Source: Mesostigma viride (lineage: Eukaryota > Streptophyta > Mesostigmatophyceae > Mesostigmatales > Mesostigmataceae). Taken from it: a stretch of DNA of 64,000 bases. A program made the translations under genes and the position numbers. The stretch covers positions 620,001 to 684,000 of the forward strand of contig RPFO01000165.1 of NCBI GenBank assembly GCA_009746045.1, in the 5' to 3' direction. Shown here piece by piece: positions 1 through 64,000 of the stretch; position 1 is the first letter of the stretch, and each line of letters opens with the position of its first letter. The notes under the pieces are model-generated. The model was given only the letters and a program-made list of their open reading frames with translations, was not told the origin of the DNA and did no database searches.

Positions 1-775
1 AGTATCCCACAACCAGGAACTGCTATCCCACAACCAGGAACAAGTATCCCACAACCAGGAACACATCCCACAACCAGCAACACATCTCACAACCAGGAAC
101 GTGCATCCCACAACCAGAAACACATCCCACAACCAGAAACACATCCCACAACCAAGAACTGCTATCCCACAACCAGGAACGTGTATCCCACAACCAAGAA
201 CTGCTATCCCACAACCAGGAACAAGTATCCCACAACCAGCAACACATCTCACAACCAGGAACAAGTATCCCACAACCAGGAACTGGAACACATCCCACAA
301 CCATGAACCACTATCCCACAACCAGGAACGTGCATCCCACAACCAGGAACACATCCCACAACAAGAACTGCTATCCCACAACCAGGAACAAGTATCCCAC
401 AACCAGGAACAAGCATCCCACAACCAGGAACAAGTATCCCACAACCAGGAACACATCCCACAACAAGAACTGCTATCCCACAACCTGGAACAAGTATCCA
501 ACAATCGTGAACAAGTATCCCACAACTAGGAACAAGTATCCTACAACCAGGAACAAGTATCCCACAAGCAGGAACAAGTATCCCACAACCAGCAACACAT
601 CTCACAACCAGGAACGTGCATCCCACAACCAGAAACACATCCCACAACCAAGAACTGCTATCCCACAACCAGGAACGTGTATCCCACAACCAGGAACTGC
701 TACCCCACAACCAGGAACAAGTATCCGACAACAAGGAACACATCCCACAACCAGGAACGTGTATCCCACAACCAG
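1..775. repeat. 21-bp minisatellite (ATCCCACAACCAGGAAC core)
   Basis: About 37 tandem copies of a 17-base core followed by 2-4 variable bases (AAGT, TGCT, GTGC, AC), giving a 19-21 bp period. Because 21 is a multiple of three, long stretches stay open and read as a Tyr-Pro-Thr-Thr-Arg-Asn-Lys heptad on the plus strand and as Val-Pro-Gly-Cys-Gly-Ile-Leu on the minus strand. There is no non-repetitive coding sequence with it, so I read it as satellite, not a gene. It starts at or before the window edge. Confidence 0.95.
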
Positions 776-1764
776 TCGCGCAGTCGGTCTGAATGACTGG
801 CATTATAACGAGCGTCATATTCGTCTCCGGCTTGGCAGTGCCGTCATCCTGCATACAAAAAGCACATTGGAGCCAGCACTTTCCCGCGGGTTGTAGCCGA
901 TATTCCTCCATGCAGCGATATTCACCAACGCGCTATCAATAAACAAGTCGACACCATCCGGGTATGTAAATTAAGAAGCACGCTGCTGGCCACGACGGTC
1001 ACGGCGATGATGAACGACAATAACAAGAACGCCTAATAGCAGGCGTCATACAAACTAGAACAGACTGGAACAACTACTTACCCGGTCGTCTGTGATCTTG
1101 ACACAGAGCCCAGTTAACAAGGAAGCGAGGGAAACCGGCCACTATGAGCACCCCTACTTAACCCACATAATGAAGGTTAGGAATCCTCCCCATCCGTCAT
1201 GCTAACCGTAGACTCGGTGAAACGCCCCATGCTACAGTACAAATACGATAGCCAAGCAACGACTGCTTGCGGCCATCACCTTGTCGAGTTCTGGCTGGCT
1301 GTGCGGCGGTAATTTTACCAAGTTTAAAAATGTTACGCCGCACCAGTCTGTGCTTTTTACCTAGTACCAGTGTAGTGTAGAAATCTGCTCGGCCTTTGTG
1401 CCAAAAGAGCCAAACGCCCAAAGCCAACTTCCAAGACGCCCAAAGCCAAATTCCAAGACGCCCAAAGCCCAAAGGCGGGCATGTCCTGGAGGCCATTGGG
1501 CGCCGGAGTAAGAAATCCCGCATTTTACCATGCGAAGTCGATGTCGCTGATTCCAAATCCGTGCTGAGAAGTACAAAAAGTCACAAGCCCAGTCCTGCGA
1601 GTGCCAGGAGTTTTGCAATTATTAAGGTGGTCCTTAATAACCGGGGTGTTTAATGTTTACCTTACGGCCTTATAAGCTTCGCCAATTCTGGCGAACCTAA
1701 CGGTTCTTCCGAAAATTGGCTGATTTGGCTCCGCCAGCAGGCCGCCAGATTAGGTATTCATCAC
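776..1764. other. no gene recognised; short 22-bp repeat inside
   Basis: No coding region, RNA gene or element end could be supported here. The only structure seen is a 22-bp tandem repeat at 1414-1475, two full copies and one partial (ACGCCCAAAGCCAACTTCCA core). It lies just outside the end of the tyrosine-recombinase element that begins at 1765. Confidence 0.5.
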
Positions 1765-1951
1765 ATCCATGGGTTTCCTTGCTTGCTTTTCATGCATCAC
1801 CACATGACATCAAGTTTATTACAATAAGTGTGCTAGCATCAAAGGTGGAACATCACTGACTAGTCAACCGGCTGGCCCTTAGGCCACCCGTATGATAGGG
1901 AAACCACACTGCAGCACAAGGCTGGCCCCCTCCGGCCATGCCCTTGTACCC
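1765..1951 (-). repeat. split direct repeat B2
   Basis: A 187-bp block, nearly identical to 2238-2424 (one difference seen, A at 1894 versus G at 2367). It forms the 3' terminus of the minus-strand tyrosine-recombinase element. Confidence 0.9.
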
Positions 1952-2150
1952 CCCAAAAACAGCATTGCCAGGGTGGGTGGGTGGGAGGCAAAAAACTGCT
2001 TCCCGCAAACGGGGAAGCCACCCTTTAGCAGAATCCACCAGGGCTGCCTACGTTGGCCGACCGAAAAGCGGTGCCGCGCCTTCATTTCTAAGGCGCCGCG
2101 CCAACTTCAGTATCGCACTAGTAGCAGCCCGTGTATCTGCCAGCGTACAC

Positions 2151-2237
2151 TTTGTTGGACTACAACAAGACTGTTGTACGGCAACGCATTCCCAGCTCGC
2201 TCAGATTCCACAGATAAATTGAGCAAGAGCTCAGCAA
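2151..2237 (-). repeat. split direct repeat A2
   Basis: 87 bp identical to A1 at 17201-17287, starting TTTGTTGGAC and ending CTCAGCAA on the plus strand. It abuts B1, as expected for the internal B1-A2 junction of split direct repeats. Confidence 0.9.
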
Positions 2238-2424
2238 ATCCATGGGTTTCCTTGCTTGCTTTTCATGCATCACCACATGACATCAAGTTTATTACAATAA
2301 GTGTGCTAGCATCAAAGGTGGAACATCACTGACTAGTCAACCGGCTGGCCCTTAGGCCACCCGTATGATGGGGAAACCACACTGCAGCACAAGGCTGGCC
2401 CCCTCCGGCCATGCCCTTGTACCC
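2238..2424 (-). repeat. split direct repeat B1
   Basis: 187-bp copy of B2, located just downstream (minus sense) of the recombinase stop codon and directly adjoining A2. Confidence 0.9.
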
Positions 2425-2650
2425 GCACCTCCTACATGGCTATCAGCCGCATGAAAATAAAGAGCACCACAGGACGCTGAGGTGCAACAGCGCCACGACA
2501 ATGGTGGCTATGGGGGTACTATGTCCCAGCTTTGGGTCACCCACAAGCCAGTTAAACCAATTCCCCCCTAACTTGCCACACAAGGACAAGTTATTTTATA
2601 GCCAAACCCGATGAGAAAGAAGAATAAAACCGGACGCCGGCGAGACCAAG

Positions 2651-2816
2651 TCACAGCCGCCCAGCAAAGTGCTGCCGCCAATGCACGGGGTCCCAGCGAG
2701 CAACCAGCCCCCACAAAGAGGCGGGAATAGACTGGTTCAACAACGCGCGGTGGAGCCCGACGTAGTGGGCAACGGACCGGGCAGAGCGCCAACGGCCCCG
2801 AAGCTGGATTTCCCCC
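2651..2816 (-). CDS. tyrosine recombinase C-terminus, separated from its gene by the CACTA insertion
   Basis: Minus-strand frame that reads Ile-Gln-Leu-Arg-Gly-Arg-Trp-Arg-Ser-Ala and then Ala-His-Tyr-Val, ending at TGA 2653-2651. In tyrosine recombinases this is the segment after the HxxR motif: a conserved G-R-W-x-S stretch followed by the nucleophilic tyrosine, here the Tyr of AHYV. The upstream part of the same domain lies across the CACTA element at about 13000-13400. Counting a 2-bp CC target duplication puts the two halves in the same reading frame. Confidence 0.8.
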
Positions 2817-3130
2817 CACTAGGAAGTCGGGTTCTGAGATTTTTCTCAGGAATCCTGAGATTTCCTGAGATGAACTCAGGATTTCCTGAGATTTTCTCAG
2901 GATTTCCTGAGATATCCTGATTTTTTTCTCAAGATGTCCTGAGAATCCTGAGTTTTTTCTGAGATTTTCTCAGGAATCCTGATATTATATCAGGACTTCC
3001 TCCTGAGAATCCTGAGAAGTGCCTGAGATGCGTCTCGCGAAACACTGAGAAACACTGAGAATCCTGAGAAAATCCTGAGATCCTGAGAAAAATGTCGAAA
3101 CAACACAAAAAATCTCAAGATCTTGAGATT
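2817..3130 (+). repeat. left terminal inverted repeat and subterminal array of the CACTA element
   Basis: After the 14-bp terminal repeat there are many copies, in both orientations, of TCCTGAGATTTTCTCAGGA-like sequence. Each is partly palindromic (CCTGAG...CTCAGG). In known CACTA elements such subterminal motifs bind the TNPA-type protein. The array faces the one at the right end. Confidence 0.85.
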
Positions 3131-3380
3131 TTCCCGCTGAATCAGAAAAAAATCAGGAAAATCAGGACACTTAGCATGGCACAAAAAATCAGGAAAATCA
3201 GGACACTGAGCATGACACTTGAGAACTCTCAAGTGCATGAAGACAGGACACTTATGCATTATATGTGGATGCAGAAATGATGCAGTTGACACACATGTTC
3301 ATTGGAAATAAATAAATATAAGTGTGACAAGCACACAAAAAGTTACATCAATCCATCATTACATTATATTAGGAATATAA

Positions 3381-6300
3381 TCAATCCCACTCCTCATCAG
3401 TGTATGCAGCACTGTCAGAGTCCGCATAATTTACTACCACACGTTGCCTCTCACTTCTCCTTTGTGTGGGAATGCATGCCTCACCGTCGCTGCTCAGCGA
3501 CAAATCACTAGCAATGTCATCAGGGCTTGATGCGCTGCCACTAGCCGCTGCCATGGACTTGCCAGCAATGCTCTTGCCACGCGAGCGGTTTGGTGCAGCG
3601 GCTGTGTGTGTTTCTACCAATGTGTCCGCAGTGCGCTTGCCACGCGAGCGGCTTGGTGCAGTGGTTGCTTGTGGTTCTACCAATGTGCCAACAGTGCGCT
3701 TGCCACGTGAGCGACTTGGTGCAGTGGTTGCTTGTGGCTCTACCAATGTGCCAACAGTGCGCTTGCCACGTGAGCGATTAGGTGCAGTGGTTGCTTGTGG
3801 CTCCGCAGCCATGCGTGCAGTGGTTGCTTGTGGATCTATGGGTGCAGTGCGATTACCTTGTGAACGACCTCGTGTTGTCATGTCTCTTCGCTTAACACAC
3901 AGTGTCACCTTGCGCTGCAGGTTCATATCAGCATACACGTCTGTGGTTCTCAGCTGAGCACCTGCAGCACGGGATAATACATGCTGGGCTGCACTACACG
4001 TTTCCTTTACCATTTGCCACGGCAATTTACAGTGCACGATGGCTATCTCAGGTGCATACTCTGGATCAACTACAAAACCAACTGAACATACACTCCCGGG
4101 AAGGACTAAAGCATCCTGCTTGGGCGCTCGCTCCCCTAAAGGTATAAGCGTCAATCCCTCTAAAGGGAGCTCTTTCACAGAACCGACATCAAACAGAGCG
4201 ACCTTTAAAAGAACTTGCCTACTCCATCCTTCCGTCGGGGCACGGAGGAAACTATGCAGAATGTGTGTGATGCGGCCATACCTAACCCCCTCTTTACCAT
4301 AAACCATTACTCCTGAGTTGCGATGGCGAACAGTTTGTCGAAGGTCGGCGACTGCAGTTCGGTAATTGCTGCCATTGATGTGGATTGAGTCATGCTCGTC
4401 ACAAGCAGGCTCCATGCCACACACCGCCGCCGTAATCATCGTGGGGAGGCGTGGCTCCTGGTTTTGCGTGATCCATTGCTTCAACCACGCCAGGTTGCCA
4501 ACGTGAACGAGCCGACGCCTGCAAGTGACAAAGGCGAATAACGTACATCACATTGCAAAATCAATTAAACATACAATTAAACATAGTTGTCCCACTTCAT
4601 ACAATTATCAACATAGTGAAAAAAAGCATCTTCATCATTGCATGCACAACCAGATATTGCGTGTAGACAAGGACATAAGAATGTCACTGTGAAATCTAGA
4701 AAATCAACCACATTAAGCACGAGTAAGCAAATCAGAAGAATGCAGGAAACATATGATAATCCTATGTACATGCGTTGCAAGATTACACCCTCCTTTCGGC
4801 TGAACTGAATTAAAATGGCCAATGCGAGGGTGTACAAATGTAGCATCGGTTTCTACAAGAAACTCACCAGAATTCAATTCCATATCCGGGCTCGTATGTT
4901 GCATGCTGAAGTGCAAATTCCAGCATCAGTTGTAAGGCCTCAAGCTGCTCGACCTCAGAGAGAGTATATGCTTGTTGACGAAAGCGCTTGCTCGGCAGAA
5001 TACACTTGGACGGATCAGTTTCCAGAATGTCCCACACAGACGGGAAGCCTTGACCCTGAAAAAAAAAACACATGAACCAAATAGAAAAAAAAGAACGTAA
5101 GTACATGTTTTGCATACACTTAACCTGCTAGAAACACTCGCTGAAACATGGGAAATGTGCATGCAGCCAAGCAAACACGAAGTTTGTTTAAAAAACTTAC
5201 CCACACAGTCTGGCGCGTGAAGTAGCTCAGGATGTTCAATGCCTCGAAGTCCATGAAGAAGTTCCCATGGAGCATTCCACGTTCTTGTTTGACAATGGCC
5301 CAGAAGTAATCACCGCCATCTGGCGCTCACCCCATGTCATGCTCCTGCCATCAGGCAGGCCAGCATACCGGATCTGTTCCGCCAAGTGAGATGCAGCATG
5401 GACTGATCTTGACATTTCTGACGCTGGCATAACACACTCTAATGCTACCACCGCACGCACCATCATTTCGCCCACTTCGACTAACTGCGATTGAGTGAGA
5501 CACCTTGCTGAAAATACAGCATTAAAGGCCACAGACAGCTGGACAAATGCCGCGCGGGCATCCGGATGCAAACGATTGCGCAACACGACCGGCAACAACA
5601 GACACAGGTACTTGTTCTTGTCACTTGTTTTCATCGTCTCATCGCTTTTCCCGTCAGCGGCTAGTCCGTGGTACCGCCCAGGCACATAGTCTGGGAGGCG
5701 GTCGAACGCCTTTTCCACCTCTGCATTCAACAGAAACATGGTATGATACACAGATGTAAACGATCACATTGACAATTTGATTAGAAAATTATGTCAGAGG
5801 CGAATTCTCAGAGTGGCCAAACACTGTCAGCCCAAATGCTCCGGCAAATCCTGACACTAACCCCATAAATAGTTATTGAAAAAATGAAAGGAAGTCTTAC
5901 AAGCAACATGTTTACCCTAACAAGGGCACTTGGTTTGATGTGGTACACAGAAACCTCTAATGACAGTGGACTACGTCATGGGATCTATGGACCAACACAG
6001 CAATTAAGCAATCTTGGCAGATGACAACATGAAACACTTATATAAAATACCAACAAACAACATCCAAACCAATTCCAATAAAAAAGCATATACACATCCA
6101 TGCACAGACATACCACGGGTGGCCGCTTTCTCCTCCGACGTGAGTTGACAGGGTGGATGTCGAGAGTTTTTTTTAATGCTTATTGTCCGGACACCGTTCT
6201 TCGCCACTTTCTCCACCTCTTCCGTGGTAACCCAGAGCTCCTGATTAAGGCCCAGTTGTTGCAGCCTTGCTCGAACAGCAGCGGTATGAGCTTTCCCTGC

Positions 6301-8031
6301 ACATAATAAAAAAGGCCACAAAGGACAACACAATATCAACGAAACGCACAATCAATAATCAATCAACAAGTATGTAACAAAAATTTGTCCCTTGCATATG
6401 ACAAAGTTTACAAACTGCACACTAGAAAAAAAAAGAACACTGTCGCGTGCTACTTACCGCTGGTGCAGTTGAGTATCCGGAGCAGGCAGTTCGGGCCAAG
6501 GTGAAATTCATCCACCAGATGTCGAATTAACAGCTTGGTCCAGTACGGCAGCTTGCCGAATATTTCAGGTTGCACCCCCAACTCTTCCCGACAATATTTC
6601 AGGTACCCATCATAATCCATTTCTGGAGGGGCAGCTCCAGTCCCGGATGGTCGCGCAGGGTCACCTTCCTTCAAAAGCGTAGAGTGCCCTAAGTACACAA
6701 GCTTCCCATTGGAAAAAAAAGTTGCTTCCCATTCTGGCCCATGTAACATGCAGCCGCAGTATCCAGCATCTGGGATGTTTAGTGACTTTGCAAAAGCTGG
6801 GTAGTCGTGGATTACCCACAGTAGGAGCGCCTGCAGGCGCACAGGTTGTAACTGGCCGCCCTGGTCATCCACGATGTCGCATACATAAAAACCATTCCAC
6901 ATCGCCACAAGCTCATCAACCGCCAACTCCCAGTACACCTGCATTCTTTTTGGAGCCTTGCCCTTGGCGGCACTTATCAGCAGAACCATAGGTGAGAAGT
7001 TCTTGTTGACAAATACCCACTCAGGTAAATTGTAGCAAGCCATAAAAGCTGGCCAGCAAGAATAGTTTCCCATAAAGCTACGCGGACACACTCCGTCAAC
7101 CGCCATCCCGAATATAAGATTACGCAGCTCAGTACGAAACTGCGGGTAAAGATTTTTTACATGTTGTACAGCCGGACAGTCTGCAAAAAGAAACAGGCAA
7201 GGAAAGAACAAACCACAGAGAATGCATTGAAGCAACGGTAAGAAATACAGATACATCACTTAACACGACACTGACCTTGCCAGGCAAGATTCAATAGCAA
7301 GATTCAGGGTTACTAACGTTCTAGCTCTACATACCAAAGTAACGCGGCGTTGTGTAACTCTATCGGCAAGCAAAGATAAAAAAAAACAAGCAATGGCCAG
7401 ATGTAGAGGCTATGGATTACGAACCTTTGACTCCGTCGACAGTCCGCGTCGGCGAATCTGCATCCTTGTTTTCTTTCTCTCCTGCATACCTCAGTGCCAT
7501 TGACATCTTCTCCATTCTGAACCAGCCCCGAACCCTGTCCAGCAAAGAAAAAACTCTGACTTGCCGATAGGGCTTCCTCGTATTAATCACCATGCCGTCT
7601 GTGTCTGTGTATATCTCATAACGAGGTTCGGCGCACTTTGGGCACTGCTGGAGATCCTTATCTTTGTAAACATAATCGTCACACTTGCAAGCATCGTATA
7701 CTTTATACGTCAAGCCCAAGTCTCGCAACAGGCGTCTAGCCGCCTCAACAGAAGCCGGCAAGACATTGCCAGGTGGTAGGAGAGAACTAAAAAGGGCCAG
7801 CTGTGCGTCTGCGAACTTCCGAGTACAACCTCCTTGGCCCCATTGCGTTAGCAATTGTAGGGCCGCCACAACAGCTGGAACGTTAGATCCTGGGTATAAA
7901 GGCGTCTCCAAATGTACTCTGTTTGCAGCAGCATCGAAATTCCTGGCGAATTCCATAGCTGCCTCAGGCCCAGTTCGGTACTCATCCGCCCATCCCTCCA
8001 TGAGGAAGTCGTCAAGGCCTTGTTCCTCCAT
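3381..8031 (-). CDS. CACTA transposase (tnp2/Transposase_21 type), six exons, one frameshift
   Basis: Proposed exons in minus order: 8031-7425, 7180-6458, 6296-6114, 5720-5201, 5055-4868, 4518-3381. Every junction is GT-AG and the phases agree. Exon 4 is one base short (shift near 5310-5325, after Trp-Gly-Glu-Arg-Gln); with that base the sum is 3,360 nt, 1,119 residues. Exon 1 has the Leu-Pro-Pro-Gly-Asn-Val-Leu-Pro block and a Cys-Pro-x-Cys pair. Exon 2 has the tnp2 core: Met-Ala-Val-Asp-Gly (catalytic Asp region), Tyr-Asn-Leu-Pro-Glu-Trp, and Leu-Leu-Trp-Val-Ile-His-Asp-Tyr-Pro-Ala. Exon 4 resembles the DUF4218 region. Exon 6 carries 21-residue Arg/Ser/Gly/Lys-rich tandem repeats (3590-3830) and an acidic tail. 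The start ATG at 8031 follows the promoter region shared with the plus-strand gene. The frameshift makes this copy probably inactive. Confidence 0.85.
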
Positions 8032-8823
8032 GGTTGAAAATCGCTAAACAACCAATGATGGCGGCAGCAACGGGGAGGGCCCGCGCCGCCTTGGCGAGGC
8101 GGCCGCGGGCCCTCCCCGTTGCTGCCGCCATGGCTACCGCCATGGCGGCAGCAACGAGTTTTCGTGGCCCCGGCTGTGTCCTTGCATGCCTAAAACGCAA
8201 AGGAACGAAGGGGCACCGACCGCGTCTGACTGTCGAGCTAGCCAACGGACCGCGTGGGCCATTCCCGCGGCTAGCTATGCGTCAGTTATGTTAACAGTCA
8301 AATTTGCCGGGTAATCTATGTAACCGCAGCTTCTTGATGCGGATTCAATCCTACTCGAACATGATGTCAACTTTGCACCGTTAACCATGGCAGTGAGAGG
8401 CCCGAATCCGATACTTTGCGCCTTATTAGCCCCTTAGCCTGTCAACGTCACACCAGTGTGTGACCACCTTCATTCAGGATTCGGTGATACTTATTTCTTA
8501 TTTCACCTCTCTGGTTTCTAATTGGATACTAAATATACCGATTTCCCCGAATCCGATACTTTGCGCCATGGCGTTCAGATCAGCAGGATTCGCTCCTAAA
8601 GTAAGATCCTGTCGACTTCCGCCGGGAGAGATGATTGACGGTAGATGGGCCAAGATCGGACGGAGTTCCTTTTTGCCGCGCAAAATTGACACCCGCAATT
8701 AGCACAGTGCCGTTGTGCGGATTCAAAACTTGCGCCTTGTCATTAAGAAATGACAACGGCGCCAAGGATGGAGCACGCAAACGCGTTAATGTCGGCTGGG
8801 GGTGGTCTGGTTAGTGGGGAAGA
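8032..8823. promoter_or_regulatory. divergent intergenic region of the CACTA element
   Basis: About 790 bp separates the start codons of the two diverging CACTA genes, so both promoters should lie here. I see no clear TATA box. The transposase-proximal end contains a long perfect hairpin (8058-8131). The rest holds no ORF I trust. Confidence 0.5.
8058..8131. repeat. 28-bp perfect inverted repeat (GC-rich hairpin)
   Basis: The left arm 8058-8085 (starts ATGGCGGCAGCAACGGGG) and right arm 8104-8131 are exact reverse complements around an 18-base GC-rich spacer that can itself pair. It lies 27 bp upstream of the transposase ATG, so if transcribed it would fold in the 5' leader. A further imperfect copy (GCCATGGCGGCAGCAACGAG) follows at 8139-8158. 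Confidence 0.85.
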
Positions 8824-11800
8824 ATGGTGGCCGCGATCCAAAAGTGGGCCAAATTTCGTGCTGCCAAGGCGGTAGAGGAACACCCTCTTAAGCATGTGCA
8901 AGCCGATTGTCGGCTGCGGACTCTTAGGGAAGTCGTCGCGACGCAATCGAAGGAGTGGTTGCTGGAGGGTGTAGCAAAGAAGGACCAAGATCAAGAACTG
9001 CTGAAGGATGTTTGTGCTCGGATCAAGGCGATTTGTTCTGAATTCTTACCTCTACTGGCCCAGGACGAGTTAAATGATGCAAAGGCCATGTACTCTGCAG
9101 CCGTTGCGGCGGAGAGCAGCAGGAAACTGAATGAAGTCCTGAACGGACCGACAGAGGCCACAACCGCAGTGAAGTCTCTCCCCGATCCTCCTGCTTTGGC
9201 TGAGACTGAAGCGATAGTTGAAAGGGAGCTAGCGAGGCGTCTATACATCCGAAAGCACGAGGCGCAGCTAGCGGCAAAGAGATTGGCCAACAGAGTGGCT
9301 AAGGCTGAACAGCAACGTGCCCCGCTTGCCTGCGTAACCAACCAGCCCAAACAGGTAATTAAACAAAGAATACTCATGAACTGCCGTGTCTTGGTATGCA
9401 TCCGTTGTGTATGACGTCGTGTTGTTCTTCCCTTCCTCCTTGGGGATGCAAATCATCTTATTGCTGCCCTGTTTTGAGAAATCTGTATGAGAAACGCTAC
9501 AGCGCCTGGCAAGCCAAAAAAAAAATTTCCCCTCGCGGGGGGCGCTGGAAAACGGCAAAGGCGCGGAGCCCGCCGCCTTTGGCGGGCGTAGCGGAGCCTT
9601 TGCCGTTTTCCAGCGCCCCCCGCGAGGGGAAATTTTTTTTTTTGGCTTGCCAGGCACAGTTCTTGTCGTTGCACTCGGAGTGCAGTCAGCAATCTGTAGT
9701 GCAACCGTACTTTCTACTCGCCATCGATAGTTTTCTGATCGAGTGCATTATTATGTTCCTTCGGATGCTGTGCTTTGTTCTTCATGGTGAACACCACAGC
9801 TGGGCGTCCAAAAAGCAAAGAAAACTGCAACCGGCAAGTCGACAGCAAAAGCCAAGCCTGCTGCAGTCACCGCCGGGACCATGCAGCTGCCTGCCAGCCT
9901 CGAGGCTGAAAGGGCCGCCAAGATTGCAGCTTTGCAGGCCCAAATGCAGGCCCAAATCGACGCTATCAACGCGCAGTTCGACCAGCAGATGAGCGCCGCT
10001 CCTTCAGCTCTCGTGGCCATGCCACCACCACCCATGCCAGGCTGTCCATCTGCCCCCGTGCTGGCACGTAAGTTCCCTTTTTTTCCCCTTTGGTATACGG
10101 GCCTTACTGTTGCTTCATGGAAACTTACAACGTATCAATTTGCCTGTATTTACCCTTCAACTTTGTGCATTATTATCTTTATGAAGTCCCACACGTTTTT
10201 TTGTGTATATTGGTTTTCTTTGTGTTTCATTCAAGCTGACTTTTGACTTCTTTAATTGCATGTGTCTTTCCTTTTTCATCCAGCCGTGGACGTGGCTGGC
10301 ACAGTGACACCGGTGCTGGTGCCCATCCTGGCACCTGAACCAGGTCCAAATGTGAAGCCCCACTATTCGAAGCAATTATCGCTTCTGCTGGCATGCGAAT
10401 CTCCATGTATCGATTCAAAGGCCCTGCCCCAGCCCACTCCGGGGGCTGCTGGTGATGAACCTGTGACGCAGCAGGCCATTCCCTGTAAGTAATATCAGAT
10501 CACTTCCAATCGTGGTTGTTTTATTCTTGTCTCTTTTTGCATTGGCATACCTGTATTTTACTTAGCAAGTATCTCAGTTTCTGCACTGACGATGCACTCT
10601 AATCTTCTTTTCGCTCAACCTTATTATGACCTTGCTATGTTCGTTTGCCACCATAGCATACATAACCCCCATTCACCAGCAGCTTCCCCGTTTCCCATTT
10701 GTAAATGCATTCCCTGTTTGTTTTTATGATTCCAACAAAGTCTCTCTTTTGCAATTGATGTGTGCAGTGCCTTCGCAGGCTTCTTCAAAGAGGAAGGGCA
10801 TGACACCAGCGCCAGTTTCCAAGGCCCGGCGCGGATCAACAGAGACCAAGTCCCCATCTGCAACAAATGATCCAGTCCTGCCATCGCCGCAGCCTCTAGA
10901 AGAGAACATTGCCGTCCTTCCACAGCCGCAAACAGCACCTAAGACACGTGCTCAGTGCCCACCACCTTCAGATCTGGGGTTGATGCACTACATCAAGCAG
11001 GTGCTCCCTCAGGCCACTGTGTTGCCTCTTCCAACAGAGGTGACAACGACCACCGTACCGGTTGGCACCATCATAGCTCAAAAATGGTTGCTGAAGGCGC
11101 GCAAGCAGCTGAGATTGGGGGATGAGTTGGTGTGGGATGTAGGCCGCATTGCTATGGTCAAGCCACGGAACAAGTCCCCGTGGACGCTTGCGTTTCCTAA
11201 CGGGGATGAGCCAGAATCAAGGTATTGCTTTGATCTGAGGAAATTGCACTACGGTGAGGAGGGTTCTGGCGAGCTCTCATGGGTGATGTTGGGCAATGTT
11301 ACGGTGAACGACCTGCCTGGAAAGGCAGAAGAAACGAACACGAGTCAAGTGCCTTCCCCCCGGATGTGCCAGCCCCACTGCCACCCTCCACGGCCGTGCC
11401 AGCCCCTCCGGCCCCACTGCTGCCACCCTCCACGGCCGTGCCAGCCCCTCCGGCCCCACTGCCACCCTCCACGGCCGTGCCAGCCCCTCCGGCCCCACTG
11501 CCACCTCCACGGCCGTGCCAGCCCCTCCGGCCCCACTGCTGCCACCCTCCACGGCCGTGCCAGCCCCTCCGGCCCCACTGCCACCCTCCACGGCCGTGCC
11601 AGCCCCTTCGGCCCCACTGCCACCCTCCACGGCCGTGCCAGCCCCTCCGGCCCCACTGCCACCCTTCACGGGAGGACCAGAGTCATCGGTGGAATCCGTG
11701 CTTGCCAACATGATGTTGCAGTTGAAAAAAATGCAAGAGGAGCTCGCTGAGAAGAACGCCATCATCAACAAACAAGCGGAGAGATCTGCACCGACAGAAT

Positions 11801-12072
11801 CCTGCTCAAGCCTACCAATCCCATGTGTAAGTTCCGCAGCTCCTCAGATACGGAAATGTTACCATCTTTATAATTGTTGATGAGTTTGCATTGCGGTTTT
11901 GTTGTGTATTCTTTTTCTGACTACTTGCGCAACCCAATGGTCCAAACTCTCTGCTGTTTGCGTGCAGGAAAATACCCCGGACAGCGCGGCACAAGCAAAA
12001 CACTGCGAGCTGCTGAATGGCCAGAAGGCAGAAGGCATGGCATCAAACCGAGTCCAGCCAGTTTTGGAATAG
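8824..12072 (+). CDS. second CACTA gene (TNPA-like position), five exons, frameshifted in a proline repeat
   Basis: Proposed exons: 8824-9354, 9800-10067, 10284-10484, 10768-11826, 11968-12072 (TAG). All are bounded by GT-AG with matching phases. Exon 1 is Ala/Glu/Lys-rich and helical. Exon 2 has a heptad-like Gln/Ala coiled coil (Leu-Gln-Ala-Gln-Met repeated) and a Pro run. Exon 4 has a Lys/Arg/Ser-rich stretch, then Asp-Glu-Leu-Val-Trp-Asp-Val-Gly-Arg-Ile and a Trp-Val-Met-Leu segment, a Pro-Ala-Pro-rich minisatellite, and a second coiled coil (Met-Met-Leu-Gln-Leu-Lys-Lys-Met-Gln-Glu-Glu-Leu). The frame before the repeat differs from the frame after it by one net base, so this copy needs slippage or is broken; corrected length is about 720 residues. 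A possible further exon (12268-12318) is weaker. By position and composition it may be the subterminal-repeat-binding partner; no DNA-binding domain was recognised. Confidence 0.6.
9504..9655. repeat. 152-bp foldback element in intron 1 of the second CACTA gene
   Basis: Two arms of about 59 bp, GCCTGGCAAGCC...GGCAAAGGC and its reverse complement, flank a 33-bp GC-rich loop. The outer part carries an A10 run opposite a T11 run. ACAG occurs next to both ends, offset by one base on the left, so a short target duplication is possible but not clean. It looks like a miniature foldback transposon inserted in the intron. Confidence 0.7.
11355..11665 (+). repeat. 36/39-bp coding minisatellite (Pro-Ala-Pro rich)
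   Basis: Tandem units of CCACCCTCCACGGCCGTG plus CCAGCCCCTCCGGCCCCA, 36 bp, with some 39-bp units carrying an extra CTG. One unit near 11503 lacks a C (CCACCTCCACGG) and shifts the frame. The intended frame probably reads Pro-Pro-Ser-Thr-Ala-Val-Pro-Ala-Pro-Pro-Ala-Pro. It lies in exon 4 of the second CACTA gene. Confidence 0.85.
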
Positions 12073-12604
12073 CTGTAAGTTTTCACGATCAGGGTGCACA
12101 GGATTCCATTTTTTTGCACTACAAAGCGATTTTTTTGTCTCGTGTACGAGCGTGATTTTTTACTGTCTCGTCATTTTGGATTTGGTGTACATTTGCACAT
12201 CCTGCAGCCTTTCTGATTCTGGCCCTGCCTTGCTGCTTTGTCCTTCTTAATTGTGCTCCTACGTGCAGGATGACGTAGAACGAAACATGCGGACTCTGAA
12301 CAGTATGGGAGAGGCATGAGAACTCTTCTCGTGAAGAATTGTGTGAAGATGTACACAAACTTCCCTGATTCCAAGAATGAATCAGTTTTTCCCTTTCAGC
12401 AAGACATGACTACGAATGTCAGTTGACAGCATGTTTGCTGTGGATGATGTATGCAAGCTGTAACATGATATTTATCAATGTAATAAATGCACTGATTGTG
12501 AGTCGTGCCCCTGTTGTAATCATCTTGCATTGTCGTATTTCTGTCGGTCCCTGATAACACCATTTTTTTGTCCCAGAATGGCTGGAGAATTCGCCTGTGC
12601 ATGT

Positions 12605-12995
12605 TCTTGATTTTCTTGAGATTCTACACGTTTTTTTGTCCTGAGATTGTCCTGAGAATTTCTTGAGATTCGACTCGTTTTTTTTGTCCTGAGATTTTGT
12701 CCTGAGATTGTCCTGAGATTTTGTCCTGAGATTTTCACTACAAAGTCAAAATCTCAAGACCTGAGTTTTTCACCAGAATCTCAGGACCCGAGGTGTGCAC
12801 TTACCAGATTTTGTGAAGACGAAATATCAGGATTATCTCAGGACAATCTCAGGAAAACTCAGGATTAATCTCAGGACAATCTCAAGATATTCTCAGGACA
12901 TCTCAGGATTTCTCAGGATTTCTCAAGATTTGTCAAAAAAAAACTCAGGAGAATCTCAAGAGATCTCAGGACGAATTTTTTCCGACTTCCTAGTG
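12605..12995 (-). repeat. right subterminal array and terminal inverted repeat of the CACTA element
   Basis: Many copies of TCCTGAGATT / AATCTCAGGA in both orientations, ending in CCGACTTCCTAGTG, which mirrors the left end. Upstream, AATAAA at about 12482 could end the plus-strand CACTA transcript. Confidence 0.85.
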
Positions 12996-15960
12996 CCGCC
13001 GAAACACCCCGCACGGCATCATGCGTGGCCCCGCCATGCCGCAGGCTATGGAAAGTGAACATGCCTGCGATACCCATGTGTGCCAGCACGGCGTCCCACT
13101 CACGGAGCGCTGCTGTATAGCCGAGCCCGCCAAAGACAAGTGCAGCTGCCGCCCGCCCCGCAACCAAGCGCCCAAGCAACCCCAAAGAAATATCCTCGCG
13201 CACAATGACATGCTGAGTAGACCCTTGCGCGGTCTTGGGGTCGCGGAGCAGAAGGGCCCCGTGACCAAGGTCAGAGGGGCCGAGCCGTGGGTCCCCAGGT
13301 AGCGCCACATCACCGACACGCAGCCCCAGAGCCTCACTAATGCGCAAATACTGCTGGAAGGCGATGATAAGCAAGGCCCCCAACCGTGCATGGCCCCGGG
13401 ACAGAAGCAAAACGGCAGTAAAATAACAAAGGCTCCACGGCATGGGGGGCGGGCTGACGGGCGGTACCAAGCGACCCCACCCAGCAAGCATCCGATCGGC
13501 CCGCTTCCATTGGCCAACAATGTCAGGATAATACAACTGGAGACCCGACTTGGCGTGTTGACACAGGGTGCGGCCCCGGCCATCACAACTGTTGTACACC
13601 GCGGAGATCCACTCGCAGAAAAGGGTCTCCGCGTCTGCCAGGTCAACATAGCCAGACGGGGCCCAGGCAATGTAGGTCAGCACCGCGTGCTTGTAGCGGG
13701 GAAGGGTAGACACCGGGTTAACCGCCGCCTCCAGCAGCCGCATTTCCCCCGCCGTACGTGGGCGGCCGCCAGATGGGCCCGGGTTGGGGTGGACATCCCC
13801 GCAACGAGTAAGGTCGGGAACCCATCCTTGTCGCCGACTAGCGCTATCGGCCGGGTTGTAGTGCGTAGAGACCCACACCCAATGCGACTGCGTGTCAGCT
13901 GCCAAGGACAGGGCACAGTAACGGCGGACCAACTGGTTAAGCCGGTAAGAGGAGGACCGCCCGCGGACAAACGCCCCTAGCACAGCACTTGAGTCAACCA
14001 GGCGAACGCAACGGGTCCCACGCACGGCACGGGAACGGCACGACCATTCCAGTCCCTGGGTGGCCGCGATCGCCTCCTTCACGTTGATATGCTTGGCCTT
14101 GCCCCGCCAGCGGTAGGACACCGCCGTCCGCCAACGCCCCACGGCCAGCAAGCGGTAGTCTGCCTCCTCCAGCCGCTCCACGCGCCAATCAGCATCCGTG
14201 GGGAGGGCCGTTGTCTTCCACCCACGAGCCTCCCGACAGGCTGCAAGGCGCCCACACGTAGCGGAAGGCAGGTCCTGGTACACCACACCCGCCCCCGAGC
14301 TACTCGCATCCGTCGCAACCACCTGCTGGGAGAGGGGGCGAGCCCGCATGGCCCGCATGAAAGGTGCCAGACACACCGCGGCCTCCAACTCGGCCCGAAC
14401 TTGCCGGGGCAACACCCACCGGCGCCGCAGGGAGGACTGCTCCATGAGGGCAATCAGCCGGTAAGTCTCTGACCACACCGATAGCAGAGGGCGGCAAAGG
14501 AGCTGCATCCACACCCACTTGCCAACAACAGAGCTCAGCTCGCGGTAAAAGACAAACCCGCGCGCCAGAATCCGCTCCGTGTCTGCGATGACCTTGGATA
14601 CACGCTCCGGCACAGGGGTGACGGTCCCGTCCCGCTGGTGTATCACCCCAACCGCGTGCACACTCTTTTGATCCGCGGTCGCCCGAACCACTTTGCTGAC
14701 CTTCTGCCGCAAGCCGGCCGCCTCATAGGCGGCTGCAACACGGTCCAACTGCTCGTTGACCCCGGCCACCGTCGTACAGTGGGTGAAGTGGAGGTCATCT
14801 AGAGTAACCGCGTGCATCCCCTCCGCATCCTGGAACGGCTCAGCCCAGGCCGGGGTCGCAGCAGGGGCATCAGGGTTGACCTCAAGCCTGAGCTCTGCGG
14901 TGTACCCCAGTGGCCCGGGCTCAGCAACAAGCCGTAGGGCAGACATGTCAATGCTCAGCCCCCTGCGGGGGTCAAGCGCACCAGACCGATATAGTACTGA
15001 CAGGTGAACGCACTGCGCAACCGCGACCGCCAGCTTATTGCCCATCGGCCAGCACAGCATCCACGGCCAGACCTTGCGCCGCGGCCCAGCTAGCCCCACG
15101 AGATCCGACCACACGGGCAACCACACACAGTATTGCCGGAGCCAGTCCGGGAGGCGCAACCGATTGTAGTAGGAGTCCAAATCGGATACCCCACCGAAGA
15201 TTGGCTCACCAGGCCGGACCACCAGCTCCGCAAGGACACCAAGGGGTGGCAGGAAAGTGGGCGGCGCATCCACGAGGGATAAATTACTAGGTCGGCAGTC
15301 CACGATCAGCCGCAGCTGCCCATCCGGCTTGCCCACCCCGAAAGTACCGTTGATGGCTTTTGGCTCCTCCTCAAAATAGCCGCCAAGGATTCCCCTCTCA
15401 GTGCAAACTTGGCAAACCCTGGCGTACTCGTCCATGCTGCACCCCCTGCTCACCCGAAAAGACCGCTGCACAACCCGATCCACCGGCGCCAACAAACGCA
15501 CCATCTTCTTCTCATCATTCAATATCACCCCCCATGATGGGGGCAACAGTGCCAGAACATCCACCTGGCCCCCCTCCCCCGGGCCGGGCAACGCCAGGCG
15601 GGCGGCCTCAAGTCGCGGCTCGTAGGGGGCCCCATCCATGTACTCCCCCCCGTCCACCGCCGGTCGCACTGCCGCAACGGGGTCACCCCCCCGGCGGTCA
15701 AATGACCGGCACGCCTCATAGATCCCACTAAGGGCCGCCTGCTGAAGTGGCCCTGGCGCACGGGCCACCCCCTCGGGCGGGTCGCGCCCCCCCCCCCCTA
15801 TCCAGTTCAAGCCCTCGACCGCACGACAAACAAGAGCGTTCACACGAACCGCCCTCGCTATCCTGCCGCGCCGGCGGCCAGACCGTACCCCTTTCTGCCC
15901 AATGAAGCGCGAAAGAGGGGCCGGACAGGGTAGTGGGAGGAGGCACCTCTCCCTCACTTC
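12996..15960 (-). CDS. RT-RNase H-tyrosine recombinase polyprotein of the DIRS/PAT-type element (3' end cut off)
   Basis: One open minus-strand frame. RT motifs: Ile-Asn-Gly-Thr-Phe-Gly-Val-Gly-Lys, Val-Asp-Cys-Arg-Pro-Ser-Asn, Ser-Asp-Leu-Asp-Ser-Tyr-Tyr (first catalytic Asp), and Thr-Leu-Asp-Asp-Leu near 14795 in the YxDD place. RNase H: Ala-Thr-Asp-Ala-Ser-Ser-Ser-Gly, a Val-Lys-Glu-Ala segment, Val-Asp-Ser-Ser-Ala, and Asn-Pro-Ala-Asp. A 2A-like motif follows at 13774-13800. The tyrosine recombinase comes next with Arg of Leu-Arg-Ile-Ser-Glu-Ala-Leu and the box His-Ser-Leu-Arg-His-Gly-Gly. The frame is cut after Arg-Gly-Val-Ser-Ala by the CACTA end and continues at 2816-2651. The same frame is open up to 17187, but upstream of about 15950 the gag-like protein uses other frames, so that extension is not taken as coding. 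Confidence 0.85.
13774..13800 (-). other. 2A-like motif GDVHPNPGP between RNase H and recombinase
   Basis: Reads Gly-Asp-Val-His-Pro-Asn-Pro-Gly-Pro in the pol frame. The canonical ribosome-skipping 2A core is Asp-x-Glu-x-Asn-Pro-Gly-Pro; here His replaces Glu. Similar GD(V/I)HPNPGP strings are known in several non-LTR retrotransposons. Its place, directly between the RNase H end (Asn-Pro-Ala-Asp-Ser-Ala-Ser-Arg) and the recombinase, is where co-translational separation would make sense. Activity is inference. Confidence 0.6.
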
Positions 15961-17076
15961 TTTTCCTGGGAGGCGGTCGGGCCCTTGCCCTTGCCCGAGT
16001 CCTGCATCTGGCGTTGCAGCTTGGCCATGCGCAGGCCCCGCTGAACCGCAGGGTCCGCCAGAGTGGGGCCGCTCTCCTGGAACGGCAGCAACGTCCCCGC
16101 CAGGCCGCCCCAGCCCCCACCCTCCTGCTCGACCACTTGGCACGCCAGTATGATCTTGGCCAGGAACTCGGGAAAAGCCAGCCGTAGGATCAGCCGGTTC
16201 CCCGGCCAGCCCAGCTCCTTCGCCATGCTGTCGAGGAAACCCGCCATCTGCAACATGAGCTTGCGGCGCTCCCCACTCGGGTCCTTGGCAGGGGTGAGAG
16301 CCAGGTATCCTTTGACGGCCCCGTTGGAGACGTCGCCCGCATACTCCAGCATCCTCTCCAAGGAGAAGTCCTGGACATTTTGGAGGGACACCGCTACTGT
16401 CTCCCCCGTCAGAGTCACGGGCGTGGTACGTAAAGCTACCGTTGCCACCCCGCTCCCTCCCCCGCCCAAGCCATTCCCACCGGTGCCATGAGCCTGCCCT
16501 CCGACGGTGTAAGACCCGCGCTTGGCCTCCAGGAGCACCTCTCGCATGGTGACGATGAGCTCGCGCATGTCGCCTCCATCTAGCCGGGTACCATCCACCG
16601 GTCCTTCCTTTCCACCTGCCGGTCCCACTGGCCCCACACCAAGTGAGGCCCACCACCCTCCCCACCTCCGCGTCCAGGGCGTCCACGTCCCCCTCCGCCG
16701 CCCCGGAAGTTTGGGCGGCGGCCGCCCCCTCTTCCCGCCCGCCCTGCCTCGCCCCGTCGCCAGAACCGCCCGCCTCCGCTGTCCCTGGGGGGGGAACACT
16801 CCCACTTGGATGCACCAGGCCTGCTGCTGCTTCCTCCCTGTCGTAACATTCCCTCAGATTCTCCGCTATACAGTAGCTAGCGCAAGATCCTCGTCGGGCT
16901 CCCTGTCGATCACAAACCCCCGCTCCTTTAATGCCGTTTCGCAGTTGGTCGCCCTGGCTTTGGTAAGTAGGGCGATCTGCTCGACCCACTGCTCTCCAAG
17001 AAGTTCCTTGGCAGCTACGGCTACTTGTTATGGTGTCGATCCAATCGGTGCCTTGCGCTTTAGATCCTGCAGCCAT
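15954..17076 (-). pseudogene. gag-like ORF of the DIRS/PAT-type element, frameshifted
   Basis: Begins at ATG 17076 (Met-Ala-Ala-Gly-Ser-Lys). After about 18 codons the sensible reading moves to another frame (Ala-Ala-Lys-Glu-Leu-Leu-Gly-Glu-Gln-Trp), hits TAG, and resumes in further frames. Next comes a Gly/Arg-rich RGG-like stretch (16580-16800), then a conserved-looking C-terminal part (16540-15954) with Met-Leu-Gln-Met-Ala-Gly-Phe and a basic Lys-Gly-Lys-Gly end. There is no zinc knuckle, as is common in DIRS-order gag proteins. At least two frameshifts suggest decay. It overlaps or abuts the start of pol. Confidence 0.55.
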
Positions 17077-17200
17077 GATTTGTACGGCGCCGACAATGAG
17101 GTCATGGTTTACCAGCCGTCCTGCGTGGCCAACAACAAACTCCCCTGCGTGGCCAGCGCCCCGTGGTGCGTCTATGGAGTCAGGCAAAAAACTCCAACAG

Positions 17201-17287
17201 TTTGTTGGACTACAACAAGACTGTTGTACGGCAACGCATTCCCAGCTCGCTCAGATTCCACAGATAAATTGAGCAAGAGCTCAGCAA
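17201..17287 (-). repeat. split direct repeat A1 (5' end of the DIRS/PAT-type element)
   Basis: Identical to 2151-2237 over 87 bp and then diverges on both sides (17200 G versus 2150 C; 17288 G versus 2238 A), which fixes the element boundary at 17287. Confidence 0.9.
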
Positions 17288-17661
17288 GTGGTCGGTGCCC
17301 ACGCCCCCCATTGATCTGGTTTCGTGTCACGTACATACTAGGTACCTATCGCCTACTAACATCATTCAGATGCATGTTGTTGCGATGGGGCACGTCTTGA
17401 GGCCATAATCAAAGTGACTTGCCAGGCGCCGCAGTTACCATTGGATTCTCTCGGCTACCATTCCTTTCCCTTTCTAATTATAAATTAAAGGAAAGCAAAA
17501 AAATTTCCGCGTGAACGAGGGGCGCACTTTTTAGTTTACTGGAACCAGCGCAAACGGGTTTGGCAGTGGCTGGCTATCTAAGATAAACGCTGACAAATTC
17601 GCTAGCAGCTTTGCGAATTCCTTTCCTATAAGTCACCACATCTTGCCAGAGATCTTCCGCT
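17288..17661 (+). promoter_or_regulatory. upstream region of the LON-domain gene
   Basis: 374 bp between the retroelement end and the proposed start codon. It is AT-richer than the exons, with an A-rich segment near 17485-17505. I see no convincing TATA box and no ORF. It must contain the promoter if the start at 17662 is right. Confidence 0.4.
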
Positions 17662-26186
<8,525 letters not shown>

Positions 26187-26890
26187 AGCCATGAGACATT
26201 GAATGTGCATGGCTCTTTCTTGGGATAAATGCGTCATTTATAGATGGGCTGCTCGTTCTTGCCTACGGCAGGCAATATGGCAAGCTCAATCGAGTACTAC
26301 ATAGCAATTGCATGGAACCAACTCTGTGTGCCACAGCATTTATCCATGCATGCAAGCTGGTCTGGAAATTTCACAGTGCATGTAGTGTGTCTAAGGACAT
26401 TAATTAATTAATAGAGACGTGACTGCGTCACGTGAGCATAAGTCCTCAGGGAGGGGAACATGGGATGGAATGGATGAGGTAAGCTATGTAGGTCCTAGTT
26501 ACAGGGTTGTGGGCACCGCGGCCCGAATCGCTATGAATGCCATACGCGGTCACACGCGGAGCCCCCACAGACTTGGGGGTGGTCTCCTTCATCACTACTT
26601 GCAATCTATCCTTGCGTACCATCTGCCTCCATATTACAGACAAACCAGGAGGCTGCCCGGGTGTGAGCCCGGCACGTCTAAAGTAGTGTAGCACATGTCC
26701 ATGCCGAGTCTATCACGAAAAGTCCACGGGTGGCGGCCCTGCCGCGCGCGGCCTGGGGCACGCCAGGTGAGGACATAACGCCCAGGCTGGGCGGGCTTGG
26801 TGCCAGCTAGTCTATCTGATGTGTCTACCTGATCTGTGCGGGCCAGGTGCCTGGCTAGGCCCAGGCGCCTGTGCCTAAGAATGTGGGAAA
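26187..26890. other. no gene recognised; palindrome CACGTGAC-GCA-GTCACGTG-like
   Basis: Downstream of the LON gene stop. At 26399-26438 a TTAATTAATTAATAG run adjoins GACGTGACTGCGTCACGTGA, a near-perfect palindrome. A reversed copy of the same composite lies at 29014-29058. No ORF or RNA gene could be supported. Confidence 0.4.
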
Positions 26891-26899
26891 CATAGGGCA

Positions 26900-28700
26900 T
26901 ATTGAATTGAATTGAAATGTAACATAACTCCGTTGGGAGAATATGTAGCACATATCCTGAGAAGGGGCATATGGCTTTTAATACATTCTAAGCTACTTCC
27001 TGCAAGAGTGGAATGTAAGCAACACTTGCTCTAGGTGCCTCAAGGGCACCGGCACCACCATGCTGTCTCGGGTTCAACCCAACTAAGGGGATCCCGGCAC
27101 GGGGGAGGAAGATCATAATGGCTATACAAGAGCTAGGGCATGGCTTCTCAACAGAGAGCATCTCTCTGCATAGGCATAGCATGGCTAAATTCTTAATGCA
27201 ACATCCATGGGGGTCCCATTATAGGCATGGCTTGGCTAAATTCTGGAGGCAACATCCATGGGGGCCATTATGGGCGCACATGCGCAAAGGCCACATGCTA
27301 AGCCTGACTAATCTACACTACTGGTATATATTCCCTAGTCTGAGGTGGCAGGAGGGGCCTGCCAGGGCTTGTGGTCAACGTGGATGACCGCCCCCCTCCA
27401 GTATACCGGCTTCCCCCTTGCGCTCTGCCGGAGCTGAAGGTAGGTCGGCCATAGCTCGCGTCGCCGCTGTTGCTGGGCCAGGGTCAAGTCGTCGTCCAGC
27501 GTTAAGCGAGTCTCCGAGAGCTTCTTGCGGCATTTAAGGAACGCCAGCTTGTCCGCCATGTACTTGGAGCACAGGTGCCGGGCCAGCCTTCCCCCGCGCG
27601 CGGGGGAGGCGGACAGCCGACATGCGCAGCTCACCAGTGAGTAGCATGGGGGCAAAAATGGCGCGCTTAAATGCCTCAAGAAGGCTCGTGGAGGTCTCAC
27701 CTGCCGGCTGGTCGAAGTGCTTGACGATGACATTGTGGCTGCGCCTGGCGATGTCGGCTTCCTCGCGAAGGTCGAGGGCTTGTTGCTTGAGTTGTGCCGT
27801 GATGGTGGAGGTGGTGGAGGTGGTGTGATGCTTAAGCAAGTCCGCCCAGGTGGAGGGAGCATCGCCGGCCGGGCCAGCAGGTGCCGGCTGGGCGGCGATG
27901 TCCTTCACCGCCTGGGCGGTGAGGCCGGCGGTGTCATGCAAGCACTCAAGGGCGGTGGCGGTGGCTTGAAGGCGTTGGTCGAGGTCGAGGAGCTGGGCTT
28001 TGATGTCGGCAGTGGAGGCGGAAATGGCAGTGGAGGTGGAGGCGGCGGTGGTGGAAATGTGAGGAAGTTCAGTAGCCAGCGTGCCACCGATTGCTGCTAC
28101 GTCGGCAGCAAGGGGGGTCACGTGCTGCTGAAAGGCTTCCGTAAGGATGGAACGGAGTGTGGGGGCGGAGATGGATGGAGCCCAGATCTCGCCATCAGAG
28201 CGCATGAGAAGGGAGTTGAGAATGGTGTGCTGGAGTTGAGGGCGAGTCAGCACCCGAGCAGAGCGTCGGTGTTAAACCACCATTTGCCGTCCGGGGTGAT
28301 GAGGCGGTTGATGTCGTGGAGATGGAGGCGCAGGTCGTACAGCGAGGCGTAGTCCCCGTAGAAGAGACAATGCAGGGCAGTTGCCGGGGACGTGTTGGTC
28401 CAGTCGTGGTCGTCGACCTTGAAAGGTTGGGGCCGAAAGCGCGGTTCTGTGGGGCGTGAAAACCCTCCTGTTTTGTCGGCGGGGCGGCTGCGTTTAGGGT
28501 CAGGGGATGCCGATGGCGAGGCATTAAGCCCGGGAGGGTTCGGGGCGAGCATCAGTGCGCGACTAGTGTCACCGCTGCCTGCCGGACCTGAGGGCGAAGC
28601 TGCAGCCTGCGCTGCAGACGTATTTTCATGGCCGAGCGCATCCGCTAAACTGCGTTGCGTCGAGGCGCGTTTGTTCGCCATATATTGCGTAATAGCGTCG
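26900..28700 (-). mobile_element. LINE-type element copy A with ORF1 but no ORF2
   Basis: In minus sense: ORF1 (28681-27338), about 380 bp of 3' UTR (27337-26956), then a short tandem tail ATTTCAATTCAATTCAAT (about 26918-26901). The same ORF1-end, 3' UTR and tail order recurs in copy B (29040-29720). No reverse transcriptase ORF lies between ORF1 and the tail in either copy, so this may be a non-autonomous ORF1-only LINE that uses another element's RT. Confidence 0.55.
27338..28681 (-). pseudogene. LINE ORF1-like protein (L1 ORF1/Transposase_22-like), two frameshifts
   Basis: Starts at ATG 28681 (Met-Ala-Asn-Lys-Arg-Ala). It has a low-complexity N-terminus, a Trp-Trp-Phe-Asn-Thr-Asp segment, then a frameshift near 28253. 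Next come a long helical/coiled region (Ile-Lys-Ala-Gln-Leu-Leu-Asp-Leu-Asp-Gln-Arg-Leu) and a Val-Ile-Val-Lys-His-Phe strand. A second frameshift near 27575 leads to the C-terminal block Asp-Lys-Leu-Ala-Phe-Leu-Lys-Cys-Arg-Lys-Lys-Leu, Thr-Leu-Asp-Asp-Asp-Leu-Thr, and Arg-Arg-Arg-Glu-Leu-Trp-Pro. Coiled coil, RRM-like strand and this C-terminal pattern are typical of L1-type ORF1 RNA-binding proteins. No zinc knuckle is seen. Confidence 0.6.
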
Positions 28701-28769
28701 GAAAATTATATCAGCATGTGCGTCTTAGAAAGACGAAGCGATTGTGATATTCACGACTAAATTCGGTGC

Positions 28770-29024
28770 TCAAACGTGAAAGTTATGAGCTCCGCCGTCA
28801 GCCATGGCTACCTCGTGGCTCGTGGCTCGTTGAAGATAGGGCATATCAGCGTACAAATCTTCATTACTAATGTGCAAACCAAAGGGGATGTTAAGGGCCT
28901 TGCGCAGCATCGTGGTGACGTTGCCGTCGAGTCGTTGCTCCAGCTCCTGCGTCAGTGTCCAGGTCTCGGCCGGCCGTAGGTCAGGATCGTCAGAATGACG
29001 ACCTTGAAGCTCATGTATGCTCAC
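28770..29024 (-). pseudogene. LINE reverse transcriptase C-terminal fragment
   Basis: Reads Glu-Thr-Trp-Thr-Leu-Thr-Gln-Glu-Leu-Glu-Gln-Arg-Leu-Asp-Gly, then Met-Leu-Arg-Lys-Ala-Leu-Asn-Ile, then His-Ile-Ser-Asn-Glu-Asp-Leu-Tyr. This is the conserved stretch downstream of the palm in many LINE (RTE/CR1-like) RTs. Only about 60 residues survive and no catalytic motif is included. Confidence 0.6.
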
Positions 29025-29039
29025 GTGACGCAGTCACGT

Positions 29040-29720
29040 GTCTATTAATTGATTAATTAATTAACTAATTAATATCCCAGAGAAGGGGCATATAGCTTTT
29101 AATACATTTTACTTCCTTTTCTACTTCCTGCAAGGGTGGGAATGTAAACGACACTTGCTCGGGCCGGTGCACCAGGGCACCTGCATCCCCATGATCTATC
29201 AAGCTATGCCCAGCTAAGGGGGAGCCTGTCATGGGGGGGGAAGATCAGCATGGCTATACAAGAGCTAGAGCGTGGCATCTCAGCAGGAAGCAGCTCTCTG
29301 CATGGGCACAGCATAACTAGATAAAGCTAGGCATCAGCTGGAGTGTGGCACATCATAGGCACACATGTACATGGCTAAATAATGCTCGTGAATCAGCTGG
29401 TATAGAGCAGTGTAGGAGGCGTACATGTACATGGCCGGCCACGGTCTATCTATTCTACACTACTACTGCTGTATTCCCCTAAGCTGGGGCGTCTGGAGTC
29501 GCTGGGGCCGCGGGGGTCGCATGCCAGGGCTTGTGGCCGACGTAGATGGTCGCCCCCTTCCAGCACACTGGCTGCCCCGCCTTGGTCTGCCGGAGCTGGA
29601 GGTAGGTCGGCCATAGCTCCCGTCGCCGTTGTTGCTGCGCCAGGGTCAAGTCGTCGTCAAGGGTGAAGTGAGTCTTCTCGAGCCACTTGCGGCGTCTGAG
29701 AAAAGAAATCTTGACCGCCG
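29040..29720 (-). mobile_element. LINE-type element copy B, 5'-truncated
   Basis: Carries the ORF1 C-terminal block (29700-29479: Thr-Leu-Asp-Asp-Asp-Leu-Thr-Leu-Ala-Gln-Gln-Gln-Arg-Arg-Arg-Glu-Leu-Trp), the same 3' UTR as copy A (29478-29075), and an AATT/ATTA-type tail (29040-29073). 5' truncation with a shared 3' end is the hallmark of target-primed reverse transcription. Confidence 0.6.
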
Positions 29721-29809
29721 GGTTCTCACCATAGTCCGCTGACCCATTTTTGGCACTTTCATACCCCTGAAAATGAAAAAAATCATAACTCACAGGCCAC
29801 AACTCCAAA

Positions 29810-31060
29810 TACCCCCAACCAAGATGCTAGGAGTATCTACACTTCAAGGGCTTTCAGAATATGCAATAATACCATGGCTTTATCAAAGCATTTGGATGAT
29901 AGCTCTAGTCAAAATTGGCCAAAAGACGATCTTTTTTCCCCAAGGAAAAGTTTACCCCCCCCTTTTTTCCCAGGGAGGGTAGGGAACCTCAATACCAACA
30001 TTGGACAACTTAGTTGGATAGTCCAATGGGGGTTTCCTTGGGTCAGACCACCCGGATAACCCATTACCCCTATATTACGTGCTCATATATGTGTGTGGGT
30101 TACGCGCGTGAAAACAGCTATCTATGACATGCAACACGATAATGCATTATAGCAAGCTATAAAAGGCTGCCAAAATTGCTGGAATACAAACACGATGCCT
30201 ACCTGCACTAACGGAATGCCATACTCCATAGAAATGCCATAGACTGGGCACTTTCAGGGCTAAATTCACTCTCTACAACAGGCATGGAAGCTTGCTGAAA
30301 TATGCATGGATAAAATCGTCATATATAATGCATGGGAGGCGTATTCGGCTGCAAACAACACGCAAATACGTTGTCGTACCTAGCTCGTTCATGTCCTGCC
30401 CGGATTCCGCTGGCCGGGACCACCATATCTCACACATACCGTTGCTCTATGGGCATGCAGACAACCATAGCCGCAACATGCATGCATCCTTTATGATTAC
30501 CAGATTGATGTTCCGTTCAAAGATGACCTATAAACGTGTCCGCATTCCCAGCAAATGCTCCAGCGGACATCCCGTAGCAAACCTGGATGCTTGGGCTGGC
30601 GCAGACTGCCCGGCCATGAGGAGAAAATCGAAATATGACATGCCATTACTCATCTGGTACTGGCGACCAAGAAATCAGTGATCTCCTACCTGTATTTTCC
30701 CAATGGTATACATCTGGCCACCCCTAACCTACGAAAATCACGCATCATCATTCTGAGCAACATTCTGAACCGTTACCAGCCGCGAGACGAAAATTTCCTT
30801 GATAACGGCACGCTGGCAACCATATCTAGTTACGCGCGCGCGCGAGTGAAAATTTCCCGCCAAAGTCACGTGATACTTTCTCAATGCACGTTGTATTTAC
30901 CAGGCTATGGCGAATATACCCCCCAAACCTATGCATCACCTTCGTCCCTAAGTGTTCCCAGACCCACCGGACAACTTCCCTCCGTCACGGGTGGCGCGGC
31001 GCTCCAGGAATTACGTGGTTTATTACGTTAAGTCAAAGTGCATGCGATCACATGCAGTTT
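29810..31060. other. no gene recognised
   Basis: AT-rich, unique-looking sequence. Open frames here are short and have no motif I recognise. A GCGCGCGCGCG run near 30832 and homopolymer runs near 29935-29970 are the only structures noticed. Confidence 0.4.
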
Positions 31061-31065
31061 TCGGA

Positions 31066-31640
31066 CTATGGTCCGCCTAAGGTGAGAAGGAGCGGGGGCG
31101 CCCGGCCCGGCCTTACCCCGCGCGCGGGGAAGGCGGTGGCCGACCAGCTCGATCTCACCAGTAAGGCCCATGCGAGCAAGAATTTCTCTGACTCAAACGC
31201 ACGTGCAAGCTTCTCGGAATTCTCACCTTCCTCCATGTCGAAGTGCTTGAGTATGACGTTAAGGCTGCGCTTGGCGAGCTCGGCCTCCTCGCGGAGGTCG
31301 AGCATCTGCTGCTGGAGCTGTGCTGCGACGGCTGAGGTGGTGGAGATGGTGTGCTGCCCAGGTCAGGATGGGAGGAGCATCGCCAGCCAGGCCAGCAGGG
31401 GCTGGCTTAGCGGCAATGTCCTTCACCGCCTGGGCGGTGAGGCCTGCGGTGTTTTGCAGGACCTCGATGGCGATGGCATTGTCCTTGAGGCGCTGGTCGA
31501 TGTCGCGGAGCTGGGCGGTGATGGAGTCGGTGGAGGCGGAGGGGGGGGGGGGGGGTGGAGGCGAGGAGGGTGGCGGTGGGGAGCTCCGTCGTCAGCCATG
31601 GCTACCAGCTCGTGGCTCGTGGCTCTAGGCTCGTGGCTGC
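31066..31640 (-). pseudogene. LINE ORF1-like fragment, copy C
   Basis: Shares with copy A the sequences Leu-Thr-Ala-Gln-Ala-Val-Lys-Asp-Ile-Ala-Ala (near 31430), Leu-Arg-Glu-Glu-Ala-Glu-Leu-Ala-Lys-Arg-Ser and Asn-Val-Ile-Leu-Lys-His-Phe (31290-31230), spread over different frames, and ends near Arg-Pro-Gly-Arg-Ala-Pro. The G12 homopolymer near 31545 and frame changes mark it as decayed. Confidence 0.5.
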
Positions 31641-31664
31641 ACCAGGATGTATTCCAGGCCGGGC

Positions 31665-31780
31665 ACGGCCTGCAATGATAGCAAAGCGGGCACGTGCCTG
31701 GCGCATAACATAATCCACTACAATAATAAACAGGTACGGCGACAGGACGCAACCCTGCCAGACGCCAGTCTGGAGTGGAC
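31665..31780 (-). pseudogene. LINE reverse transcriptase palm fragment
   Basis: Reads Leu-Gln-Thr-Gly-Val-Trp-Gln-Gly-Cys-Val-Leu-Ser-Pro-Tyr-Leu-Phe, then Val-Asp-Tyr-Val-Met-Arg. This is the conserved G-V-R-Q-G-C-x-L-S-P block of non-LTR RTs. The catalytic YxDD box is not present. It joins directly to the copy C ORF1 fragment. Confidence 0.7.
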
Positions 31781-31795
31781 ATGGTGGGGTAAAGC

Positions 31796-32441
31796 AGTTA
31801 GCATTTTGGGGAAGCCAATATGCTAAGTGGATGCAGTTTGGAAAGACCTTTCCAACGCCGTGCTGACCGCCTGAAACAGACAAGGGACAAGAAAGATATG
31901 AGGTCCCGAAGTCGTAGCCGTCCGCGGCCAACAAGGGTGCAATCCTCTGGTATAGTGGACAGGACACGTGGCAGGTCGTGCCTGCACAGGCTTAGCCTGT
32001 CCATCACGTGACTGTGGTCCACGTAGACCAGATGGAGCAGCAGCCTGCGACTGGTGGGGTACTGAGACTGGCACAAGGCTGCAAGGATACTTGGCCTTGC
32101 AGGCTTGTGACAGGCCCTGTACTTCCTAGGTTGCAGGTGCTCGGTAAATGCAGCTCGTCCTGGCTCTGCACTGATGCCAGTGGACGTTGGGGATTTGCTA
32201 GCAAGCCTGCAATGTGCCTCGTCACGCCGATGGGAACGAGGAGCAACGAGGAAGGATATAGCTTGGTCATGGGGATGGCCAAGCTATCTCGGCAAGCACG
32301 CAAGGTGGTTGCCCACTTGGACGTGGAAGTGACCGCTGAGACCGTGGCTTGGTGCAAGGCTAAAAGGTTGCTGCCTCGCAACATTTGGCTCATCTCTGCG
32401 TGAAAGACCAGAAGCTCACGCTCGCTGGGCTTTGTTTAACT
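31796..32441 (+). repeat. LTR of E1
   Basis: 646 bp, homologous to copies at 34665, 37486, 43101 and 51661. Starts AGTTAGCATTTTGG, ends GTTTAACT. Followed 27 bases later by the ATG of ORF1. Confidence 0.85.
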
Positions 32442-32468
32442 CGTACTTTTGGTTCTTGGCGGGTCTCC

Positions 32469-33643
32469 ATGTCGGAAGGCGCTCCGGCAGGATCGCCTGT
32501 GCAGTCACCGAATCAGGAGACGGTCGTGCCGCGGGAGGTGCAGCCGGTGGCAGAGGGGCCATGTCACCCCTATAGCCATCCAGAGACTGCTTCCACTTTT
32601 GTGCAAGCCGCCCACTTGGCAAGGGGGTTGGCGCAGGGTGGGTGGGTCGCCGTGTTCGGAAACGCAGGCGGACCATCAGCGAACGATCCCGTGGTTGTGC
32701 GCGTGCGGGCGAAGACATCGCCTGGAGTCTGAGACCAGTCGGGTGACGGTTGAGCGTCTTGTGGCGATACGGGACGAGGTTGCCGCGCTGATCTACAGCT
32801 TAGAGATTGCGTACCAAGGTGGTCACGTCACGTTGCACGGGTTGGATTTGGCCCGGGAGGTGCTGGGTCAGCTGGTGGCGATTAGTCTCGGAGGTACCCG
32901 GCTATACAACAATCACTGGGTGGCCACAAGCTCGCTAGGTGAGGGAACGAACGCCTCCCATATCGTGCGCGATGCGCAGGTGCGCGAGCAAGACAACCCC
33001 TGCATGGTCATCGCAAGAGGTCGTGGCTCAAACTTATGAGCATCTTGTAAACATACTTCTTGAAGAATCAAGGGGTCACGCCGACCGGTGGCTTATTACG
33101 ACGCGACCTGCTGGAATCTGGTCCACATTAGACACTCCACAGGTTGTTGGTGCTCCCGGCGCCTACGGCCCTTCTGTTGAAATTGTCGCAAGGCGAGACC
33201 TGTCGCCTCAAGCTGTACACGACGAATTCGTTGATCATCCGTCGGGCACCATTGTCCGGTCGTCCCAGCAGTTGGACGAGGGCGACGGCACTGCAGAAGG
33301 TCACTCCGCGCGTGAGCGTGCAGAGTATCATATTCCACCCGAGCCGCTACACGACTACGGCCCGTTTGGCAACGGGGCCTATAACGAGCGGCAAGGAGGT
33401 AGTGGACGCTGGGTCCGCAATCTGGTGTGGGGCCGTCGGCCTAACCAGCCGCGGGTGCCGTTTGACAGGACGACAGACGGGAGGCCGGTAAGCTGCATCC
33501 TTGGACCCTATTCTGAGGAAGAGGTGCGAGCTGTTCCTCGGGAAAGGACGCCTGTGGCTGCCACCGCAGACGAGCGGGAGAGAGAAGCGGCAGCTGTCGC
33601 AGAGAGCGTGGCAGAGGAGCTGCCAAACGCTCCGGAGGCTTGA
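32469..33643 (+). pseudogene. extra ORF1 upstream of gag in E1 (unknown protein), two frameshifts
   Basis: Met at 32469 (Met-Ser-Glu-Gly). The conserved core matches E3 and E4: Thr-Phe-Val-Gln-Ala-Ala-x-Leu-Ala-Arg-Gly-Leu, Gly-Gly-His-Val-Thr-Leu, Leu-Asp-Leu-Ala-Arg-Glu, Val-Asn-Ile-Leu-Leu-x-Glu-Ser-Arg-Gly, Ile-Trp-Ser-Thr-Leu-Asp-Thr-Pro, Ser-Ser-Gln-Gln, Glu-Gly-Asp-Gly-Thr. A one-base insertion near 32727 and another shift near 33005 break the frame. It ends TGA 33641-33643, 53 bases before the gag ATG. Function not recognised; see the intact E3 copy. Confidence 0.7.
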
Positions 33644-33696
33644 TTTTGTTCTTCAGTTTATACCCTTGCGTGTTGCATCGTCGCTTTGTATATATA

Positions 33697-35620
33697 ATGC
33701 CTCGCGGAAAGGCCGGCGACGGCGACAAGGGCGAGGAGGAGGCGCCTGCTGGTTCAACCCAGGAGCCACGGAAGGACAAAGAGCCCATGGCAGGTGATGC
33801 CATCCCTGCCAGCGACGGTGACGGAGGCAAGCGGCCGGGGAGCAAGCGAAAACATGAGGAGGCGGTGGAGGAGGCAAGGAAGGCGCGGGCAACATGGCCG
33901 ACTGATGCAGTGATGGTGGCCAACGGTCAGCCAGCAGTGGAGAAACGTAAGAGAGACGTCTCCTCTGATGGAAATGGTAAGAGGCTTCATGTTGAGTTGC
34001 CCTCCTGTACGCCTGCTGGCCCTAGTGGTGCTGTTGTTGTGACTCCCACTGTGAGTGAAGCAGTAAAGGCGCTGCCAGGGTCGAGGCCTCACATGAGTGC
34101 TGTGTCTGTCATGAATGGGCAGAAGCCTCTCAACCCACCACTACTAAGCACAGGAGGCACAGTCTTGACAAGTGGATGGAGGACATGGAGTTGGTTGTTC
34201 TCTCCGTGGACCCCACTGTCAATCTAGTGCATGTTTTCCATACATCCACGTGCAACAGGGACTCGTCAGAGCGTGTCAGGGAGAAGGCTAGGACAGCTGT
34301 CAAGGATAAGCTGACCTGGGCGCAGTTCCTGGAGGGTTTGAGGGAAGAGTTCTCTGACAAGGATATCAACCTCACCAACTATTATAAACACCAGTATGAC
34401 ACCTTTGAGATAATAGGCCCTGTGGCAGAGGAGTGGGCTAGGCTCAACCGTATCAGAGACAAGGGGGCCAAGTATGGCTTCCTGGTCACAGATAGGGCCT
34501 TAGCAGACTATATCCTGGACCGTATGGGCTTGAGTGTGGATGGGAGGAACAGTGCCCGCATGTTTCTTAACCAGACTGATGGCTCCTTGCGTCCTCTGGA
34601 GCTTGTGATCCTCAGCATCAGGAAGCCAGATCCTGCTTGCAAGGCCATCCAGTCCCACGGCAGCAGTTAGCATTTTGGGCAACCAATATGCTAAGTGGAT
34701 GCAGTTTGGAAAGACCTTTCCAACGCCGTGCTGACCGCCTGAAACAGACAAGGGACGAGAAAGATATCAAGTTCCGAAGTCCTAGCCGTCCGTGGCCGAC
34801 TAGGGTGCAGTCCTCTGGTATAGTGGGCAGGACACGTGGCAGGCCGTGCCTGCACAGGCTTAGCCTGACTATCACGTGACTGTGGTCCACGTAGGCCAGA
34901 GGAGCAGCAGCCTGTGACTGGTGGAATACTGGAGCTGGCACAGGGCTGCAAGGATACTAGGCCTTGCAGGCTTGTGACAGGTCCTGTACTTCCTAGGTTG
35001 CAGAGTCTAGGCAAATCCAGTTCGTCCTGGCTCTGCACTGATGCCAGTGGACGTTGAGGATTTGCTTGCCCGCCTGCACGTGCCTCGTCACGCCGATGGG
35101 AACGAGGAACAACACAAAGGATATAGCTTGGTCATGGGGGATGACCAGCTATCTTGGCAAGCACGAACCGAGGCTCCCACATTGGACGTGGAAACGCTCA
35201 CCGTGGTCGTGGCTTGGTGCACGGGTTAAAAGGTTGCTGCCTTGCAACTTTGGCTCATCCCGTTGTGCGCGTGAAAGACCAGGAGCTCACAGCTCTGGCG
35301 TGGTTCTTAACTGCAGCAATGCCACCTCCGCTGTGCAGGGCCAAGGTGATGTCCCCGGGTACCCAGCCCGCAGTGGGGCACGGCCTAACAAGCGTAGGCG
35401 CTTCAGGCGCCAGAGGAATGGGGCTCAGGGTGGAAAAGGGCAAGGTTCCCAAGGAGGGGTTGGGGGCCAGCAAGCTGGTGGTCAGCAGGGTAAGGGTGCA
35501 TGGCCAGGGGCAAGGCAAGGGCCAAGCTCAAGTCAACCAGGGCAAGCAGGGTGGGCAGTCTCAGGGTGGCCAGGGGAAGCCTGGCAAGGGGGCTGGGTCT
35601 GGGAACGGAGGGGTGGTGCC
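33697..35620 (+). pseudogene. copia gag of E1, interrupted by a solo LTR and truncated
   Basis: Starts Met-Pro-Arg-Gly-Lys after TATATA. The N-terminal 110 residues are charged and disordered. The gag core is Asp-Met-Glu-Leu-Val-Val, Val-Asp-Pro-Thr-Val-Asn-Leu, Leu-Thr-Trp-Ala-Gln-Phe-Leu-Glu-Gly-Leu, Phe-Glu-Ile...Glu-Glu-Trp-Ala-Arg-Leu (UBN2/retrotransposon-gag-like). A frameshift near 34150 separates the two parts. After Gln-Ser-His-Gly-Ser the gene is broken by the LTR at 34665-35312 and resumes Asn-Ala-Thr-Ser-Ala-Val-Gln at 35318. It then runs into a basic/Gly-Gln-rich tail and is lost near 35605, before the zinc knuckle. Confidence 0.75.
34665..35312 (+). repeat. solo LTR inside E1 gag, 5-bp target duplication GCAGC
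   Basis: 648 bp, AGTTAGC...CTTAACT, flanked by GCAGC at 34660-34664 and 35313-35317. The flanking gag sequence joins in frame when one copy is counted (E4 has the uninterrupted version). This insertion fixes the LTR ends as AGTTA/TAACT with a 5-bp duplication, and shows LTR-LTR recombination in this family. Confidence 0.9.
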
Positions 35621-36795
35621 TGCGAGATGTTGCACTGGATTAGGACAAATTGTGAAATTTAGGACACTTTTGATGCCGACTCAAGAAAATAAGTTAATCT
35701 GGGTCCCTTTTATGGGATTATATGTGGCTGACATTGATTCTTGCATACATTTCTTGTTTTTGGTCCATTGGAGTTCCTTCCCACCAAGAGAAACATTTTT
35801 TTTACATTTTTGTGTGCTAGGCTTTATACGGACAGCCTATACCACACCTTCAAACTCAGTGCACATCATTATCAAGTTGGTTATTGTAGCACCATGCTGG
35901 GGGCCCAGCATACTCGAAGACAAGGTGTTGCCCCTCGTAGCAGCGTGGGTGGGTGGGTGGGTGGGAGCTGAAAAGAGGCCTCCCTACGTCCCCTACACCA
36001 CTCTAAGTACTGACTATCATTCATATTGCGCCACGCAGGCCTGCCGGCTGGCGCAAGTACAAGGTGACTGACTGCCCATCACAGTTGCGCCACGCCTGGC
36101 GGCTAGCGCAGGTACAAGGCCTAGTGACGTACGTTAGAAACTACCTAGGCCTGCACTCCGGAACCACACTCAGCCTCGGCACAAAAAGGGCCGGCCGGTG
36201 CAGTACCCTCGTGACAAGCGCTAGTCTTACGCTACCTACGGCAGGTCGGTCCCCTTTGAGCCCGTCCACGCGTCATATATAAAATGAGCGAAGCTCAACA
36301 ATATTTTTCTCAATCTCACACTTGTCCAACTGGAAAACGAACATGGACGTACGTGATTCCAGCTCTTTGTGGCATGGTGCATATATTGCATGAGAGATTC
36401 TCCCACAGTTCTAAGTCATCATGGGCAATACGTCATGTCACTGACTCATCATGACTGCACACAGTGACCATAATCAAATGCAGATTTTATGTTGGCAATT
36501 ATACTCATAATGTCTCGCAACTGATTCTGCCATTTTCAATCCATTAACACAATTATCATGATCTACGTGTTATTCCAAGTCGTTACAAGGCATCACATTG
36601 TCATCACAAAGGCAATCATCGCTAGCTTCAATGCGTAGTGCACGCCAAGGGTAGTTATAAACTTGACTGATGCCTGGTTCCTTGAATGGCGTAGGCCATC
36701 ATTGATGGGTGGAAATACGGAATAATTTGCGGCATGCTGGGCTGATGCGCTGCCTAATTCACACTGAATTGATGGTGCCAGTGCCTATATAGGGG
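35621..36795. other. no gene recognised
   Basis: Unique-looking sequence between truncated E1 and the proline-rich minus-strand ORF. A GGGT repeat (35947-35967) and a TATATAAAAT box near 36276 were noticed. No ORF with recognisable features. Confidence 0.4.
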
Positions 36796-36799
36796 TTCA

Positions 36800-37485
36800 T
36801 ACTACCACGCCGCCCTTCCTGACATCCGTTGCCACCCAGCGGATGTCAGCTGCCGACCCGGTGGCGCGGTCGGTGCCGGCGGCGTTGGAACCTGCTGCCA
36901 TCCCGCACTAGCTGTCCACTGCCAACCAGGTGGCCCGGTTGGTGCCGGTGGGGCTAGTGCCTGCTGCCACCCTGTTGATGTCAGCTGCCAACCCGGTGCA
37001 TGGCGCCGCTGCGGGCGGTGCGGTCGGTGCCGGCGGTGCTGGTGCCTGAGCACTGCCACCCTGTTGATGTCAGCTGCCAACCCGGTGGCGCCGCTGCGGG
37101 CAGTGCGATCGGTGCCGGCGGTGCTGGTGCCTGCTGCCACCCTGTTGATGTCAGCTGCCAACCCGGTGGCGCCGCTGCGGGCGGTGCGGTCGGTGCCGGC
37201 GGTGCTGGTGCCTGCTGCCACCCTGTTGATGTCACCTGCCAACCCGGTGGCGCCGCTGCGGGCGGTGCGGTCGGTGCCAGTGGTACGGATGCTGGTGGCA
37301 TTGGTGCTGATGGTGCTGATGCAGGCAGCGCTTGTGTTGGTTCCATCTGCGTTGTTCTTGCTGATGCAAGCTGATGCATCTGCTGTTGCATCTGCTGCAG
37401 TTGCTGTTGATGGTCCGCTGCCTGTTTTTGCATCATGTCCACAACTTGCTGCAGTAGCTTTGAGGATACATCTTGCTGCTGTGGC
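36800..37485 (-). CDS. Gln/Pro-rich repeat protein fragment, cut by E3
   Basis: The minus-strand frame entering from the E3 insertion point reads Gln-Gln-Asp-Val-Ser-Ser-Lys-Leu-Leu-Gln-Gln-Val-Val-Asp-Met-Met-Gln-Lys-Gln, then a Gln-rich coiled coil. It then has Pro/Ala-rich 27-residue repeats containing Pro-Pro-Gly-Trp-Gln-Leu-Thr-Ser-Thr-Gly-Trp-Gln-Gln (81-bp DNA units, about 36,835-37,300). A frameshift in the last repeats (near 37040) moves the reading. The N-terminal part is missing because the LTR at 37486 interrupts it. Looks like a disordered protein or gag-like segment; no family recognised. Confidence 0.4.
36835..37300. repeat. 81-bp coding minisatellite
   Basis: Five to six copies, some partial, of an 81-bp unit containing CACCCTGTTGATGTCAGCTG and CCAACCCGGTGGCGCCGCTG. 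It encodes 27-residue repeats on the minus strand. Confidence 0.8.
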
Positions 37486-38139
37486 AGTTAGCATATTGGG
37501 GCACCAATGTGCTAGATGGATGCAGGTTGAGGAGACCTTTCCAACGCCGTGTCAACCGCCTAGAACAGACAAGGGACTAGAAAGATATCAGGTCCCGAAG
37601 TACTGCCGACCGGTGGGCGAGGGCGGTGCACTCTCAGGGCATAGTGGACAGGACACGTGGCAGGCCGTGCCTGCACAGGCTTAGCCTGAACTCTCACGTG
37701 ACTGGGACACAGTGTACTGAGGGCTCAACGGTCCTGTGGCTAGTAGAAGCCAGTAGCCAGCCAGCAGGTCTGCAAGGATGTAAGTCCTTGCAGGACTGTG
37801 GCAGGTCCTGTGCTGTCCTAGACACAGGATAGCCAGAGATTCCTGTATGCTGCCTGCAACGAGGATGCAGGGCAGCGATACGAGGCTCTGGCAATGTAGC
37901 GTTGCCCAGCGTTGCTCATGACCGAGGAACAAGGATGGAACGAGGTTGCATATAGCTCGAGGCTCAACGAGGCAACGAGCGTCTTCACACACGAACCTTG
38001 GTCGTCACGACGAGTGGCGAGCCTATCGAGGGTCGTAGGCCTGGTGTGAGGATAAAGGTTGCTAGCCAGCAGCCTAGGGTCATTCCAGCCGGCAAGGACC
38101 AGGAGCTCACAAGCTCTGCTGACGAGTTGCTGCGCAAAT
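37486..38139 (+). repeat. 5' LTR of E3 (diverged copy)
   Basis: Begins AGTTAGCATATTGGGGCACC, homologous throughout to the other LTR copies. The TAACT end is not preserved (reads GCGCAAA before TCGTACTATTG). It is followed by the ORF1 ATG at 38165. Confidence 0.75.
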
Positions 38140-38164
38140 CGTACTATTGCTTCCAAGCGCTTTC

Positions 38165-40096
38165 ATGTCTGGTTCATCGTCAAGCAGCCACAGTGCTGGT
38201 GAGGTGAACGAGCAGAGAGACGCGCAAGCGTTTTTCCCCTACCGTAACCAAGCAAACGCTCCAACATTCGTGCAAGCGGCCTACGTAGCGAGAGGAGGGG
38301 TGACATTGAGCCAAGCTAAATAGGGGCCGGATCCTGCAGCCGCCGGTCCAGAATGTCTGGCCCCTATTTCCATACTAGGGGCCCGTGCAGCTACCGGCAC
38401 CAATTCTAGCTAGCCCCCATCTTTTCGGCCCCTATAGGGGAGATTCCAGGGGCCGAATTTTTATGCAGCCGCCAGCCCTAGATTTCGGGCCCCCATATTG
38501 TACAGCAGGCGCGGCATGCGGCATCATGCCACGTGGCGTCCCATCTTGCCATGCCCCGGATGCCAGCTATGTACGGGCCTACGGATGCCTGCACAAAAAA
38601 CTGTGTCGGCATCCGTCCTCACGCCGCGCCGCGCTATACTGTCATGCAGTCTGCAGATGTCTTGCCCAGTTCAGTTCAGTTCAGTTCAGTTCAGTTGGAA
38701 TCCCACGCCGGTCATATCCAACAGAGATAGTTTAGGGACGTAAGTAGATCGGATGGTACTAGGGTACTGTGATATGTCTTGCCCAGTAATTGCCTGTCGC
38801 CGGAGATCGAGGCATGCCGGGATCAAGCCACGTGGCGCCTCATCAAGCCACGTGGCACCTCATCTTGCCACGTGGTGCCGCATCTTGCCACGTGGTGCCG
38901 CAGCTCGGCCACGTAGCGCTGCGCTATTGGGGGCCAGTAATACGGGGCCACCGCCGCCGACCCTCGTTTTACTCGCCAGCCCCTAATTCAATTCAGGGGC
39001 CGGCGCTTACCGCAGCAGTCAGGCTCTGGGACGGGCCCCTAGTATCCAGGAACTTTTGCCTGGAGATGTCACCCCTCCTGTAGCGAGGCACTTGGCAGAA
39101 GAGGGGTGGGTGGCGGTGAGTGGGGGAGGCAGCAGGCCAGCGGCGGCGGACCCGATTATACAACGGGCTCGCGTCGTGATTTCTCCAGGTGAGACGGGGC
39201 GAGTGGCGGTGGAGGAGTTGGTGCGCATTCGTGACGCGCTAGCTGAAACTGCTAATCGTGTGGAGGTCGCCTACCAGGGCGCCCATATCACGCTAGCCGG
39301 TCTCGACCTTGCCAGGGAGGCGCTTAGCCAGATCGTGGCAACAGCGCTCGGCAGCACTAGACTGTTTAACCACTGGGTGGCAACAGCAGTGCTCGGAGAG
39401 GGGGTACCAGACGCCGACATAATCCGGAACGCCCGAGCTCGCGAGGCGGTGAATCCTTGGAGCACGGCGGAGGTATTTGCTCAGACCATTGAGAATCTTG
39501 TTGCTGTCCTTTTGCAAGAGTCGAGAGGGTATGCAGACAGGTTCTATATTACCACGCAGCCTTTCGGAGTGTACTCCAGGCTTGATACACCGAGGCCGGA
39601 AACCACCACTGCGTGGGGTCCGGAGGTGGAGATTGTCACGGGGGTCGAGAAGACGCCTGAAGACGTCCGTTTTGAGTGGACTGACAAGCCAGAGGGCTCC
39701 GTCAAGCGCTCAGCCCAGCAGATAAACGAGGGCGACGGCACTACAGAAACCTACGAGGAGAGGCAGAGAGCTGATCTGCATATCCATCGTGAGGTGACTC
39801 ACGAGTACGATCGTTACGGCCGAGGCGAGCAGAACGAGCTTGTCGGCGGCGGTAAGCGGTGGGTACGCGATCTTGCTTGGCATCGCAACCCAGGTGAGAC
39901 ACAACATCCAGTCGAACGCAAGGCAGACAGGCGACCTGTGACCTGCGTGCTGGGAGAGTTTAACCCAAACCTCCAGATTGTCGCAGAGGCAGCAGCAGCC
40001 ACACCGGTTGCTGAGGGTCTTGAGCAGCGTCCAGACCGTGAGGAGGGGCAGGCGAGTGCAAGCCAGGAGGCGGCCTCGTCTGGAGTAAGTGCGTGA
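38165..40096 (+). CDS. extra ORF1 upstream of gag in E3 (unknown protein, 378 residues without the insert)
   Basis: ATG 38165 (Met-Ser-Gly-Ser-Ser). Coding 38165-38292 and 39088-40096 sum to 1,137 nt in frame once the 787-bp insert and one 8-bp duplication are discounted. N-terminus Ser-rich; then Thr-Phe-Val-Gln-Ala-Ala-Tyr-Val-Ala-Arg, Glu-Gly-Trp-Val-Ala-Val, an alpha-helical middle (Leu-Asp-Leu-Ala-Arg-Glu-Ala-Leu-Ser-Gln-Ile-Val, Leu-Phe-Asn-His-Trp-Val-Ala-Thr, Asn-Leu-Val-Ala-Val-Leu-Leu-Gln-Glu-Ser-Arg-Gly), a beta-like part (Phe-Gly-Val-Tyr-Ser-Arg-Leu-Asp-Thr-Pro), then Glu-Gly-Asp-Gly-Thr-Thr-Glu and a variable tail. No Cys/His cluster, no membrane segment, no known catalytic motif. 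It is conserved in three elements, so it is under selection in the family. Could be a capsid-like or nucleic-acid-binding accessory protein; function unknown. Confidence 0.75.
38293..39079. mobile_element. 787-bp hAT-like MITE in E3 ORF1, 8-bp target duplication
   Basis: Terminal inverted repeats AGGAGGGGTGACATT (38293) and GATGTCACCCCTCCT (to 39079). It is flanked by the perfect 8-bp duplication GTAGCGAG at 38285-38292 and 39080-39087; 8-bp duplications are typical of hAT elements. The interior holds GGGGCC-rich inverted segments (TACTAGGGGCCCGT near 38373 and its complement near 39044), a (TTCAG)5 microsatellite near 38672, and a tandem array of CCACGTGG-containing units (38825-38915). No ORF of its own. 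Confidence 0.85.
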
Positions 40097-40150
40097 GCCT
40101 GAGTGGGTTCCAGCAGCCATATCTGCGTGTGTTGTCTGCAGTATTATATA

Positions 40151-41499
40151 ATGCTTCGTAACACGCGCGGTAGCGGCAGCGGGAGCGGGGCGGGAGCGGG
40201 GGATGGCGGTGGTGAGGCAAGGGCAGATACAGGAGGCCCCGCCAGCGTCGTGCCAGAGGGACAGGCAATCCCAACGGCAGAGGGCGCCAATGGCAGGAGG
40301 GCATCCATCCGGAAGAGGAAAGAGGTGGCACAAGGAGAGGAGCGGGCAGGGTGGCCAACCGACGGCGTGGTGCTGACGGGGGAGGGCCAGAATGATGCTG
40401 AACGTCAAGCACCTGGTAAGAGACCATGTGTGCCTGAGTCTGGTGTTCCTGCAGCTAGTGTTCCTGCGCCATTAGCACCTGTAGGAGCTGCAGTCATTGG
40501 CAGTGACCCTCGTGCTTTGCCTGGAACTAGACCTCATATGAGTGCTGTGGCTGTGATGAATGGCCAGAAGCCTCTCAAGCCTCCTGTGGGACAGGAAGAG
40601 CTAGACAAGTGGTTGGAGGATATGGAGCTAGTTTCTTGCTCTGTAGATCCCACTGTCAACCTTGTGCAGGTATTCCACACATCCACGACTAATAGGGATT
40701 CCAGTGAGCGTGTGAGGGACAAGGCTAGGCAAGCTGTCAAGGACAAGCTGACTTGGTCTCAGTTCCTAGAGGGCCTACGTCAGGAGTTCTCTGATAAGGT
40801 ACTCAACCTCACTAATCACTATAAGCTCAGCTATGATACCTTTGAGATCAAGGGCACAATAGCTGAGGAGCTGCAGCGGCTCACACGCATCAGGGAGAAG
40901 GGGGCCAAGCATGGCTTCAATCTGACTGACAGAGCAGTGGCAGATTACTTCCTGGATCGCATGGGGCTGAGTGTGGATGGGAGAAATGCAGCTAGGATGT
41001 TTGCTGATCAGACAGATGGGACGTGGCCAGCCTTGCAAAAGGTTATTTTCAACATCCGTCCATCTGACAATGCTGCTTGCAAGGCAATCCAGGTGACTGG
41101 TGCCCCTTCAGCCTCCGCTCATCAGGTCCATGGTGATGCCCCTGGGCAGGGTGCTCAGGGAGATCCAGACCTAGTAGGCGTCAGAGGGCTAACAGGCGCA
41201 GGCAGAATGGTAACCAGGGTGGCAAGGGCCAGCAGCAGGGATCCAAAGGCAAGGGTCAGCAGCAGGCTGGTGGTCACCAGGGTGGTCAGCAGAACAAGGG
41301 TGGCCAAGGGCAAGGCAAGAGCCAGGGCCAGGGCACCCAGGCCAGTCAGAGCAGCCAGAACCAGGGTGGCCTGAAGAAGGCTGCTGCTGGGAAGGATGAC
41401 AAGTGCTTTGGATGTGGCAGGACGGGTCATTGGCGACGTGACTGCCCAGACCAGGCCAAGTCTGCTGGAGCAGGCTCTGGCCAGGTGGGTAAGCCATGA
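40151..41499 (+). CDS. copia gag of E3, CCHC zinc knuckle, ends at TGA in frame with pol
   Basis: Starts Met-Leu-Arg-Asn-Thr right after TATATA. The Gly/Ser-rich N-terminus leads to the conserved core Leu-Asp-Lys-Trp-Leu-Glu-Asp-Met-Glu-Leu, Val-Asp-Pro-Thr-Val-Asn-Leu, Leu-Thr-Trp-Ser-Gln-Phe-Leu-Glu-Gly-Leu-Arg, Tyr-Asp-Thr-Phe-Glu-Ile and Asp-Arg-Met-Gly-Leu-Ser-Val-Asp-Gly-Arg. A frame change near 41165-41180 precedes a Gly/Gln/Lys-rich linker and the knuckle Cys-Phe-Gly-Cys-x4-His-x4-Cys (41404-41445). It ends TGA 41497-41499 followed by CTT. Compared with E1 the frame change looks like a mutation, not a programmed site. Confidence 0.75.
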
Positions 41500-43100
41500 C
41501 TTGAGGTGTTGTCCCCTGTAAATAGTCAATCACCCCTAGTGGGACGAACAGTTGTACATAGTAATGGGGGTGTCCCTCTTGTGCAGCAGCAAGGGGTTGG
41601 GAATGATGAGGTGCTTCCACTCAATGACTGCAATAACGCTGCTGCAGCAGTGGAATTCCCTGTGCCTGTGGCAGGTGCAGGGTCTCCAGTTGTTGGGGTT
41701 GACTCTGGGAGTCAAGCCGCCAAACTGGAAGGACCTGCAGCTTCTGTGGGAACCGGGGCTGGCTCTGGGAGCCGAGCTACCTTGGAGGAGGTCCCTGGAG
41801 CAAGAGAACAGCAGGTGGGTCGTGCTATCCCAAGCACACAGTCTTTGTCACGTTCCTCTCTGTCCAGCCAGGCTGACAGGGGGTTGAGCTATGCTCAGGC
41901 TGGAAACACTTTACACCATATCTTTGGCCACTCTAAGCAGGCAGAGATGTTTGCTTGGAAGATTGGCAAGGAGCCTTTGCTAGAGGCCTGCAGTGCAGCT
42001 GCTCAGAATTGTGTCTGTCAGGAGAATGCTGTTCGCCTCCCACAGTCCCATGCCAGAGAACCTGCTAGACAGCGGGGGGATATCCAGGTGGACATCCAAC
42101 ATATCAGGGGCATGTATCTGTTGGTGGGGGTGGATAGGTTTAGCAGATATAGGTTGCTGACCATTCTTCCTGGAATGCAGGAGCATCAGCTGTTGATGGG
42201 TCTCCAGTCTTTGTTGCCAGGCTTTGGGGTGTACACCAAGGTGCAAGCTGACTTGCAGTTTGACTGCTTGATCAAGCTGGCTGACCAGCTTCCTTGTAAG
42301 TTGGTAGTGGTCCCTAGGGAATCCATGGGCAGCAGGGAGCTGTAGAGAGATCTATACGTGAAGTAAAAACAGTGGTGCTAGCAGCTAGGAGTGTGCCTGT
42401 TGTGGCATCAGCTCTAGAGCGAGCAGCTTGGTGTAAGGGGATTGAGGAGCAGCTTAACCACAGGGTAACCTATTACTATGATGGTGTGGCAGTCTCTCCC
42501 CTGGCATTGCAGTTTGGTATGCTATCACAGGACGTGGTGGCAGCCTGCCTGAAGAAGGCAGACAGGGTGTTTTCCAGGTTGAGGCGTATGGACAAGTGTT
42601 GGAAAATGCTGAGGCCCCAGGTGGGACTGAGGGTCAGGATGTGGAAGGAACCGTCATTACCAGGCAAGCGTGGCAAGTGGCAAGATGGGCAGGTGACCCA
42701 TGTTGAAGAGTCTAACCATTCTTGTCTGGTGGCTTTGGAGAGTAATCCCAAGCACGTGTACAGGCTATCCTGGGCTCACGTCAAGGAGAGAAGGCCAACT
42801 GCAATCTGGCCTGAAGACGGCCCTGATCCTCCCTTGGAGGGAGATGAGCAGGATGAGAGCCAGGCAGTAGATGCTAACCCACCATGCTTGGATGATGGTC
42901 TGTCCTGGATGGATGAGGGTGAGCAGGAGTCTGCTGAGACGTCTGTCACAAGGCCACAGGTGGCCAGGGCTGCACCACAGTCCAGGGGGCTGCTTATGGC
43001 GGACATCATTCGAGCTCTGCAGAACAGCAAGCGTGACCCCAAGGTATCTAAGCTCACAGGATGGGGGTCATGTGGGGCACCAGCACTAGAAGTGGATACC
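41500..43100 (+). pseudogene. pol of E3, N-terminal part: integrase and start of protease
   Basis: In frame with gag after the TGA; starts Leu-Glu-Val-Leu-Ser-Pro-Val-Asn-Ser-Gln-Ser-Pro-Leu, shared with E4. Integrase: His-His-Ile-Phe-Gly-His...Cys-Val-Cys (zinc-binding region), Gln-Val-Asp-Ile-Gln-His (first Asp), Gln-Ala-Asp-Leu-Gln-Phe-Asp (second Asp). A one-base deletion near 42320 precedes the Glu-Arg-Ser-Ile-Arg-Glu-Val-Lys segment. The C-terminal integrase region is at 42372-42840. The frame stops at Leu-Glu-Val-Asp-Thr, the expected protease active site, where E4 is inserted. The remainder is at 58756-59579. Confidence 0.75.
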
Positions 43101-43749
43101 AGTTAGCATTTTGTTTGGGCAACCAATATGCTAAGTGGATGCAGTTTGGAAAGACCTTTCCAACGCCGTGCTGACCGCCTGAAACAGACAAGGGACGAGA
43201 AAGATATCAAGTTCCGAAGTCCTAGCCATCCGTGGCCGACTAGGGTGCAGTCCGCTGGTATAGTGGACAGGACACGTGGCAGGCCGTGCCTGCACAGGCT
43301 TAGCCTGTCTATCACGTGACTGTGGTCCACGTAGACCAGGAGGAGCAGCAGCCTGTGACTAGTAGGGTACTGGAGCTGGCACAGGGCTGCAAGGATACTA
43401 GACCTTGCAGGCTTGTGACAGGTCCTGCACTTCCTAGGTTGCAGAGTCTAGGCAAATCCAGTACGTCCTGGCTCTGCACTGATGCCAGTGGACGTTGTGG
43501 ATTTGCTTGCACGCCTGCACGTGCCTCGTCATGCCGATGGGAACGAGGAACAACGCAAAGGATATAGCTTGGTCATGGGGGATGACCAGCTATCTCGGAA
43601 AGCACGAACCGTGGGTGCCACCTTGGTCGTGGAAGTGCCCACCGTGGTCGTGGCCTGGTGAACAGATTTAAGGTTGCTGCCTTGCAACATTGGCTAAGAC
43701 GCGCTGTGAAAGACCAAGAGCTCACATACGTTGGGAGCTCTTTCTAACT
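43101..43749 (+). repeat. 5' LTR of E4
   Basis: 649 bp, AGTTAGC...TCTAACT. Nearly identical to 51661-51960 over the overlap (a 3-base TTT insertion at about 43112 and a T/C change are the differences seen). The internal region begins CGTATTATTG, similar to the first bases after the LTRs of E1 and E3, which may contain the primer-binding site. Confidence 0.9.
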
Positions 43750-43774
43750 CGTATTATTGTCTCCTTACATCTTC

Positions 43775-45681
43775 ATGTCCAACGTGCCGAGGGAACAGGC
43801 CATTGAGCCTTCGCAAAGCCAAAGCTCGCAGCCGCAGCTTCGGGTGGGAGCCCCGGAGCGAACACGACCTCATTACAATTCGTTCAAGTGGCCCGCCGGA
43901 GCGGCTGTACAATTTTTCCCAGTGAGCGCGCTGCCAAGTGTACTTGTGGGCAAATTTTTAGGTGCCCCGTCACTTCGAGGTACTAAAAATTAGGCTACGG
44001 TACGAATTCAGCGAATTTCAGCGAATTTTCAGTCGAACCAAAGGAAGTGACGCCAACTACCAAAAAGTTTCCGTTACGAATTTTCAGCCCAACACTCGCG
44101 CAAAATGAAGTGACGGCAACTACCAAAAAGTTTCCGTTACGAATTTTCACTCCCACACTTCGCGCAAATTTTAGTAGGGCTGCACGCAAGCTACCTTTCA
44201 AAATTTTGCGCTAGTATGGAACGCATTTCATTCGTCTGGAGGAACGCTGCCCGCCAACTACCCCCGTTCAGAAAGTTCCGCCGAAATTTACCCGAGATTT
44301 GGAAATCTGAACGTCCGCGCAAATTTTAGTAGGGCTGCACGCAAGCTACCTTTCAAAATTTTGCGCAAGTATGGAACGCAATTCATTCGTCCGGAGGAAT
44401 GCTGCTCGTCAACTGCCCCCGTTCAGAAAGTTGCGCCGAACTTTACTTGAGATTTGGAAATCTGAACGTGCGGTTGGAGTTTCGCGGGGAAACCCAAGTT
44501 CCCAAGTAATTCACCAATGACGCGCTTCGAACACTTGTCCGCTAAAACCTAAGCAGCCGCTCCGGCTGGCCACTTAAACGAAACTTGATGTTTTCATCCC
44601 TACGCTCATCCGAGCACCGCATCAACCTTCGTCCAGGCGGCGTACCTGGCAAGGGGGCTGGCGAAGAAAGGTTGGGTGGCAGTTTGTGGAACTGCAGCAG
44701 GGCCGGCGGCGAGCGACCCCATTGTGATGCAGATTGAGGCTTCGACAGCTCCCGGCGAATTGTCGCGAGAGGCCGTCGAAATGTTTGTGTCGCTAAGGGA
44801 CGAGCTGTCCTCGACGATTTACGGTCTGGAGGTGGCTCACCAGGGCGGGCACGTGACCGTGTCGCAGCTGGATTTGGCGCGGGAGGCACTGGGCCAGATA
44901 GTGGCCATTGGACTGGGAGCAGCGCGACTGTTCAACCATCAGGTGGCAACGTCTGTGCTGGGCGCGGGAGTTGAAGTCCCGGACGTGATCAGGCAAGCGC
45001 AGGCGCGCGAAGTCGACAACCCCTGGTCGTCGGCAGAGGTGGTTTCACAAACGTGCGAACACCTCGTGAACATTCTTTTGCAGGAGTCACGGGGCAACGC
45101 AGACCGGTGGGTGATAACCACACGACCATTTGGGATTTGGTCAACACTCGACACACCGCGGGCGGCGGAACCAGACGCACACGATCCAGTGGTCGAGGTC
45201 ATCACGGGTCGGGAGGTAACGCCAGAAGACTTCCATTACCAATTCGTTGATCAGCCAGAGGGGATCATCGAACGTTCATCTCAGCAGATAGATCAAGGCG
45301 ACGGTACCACAGAAGGGTACGCTGCACGACGTCGTGCTGAGCTGCACGTCCCGCAAGAGCCCGAACACGACTACGGTGGTCGTGGGGCTGCAACGACAAG
45401 CGGGGTGGTGGAACGCGGTGGGTGAGAACCTTGAGTGGGATCGCTCGAGTGGGAGCGAGCCCCGGATCCCAGTGGAGAAATCTGCAGACGGGCGACCCGT
45501 TAGCAGAGTGTTTGGACCCTACGCCGACGGGGAGGACGCCGCTGGCAGCGACGAGGAGCGGCCAGAGACGCCCATCGCAGCCACTGCTCAAGAGCGAGAG
45601 CTGGAGGCAGCGAACCAAGCAGGTGCTGAGTCAGTAGCTGGGACGGTGCCCACGGCATCCCCCAGCGACGCCAGTGCTTGA
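43775..45681 (+). pseudogene. extra ORF1 of E4, broken by a MITE and frameshifts
   Basis: ATG 43775 (Met-Ser-Asn-Val), 25 bases after the LTR. It is interrupted by an inverted-repeat element (about 43879-44582) and resumes His-Pro-Tyr-Ala-His-Pro-Ser-Thr-Ala-Ser-Thr-Phe-Val-Gln-Ala-Ala. The core aligns with E1 and E3 throughout (Ile-Trp-Ser-Thr-Leu-Asp-Thr-Pro, Ser-Ser-Gln-Gln-Ile-Asp-Gln-Gly-Asp-Gly-Thr). Two frame changes near 45400-45460 disrupt the Gly-Gly-x-Arg-Trp-Val-Arg region. It ends TGA 45679-45681, 52 bases before gag. The protein is unknown; this copy cannot make it. Confidence 0.7.
43879..44582. mobile_element. 700-bp MITE in E4 ORF1 with internal duplications
   Basis: Inverted ends TTCGTTCAAGTGGCC...GGAGCGGCTG and the complement near 44552-44582. 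Two internal tandem duplications: about 65 bp containing CTACCAAAAAGTTTCCGTTA (44055 and 44120), and about 155 bp starting CGCGCAAATTTTAGTAGGGC (44161 and 44317). No clean target duplication was found; similarity of the flanks may extend the inverted repeats outward. Non-coding. Confidence 0.7.
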
Positions 45682-45733
45682 GTCAGTTCTTCCTTTTCCT
45701 TCGCCTTTATTGTTGTGTCCCCACTTGTATATA

Positions 45734-47081
45734 ATGCCTCGTGGCAAACCGGGCGACGGCGACAAGGGCGAGGGGGGCACCGGCTGGGAGAGCCAGGAGC
45801 CTGGGAAGGGCAAGGAGGCGCTGGTGGGAGAGGCGATCCCAGCCAGCGACGGCGATGGGGGAAAGCGACCAGGGAGCAAGAGGCGACACGAAGACTCGGT
45901 GGAGGAGGCGCGCAAGGCGCGGGCGCGGGGCATCTGATGCAATAACGGTGGCGAATGGGCAACCTGCCGTGGAGAAGCGTAAGAGGGACCCCTCCGCTGA
46001 CGGCAATGGTAAGAGGCCTCATGTGGATGTGCTCTCCCCTGTGCCTGCTGGACCAAGTGGTGCTGTTGTTGTGACACCCGCTGTGGTGGAGCCAGTGAAG
46101 GCGCTGCCAGGGTCGAGACCTCACATGAGTGCTGTCACTGTTATGAATGGACAAAAGCCTCTTAACCCACCACTAGCACAGGAAGCTTGGACAAGTGGCT
46201 AGAGGACATGGAGCTTGTTGTGTTCTCCGTGGACCCCACTGTCAACCTAGTGCAAGTGTTTCACTCGTCCACGTGCAACAGGGACTCGTCAGAGCGTGTC
46301 AGGGAGAAGGCTAGGACTGCTGTCAAGGATAAGCTAACCTGGGCACAGTTCCTGGATGGGTTGAGGGAGGAGTTCTCTGACAAGGTTCTCAACCTCACCA
46401 ACTACTACAAGCATCAGTATGACACCTTTGAGATAGTGGGCCCTGTGGCAGAGGAATGGGCTAGGCTCAACCGTATCAGGGACAAGGGGGCCAAGTATGG
46501 CTTCCTGGTCACAGATAGGGCCTTGGCAGACTATTTCCTGGACCGTATGGGTTTGAGTGTGGATGGGAGGAACGGTGCCCGCATGTTTCTTAACCAGACT
46601 GATGGCTCCTTGCGTGCTCTGGAGCTTGTAATCCTCAGCATAAGGAAGCCAGATCCTGCCTGCAAGGCTATCCAGTCCCATGGCAGCAATGCCACCTCCG
46701 CTGTGCAGGGCCAAGGTGATGTCCCCGGGTACCCAGCCCGTGATGGGGCAAGGCCCAACAAGCGTAAGCGCTTCAGGCGCCAGAGGCAGGGGCTCAGGGT
46801 GGCAAGGGTGCAGGTCCCAAGGAGGGGTTGGGGGCCAGCAAGCTGGTGGTCAGCAGGGTAAGGGTGGCCAAGGGCAAGGCAAGGGCCAAGCTCAAGGCAA
46901 CCAGGGCAAGCAGGGTGGGCAGCCTCAGGGAGGCCAGGGGAAGCCTGGCAAGGGTGGGGCTGGGTCTGGGAAGAAGGGTGGAGCATGCTTTGTGTGTGGC
47001 AAGGAAGGTCACTGGCGTCGTGAGTGTCCTGACAGGAAGGCCAAGCCTGCTGGGGCAGGAGGCCAGTCTGGGCAGCAGTGA
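45734..47081 (+). CDS. copia gag of E4, CCHC zinc knuckle, frameshifted; ends TGA in frame with pol
   Basis: Starts Met-Pro-Arg-Gly-Lys after TATATA. Frame changes near 45930, 46190 and 46785 split it into overlapping readings. Core: Leu-Glu-Asp-Met-Glu-Leu-Val-Val-Phe, Val-Asp-Pro-Thr-Val-Asn-Leu-Val-Gln-Val-Phe, Leu-Thr-Trp-Ala-Gln-Phe-Leu-Asp-Gly-Leu, Asp-Arg-Met-Gly-Leu-Ser-Val-Asp-Gly-Arg. A Gly/Gln/Lys-rich linker leads to Cys-Phe-Val-Cys-Gly-Lys-Glu-Gly-His-Trp-Arg-Arg-Glu-Cys, a standard C-x2-C-x4-H-x4-C knuckle (46987-47028). The stop TGA (47079-47081) is followed by CTAG and the same frame continues as pol. The pol ORF is intact, so gag errors are probably recent. Confidence 0.75.
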
Positions 47082-47084
47082 CTA
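47079..47084 (+). promoter_or_regulatory. candidate stop-codon readthrough site (TGA CTA) between gag and pol
   Basis: CAG-CAG-TGA-CTA-GCT, with pol coding in the same frame immediately after. UGA followed by CUA is a known leaky context used by several RNA viruses and cellular genes. E3 has CCA-TGA-CTT at the same place. The residues directly after the stop (Ser-Pro-Val-Asn-Ser-Gln-Ser-Pro-Leu) are conserved in both, which argues that they are translated. Confidence 0.6.
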
Positions 47085-50000
47085 GCTACATCATCCCCTG
47101 TAAATAGTCAATCACCCCTTGGGGAAGGTGTGCTGGATGTACATAAGGACGGGGGTGTGCCCCTTGTGCAGCACCAAGGGTGTAAAGATGTTGTTCTTCC
47201 ACTGGATTGCAATAACAATGCTGCAGCTGAATTCCCTATGCCTCATGCAGGTGGTGGGTCTCCAGCAGGTGCTGGCCTGGAGGGCCAAGGGACCTTGCTG
47301 GAAGGGCCTGGAGCGGTCCAGGGTGCAGGGCCTGACTTGGGGCGTCAGGACGGCCTGCAGGGAAGCCCTGGAACCTCAGGAGTGGATCATGTGTCCCCAC
47401 ACACGGTTCAGACGTCTCGCCAGGTCAGTACTGAGAGAGTGCTGAGCTATGCTGAGGCTGGCCATAGGTTGCATCACATGTTTGGGCATTCTGGGCAGGC
47501 AGCAATGTTTGCTTGGAAGCTAGGTAGGGAGCCTTTGTGGGAGGCTTGCCAGGCTGCTGCTGAGAACTGTGGTTGCCAGGAGAATGCTGTTCACCCACCT
47601 CAGTCCCATGCTAGGGAGCCTGCTAGGGAGCGTGGCGACATCCAGATGGATATCCAGCATATCAGGGGCTTGTATATATTGGTGGGGGTGGACAGGTTCA
47701 GCAGATACAGGCTGATAGACGTTCTGCCTGGTATGCAGGAGCACCACTTGTTGTTGGGTATGAAGGCCCTGATCCCAGGCTTTGGGGTGTGCAAGAGTGT
47801 GCAGGCAGACTTGCAGTTTGACTGTTTGCTCAAGCATCAGGACCAGCTGCCTTGTAAGCTGGTAGTAGTCCCCAGGGAGAGTCATGGGCAGCAAGGGGCT
47901 GTAGAGAGATCCATACGTGAAGTGAAGACAGTGGTGCTAGCAGCAGAGTCAGTGCCACTTGTGGCATCTGCCTTAGAGAGGGCAGCCTGGTGTAAGGGGA
48001 TAGAAGAGCAGCTGAACCACAGGGTTAACTATTACTTTGATGGTGTGGCTGTCTCTCCCCTGGCCCTGCAGTATAGCTTGTTGCCTGAGAACGTGGTGCA
48101 GGCCAGTCTTAGGAAGGCAGATAGGTTATTTGCCCAGCTGAGACGTAAGGACAAGAACTGGAATGTGCTGAGGCCTCAGGTGGGGCTGAAGGTCAGGATG
48201 TGGAAGGAACCATCTATTCCAGGCAAGCGGGGGAAGTGGCAGGATGGGGTTGTCACTCGTGTGGAGGAAGCTAACAGATCTTGCCTGGTGGCTTTGGAAA
48301 AGGATCCAAGGCACGTGTACAGGTTGTCCTGGGCTCATGTCAAGGAAAGAAGGCCACATGCAATCTGGCCTGCAGACGGGCCAGGCCCTCCCAGCTGGGT
48401 TGAGGAGCCAGGCCAGAGCCAGGCAGCAGCAGCTAACAATCCTCTGGTGGTGGATGATGGTCTGTCCCTGCTGGAAGATGACGAGCAGGAGGAGGCTGCT
48501 GAAGCAACTGTCACAAGGCCAGAGGGGACGGGGCAGCCACCTAAGGCCCGGGGGCCTCTCATGGCGGACGTCATCCGAGCACTCATGCGCAGCAAACATG
48601 ATCCCAAGGTATCCAAGCTCACGGGGTGGGGGTCGTGCTGGGCAGCTACAATGGAGGTAGATACCAACTCACAGGTGTCTGTCATCAGGGAAGAGGATGC
48701 TGTAGGCTTACAGATGTCCCATCCCAGTTGCCTTGCTGTGTCTGATTTCTCAGGAAAGGTGTCCATGAAGATCCTTGGGGAAGTGAGTGTGCCTATCTTA
48801 GGGGTGCCCACCACGTTCTGTGTGGTAGAGGGCTATCAGGGGCCTGCCATTCTGGGTCAGAACTTCTTGTGCATGCCAGGGGTTACTTTGACCTCTGATG
48901 AGTTGGCACTAGAAGGCAGGGGCAGCCTCCCCCTTGAAAGATATCACTATTCCCAGGGTCTTGCAGTGGCGGTGAAGGCTGTTAGGAGTCAGCCAGCTGA
49001 GGGTCCTCAAGGTCAGGAGCCCATAGCTGAGGACCTGTTGATAATCCCAACCACCTTTGATCCAAGGCAGTTAGGGGTAAACAGGTACCAGATAGCTGCT
49101 CACAGTCCTATTCCCTGGCGCCAGCTAGTCGAGATGATGCAAAGCCCCAAGATGGCTAAGGCATGGACTCTTGGCTTTGTTGCTTCTGGGCATGAGTGGA
49201 TAGTTTCCAACTGTGCAGAACCTGTGGATGAGCTGCCAGAAGTTCACCAGCTGCTCAGATTGATGTTTGTCCTCAAGCTCAAGGAGGTAGATGGTGTCCA
49301 GGTGCCACATGTCAGACCAGTTGTAACCGAGTATCATGGCACTGGCCAGTTGTTAGATGAGGAGCTCTATACTCCAGGGATGCTGCATGACACGTGGAGG
49401 ATTCTGCTGTGTATATTTCTGTCTTTTCTGGTTAAGGGTGTGCCCTATAGCTCTGTGCTGATTGATTTCAAGAGGGCTTTTCTCAAGGGTGACCAAGATC
49501 AGGCTAGGCAGACTTGGAGAGATATCCCTCCTTTCTTTGTGACTGTACCTGCTGTATGGAGAGCAGAGATAAAGGCCAGGTACCTGAGAATTCTGAAAGG
49601 GTTGGAAGGTCTCAGGTCCAGTCCCATTATCTGGAGAAAGAGCCTAGAGAAATTCTTGAAGAATACTTGTGGGTTTTCTGTGTCTCCAGTGGATCCCTGT
49701 TTGTTCCAAGGGTCCCACAATGGCCTTCCTGTCTTTGCCTCACTGCATGGTGATGACCTGCATCTCATAGGTCCACCAGACTGGGTTGAGGCTGTCTTGG
49801 CTAAGATCCAGAAGCGGTTTGAGCTGGGTAAGATACAGCACATGGTGGAGAATGAGCCTATGGTCTTCTGTGGCATGCAGGCTACGTTGTTCCAAGCCAA
49901 GGGCTCGTGGTTCATCAGGATGGAGGGTGGTAAGGACTACCCACAGCAGATTGTAGATGCATTGCAGGAGCCCATCACGCAGGCTAGGTGTGCTACCATC

Positions 50001-50654
50001 AGGGGCATGCTGGCATGGCTTGCAAGTATATGTGCCCCTGACTTGCTGGTTTTGAGTCGACTTACTGATTCCCAGCTGGTTGAGGTGGGTGCTGAGAGTG
50101 TGGTGCAGGCTGTCATGATGTCTCCCCCTCTCATACTGGGTCCTGTGGATTTGTACAAGCCCCTTGACATGGTTCTCTATGTGGACAGTTCTATGGATAA
50201 TAGGAAGGTCACAGAGGTCAGGGGCAGGGCAGCAGCATTAGTTACCCTGGAGCAAGATCACACCTCACTTGTTACCTGGTACAGTCGGTTGCAGAACAGG
50301 GTTACACCCAGCAGTGATATTGCTGAGTGCAGGGCAATCTGTGAAGGGCTGCATACTGCTCTTTACTTGAGGGAGCTCTTCTACCAGCTATGTCAAGTGG
50401 CTTCCTGTAGGTTGCAGCTGCACACACTGGTGAGGACTGATAGCATGGGCATGGTGCAATTTGTGCACAGGCAGCTGGCCAGGAGCAGGGACCTTGACTA
50501 CTTGTTGCTCAAGGAGATGTCCTACCTAGCTCACATTGAACATGTGCCTGGTGTGGACAACCCTGCAGATGCCCTCACCAAGCTGGAGGAGAAGGCGGAG
50601 AGGCAGTACCCCCTGCTCCGTGGGCTCATGGACCCCTTACACGGGCGGCCATAG
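47082..50654 (+). CDS. copia pol of E4: integrase - protease - RT - RNase H (intact)
   Basis: Open from the gag TGA; first Met at 47130 gives 1,174 residues (numbering from there). Integrase: His-His-Met-Phe-Gly-His at about 115 with Cys-Gly-Cys, then Asp174, Asp227 and Glu259 (Gly-Ala-Val-Glu-Arg-Ser-Ile-Arg-Glu-Val-Lys) as the DDE triad; C-terminal basic part to about 430. Protease follows integrase: Glu-Val-Asp511-Thr-Asn-Ser-Gln-Val-Ser-Val-Ile, later Pro-Ala-Ile-Leu-Gly-Gln-Asn-Phe-Leu (about 573). RT: Ile-Asp779-Phe-Lys-Arg-Ala-Phe-Leu, then His-Gly-Asp875-Asp in the YVDD place. RNase H: Val-Asp1019-Ser-Ser, Ala-Glu-Cys-Arg (about 1066), Thr-Asp1104-Ser-Met and Val-Asp-Asn-Pro-Ala-Asp. 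No D-T/S-G motif occurs before the integrase. Usual copia order has protease first, so the order here is unusual. Probably expressed by TGA readthrough. Confidence 0.85.
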   Translation, partial: LATSSPVNSQSPLGEGVLDVHKDGGVPLVQHQGCKDVVLPLDCNNNAAAEFPMPHAGGGSPAGAGLEGQGTLLEGPGAVQGAGPDLGRQDGLQGSPGTSGVDHVSPHTVQTSRQVSTERVLSYAEAGHRLHHMFGHSGQAAMFAWKLGREPLWEACQAAAENCGCQENAVHPPQSHAREPARERGDIQMDIQHIRGLYILVGVDRFSRYRLIDVLPGMQEHHLLLGMKALIPGFGVCKSVQADLQFDCLLKHQDQLPCKLVVVPRESHGQQGAVERSIREVKTVVLAAESVPLVASALERAAWCKGIEEQLNHRVNYYFDGVAVSPLALQYSLLPENVVQASLRKADRLFAQLRRKDKNWNVLRPQVGLKVRMWKEPSIPGKRGKWQDGVVTRVEEANRSCLVALEKDPRHVYRLSWAHVKERRPHAIWPADGPGPPSWVEEPGQSQAAAANNPLVVDDGLSLLEDDEQEEAAEATVTRPEGTGQPPKARGPLMADVIRALMRSKHDPKVSKLTGWGSCWAATMEVDTNSQVSVIREEDAVGLQMSHPSCLAVSDFSGKVSMKILGEVSVPILGVPTTFCVVEGYQGPAILGQNFLCMPGVTLTSDELALEGRGSLPLERYHYSQGLAVAVKAVRSQPAEGPQGQEPIAEDLLIIPTTFDPRQLGVNRYQIAAHSPIPWRQLVEMMQSPKMAKAWTLGFVASGHEWIVSNCAEPVDELPEVHQLLRLMFVLKLKEVDGVQVPHVRPVVTEYHGTGQLLDEELYTPGMLHDTWRILLCIFLSFLVKGVPYSSVLIDFKRAFLKGDQDQARQTWRDIPPFFVTVPAVWRAEIKARYLRILKGLEGLRSSPIIWRKSLEKFLKNTCGFSVSPVDPCLFQGSHNGLPVFASLHGDDLHLIGPPDWVEAVLAKIQKRFELGKIQHMVENEPMVFCGMQATLFQAKGSWFIRMEGGKDYPQQIVDALQEPITQARCATIRGMLAWLASICAPDLLVLSRLTDSQLVEVGAESVVQAVMMSPPLILGPVDLYKPLDMVLYVDSSMDNRKVTEVRGRAAALVTLEQDHTSLVTWYSRLQNRVTPSSDIAECRAICEGLHTALYLRELFYQLCQVASCRLQLHTLVRTDSMGMVQFVHRQLARSRDLDYLLLKEMSYLAHIEHVPGVDNPADALTKLEEKAERQYPLLRGLMDPLHGRP

Positions 50655-51660
50655 AGACCAGGCCTTGCTTCAGCTTGGGTGTCCCCAGTGGGCTGCTTGA
50701 CCAAAGTACCAAGTGGTGACTGGTGCTTACTGGTTGACAGCCGGTCCTTCAGGGTTAGGTACACCCTCCTGGACAGGAGTTGGTGTGGAATGTCACTCCT
50801 ACCAGCTGAGAATCATGCCTGGCCCTCCCCATGGGGTTCAGAAGAGTCGCCAGGACTTAAGTCGACGCCTTTGGCCTCAAACAGTTAGGCCATGCAAGGG
50901 CAACCCGAATGCTGGTTCTTACAGGTTGCTGTATATATGTTTTCTAGTGCTTGTTTCCAACCTGTTGCTAATAAAGAACCTGGTTGTGTGACCATGTGGA
51001 ACATGGTTGCCAGGGAGCCACATTCTGGGTTATATAATGCTTGAATAAAACATAATCATGTCATCTCTCATGTTGTTTCATGGTTGTAATGTTTCTCTTG
51101 TGTAAGTTCCAGGTCACCTATAAACCTGGAGGTTGGGGTGGGGTTCAATTCCCCAGCAGAGCCACAGCCTGGCATGAGTGATTCCTGGGCTTAACACCCA
51201 GTGAAGACATGGGCTCCCCAATAAGGCAGTATTTGTATAGGTGCTACCTGAGTCTCTTTGAGCATAAAAGGGAAAGGCTGGCCAAGGCGGGCGCCATAAG
51301 AACGGGCGCCTGTGATAACTGTGAAAGATCAGGAACTCACAATAATACGTTCTTGGCATCCTTTAATCCCAGCCATTGGACTAGGTAATGTGCCTTGACT
51401 TTAATCTAACACCAAGTTCCCAAGGAAAGGTTGGGAGCTGACCAAGGGGTCAGGGGATAACCTGGGGTGACCTCTGATTCACTGGCCAGTACACCTAGCC
51501 TGGTCCAAGGGCGTATATGTTGTTACCCAAAAGGAGGCAGGACCCTGGGCCCTATCAGGTCTGATCAACCCCAAGGGACCAAGCGGTCTGTGGCTGAGTG
51601 GGCACAAGCAAGGTAAGGCTTGTTTCAAGCTGGTCCAGCTCCAAAAGAAGAAAGGGTTGG
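50655..51660 (+). other. 3' untranslated region of E4
   Basis: About 1 kb without a gene. AATAAAG at about 50970 is a candidate polyadenylation signal. At 51320-51340 GTGAAAGATCAGGAACTCAC closely resembles the GTGAAAGACCAGGAGCTCAC found near the 3' end of this family's LTRs, with a TATA-like CATAAAAGGG about 60 bases before it. This may be a remnant LTR of a related family. The last 20 bases (CCAAAAGAAGAAAGGGTTGG) are the polypurine tract for plus-strand priming. Confidence 0.55.
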
Positions 51661-51960
51661 AGTTAGCATTTTGGGCAACCAATATGCTAAGTGGATGCAG
51701 TTTGGAAAGACCTTTCCAACGCCGTGCTGACCGCCTGAAACAGACAAGGGACGAGAAAGATATCAAGTCCCGAAGTCCTAGCCATCCGTGGCCGACTAGG
51801 GTGCAGTCCGCTGGTATAGTGGACAGGACACGTGGCAGGCCGTGCCTGCACAGGCTTAGCCTGTCTATCACGTGACTGTGGTCCACGTAGACCAGGAGGA
51901 GCAGCAGCCTGTGACTAGTAGGGTACTGGAGCTGGCACAGGGCTGCAAGGATACTAGACC
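51661..51960 (+). repeat. 3' LTR of E4, truncated
   Basis: 300 bp nearly identical to 43101-43403, preceded by the purine tract. Sequence changes to unrelated AATACGCG-rich DNA at 51961. Confidence 0.9.
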
Positions 51961-52555
51961 GGGTTGGCAAATACGTGTACGGGGTATAATACGCGGGCCT
52001 AAAATACGCGTATTATACGTGGGGGGTGTAAAATACGTGGCGGTAAAATACGCGACAGTTTTTGTGGTCCAATTGTCAGTCACCCAATTAGCACGCTCCT
52101 TGATGATGGTCATGCAGTTATTGCAACTGAAATTTGGTGTATATGCTTAATTATTTACTAACATCTTCCATTTATGCCCTGGAATCCTATCTGATTATGA
52201 TTTGTTAAATGCAGGGGGGAGCAGGCTGCAACGGGAATAGTAAGGAATCAATTAATTAATTAATTGTAAGGAAAGCCATCCACTATATAATGCATGAGAG
52301 GACATAAGACACAACTTCCGAGGAGGGGTGACGTGCCCTCCTTTGTACTGGATCGTACCGGCCACCATCTGCTTGAAAGCTCTCGGCCGCATTGAAGGCA
52401 ATGCCGTTCTCGATAAAAAATTCGGCAGCCAGCAGCTGGACACCTTTCTCGTCGACGGGAACCAGCCATTTGGTGATGCTCAGCTGGCCTTTGCTGGGAA
52501 CCGACGACAAGTCAGCCGGCGCAGCCCCTCCCATCTCCGCCATTGCCCTGTTCAA
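51961..52555 (-). pseudogene. hAT transposase N-terminal fragment and flank
   Basis: The minus-strand frame 52555-52283 reads Ser-Ile-Thr-Lys-Trp-Leu, Leu-Leu-Ala-Ala-Glu-Phe-Phe-Ile-Glu-Asn-Gly-Ile-Ala-Phe-Asn-Ala-Ala-Glu-Ser. This matches the pattern of hAT transposases just after the BED region (...FFxENGIPFNxxxS...). The rest of the transposase is absent. AGGAGGGGTGACGTG at 52321 is 13 of 15 identical to the left terminus of the hAT-like MITE at 38293. 51961-52050 has repeated AAAATACGCG/TACGTGG motifs. It sits at a deletion junction between E4's 3' LTR and element B. Confidence 0.5.
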
Positions 52556-52559
52556 ATTG

Positions 52560-53829
52560 TGCTGCTTCTTGGCGGTCGGAGCTCACGGCCATCCTGAAAA
52601 AGGTCGTCGGCCACGGCAACAACGGGGGCCAGCGAGGGCGCAAGCGCGGGCATGGTGGCGACGCCAAGCAGGGTGATCATCCCCCGGCCAAGCGGCAGCA
52701 GGGGGCGTCTGCTGACCGCAAGCAACGCTGTGAGCGCTGCTTCGGACGTCGCCATGTCCGGGATGAATGCCGAGTTCGCCCGGACCTGGAGCTCGAGAAC
52801 AACCTTTGCCGCAAGTGCCACGACGTTCTGCGTGGTCACAGCGTGGAGGCGTGCAAGGCCAAGCGCATCGTCGTCCACGGCACACGCGAGGAGTGGGCAG
52901 AGCGACGGGCAGCACGAAAGTCAGGTGAGAGCACGCTCGATACCCCTTCTTTTGCTCAATGCGTCACGCTGAACCGGGCCGTCGTAGAGCCTGACGTCGT
53001 TCCTAAAAGCAACGTGACTGCATCCTCTGTCTCATTCCGTGATGTGCTCACGCAATCCGTTGATGCTGCTCTGGCTCTGTCGCGCCAGGATCACGTGCTT
53101 CCTGAGCACGGGTCTACAATGCGTGACCTAAGCAATGTGGTGTCTTCTAGGTCGGGTGTGTACAAGGCCGAGCGACCAAGCACTACTGCAGCACCCCAGC
53201 TAGATTCTGGGGCGGTTGGGCCTATGAGGAATGGTGTGACAGTGCAAGAGAATGCTGGGCGGGCAGATGTTCTCGGTACACACTACCCTAGTGTGGATCT
53301 TCACATTGGCAAGGTGCTCACACGGGCGGCCTTTCGTGCAGCCTCTGAAGCTGCCCAGTTAGCCAATGTCACTACCCCAGTAGTCACCCCACCTGTTGAG
53401 AATCCTGACAATGCCACTGCACCTCAGGCTGTCACCCTGAAACTGTTAGCATACCAGATGCACCGTGCATACGGGCATGAGGCCCAAGCCAAGGTAGAGG
53501 GGGCACACATGTTGGGGGCACCTTTATACAACGAGCTGAAGAATGTGCGTGCTCAGTGTCCTGCCTGCATCAAGATCAGGAAGAAGTCGCGTAGGCGGCA
53601 TGCCAAGACTCCACCCTTGGAGCGAGGGTACCTTGTGGGGGATGTCATGCACATGGAAGGGGGGGACACCTATTTCATAGTCAAGGATAGGTTCAGCAAG
53701 GTCACCTACATTGAGCCGCTGCCCCACATGTTTGAGGCTGACCTGCACAGGGCTGTCGCGTCTGCGTACCACAATCTCCGGCGCCACCATGGCGGCTGGC
53801 CATGCTCAGCTTTGGTAAAACCCAAATGA
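52560..53829 (+). pseudogene. element B gag tail and integrase N-terminal half
   Basis: Basic Gly/Lys/Arg-rich start. Zinc knuckle Cys-Glu-Arg-Cys-x4-His-x4-Cys (about 52732-52773), then a second Cys-x2-Cys-x6-His-x4-Cys cluster. A 200-residue linker leads to the integrase zinc region His-Arg-Ala-Tyr-Gly-His...Cys-Pro-Ala-Cys (53461-53570). Then Gly-Asp-Val-Met-His-Met-Glu-Gly, with the first catalytic Asp at 53641, and Lys-Asp-Arg-Phe-Ser-Lys. Gag and integrase share one frame without an intervening stop, unlike E3/E4. The frame is lost after Gly-Gly-Trp-Pro-Cys at about 53800 where foreign sequence enters. Confidence 0.65.
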
Positions 53830-54955
53830 GCTGAGCTGACGTGCCTGCCTTAACTGCATGCCCGGTGGGGTGGGCGAGGACCTGTCCCATGATGAACACA
53901 CACTTTGCACAGTCTGATGATGAAGCCGCGCATGCGGAATTTATTGAGAAAGTTAATACAATTACAACACGTTGATAGTCTCAATATCGATGCACTCCAT
54001 GCTCACGAGCCCGCAGTTAGGCAGCGCTCCATGACATGCTACTGGCCTTGCTCCCAAGGAAAGGGAGAAACACGAAGGCCACTAACGAGAGACTCGAAGA
54101 GACTACACGCTACGTGAGAGTCCTCTTCGACTATGAACCAAACCATTCGTCATGCCACACGCATGACACACGCCACACTTGTCAGTCCAGCCAGGAATGC
54201 CCAAACTATCTTGCTGCCTGAACCATGCAAATAGAAACTGCATTCCAGTTGCCGTCCTGGCTTTCTACCACACATGCCAACAAAAGCAGGAAGGCATCCC
54301 GACAAATCTAAATTGCTACCCTGTTGCCGATCTCATCTCCTAGAGGCTCCGGCATTTCTGTCCCTGGGAATGTCCGGCATTGAGTCACGACCACCAAGGT
54401 CGAAGCATAATATCCTTCAAACAATCTGCACGCTCACACCTTGCGTGTGAGTGGCCCAGCAAACATTGCTTCTAATCTTTCCTTTCTAGAAGAAATCCCT
54501 TTGTAGGGCTGCCAGCGATTTCGCATTCATTCCAGCGATCTGGCTCCGCACCGCAAATTGTCCTTTTCCATTTTCTGTCCAGTCCTCATAACGTTGACCC
54601 GCTATTCTACACCACAAAGACACCTGGCCTAGCTGTCAATAGCCTCGGCGCTGTTGAAGTCCAGCAGTCCAGCTCCAGCTCCAGCTCCAGCTGTCCAATA
54701 ACTCGCGTATGATCCTCTCGACGCTGCGCACTTGTGCTGCCGTCCGCTCAAGTACGTCTGTGCTGCGCGCCCAGCCGTGCCTGGCCCGGCGCGCGCGCAC
54801 GTGCACTTTCGTCCGCTCTTATGCTGTAAGTGCTAGTGTCCCCCCCCCGGTCACTAGCCTTTGTCGAAAATGCGCAGAAAACAAAATCCTCGCGCACGTC
54901 ACCGGTCTTGTGCATAGTGGGCGCCCGGATGACACAGCTCGCGTCCGTGACAGGG
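53830..54955. other. 1.1-kb insertion of unknown type in element B integrase
   Basis: Separates the two halves of the integrase. I could not find matching inverted ends or a clear target duplication; CCATGCTCAG and CTCATGCTAG near the two junctions are only loosely similar. An in-frame segment at its right end (from 54709, Arg/Ser/Thr-rich) runs into integrase sequence. Contains a CTCCAG repeat near 54668-54690. Confidence 0.4.
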
Positions 54956-57900
54956 CTATCAAGATCAGCCTGGCTTTCTTTCATCCCGTAGTGGAGCTCA
55001 TGCTAGACCAGCAGTTCCGCTGTGTGCAAGGTTTGCCGGGGATGGAGGCCGTGGTCATCGTGGGGCGTGAGGATCACGGCAATATGGGCATGATAGATCG
55101 CACTGTAAGCTATGTCAAGACTGTGGCAGCCAAGCGACAGGATAACCCACATGGCAAATCCTACGCGGTCAAGACGGCGTGGTGCAATGAGCTCATGCAT
55201 GTGTGCAACCATAGGCACGTGCTCGATGTCAAGGGCTTTGGGCTAGTCACGCCTCGGGGGCTGTCAGCGGGCACCTACTCACCCGAGGTAGTAGAGGCAT
55301 ACCAACAGCATCTACAGGATACCGCCGCCAAGCTGCGGCTCAAGGATGCCACGCTGCCTGATTTGTCTAGCGCTTTTGAGGTCGGGCAGTTGGTCATGTT
55401 CCACAAGGAGAGCTCGCCCAGCGGCAAACGGGGCACCATGCAGGGGCCTGGGGCCATCACAAAGTTAGACTGGCCGCTGCGGGTCATAGACATAGAGTGG
55501 AATGATCGGGTGTATAGGGTACCATGGGCATCGGTGGCAGGCTATAAGCAAGGGGATGGCATGGAGAGTGAGCTGGCAGCCAACAGGGCACTGGGGTGGG
55601 TAGTGAAGGATAATGCGCCTGTCGTAGCATCTGAGGTGGTACCCCACGGGTCGCTCCCAGGGGCAGACACAGCTACACCCCCCCCTCCCCTGGGCCCCAA
55701 TATGACCCCGTGGATGGGTGGGATGAGGATGGGGTGGGTTTGACGGGACCTAGTGCACGTAGTGACTCACCTCCTGTGCTAGCCACGGATAATGTGGGAG
55801 GCCCGCCTAGCGTGGCCTCGCCGGAGGGTCAGGGTCCTGCCCATGCGCCTCGCCCACCTAGGGACCTGGCTTCAACGGTCACGGCCTTGTGGCGTGCTCA
55901 GGCGCTTAAAGCGAAAGCTGCATCAGGGGTGGCTCAGGTCAAAACTCTCTCACAGGGGGTCAGGCCGGTTAAGTCAGCCTTGTTTCCTACGTGTAGACCG
56001 TGGCAGCTGGTGGCTGTGGACACGCAAGCATCCGTGTCTATTATCTCTCGTCGGGCGGCCACCCTGTATCCAGTGCTAGAGTCGCCGTACAAATCGGTGA
56101 CCGACTTTGCAGGCACTTCGGCATATCAAGTTACCGGGATGGTGGTGCTGCCGGTGTTGGGCATTGACACGCCGTTTCACGTCGTGGATGGCTACGAGGA
56201 TGTGGCCTTGCTGGGCGAACCTTTCGTATCATACCCGGGGTTCTCAGTGTCCGCTGACTTGCTGTCGGTCGCGGGGGTGGGCAGCATCCCGCTTCGCGAG
56301 TACCACGCTCCATTGGGGGTGGTGGTCGGGCAGCCCGGCGTCGTGCGGCGCTTACCGATGGCGGCGTTTTCCACACCGCCGCTCGTCCAGTCCATCATTC
56401 AGCCTCAGGATTGGCACCCGCGCAGCTTCGGCCTCCACTCACACTCACTGGCGGCGGATAGCCCTGTGACGTGGGAGCAACTTGTCCTGGACTGTCAAGA
56501 TCCTCTCAAGTTTGCTTTGTGGCGCGACGCGTTCATTCGAGCCAAGGAGCAGTGGCGAGAGCGCGAGGTCTACCGAGGATTGGAGAGTGTGCCAGCCGGG
56601 GCCACGCGGTTGCGGTTGAAGTTCGTGCTCACCTACAAGCCGGACGAGACCAACTCTTCGGTGGTGTTCCGGGTTAGGCCCGTGGTCACGGAGACGAAGG
56701 GGTCCTCCCCGCTGGATGCCAAGGATCTTTATACCCCTGGGCTCAACCATGTTTCGCATCGGCTACTGACGGTCATCTACTTGGGCAAGCGGAACGCGGG
56801 CAAGGACTACGGGATGTGGTGCGGTGACTTTCAGCGGGCATTCCTCCACAGCGACGCTGGGGTCGCGCAGCAAACATGGCAAGGCACCCGCTACGTGGTG
56901 AAGGTCCCGGTGGTCTGGCAGGATGGCACCATTGGCAGCGAGTATATCGAGCTGTTGACAGGGGTGGAGGGGCTGCAGAGCTCTCCCATCATCTTCCGCA
57001 TATCCGCGGAGGAGGTCTTGCAGAACTTAGGGGCCACGTACCATCGCGCTGATCCTAACTTCTTTGTGGTCCCCACCGGCGTCCCTGGCGAGCCAGCCCT
57101 CTTCGTGTGGCATGGCGATGACTTCAAGCTGGTGGCACCTCGCACCTTTGCTACCCAGTTTCTTGCTGCAGTGGCGGCTAAGTTTCCCCTGGGCAGGGCG
57201 GTGGATCATGAGGAGGGTAAACCCGTGGTGTTTTGCGGCGTGCAGTCTACGTTGCAGCGGGATTCGCGTTCTGGCGAATGGGTCATGCACATGCAGGATA
57301 GCCGCAACTATGTGGTTGACCTGCTGGCCGACCTCCCGTCCCCGCTGTTGGCAACCCATGGGCCCTCGGTTAAGGACAAGCTCGGGTGGTTGGCGGACAC
57401 GGTGTGGCACCTGATTTGGCAGTGCTCGCTCGCCTGCCCGATGATGTGCTGGAAGGACTAGGGTCCATTCATGTTCGGCGGCAGCTGGCCATGACGCCCG
57501 GCATTGTGCTTCGTGGGCTCGATTGCTCACAGCCGGTGCACCTCGAGATAGTGACGGATGCTAATCTAGAGACGCGCACAGTCAGCCAAGTGCGGGCCCG
57601 CATGGGGGCACTGTTCTTTATCAGCAATGAGGGACAGCCTGGCATGTTGTTAGATTGGTACTCGCGCTTGCACAGCCGCATTGCCACTAGCCCCAACACG
57701 GCTGAATGCCGGGGCATTGTTTCAGCTATCTCACATGGCATGTGGCTGCGGTACTTGCTGGGTTGGGTATTTGGCTCGTGTGGGTTCACTCTTCACTGGA
57801 CTAGCACGGTGCACACTGACTCACAAAGTTGTTTGGCCTTCCTTGACAATCCCTATGCGCGGTCACAGGACGTTGATTACCTCGTACTCGCTGAGGCGGC

Positions 57901-58030
57901 CTCCTGCGTCACGCGTCTCCAGCACATCGCGGATGAACTCAATCCCGCGGATGCACTCACCAAGGAGGCGCGGGAGGCTGCCCCGCAGTACGCAGTGTTG
58001 CGCAAGCGCATGACGATGCAACACCCGTGA
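54956..58030 (+). pseudogene. element B pol: integrase C-half, protease, RT, RNase H; two frameshifts
   Basis: Integrase resumes Leu-Asp-Gln-Gln-Phe-Arg-Cys (second Asp). Met-Ile-Asp-Arg-Thr-Val stands where E4 has Ala-Val-Glu-Arg-Ser-Ile, so the catalytic Glu reads Asp. One frameshift near 55690 (C/G runs). Protease after integrase: Ala-Val-Asp-Thr-Gln-Ala-Ser-Val-Ser-Ile-Ile (Asp at 56019), Asp-Phe-Ala-Gly-Thr, and Val-Ala-Leu-Leu-Gly-Glu-Pro-Phe. RT: Trp-Cys-Gly-Asp-Phe-Gln-Arg-Ala-Phe-Leu-His and Trp-His-Gly-Asp-Asp-Phe (57108-57125). A second shift near 57405 leads to RNase H: Val-Thr-Asp-Ala-Asn, Ala-Glu-Cys-Arg-Gly, His-Thr-Asp-Ser-Gln and Asn-Pro-Ala-Asp-Ala-Leu-Thr-Lys. Order and HGDD match E4. 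Confidence 0.75.
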
Positions 58031-58408
58031 GCCACACAGGGTTACGGCTCGGGCGCTTTATGAATACAGCCATAACTCACCCTGTGTTGCTAGCATTCAC
58101 GAATATCATGGTGGTAGTTTTTTTGCTTGTCCTGACCATACCCTAGCCACGTTGGACGGTGCCTTGGGCCCGTCGGCGGGTCACTGGTCCTAATAAATGG
58201 GTCACCTTTTGTCTGGTGGCATAGTTGGTTTTTTGCTCGATACTTATTACATCACTATTCATGTGTGATCACAAGGGCGCGGGTCGATACCGTGGTGATT
58301 TTGACGGCCTTGAGGCCCCCTTGAGTTCCCTACCTTAGAGGGTTTTGTATGGTCTGCATTTGATGTAATTATTTTGATAATTAATCAAAGAACAAAAGAG
58401 TATGTCGG

Positions 58409-58755
58409 AGTTGAGTAACTCTAGAGCCCTAGGATCTGGCTCTAAGTTCCCCATGTTCGTCCGCACGCCTTCCGCTAGCGTCCGCTAAGCCGCCGGCTAT
58501 AATCCGGCGGTCCGATGCGGTCGACCGGTCTAAGGGCGGCGCCTAGGGCCGGCGCCACCTAGGCCCCAGTCCGGGGCCTTATCCGGGTCGGTACGGACAG
58601 CTAGCTTGTCCCACGGTTATGGCTAACCGGATAGGCTTTGCTGGCTAAGACATAAACCAGTGGTTGGCCAGCTCCGACAGCAGTTCTCTGTGTTCACCTT
58701 ATCCCAAGCTCATCGTGACCGACCGCCATAGCTCAGCCGGTCGGGGGCTTTAACT
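58409..58755 (+). repeat. 3' LTR of element B
   Basis: 347 bp starting AGTTGAGTAACT and ending GGGCTTTAACT, directly after a purine tract and directly before resumed E3 coding. No second copy is present because the 5' end is lost, so this call rests on the AGTT...AACT termini shared with E3/E4 and on position. Confidence 0.55.
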
Positions 58756-59579
58756 GAAGGGTATCAGGGGCCTGCCATTCTAGGTCAGAACTTCTGGTGC
58801 TTACCAGGGGTGAGGATATCCTCTGAGGAGCTTGCATTAGAGGGGCAGGGCCGCCTTCCCTTGCAGAGATATCGCTACTCCCAGGGTCTTAGTGTGGCTG
58901 TAAGGGCTGTGAGGGGTCTAGAGGCAGAGGGTCCTGATACAAAGGAGCCCATTGCTGGGGACCTGCTGATCCTCCCTACTACGTTTGACTTACGTGAGTT
59001 GGGTGTGCAGAGGTACCAGATCCCAGGAACGAGTCCTGTACCTTGGCGCAAGCTAGTGGAGATGATGCAAAGCCCCAAGATGGCTAAGGCATGGACTCTT
59101 GGCTTTGTTGCCTCTGGGCATGAGTGGATAGTTGCCAACTGTGCAGAGCCTGTAGATGTCCTCCCTGAGGATCACCAGCTGCTCAGGTTGATGTTTGTCC
59201 TCAAGCTCAAGGAGGTGGATGGCGTGCAGGTGCCACATGTAAGACCAGTTGTGACTGAGTACCATGGCACTGGACAGTTAGCAGATGAGGAGCTTTACAC
59301 ACCAGGGATGCTGCATGATACATGGAGGATTTTGTTGTGCATTTACTTGTCTTTTCTGCAGAAGGGGATACCCTATAGCTCTGTGTTGGTAGACTTCAAG
59401 AGGGCTTTTCTTAAGGGTGATCAGCAGGAAGCACAGGATACTTGGCGCACAATACCCCCTTTCTTTGTTAAGGTGCCTGCAGTGTGGAGGGCAGAGCTGA
59501 AGACGAGGTATTTGAGGATTCTCAAAGGCGTGGAAGGCCTTAGGTCGAGTCCCATCATCTGGAGGAAGAGCTTGAAGAA
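58756..59579 (+). pseudogene. pol of E3, continuation: protease end and RT N-terminal half
   Basis: Resumes Glu-Gly-Tyr-Gln-Gly-Pro-Ala-Ile-Leu-Gly-Gln-Asn-Phe, then Pro-Lys-Met-Ala-Lys-Ala-Trp-Thr-Leu-Gly-Phe, Arg-Pro-Val-Val-Thr-Glu-Tyr-His-Gly-Thr, and Val-Asp-Phe-Lys-Arg-Ala-Phe-Leu-Lys-Gly-Asp (first RT Asp). Highly similar to E4 over the same region. Ends at Lys-Ser-Leu-Lys-Asn where the LTR of element C begins, so HGDD and RNase H are absent. Confidence 0.8.
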
Positions 59580-60398
59580 TGTTTGGATTGGGAGAGGAGA
59601 CTAATGGGTTTTACACAATGCCTTGTGCTTGGCCTTGCTACCCACACACCTTGCAGGTGCTGAAAGAAAGAGAGGTTGAAGACAATTTACGTGGAAGAAT
59701 AAATGGCTTTATTAGAATATAATAGTTGGAGAAGAGCTTGAATGGAGGTTGAATGGAGGTCGAATGGAGGTACCTGCCCTTAGGGGGCAGTTTCCTTTTA
59801 TACCTTTTAGGCTAGGAAGGATGACATCAGCAATGACATCATCACAGAAGCTTGTAGAAACATCCTAGCATATTCCTAGCATATTCCCAGCATATTCTCA
59901 GTATATTCCAGGAATATTCCTGGCATATTCTTAGAACATTCCTAGAAGATTCTAGACATGATCCAATGAGCTGGCATAATAGCTAGATGCCAAGTGTCTA
60001 CATAATAATGTGCCACATAACATAATTAATAAAGTGACACATCTCTTCTCCTTGGAGTGACAAGTGTCATGCAATGAGTCTACCCACTTGTCATCATGTA
60101 AGTCATAACATGTGTCATCATGAGCTTCCAACACTTGTCAGCTCATGGACCAAACACTTGTCAAATAGGCCATAGCACCACTTGTCAATCCAATACGTGA
60201 TGCTACTAGGCTGACTCAGGGTACAAGTCATCCATGTCCAAGTATAGGACTATGGCACATGAATATTGATCAGCTCATTAAGCCCAATTCATCTAGCTTA
60301 TCAAAGCTATCAAATTCCCAGTCCATATGGAATAAATCCAACAAGAAATAAATCAGGCTGGGATATATTGTGGCCAGGTGGATATAATATCCCTAACA
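59580..60398 (-). repeat. 3' LTR of copia element C (minus strand)
   Basis: On the minus strand it reads TGTTAGGGATATTATATCC ... CCAATCCAAACA, canonical TG...CA ends, preceded by the purine tract CTAAGGGGGG (60408-60399). It contains TATAAAAGG (59802-59794) and, about 85 bases further, AATAAAG (59713-59707), the expected promoter and polyadenylation order. It interrupts E3 RT after AAGAA (59575-59579). Confidence 0.8.
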
Positions 60399-61276
60399 CC
60401 CCCCTTAGCCACATGGGCACAATGCAAAAGATGTCTGGGTAGGTGGAATCTCAACACCCCCCTTAACCACATGCTCTTAGCATGCCGTCCAGTTGCTACC
60501 ATGGTGCAACTGAAAATGAAGATGCCGTCCTCGTGAAACGCTTGAAGCTCCAACATGCGGTCGTGAGCCGCACTACCGCCACTGATCCCCCCCCGGCAAC
60601 GCGAATGAGTGTCCTACCATAGCAGCAACGCACTAGCTGCCCATCCTGGATGGCTGATACCCAACCCTTAGTTGGAAAAAGTGCTCTAGATGCTACATTC
60701 CCCCCTCACTCAAAGCGGATGCCCATGGACACATGAATAGGGGCACACAGTCCCACACATATAATACCGCAACACATGCCAACAAAGGAGGTCCCTATGA
60801 GCTAACCCAAACGGTATAGAGGTAGGGTAACGGCAACAACACGTGCTGTACACACACGGAGCAACATAACGTACGCCATCTCACAAAAGAAACGACACCA
60901 ACATCACGTTTTACGCCAAATAAACGGGGTGAGCAAACAAACATGGCAACAAATGCCGCACAAACAAGGTACAATACAACCTTCAACACAAAACACAGTG
61001 GCCATAACAGATAAACGCGCTTCATAGCAAAGAAAACAGGACGTTCAAAACATTACCGCCACAAAGGCAAACACAAGTAACGATTACTTGGTCACGATTC
61101 ACAAATCAGTGCCCGAGAGTAAACATTACGTCCGACATTACAGGCTATACCGAAATGCACAGCCAAATTCGACACAAAGGACGTAAGCATTTGCATACAA
61201 GCAATGCTCTCAGCACAAAACAAAATAACACACGCGTCACAGGCACTTAACAGGAGGAAAAAATGGTTTCGACTTA
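60399..61276 (-). other. 3' internal region of element C; no gene recognised
   Basis: Two purine tracts each followed by a TGTT start (60410-60399 and 60467-60456: GGTTAAGGGGGG then TGTTGAG) lie side by side, as if the LTR junction region was partly duplicated. The rest shows no convincing coding sequence. No RT, integrase core or RNase H could be found, although this is where they should lie. Confidence 0.45.
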
Positions 61277-61965
61277 GGACTTTGTTTTTTTGCAAAACTT
61301 AGCCCTGACCGGGAGAAGACAAGTCTGCGGCCTGCGGGGGCTGAGATTAAATAAGAGGTACCTTGAAATTAAATAAGAGGCGTGCATCTATGAATATATA
61401 GTTTTGGAGGCGAGTTTCTGTTGCCGTTAAGTCGTAGTATTGTACGATTGATAGATTGGTAGTGCACTGGTGGTACTGCACGACGGTATTGGACGGAGTT
61501 CCCGGAATCCCGGTCTGGCAAGCGGATTTTGCATCTCACGGGTACATCTCACGGGTACATCTCACGGGTACTGTACACGACGCGGCACGAAAATGGCTCG
61601 CAGAAAAGCTAGGAACCTAGGCGACTACCTATTTGGCGCCGCGTCGGTCGTGACGTTGTTTACTCCGTTGGATCTGCATCTACGGCGTTCGTGGGTTGTT
61701 TCGAAACCCGGTCGATGAGATTTAACGGAGAAGTCGGGTATAAAAATGATCCTTTTTTGACAACCAGAAGAAAATGTAAAAGTCGAAAGGAATTAAACGG
61801 CTTGACATGTTGTCGGCTTGCCGTCCAATACTACAAGTTGACGCCAATCGAAACTCGCGCCCTAAAATATATTTGGATAGAGGCATGTCTCTTATTTAAT
61901 TTCAAGGTACCTCTTAAGTAATCTCGGGCCCCGCCTCGGGCTATAAGTTTGCAAAAAAAAAGTCT
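61277..61965. mobile_element. 690-bp MITE with long inverted repeats inside element C
   Basis: Outer ends TTTTTTTGCAAAACTTAGCC and GGGCTATAAGTTTGCAAAAA. An inner 60-bp inverted repeat contains CTTATTTAATTTCAAGGTAC (61341-61392 and 61876-61925). The core includes three tandem ACATCTCACGGGT copies (61532-61570). No ORF with recognisable features and no clear target duplication. Confidence 0.65.
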
Positions 61966-62301
61966 GTAAGTCCGGACAAAGGTGAATACAACAAAAAAAC
62001 TTAACTCACGAAAACAAGTCGTAGACGACGAAATTACAACGGCGCTTCACTACGCCGCAAACTAGTGCCACAAATAGCGTGCAAAAACTCTGGATATATA
62101 CACCAGGTACGTAGAAAACGTCTCGTGGAAACAATACCAAAATGCGTGGGCCATTGCCACTGAACGCATGGCAAAATAAACACATAATTGCTGGAAGAAC
62201 ACAAAGAAAGAACCAGAAAACGCACGCTTACGGCGCCTCACAATTTCCAGCAAACACGACACAAAAGTCGACATACAAGTTAATTTCCCACAGACAAAAC
62301 A

Positions 62302-62993
62302 TTAGGGCAACCTTGAGGAGTGGGGTCTGTGCATCCTGGGCGACAATTTCCAAGGGTCGTTGCAGCTAGCGCAGTTGCAAATGCCATAGCCTGGCCGAAC
62401 ACCGTAAACTGACCGACGTGATACCTTGGCAGCATTTTGCACCTTAGTTGACCGTTGGTGCTTGACAGCACTGTGGCTGACAGGTCGCTGTCCACGTCGT
62501 TGTCGGCTCGCTCGAGGCCTCGCGCCAGCACCGGACTTGGCAGTCCCGGACTTGGAAAAATTTTGCAGCTTGGTCGATTTCGCCCTCGCGTCACGAATTT
62601 GTTCCCCCTCAGTTAGGCTGGCAGCGTTCATGCGCCGCGCCTTTGGTCTGGTCGCCGGACTTGGGTTACTAGCACCAGTATCACCTGGTATGCTGGCGGC
62701 GACAACGCGCTCCGCCTGCACTGGGCCCGGGCTGTTCTGGACCGCAGTTTCTGGAAGTACTTCAGCGTCTGACACGGACTTCTCCATTGCGCTGGAAACT
62801 TCTCGAATTGGCGTGAACTTCCACTGGGCCGGCGCAGAGTATAAAAAGCCACGCCGTGTGCGAGTAATGCCCAGTAGGCCGCCCCCGATCCCGCATACAC
62901 GGGCAAGCATGGCCAGTATGACCGTTAGGCCCACGGCCAGCCACTCCGCCGCGTGTCCCGAGGCACGTGAGATGCTGCGCTCGCTGCTCGCCA
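62302..62993 (-). CDS. unknown ORF with one predicted membrane segment, downstream of element C gag-protease
   Basis: The frame follows the copia fragment and is open to TAG/stop near 62302. From Met at about 62993 it encodes about 230 residues. It has a hydrophobic stretch (Trp-Leu-Ala-Val-Gly-Leu-Thr-Val-Ile-Leu-Ala-Met-Leu-Ala, then a Gly-rich part) near residues 17-42 and a long Ser/Ala/Arg/Lys-rich tail. It ends Cys-Asn-Cys-Ala-Ser-Cys. No family recognised. It could be a decayed integrase zinc region read in the wrong frame, an accessory ORF, or a host exon. Confidence 0.3.
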
Positions 62994-62999
62994 TTTTCT

Positions 63000-64000
63000 G
63001 CCCTTGACAGGCAGCGTCGACGTCCTTGAAGCTCGTCGCCGAAGATTTCAGCTCTGGGATGGCGTCCATCGCTGCGTCCGCACCGCGCGCGGGCAAAAAG
63101 TAGGCATTGTTCCTCGTCACGATGCTGCAGGGCCTGCTGTCCAGCACAGCAACCCGCCTGGCGAGGTCGACGTTGTGGCCAATGATCCTTGACGAGCTGG
63201 CCGACAGATAAAAGTCGGGTGCTCAGCTTTGGAACGAGCAGCGCGTTTTGGAGGTGCACGTCTGCCTCCTGGCCCGGCAGCTTCAGCTTGACAGTCCCGA
63301 TGGCTGTCGCCTTCAGTTTGCCGCCTGAGCCGGCGATTTCCCTGTTGTGAGGGTGCAGGCACACGAAATCCGACGGGCATGGCGTCATGTGACAGCTCGC
63401 TGCAGAATCCAGCACCCAGCTGGTTTCATATTGCGTGAGTGCAGCAGTGTCCGACGGCGATGGCGACTCGGCGATGGTGGCGAAGACGAAGCCAGATGGC
63501 AGCTCTGCAGCCTCCTGGGTGATGTGCGCCTCGCTGGCACCTGGTGAGTGCTCCTTTCTCGCCTCTGATGTCGCGTGGTTCCGTCGCGTCGCCTGGTTCT
63601 TGCGTTCTTGCTTCAGCTCCGGATGCTTCTCCCTGCACTGGGCCTTCACGTGCCCGAGCTTCTTGCAGTGATAGCACCGCTTTCCTCCACCTTTCTTGGT
63701 AGTAGTGTGGAAAGCCTGGCCGTCCGATGAGCTCTCCTTCTTTGCTTCAGCAGAACGCCCTCCCATCAGCATGTCCTCCGCCTCCAGCAGCGCAGCCTTG
63801 ACCTCCTCCAAGTTGTCCTCCTCCTTGAAATGCACCGATATCAGCGCAGGGCGATATTTGTCTGGCAGGCCGCTCTTGAGAATGGCTGCGAAGTCTTGGT
63901 CACTCATGACTCCCCCCACAGCACGGTACTCCGCCAGCAGCAGCAGTCCCCTTAGGATATACTGCCCCATGGTCTCCCCTGGCTTCATTTGCAGCCTGTG
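63000..64000 (-). CDS. copia gag-protease of element C (canonical order, partial, one frameshift)
   Basis: Enters from the window edge. Gag: Met-Lys-Pro-Gly-Glu-Thr-Met-Gly-Gln-Tyr, Leu-Pro-Asp-Lys-Tyr-Arg-Pro (UBN2-type gag). Knuckle Cys-Tyr-His-Cys-Lys-Lys-Leu-Gly-His-Val-Lys-Ala-Gln-Cys (63677-63636). Protease Trp-Val-Leu-Asp-Ser-Ala-Ala-Ser-Cys-His-Met-Thr (63425-63390), then Leu-Leu-Val-Pro-Lys-Leu-Ser-Thr-Arg-Leu-Leu-Ser-Val-Gly-Gln-Leu. A one-base shift near 63188 moves the frame to Gly-His-Asn-Val-Asp-Leu, the pre-integrase region. Protease directly after the knuckle is the normal copia arrangement and contrasts with E3/E4/B in the same window. Confidence 0.8.

Follow-up and report, generated by a model that had tools for sequence, protein, structure and literature searches.

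The locus analysed here, a 64,000-bp stretch of Mesostigma viride DNA (the window), raises the question of whether LTR elements resembling Ty1/copia can carry the protease (PR) between integrase (IN) and reverse transcriptase (RT), and whether such an order belongs to a lineage or to rearranged copies. A preliminary description had proposed a copia-like lineage with the order IN-PR-RT-RNase H (RH) from two elements, E4 and B. All features given below are on the forward strand.

The pol gene of E4 is a single open frame (47130–50654) that includes integrase, a retropepsin-like domain, RT and RNase H in the order proposed. The integrase (47424–48350; rve profile, E = 0.032) has a zinc-binding region, D174, D227, E259 and an SH3-like C-terminus. 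It is followed by the retropepsin-like domain (48651–48993) with Asp511-Thr-Asn and ILGQN (574), the RT (49011–50129) with HGDD at 49746, and RNase H with the end of pol (50130–50654; RVT_3, E = 0.031). The residues named earlier for E4 lie where they had been placed. An in-frame UGA in the context UGA-CUA (47079–47081) lies between pol and the CCHC knuckle of gag (45735–47078, start approximate). Gag is frame-broken in the window copy, with gag and CCHC in different frames; in copy L007 both are within one 485-aa frame. Upstream of gag, open frames at 44589–45678 represent ORF0, which is also broken here; L001, L004 and L007 each have it as a single frame of 404 aa, and its Pfam matches are weak, at best 0.05. 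The 5' LTR (AGTTAG...CTAACT, 43101–43750) aligns over 650 columns with that of copy L002 at 95.7% identity, and the 3' LTR (51661–51960) is truncated and 98.4% identical to 43101–43404, the full length being ~645 bp.

Element E3 carries integrase as far as the protease Asp-Thr (41500–43103). As described earlier, it breaks off at that Asp-Thr (43103), because the E4 5' LTR starts at 43101 and the E4 insertion cuts the gene. A further fragment, E5 (58756–59580), consists of a protease end and RT with 82% amino acid identity to residues 564–841 of E4. It adjoins the B 3' LTR, which ends at 58755, and is probably the remainder of E3.

Element B shows the order of E4, with its protease Asp at 56019, after integrase and before RT, in agreement with the preliminary description. 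The segment 52572–53757, with the zinc fingers of gag and the beginning of integrase, is 98.7% identical to copy L041. A stretch absent from L041 follows (53758–54949, a gap between aligned pieces), and then the rest of integrase with the second Asp and GMIDR (54950–55740). The retropepsin-like domain (56010–56352; VDTQ, LLGEPF), which has no Pfam match of its own, was placed by alignment with E4 and a third family, P7. The RT (56373–57458; HGDD at 57111) and RNase H (57407–58030, in another frame) share 36% and 37% amino acid identity with those of E4, and the 3' LTR (58409–58755) is 96.5% identical to that of L041. The window copy is thus broken: it is without a 5' end, its integrase is interrupted at 53758–54949, and its third acidic residue is Asp. 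The unbroken order was read in one other copy (L027/L041), and L041 is flanked by a 5-bp target duplication. IN and PR-RT are in different frames in six of seven distinct B copies.

P7 has the same IN-PR-RT-RH order, as read in copy L020. The genome contains 41 matches to E4, 75 to B and 71 to P7. Seventeen E4 matches, the window copy included, span residues 1–1174 without a stop, and all 17 fetched loci are collinear with E4 pol. A frame length of at least 1224 is found in two B matches and a 1249-aa frame in 13 P7 matches, the order having been read in one copy of each family. Four of the 17 E4 loci (L002, L004, L008 and L011) show 5-bp target duplications together with LTR ends, and LTR pairs are 98–100% alike in six, from which the L007 pair (79%) is excluded.

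E4 and B are as divergent as had been stated, with 34% identity over protease and RT (E = 2.5e-100 for the alignment of this region). Identity among the three families over PR-RT-RH is 34–47%, and the E4 and B proteases are identical at 46.5, 64 and 33% of codon positions 1, 2 and 3, respectively. In a tree of five sequences, E4, B and P7 separate from two standard elements with support of 100 for RT-RH and 91 for IN. Nested insertions abound in the window, and a foreign protease might have come to lie between the halves of a normal element in chimeric or nested copies, or by misassembly. This is extremely unlikely, given that a single open frame through IN, PR and RT recurs at numerous loci, which lie on different contigs, and that it does so in three families far apart in sequence. 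The occurrence of the order in three families with many intact frames argues against an artefact, as had been maintained; judged from the sequences, IN-PR-RT-RH is a lineage trait and not that of a rearranged copy.

The UGA-CUA between gag and pol is present in all 17 fetched E4 copies and in the pol frame in 16 (the exception is L014). E3 has UGA-CUU at the aligned place (41497–41499), and P7 copy L040 also has a UGA; B has none, its gag and IN sharing one frame. UGA-CUA is a leaky stop context. Its retention in E4 suggests a readthrough site.

The catalytic motif of retropepsins (clan AA) is Asp-Thr/Ser-Gly. In the three families Asp-Thr is kept and the third residue is Asn, Gln or Met, a replacement of Gly that may leave catalysis weak or lacking. 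The protease loop reads ILG, LLG or LIG across E4, B and P7, and not LLS, the motif that copia proteases carry with very few exceptions according to the available text of Llorens 2009. The single Pfam match of the E4 protease is a weak one to PF13975, and not to Pol_BBD; the P7 protease piece has none. The profile search that had been proposed thus gave weak matches for E4 (RVT_2, rve and PF13975), and none for the B and P7 frames. Structure prediction had also been proposed. The E4 protease model is of low confidence (pLDDT 47.5) and has no Foldseek match at E≤1e-3; foamy-virus PR-RT is among its VIA matches. Fold comparison with this low-confidence model gives tentative support to a retropepsin-like fold.

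These features bear on the origin of the domain. The copia protease itself may have moved from before to after integrase in the ancestor of E4, B and P7 and then diverged. This would take a single recombination step, Asp-Thr is kept, and copia proteases tolerate change of the Gly, as in the DSAAS of element C in the window. Relocation is nevertheless somewhat unlikely, since the loop is of the ILG and not the LLS type, the E4 match is to PF13975, and profile comparison with a pair of standard copia proteases showed no similarity: for the proteases of element C and of the metagenome sequence P0008 against the lineage, hhalign gave probabilities of 0.3 and 0.2 of 100 (single-sequence templates). 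The ILG-type loop combined with Asp-Thr-Asn/Gln/Met makes it more probable that a foreign retropepsin was captured than that the copia protease was relocated.

Another explanation is that the domain keeps the retropepsin fold as a non-catalytic dimerisation or linker part of RT, cleavage being due to a host protease or absent. The non-canonical DTN/DTQ/DTM would fit this, as would the substitutions: between five of the 17 E4 copies and E4, 3 synonymous and 7 non-synonymous changes were counted in the protease, and 86:10, 27:2 and 61:23 (synonymous to non-synonymous) in IN, RT and RNase H. Values for L011, L012 and L014 were left out because their integrase frames are shifted. Recent constraint on the E4 protease is thus not evident from these counts. 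However, three families with 34–47% identity over PR-RT-RH have all retained Asp-Thr and a loop of the ILG type, and the motif and Pfam scans revealed no other convincing protease in the elements; a non-catalytic role is judged unlikely.

The preliminary description had set against its own reading the case of a protease between the zinc knuckle and integrase. ORF0, gag and pre-integrase frames were scanned for D[ST][GANQMS]. The segment from CCHC to integrase gave no hit in E4 (copy L007) or in P7 (copy L040). The motif occurs elsewhere as DSSER in the gags of both L007 and E3, DTG in E3 gag, DTS in P7 gag, and DSG before the E3 integrase. In B, LDTGA (L042) or LDSGA (window copy) lies between the zinc fingers and integrase, and might be a pre-integrase protease or its remnant, lost in E4 and P7, to which the post-integrase domain was added. 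This is very unlikely: no ILG/LLS-like loop follows within 40–115 residues, the motif is missing from the aligned P7 sequence, and Pfam gives nothing for the region at E≤10. It is probably not a protease.

Integrase and RT were compared with profiles, and integrase also with known folds. The rve profile matches two of five family integrase pieces (best 0.0077). The E4 integrase model, of low confidence (pLDDT 39.3), gave 64 Foldseek matches at E≤1e-3 (best 2.7e-7, ~300 columns), but with TM-scores <0.26 and rmsd near 20 Å; among the 50 listed, all are retroviral integrase chains. VIA matched its C-terminal barrel only, listing Tudor, SH3-like and other small barrels. Fold comparison with this low-confidence model gives the integrase tentative support. 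The third acidic residue, E259 in E4, is Asp in B and P7. The E4 RT matches RVT_2 at E = 1.8e-5, under the curated cut-off; two of three A2 members also match this profile, and identity to two standard copia RTs is 20–24%. The name copia comes only from the RT, for which the E4 match is weak and B and P7 have no RVT_2 match. Element C had been said to follow the copia plan. Its CCHC and copia-type protease domain (Pol_BBD, 1e-14) were found, integrase and RT were not. The in-genome control L035 has IN, SH3 and RT with no Pfam protease between. P0008 (7e-8) is the sole relative outside Mesostigma at E≤1e-3; read by eye, it shows DSGA and LLLS, then rve and RVT_2, the standard order. No confirmed relatives were found among IMG/VR and GTDB contigs, the PDB sequence search gave nothing relevant, and Rfam (gathering threshold) and tRNA scans gave no hits. 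A dinoflagellate host was considered and rejected, since a spliced-leader pattern was not matched and EukProt names indicate Mesostigma. Pfam scans of the forward frames at 17.4–27, 27–36.6 and 52–61.6 kb yielded only DUF3915, which was not useful.

Order, LTRs, 5-bp duplications, the UGA and near-identical copies are seen directly. The likely reading of them is that E4, B and P7 form one lineage with a copia-like RT, whose common ancestor would have lost the copia protease that preceded integrase and acquired, between integrase and RT, a retropepsin of the ILG type. Translation of Gag would end at the in-frame UGA (E4, P7), except on some ribosomes that continue past it and make Gag-Pol. If catalytically active, the protease within Gag-Pol would dimerise in the particle and release Gag, integrase and RT-RNase H. 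Reverse transcription and integration would then proceed in the copia manner, with a 5-bp target duplication. Whether this is a deep undescribed clade outside known copia lineages is more tentative. Such a clade would be defined by integrase first, a captured DTN/DTQ/DTM retropepsin before an HGDD RT, DDD integrase in two of three families, AGTT...AACT LTR ends and UGA readthrough.

Protease before integrase is in use as a defining copia trait. Three families depart from it here, and they do so in many near-identical copies; the order of enzymes in copia-type elements thus seems to be more flexible than most descriptions allow. Pfam detects little or nothing in these families, and in the available text of Neumann 2019 elements with unexpected order were removed as likely mispredictions. 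Similar lineages may therefore be missed elsewhere. The lineage is an opportunity to ask if processing limits the order of domains in a polyprotein, and if LTR elements acquire retropepsins from one another as modules.

Comparisons with known systems draw on the available text of PMC6317226, PMC2806351, PMC2774666, PMC3248453 and PMC12440569. No description of an IN-PR-RT-RH copia-type element was found in searches of an open-access library of papers, which, with the available part of Llorens 2009, is consistent with the earlier statement that no such lineage has been described. The E4 lineage resembles Ty1/copia (Pseudoviridae) in the weak RVT_2 match of the E4 RT, a CCHC gag, an integrase that precedes RT and RNase H, and LTRs with short target duplications, here of 5 bp. 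It differs from the PR-IN-RT-RH order in having the protease after integrase, and further in the ILG-type loop, AGTT...AACT LTR ends (E4, B), HGDD in RT, and Asp as third integrase residue (B, P7). Diatom CoDi elements are likewise algal copia, but the order reported for them in the accessible text of Maumus 2009 is PR, IN, RT, RH. Compared with the order PR-RT-RH-IN of Ty3/gypsy, or PR-IN-RT of its Gmr1 clade, integrase here is first and protease second. The RT of the Gmr1 clade is of the gypsy type. This clade also has an unusual domain order with integrase before RT; however, its int is downstream of pr, as given in the accessible part of Llorens 2009. The integrase of the E4 lineage is at the front and not at the end as in Ty3/gypsy and foamy virus, and its RT is nearer to copia. 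The ILG-type loop of its protease is like that of gypsy elements and retroviruses, and gypsy and the E4 lineage have in common an ILG-type retropepsin directly before RT.

A nest of LTR retrotransposons occupies 31.8–59.6 kb of the window on the + strand. E4 (43101 to 51960, +), a copy of the E family, includes a 5' LTR, ORF0, a gag gene with a CCHC motif, and a pol gene that is a single uninterrupted reading frame (47082 to 50654). All E4 residues named in the preliminary description were found in place when checked in the sequence. A second copy, E3, breaks off at 43103 within the protease Asp-Thr, as described there, because E4 starts at that point. E5, a further piece (58756 to 59580, +), begins further along the protease and directly adjoins the 3' LTR (58409 to 58755, +) of B, an element of a divergent family. 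E3 and E5 therefore probably derive from a single element that the E4 and B insertions have divided. A solo E-family LTR (34665 to 35312), with GCAGC on either side, lies within gag of another copy. The E-family ORF0, about 370–404 aa, is located upstream of gag (38987 to 40093 in E3; 1832 to 3043 in the E4 copy L007); it can be aligned between E3 and E4 copies (pN 0.37, pS 0.74), and Pfam gave no convincing match to it.

Genome matches number at least 41 for E4 pol, 71 for P7, a third divergent family, and 75 for B; these are lower bounds as only the best candidates were scored, and near-identical contigs may represent assembly duplicates. Among the matches listed, 17 for E4 (window copy included) cover residues 1–1174 without a stop, 13 for P7 are in a 1249-aa frame, and 65 for B are 100% identical over residues 1–565. 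The window pol shares 97.6–99.9% nucleotide identity with the seventeen 10-kb E4 loci sampled; L011, L012 and L014 show 93–95% identity by protein and contain stops or frame changes. LTR pairs, 98–100% identical, were recovered at 6/17 loci and 5-bp duplications seen at four. A search of EukProt proteins with B gave two Mesvir1 proteins, 99% (B family) and 46% (P7) identical, and P7 is present at 100% in the genome of the window, which makes Mesostigma viride the most likely host.

The P7 copy read (L020) encodes integrase (IN), an Asp-Thr-Met protease (PR), reverse transcriptase (RT) and RNase H (RH) in that order, and one B copy (L027/L041) has IN-PR-RT within one frame. Together with the many E4 copies, these bear out the earlier view that the shared IN-PR-RT-RH order is not an artefact. 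In six of seven distinct B copies, the frame of IN differs from that of PR-RT-RH, with the change falling at a C-run that separates the two (window about 55675–55690; L025, L026, L028, L029, L042); this may reflect either a programmed frameshift or inherited damage.

UGA-CUA was found between CCHC and pol in all 17 E4 copies sampled, in the pol frame in 16 (exception L014); CCHC is in the pol frame in 15 (exceptions L014 and L016), as is a gag frame of 483–510 residues in L007, L010 and L013. The aligned place in E3 is UGA-CUU, P7 copy L040 has UGA-CGU in frame, and B has no stop between gag and pol. UGA readthrough would be the simplest way to make Gag-Pol.

In an unrooted five-taxon tree with two standard elements, L035 (same genome) and P0008 (metagenome), E4, B and P7 fall on one side with support of 100 (RT-RH) and 91 (IN). 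Their RTs are 36–46% identical to one another and 20–24% to the standard RTs. HGDD in RT and the Asp-Thr-X protease are common to all three, and LTR ends AGTT...AACT to E4 and B; LTRs were looked for in P7 and not found. The third acidic residue in P7 and B integrases is Asp, not Glu (GLIDR, GMIDR; L020, L027/L041, window 54950–55740), and these integrases belong to families with many near-identical copies.

The dN/dS values for E4 and E3 are 0.32 and 0.25 for two integrase parts and 0.19 for gag; for E4 and E5 the value is 0.15, with 0.35 for the protease end by itself. The E4 and B proteases share 35% aa identity (46.5/64/33% at codon positions 1/2/3), with dS near saturation at 2.0. Synonymous versus non-synonymous changes pooled from five of the 17 E4 copies (L009, L010, L013, L015, L017) were 3 versus 7 in the protease, 86 versus 10 in IN, 27 versus 2 in RT and 61 versus 23 in RNase H; these counts, which are small and include shared ancestry among copies, do not show present-day purifying selection on the E4 protease.

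The pattern D[ST][GANQMS] was absent between CCHC and integrase in E4 copy L007 and P7 copy L040. In B, five retropepsin-like residues lie between the zinc fingers and integrase, LDTGA (within 1113 to 3161 of L042) or LDSGA (within 52477 to 53826 of the window); no other finding might speak against replacement of the protease. No ILG/LLS-like loop was found 40–115 residues further on, the motif is missing from aligned P7 sequence, and the region had no Pfam match at E≤10, although the P7 protease piece likewise had none. The motif is read as a probable chance occurrence; its presence lowers very slightly our confidence, still fairly high, that a replaced, ILG-type protease is the best explanation.

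Elsewhere, the window includes a dense array of about 21-base repeats (1 to 890), CACTA-type transposase remnants (5239 to 7259, –; Transposase_21 6.4e-28, DUF4218 4.3e-4), and a long open frame (12916 to 17250, –) with a tyrosine-recombinase-like end (Phage_integrase E 0.011), DIRS-like RT motifs seen by eye, and GDVHPNPGP, which we take to be 2A-like. Element C (62765 to 63997, –) is of the standard kind, with CCHC and a copia-type Pol_BBD protease (1e-14).

Literature searches by order name (INT-PR-RT, IN-PR-RT and variants) and topic, with subscription papers and Repbase outside their scope, found no description; likewise, the preliminary description knew of no copia lineage with this order, and none was found in open-access literature. 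In Neumann 2019, elements of unexpected order were taken out of the survey. The IN-PR-RT-RH elements, with their candidate protease domain, appear to be a variant LTR retrotransposon not described before. In hhalign comparisons with single-sequence templates, which have low power, the domain showed no similarity to either the element C protease or that of P0008. PF13975-type retropepsins are abundant in the genome (at least 150 matches scored), hence a donor is at hand. Judging from the sequences, we favour retropepsin capture over relocation of a copia protease; the order proposed earlier holds, with the refinement that the protease is read as ILG-type. The protease loops of E4, B and P7 are ILG, LLG and LIG. 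According to Llorens 2009, int lies downstream of pr in all known copia elements, and all but a very few copia proteases have LLS at the place that ILG takes in most other proteases.
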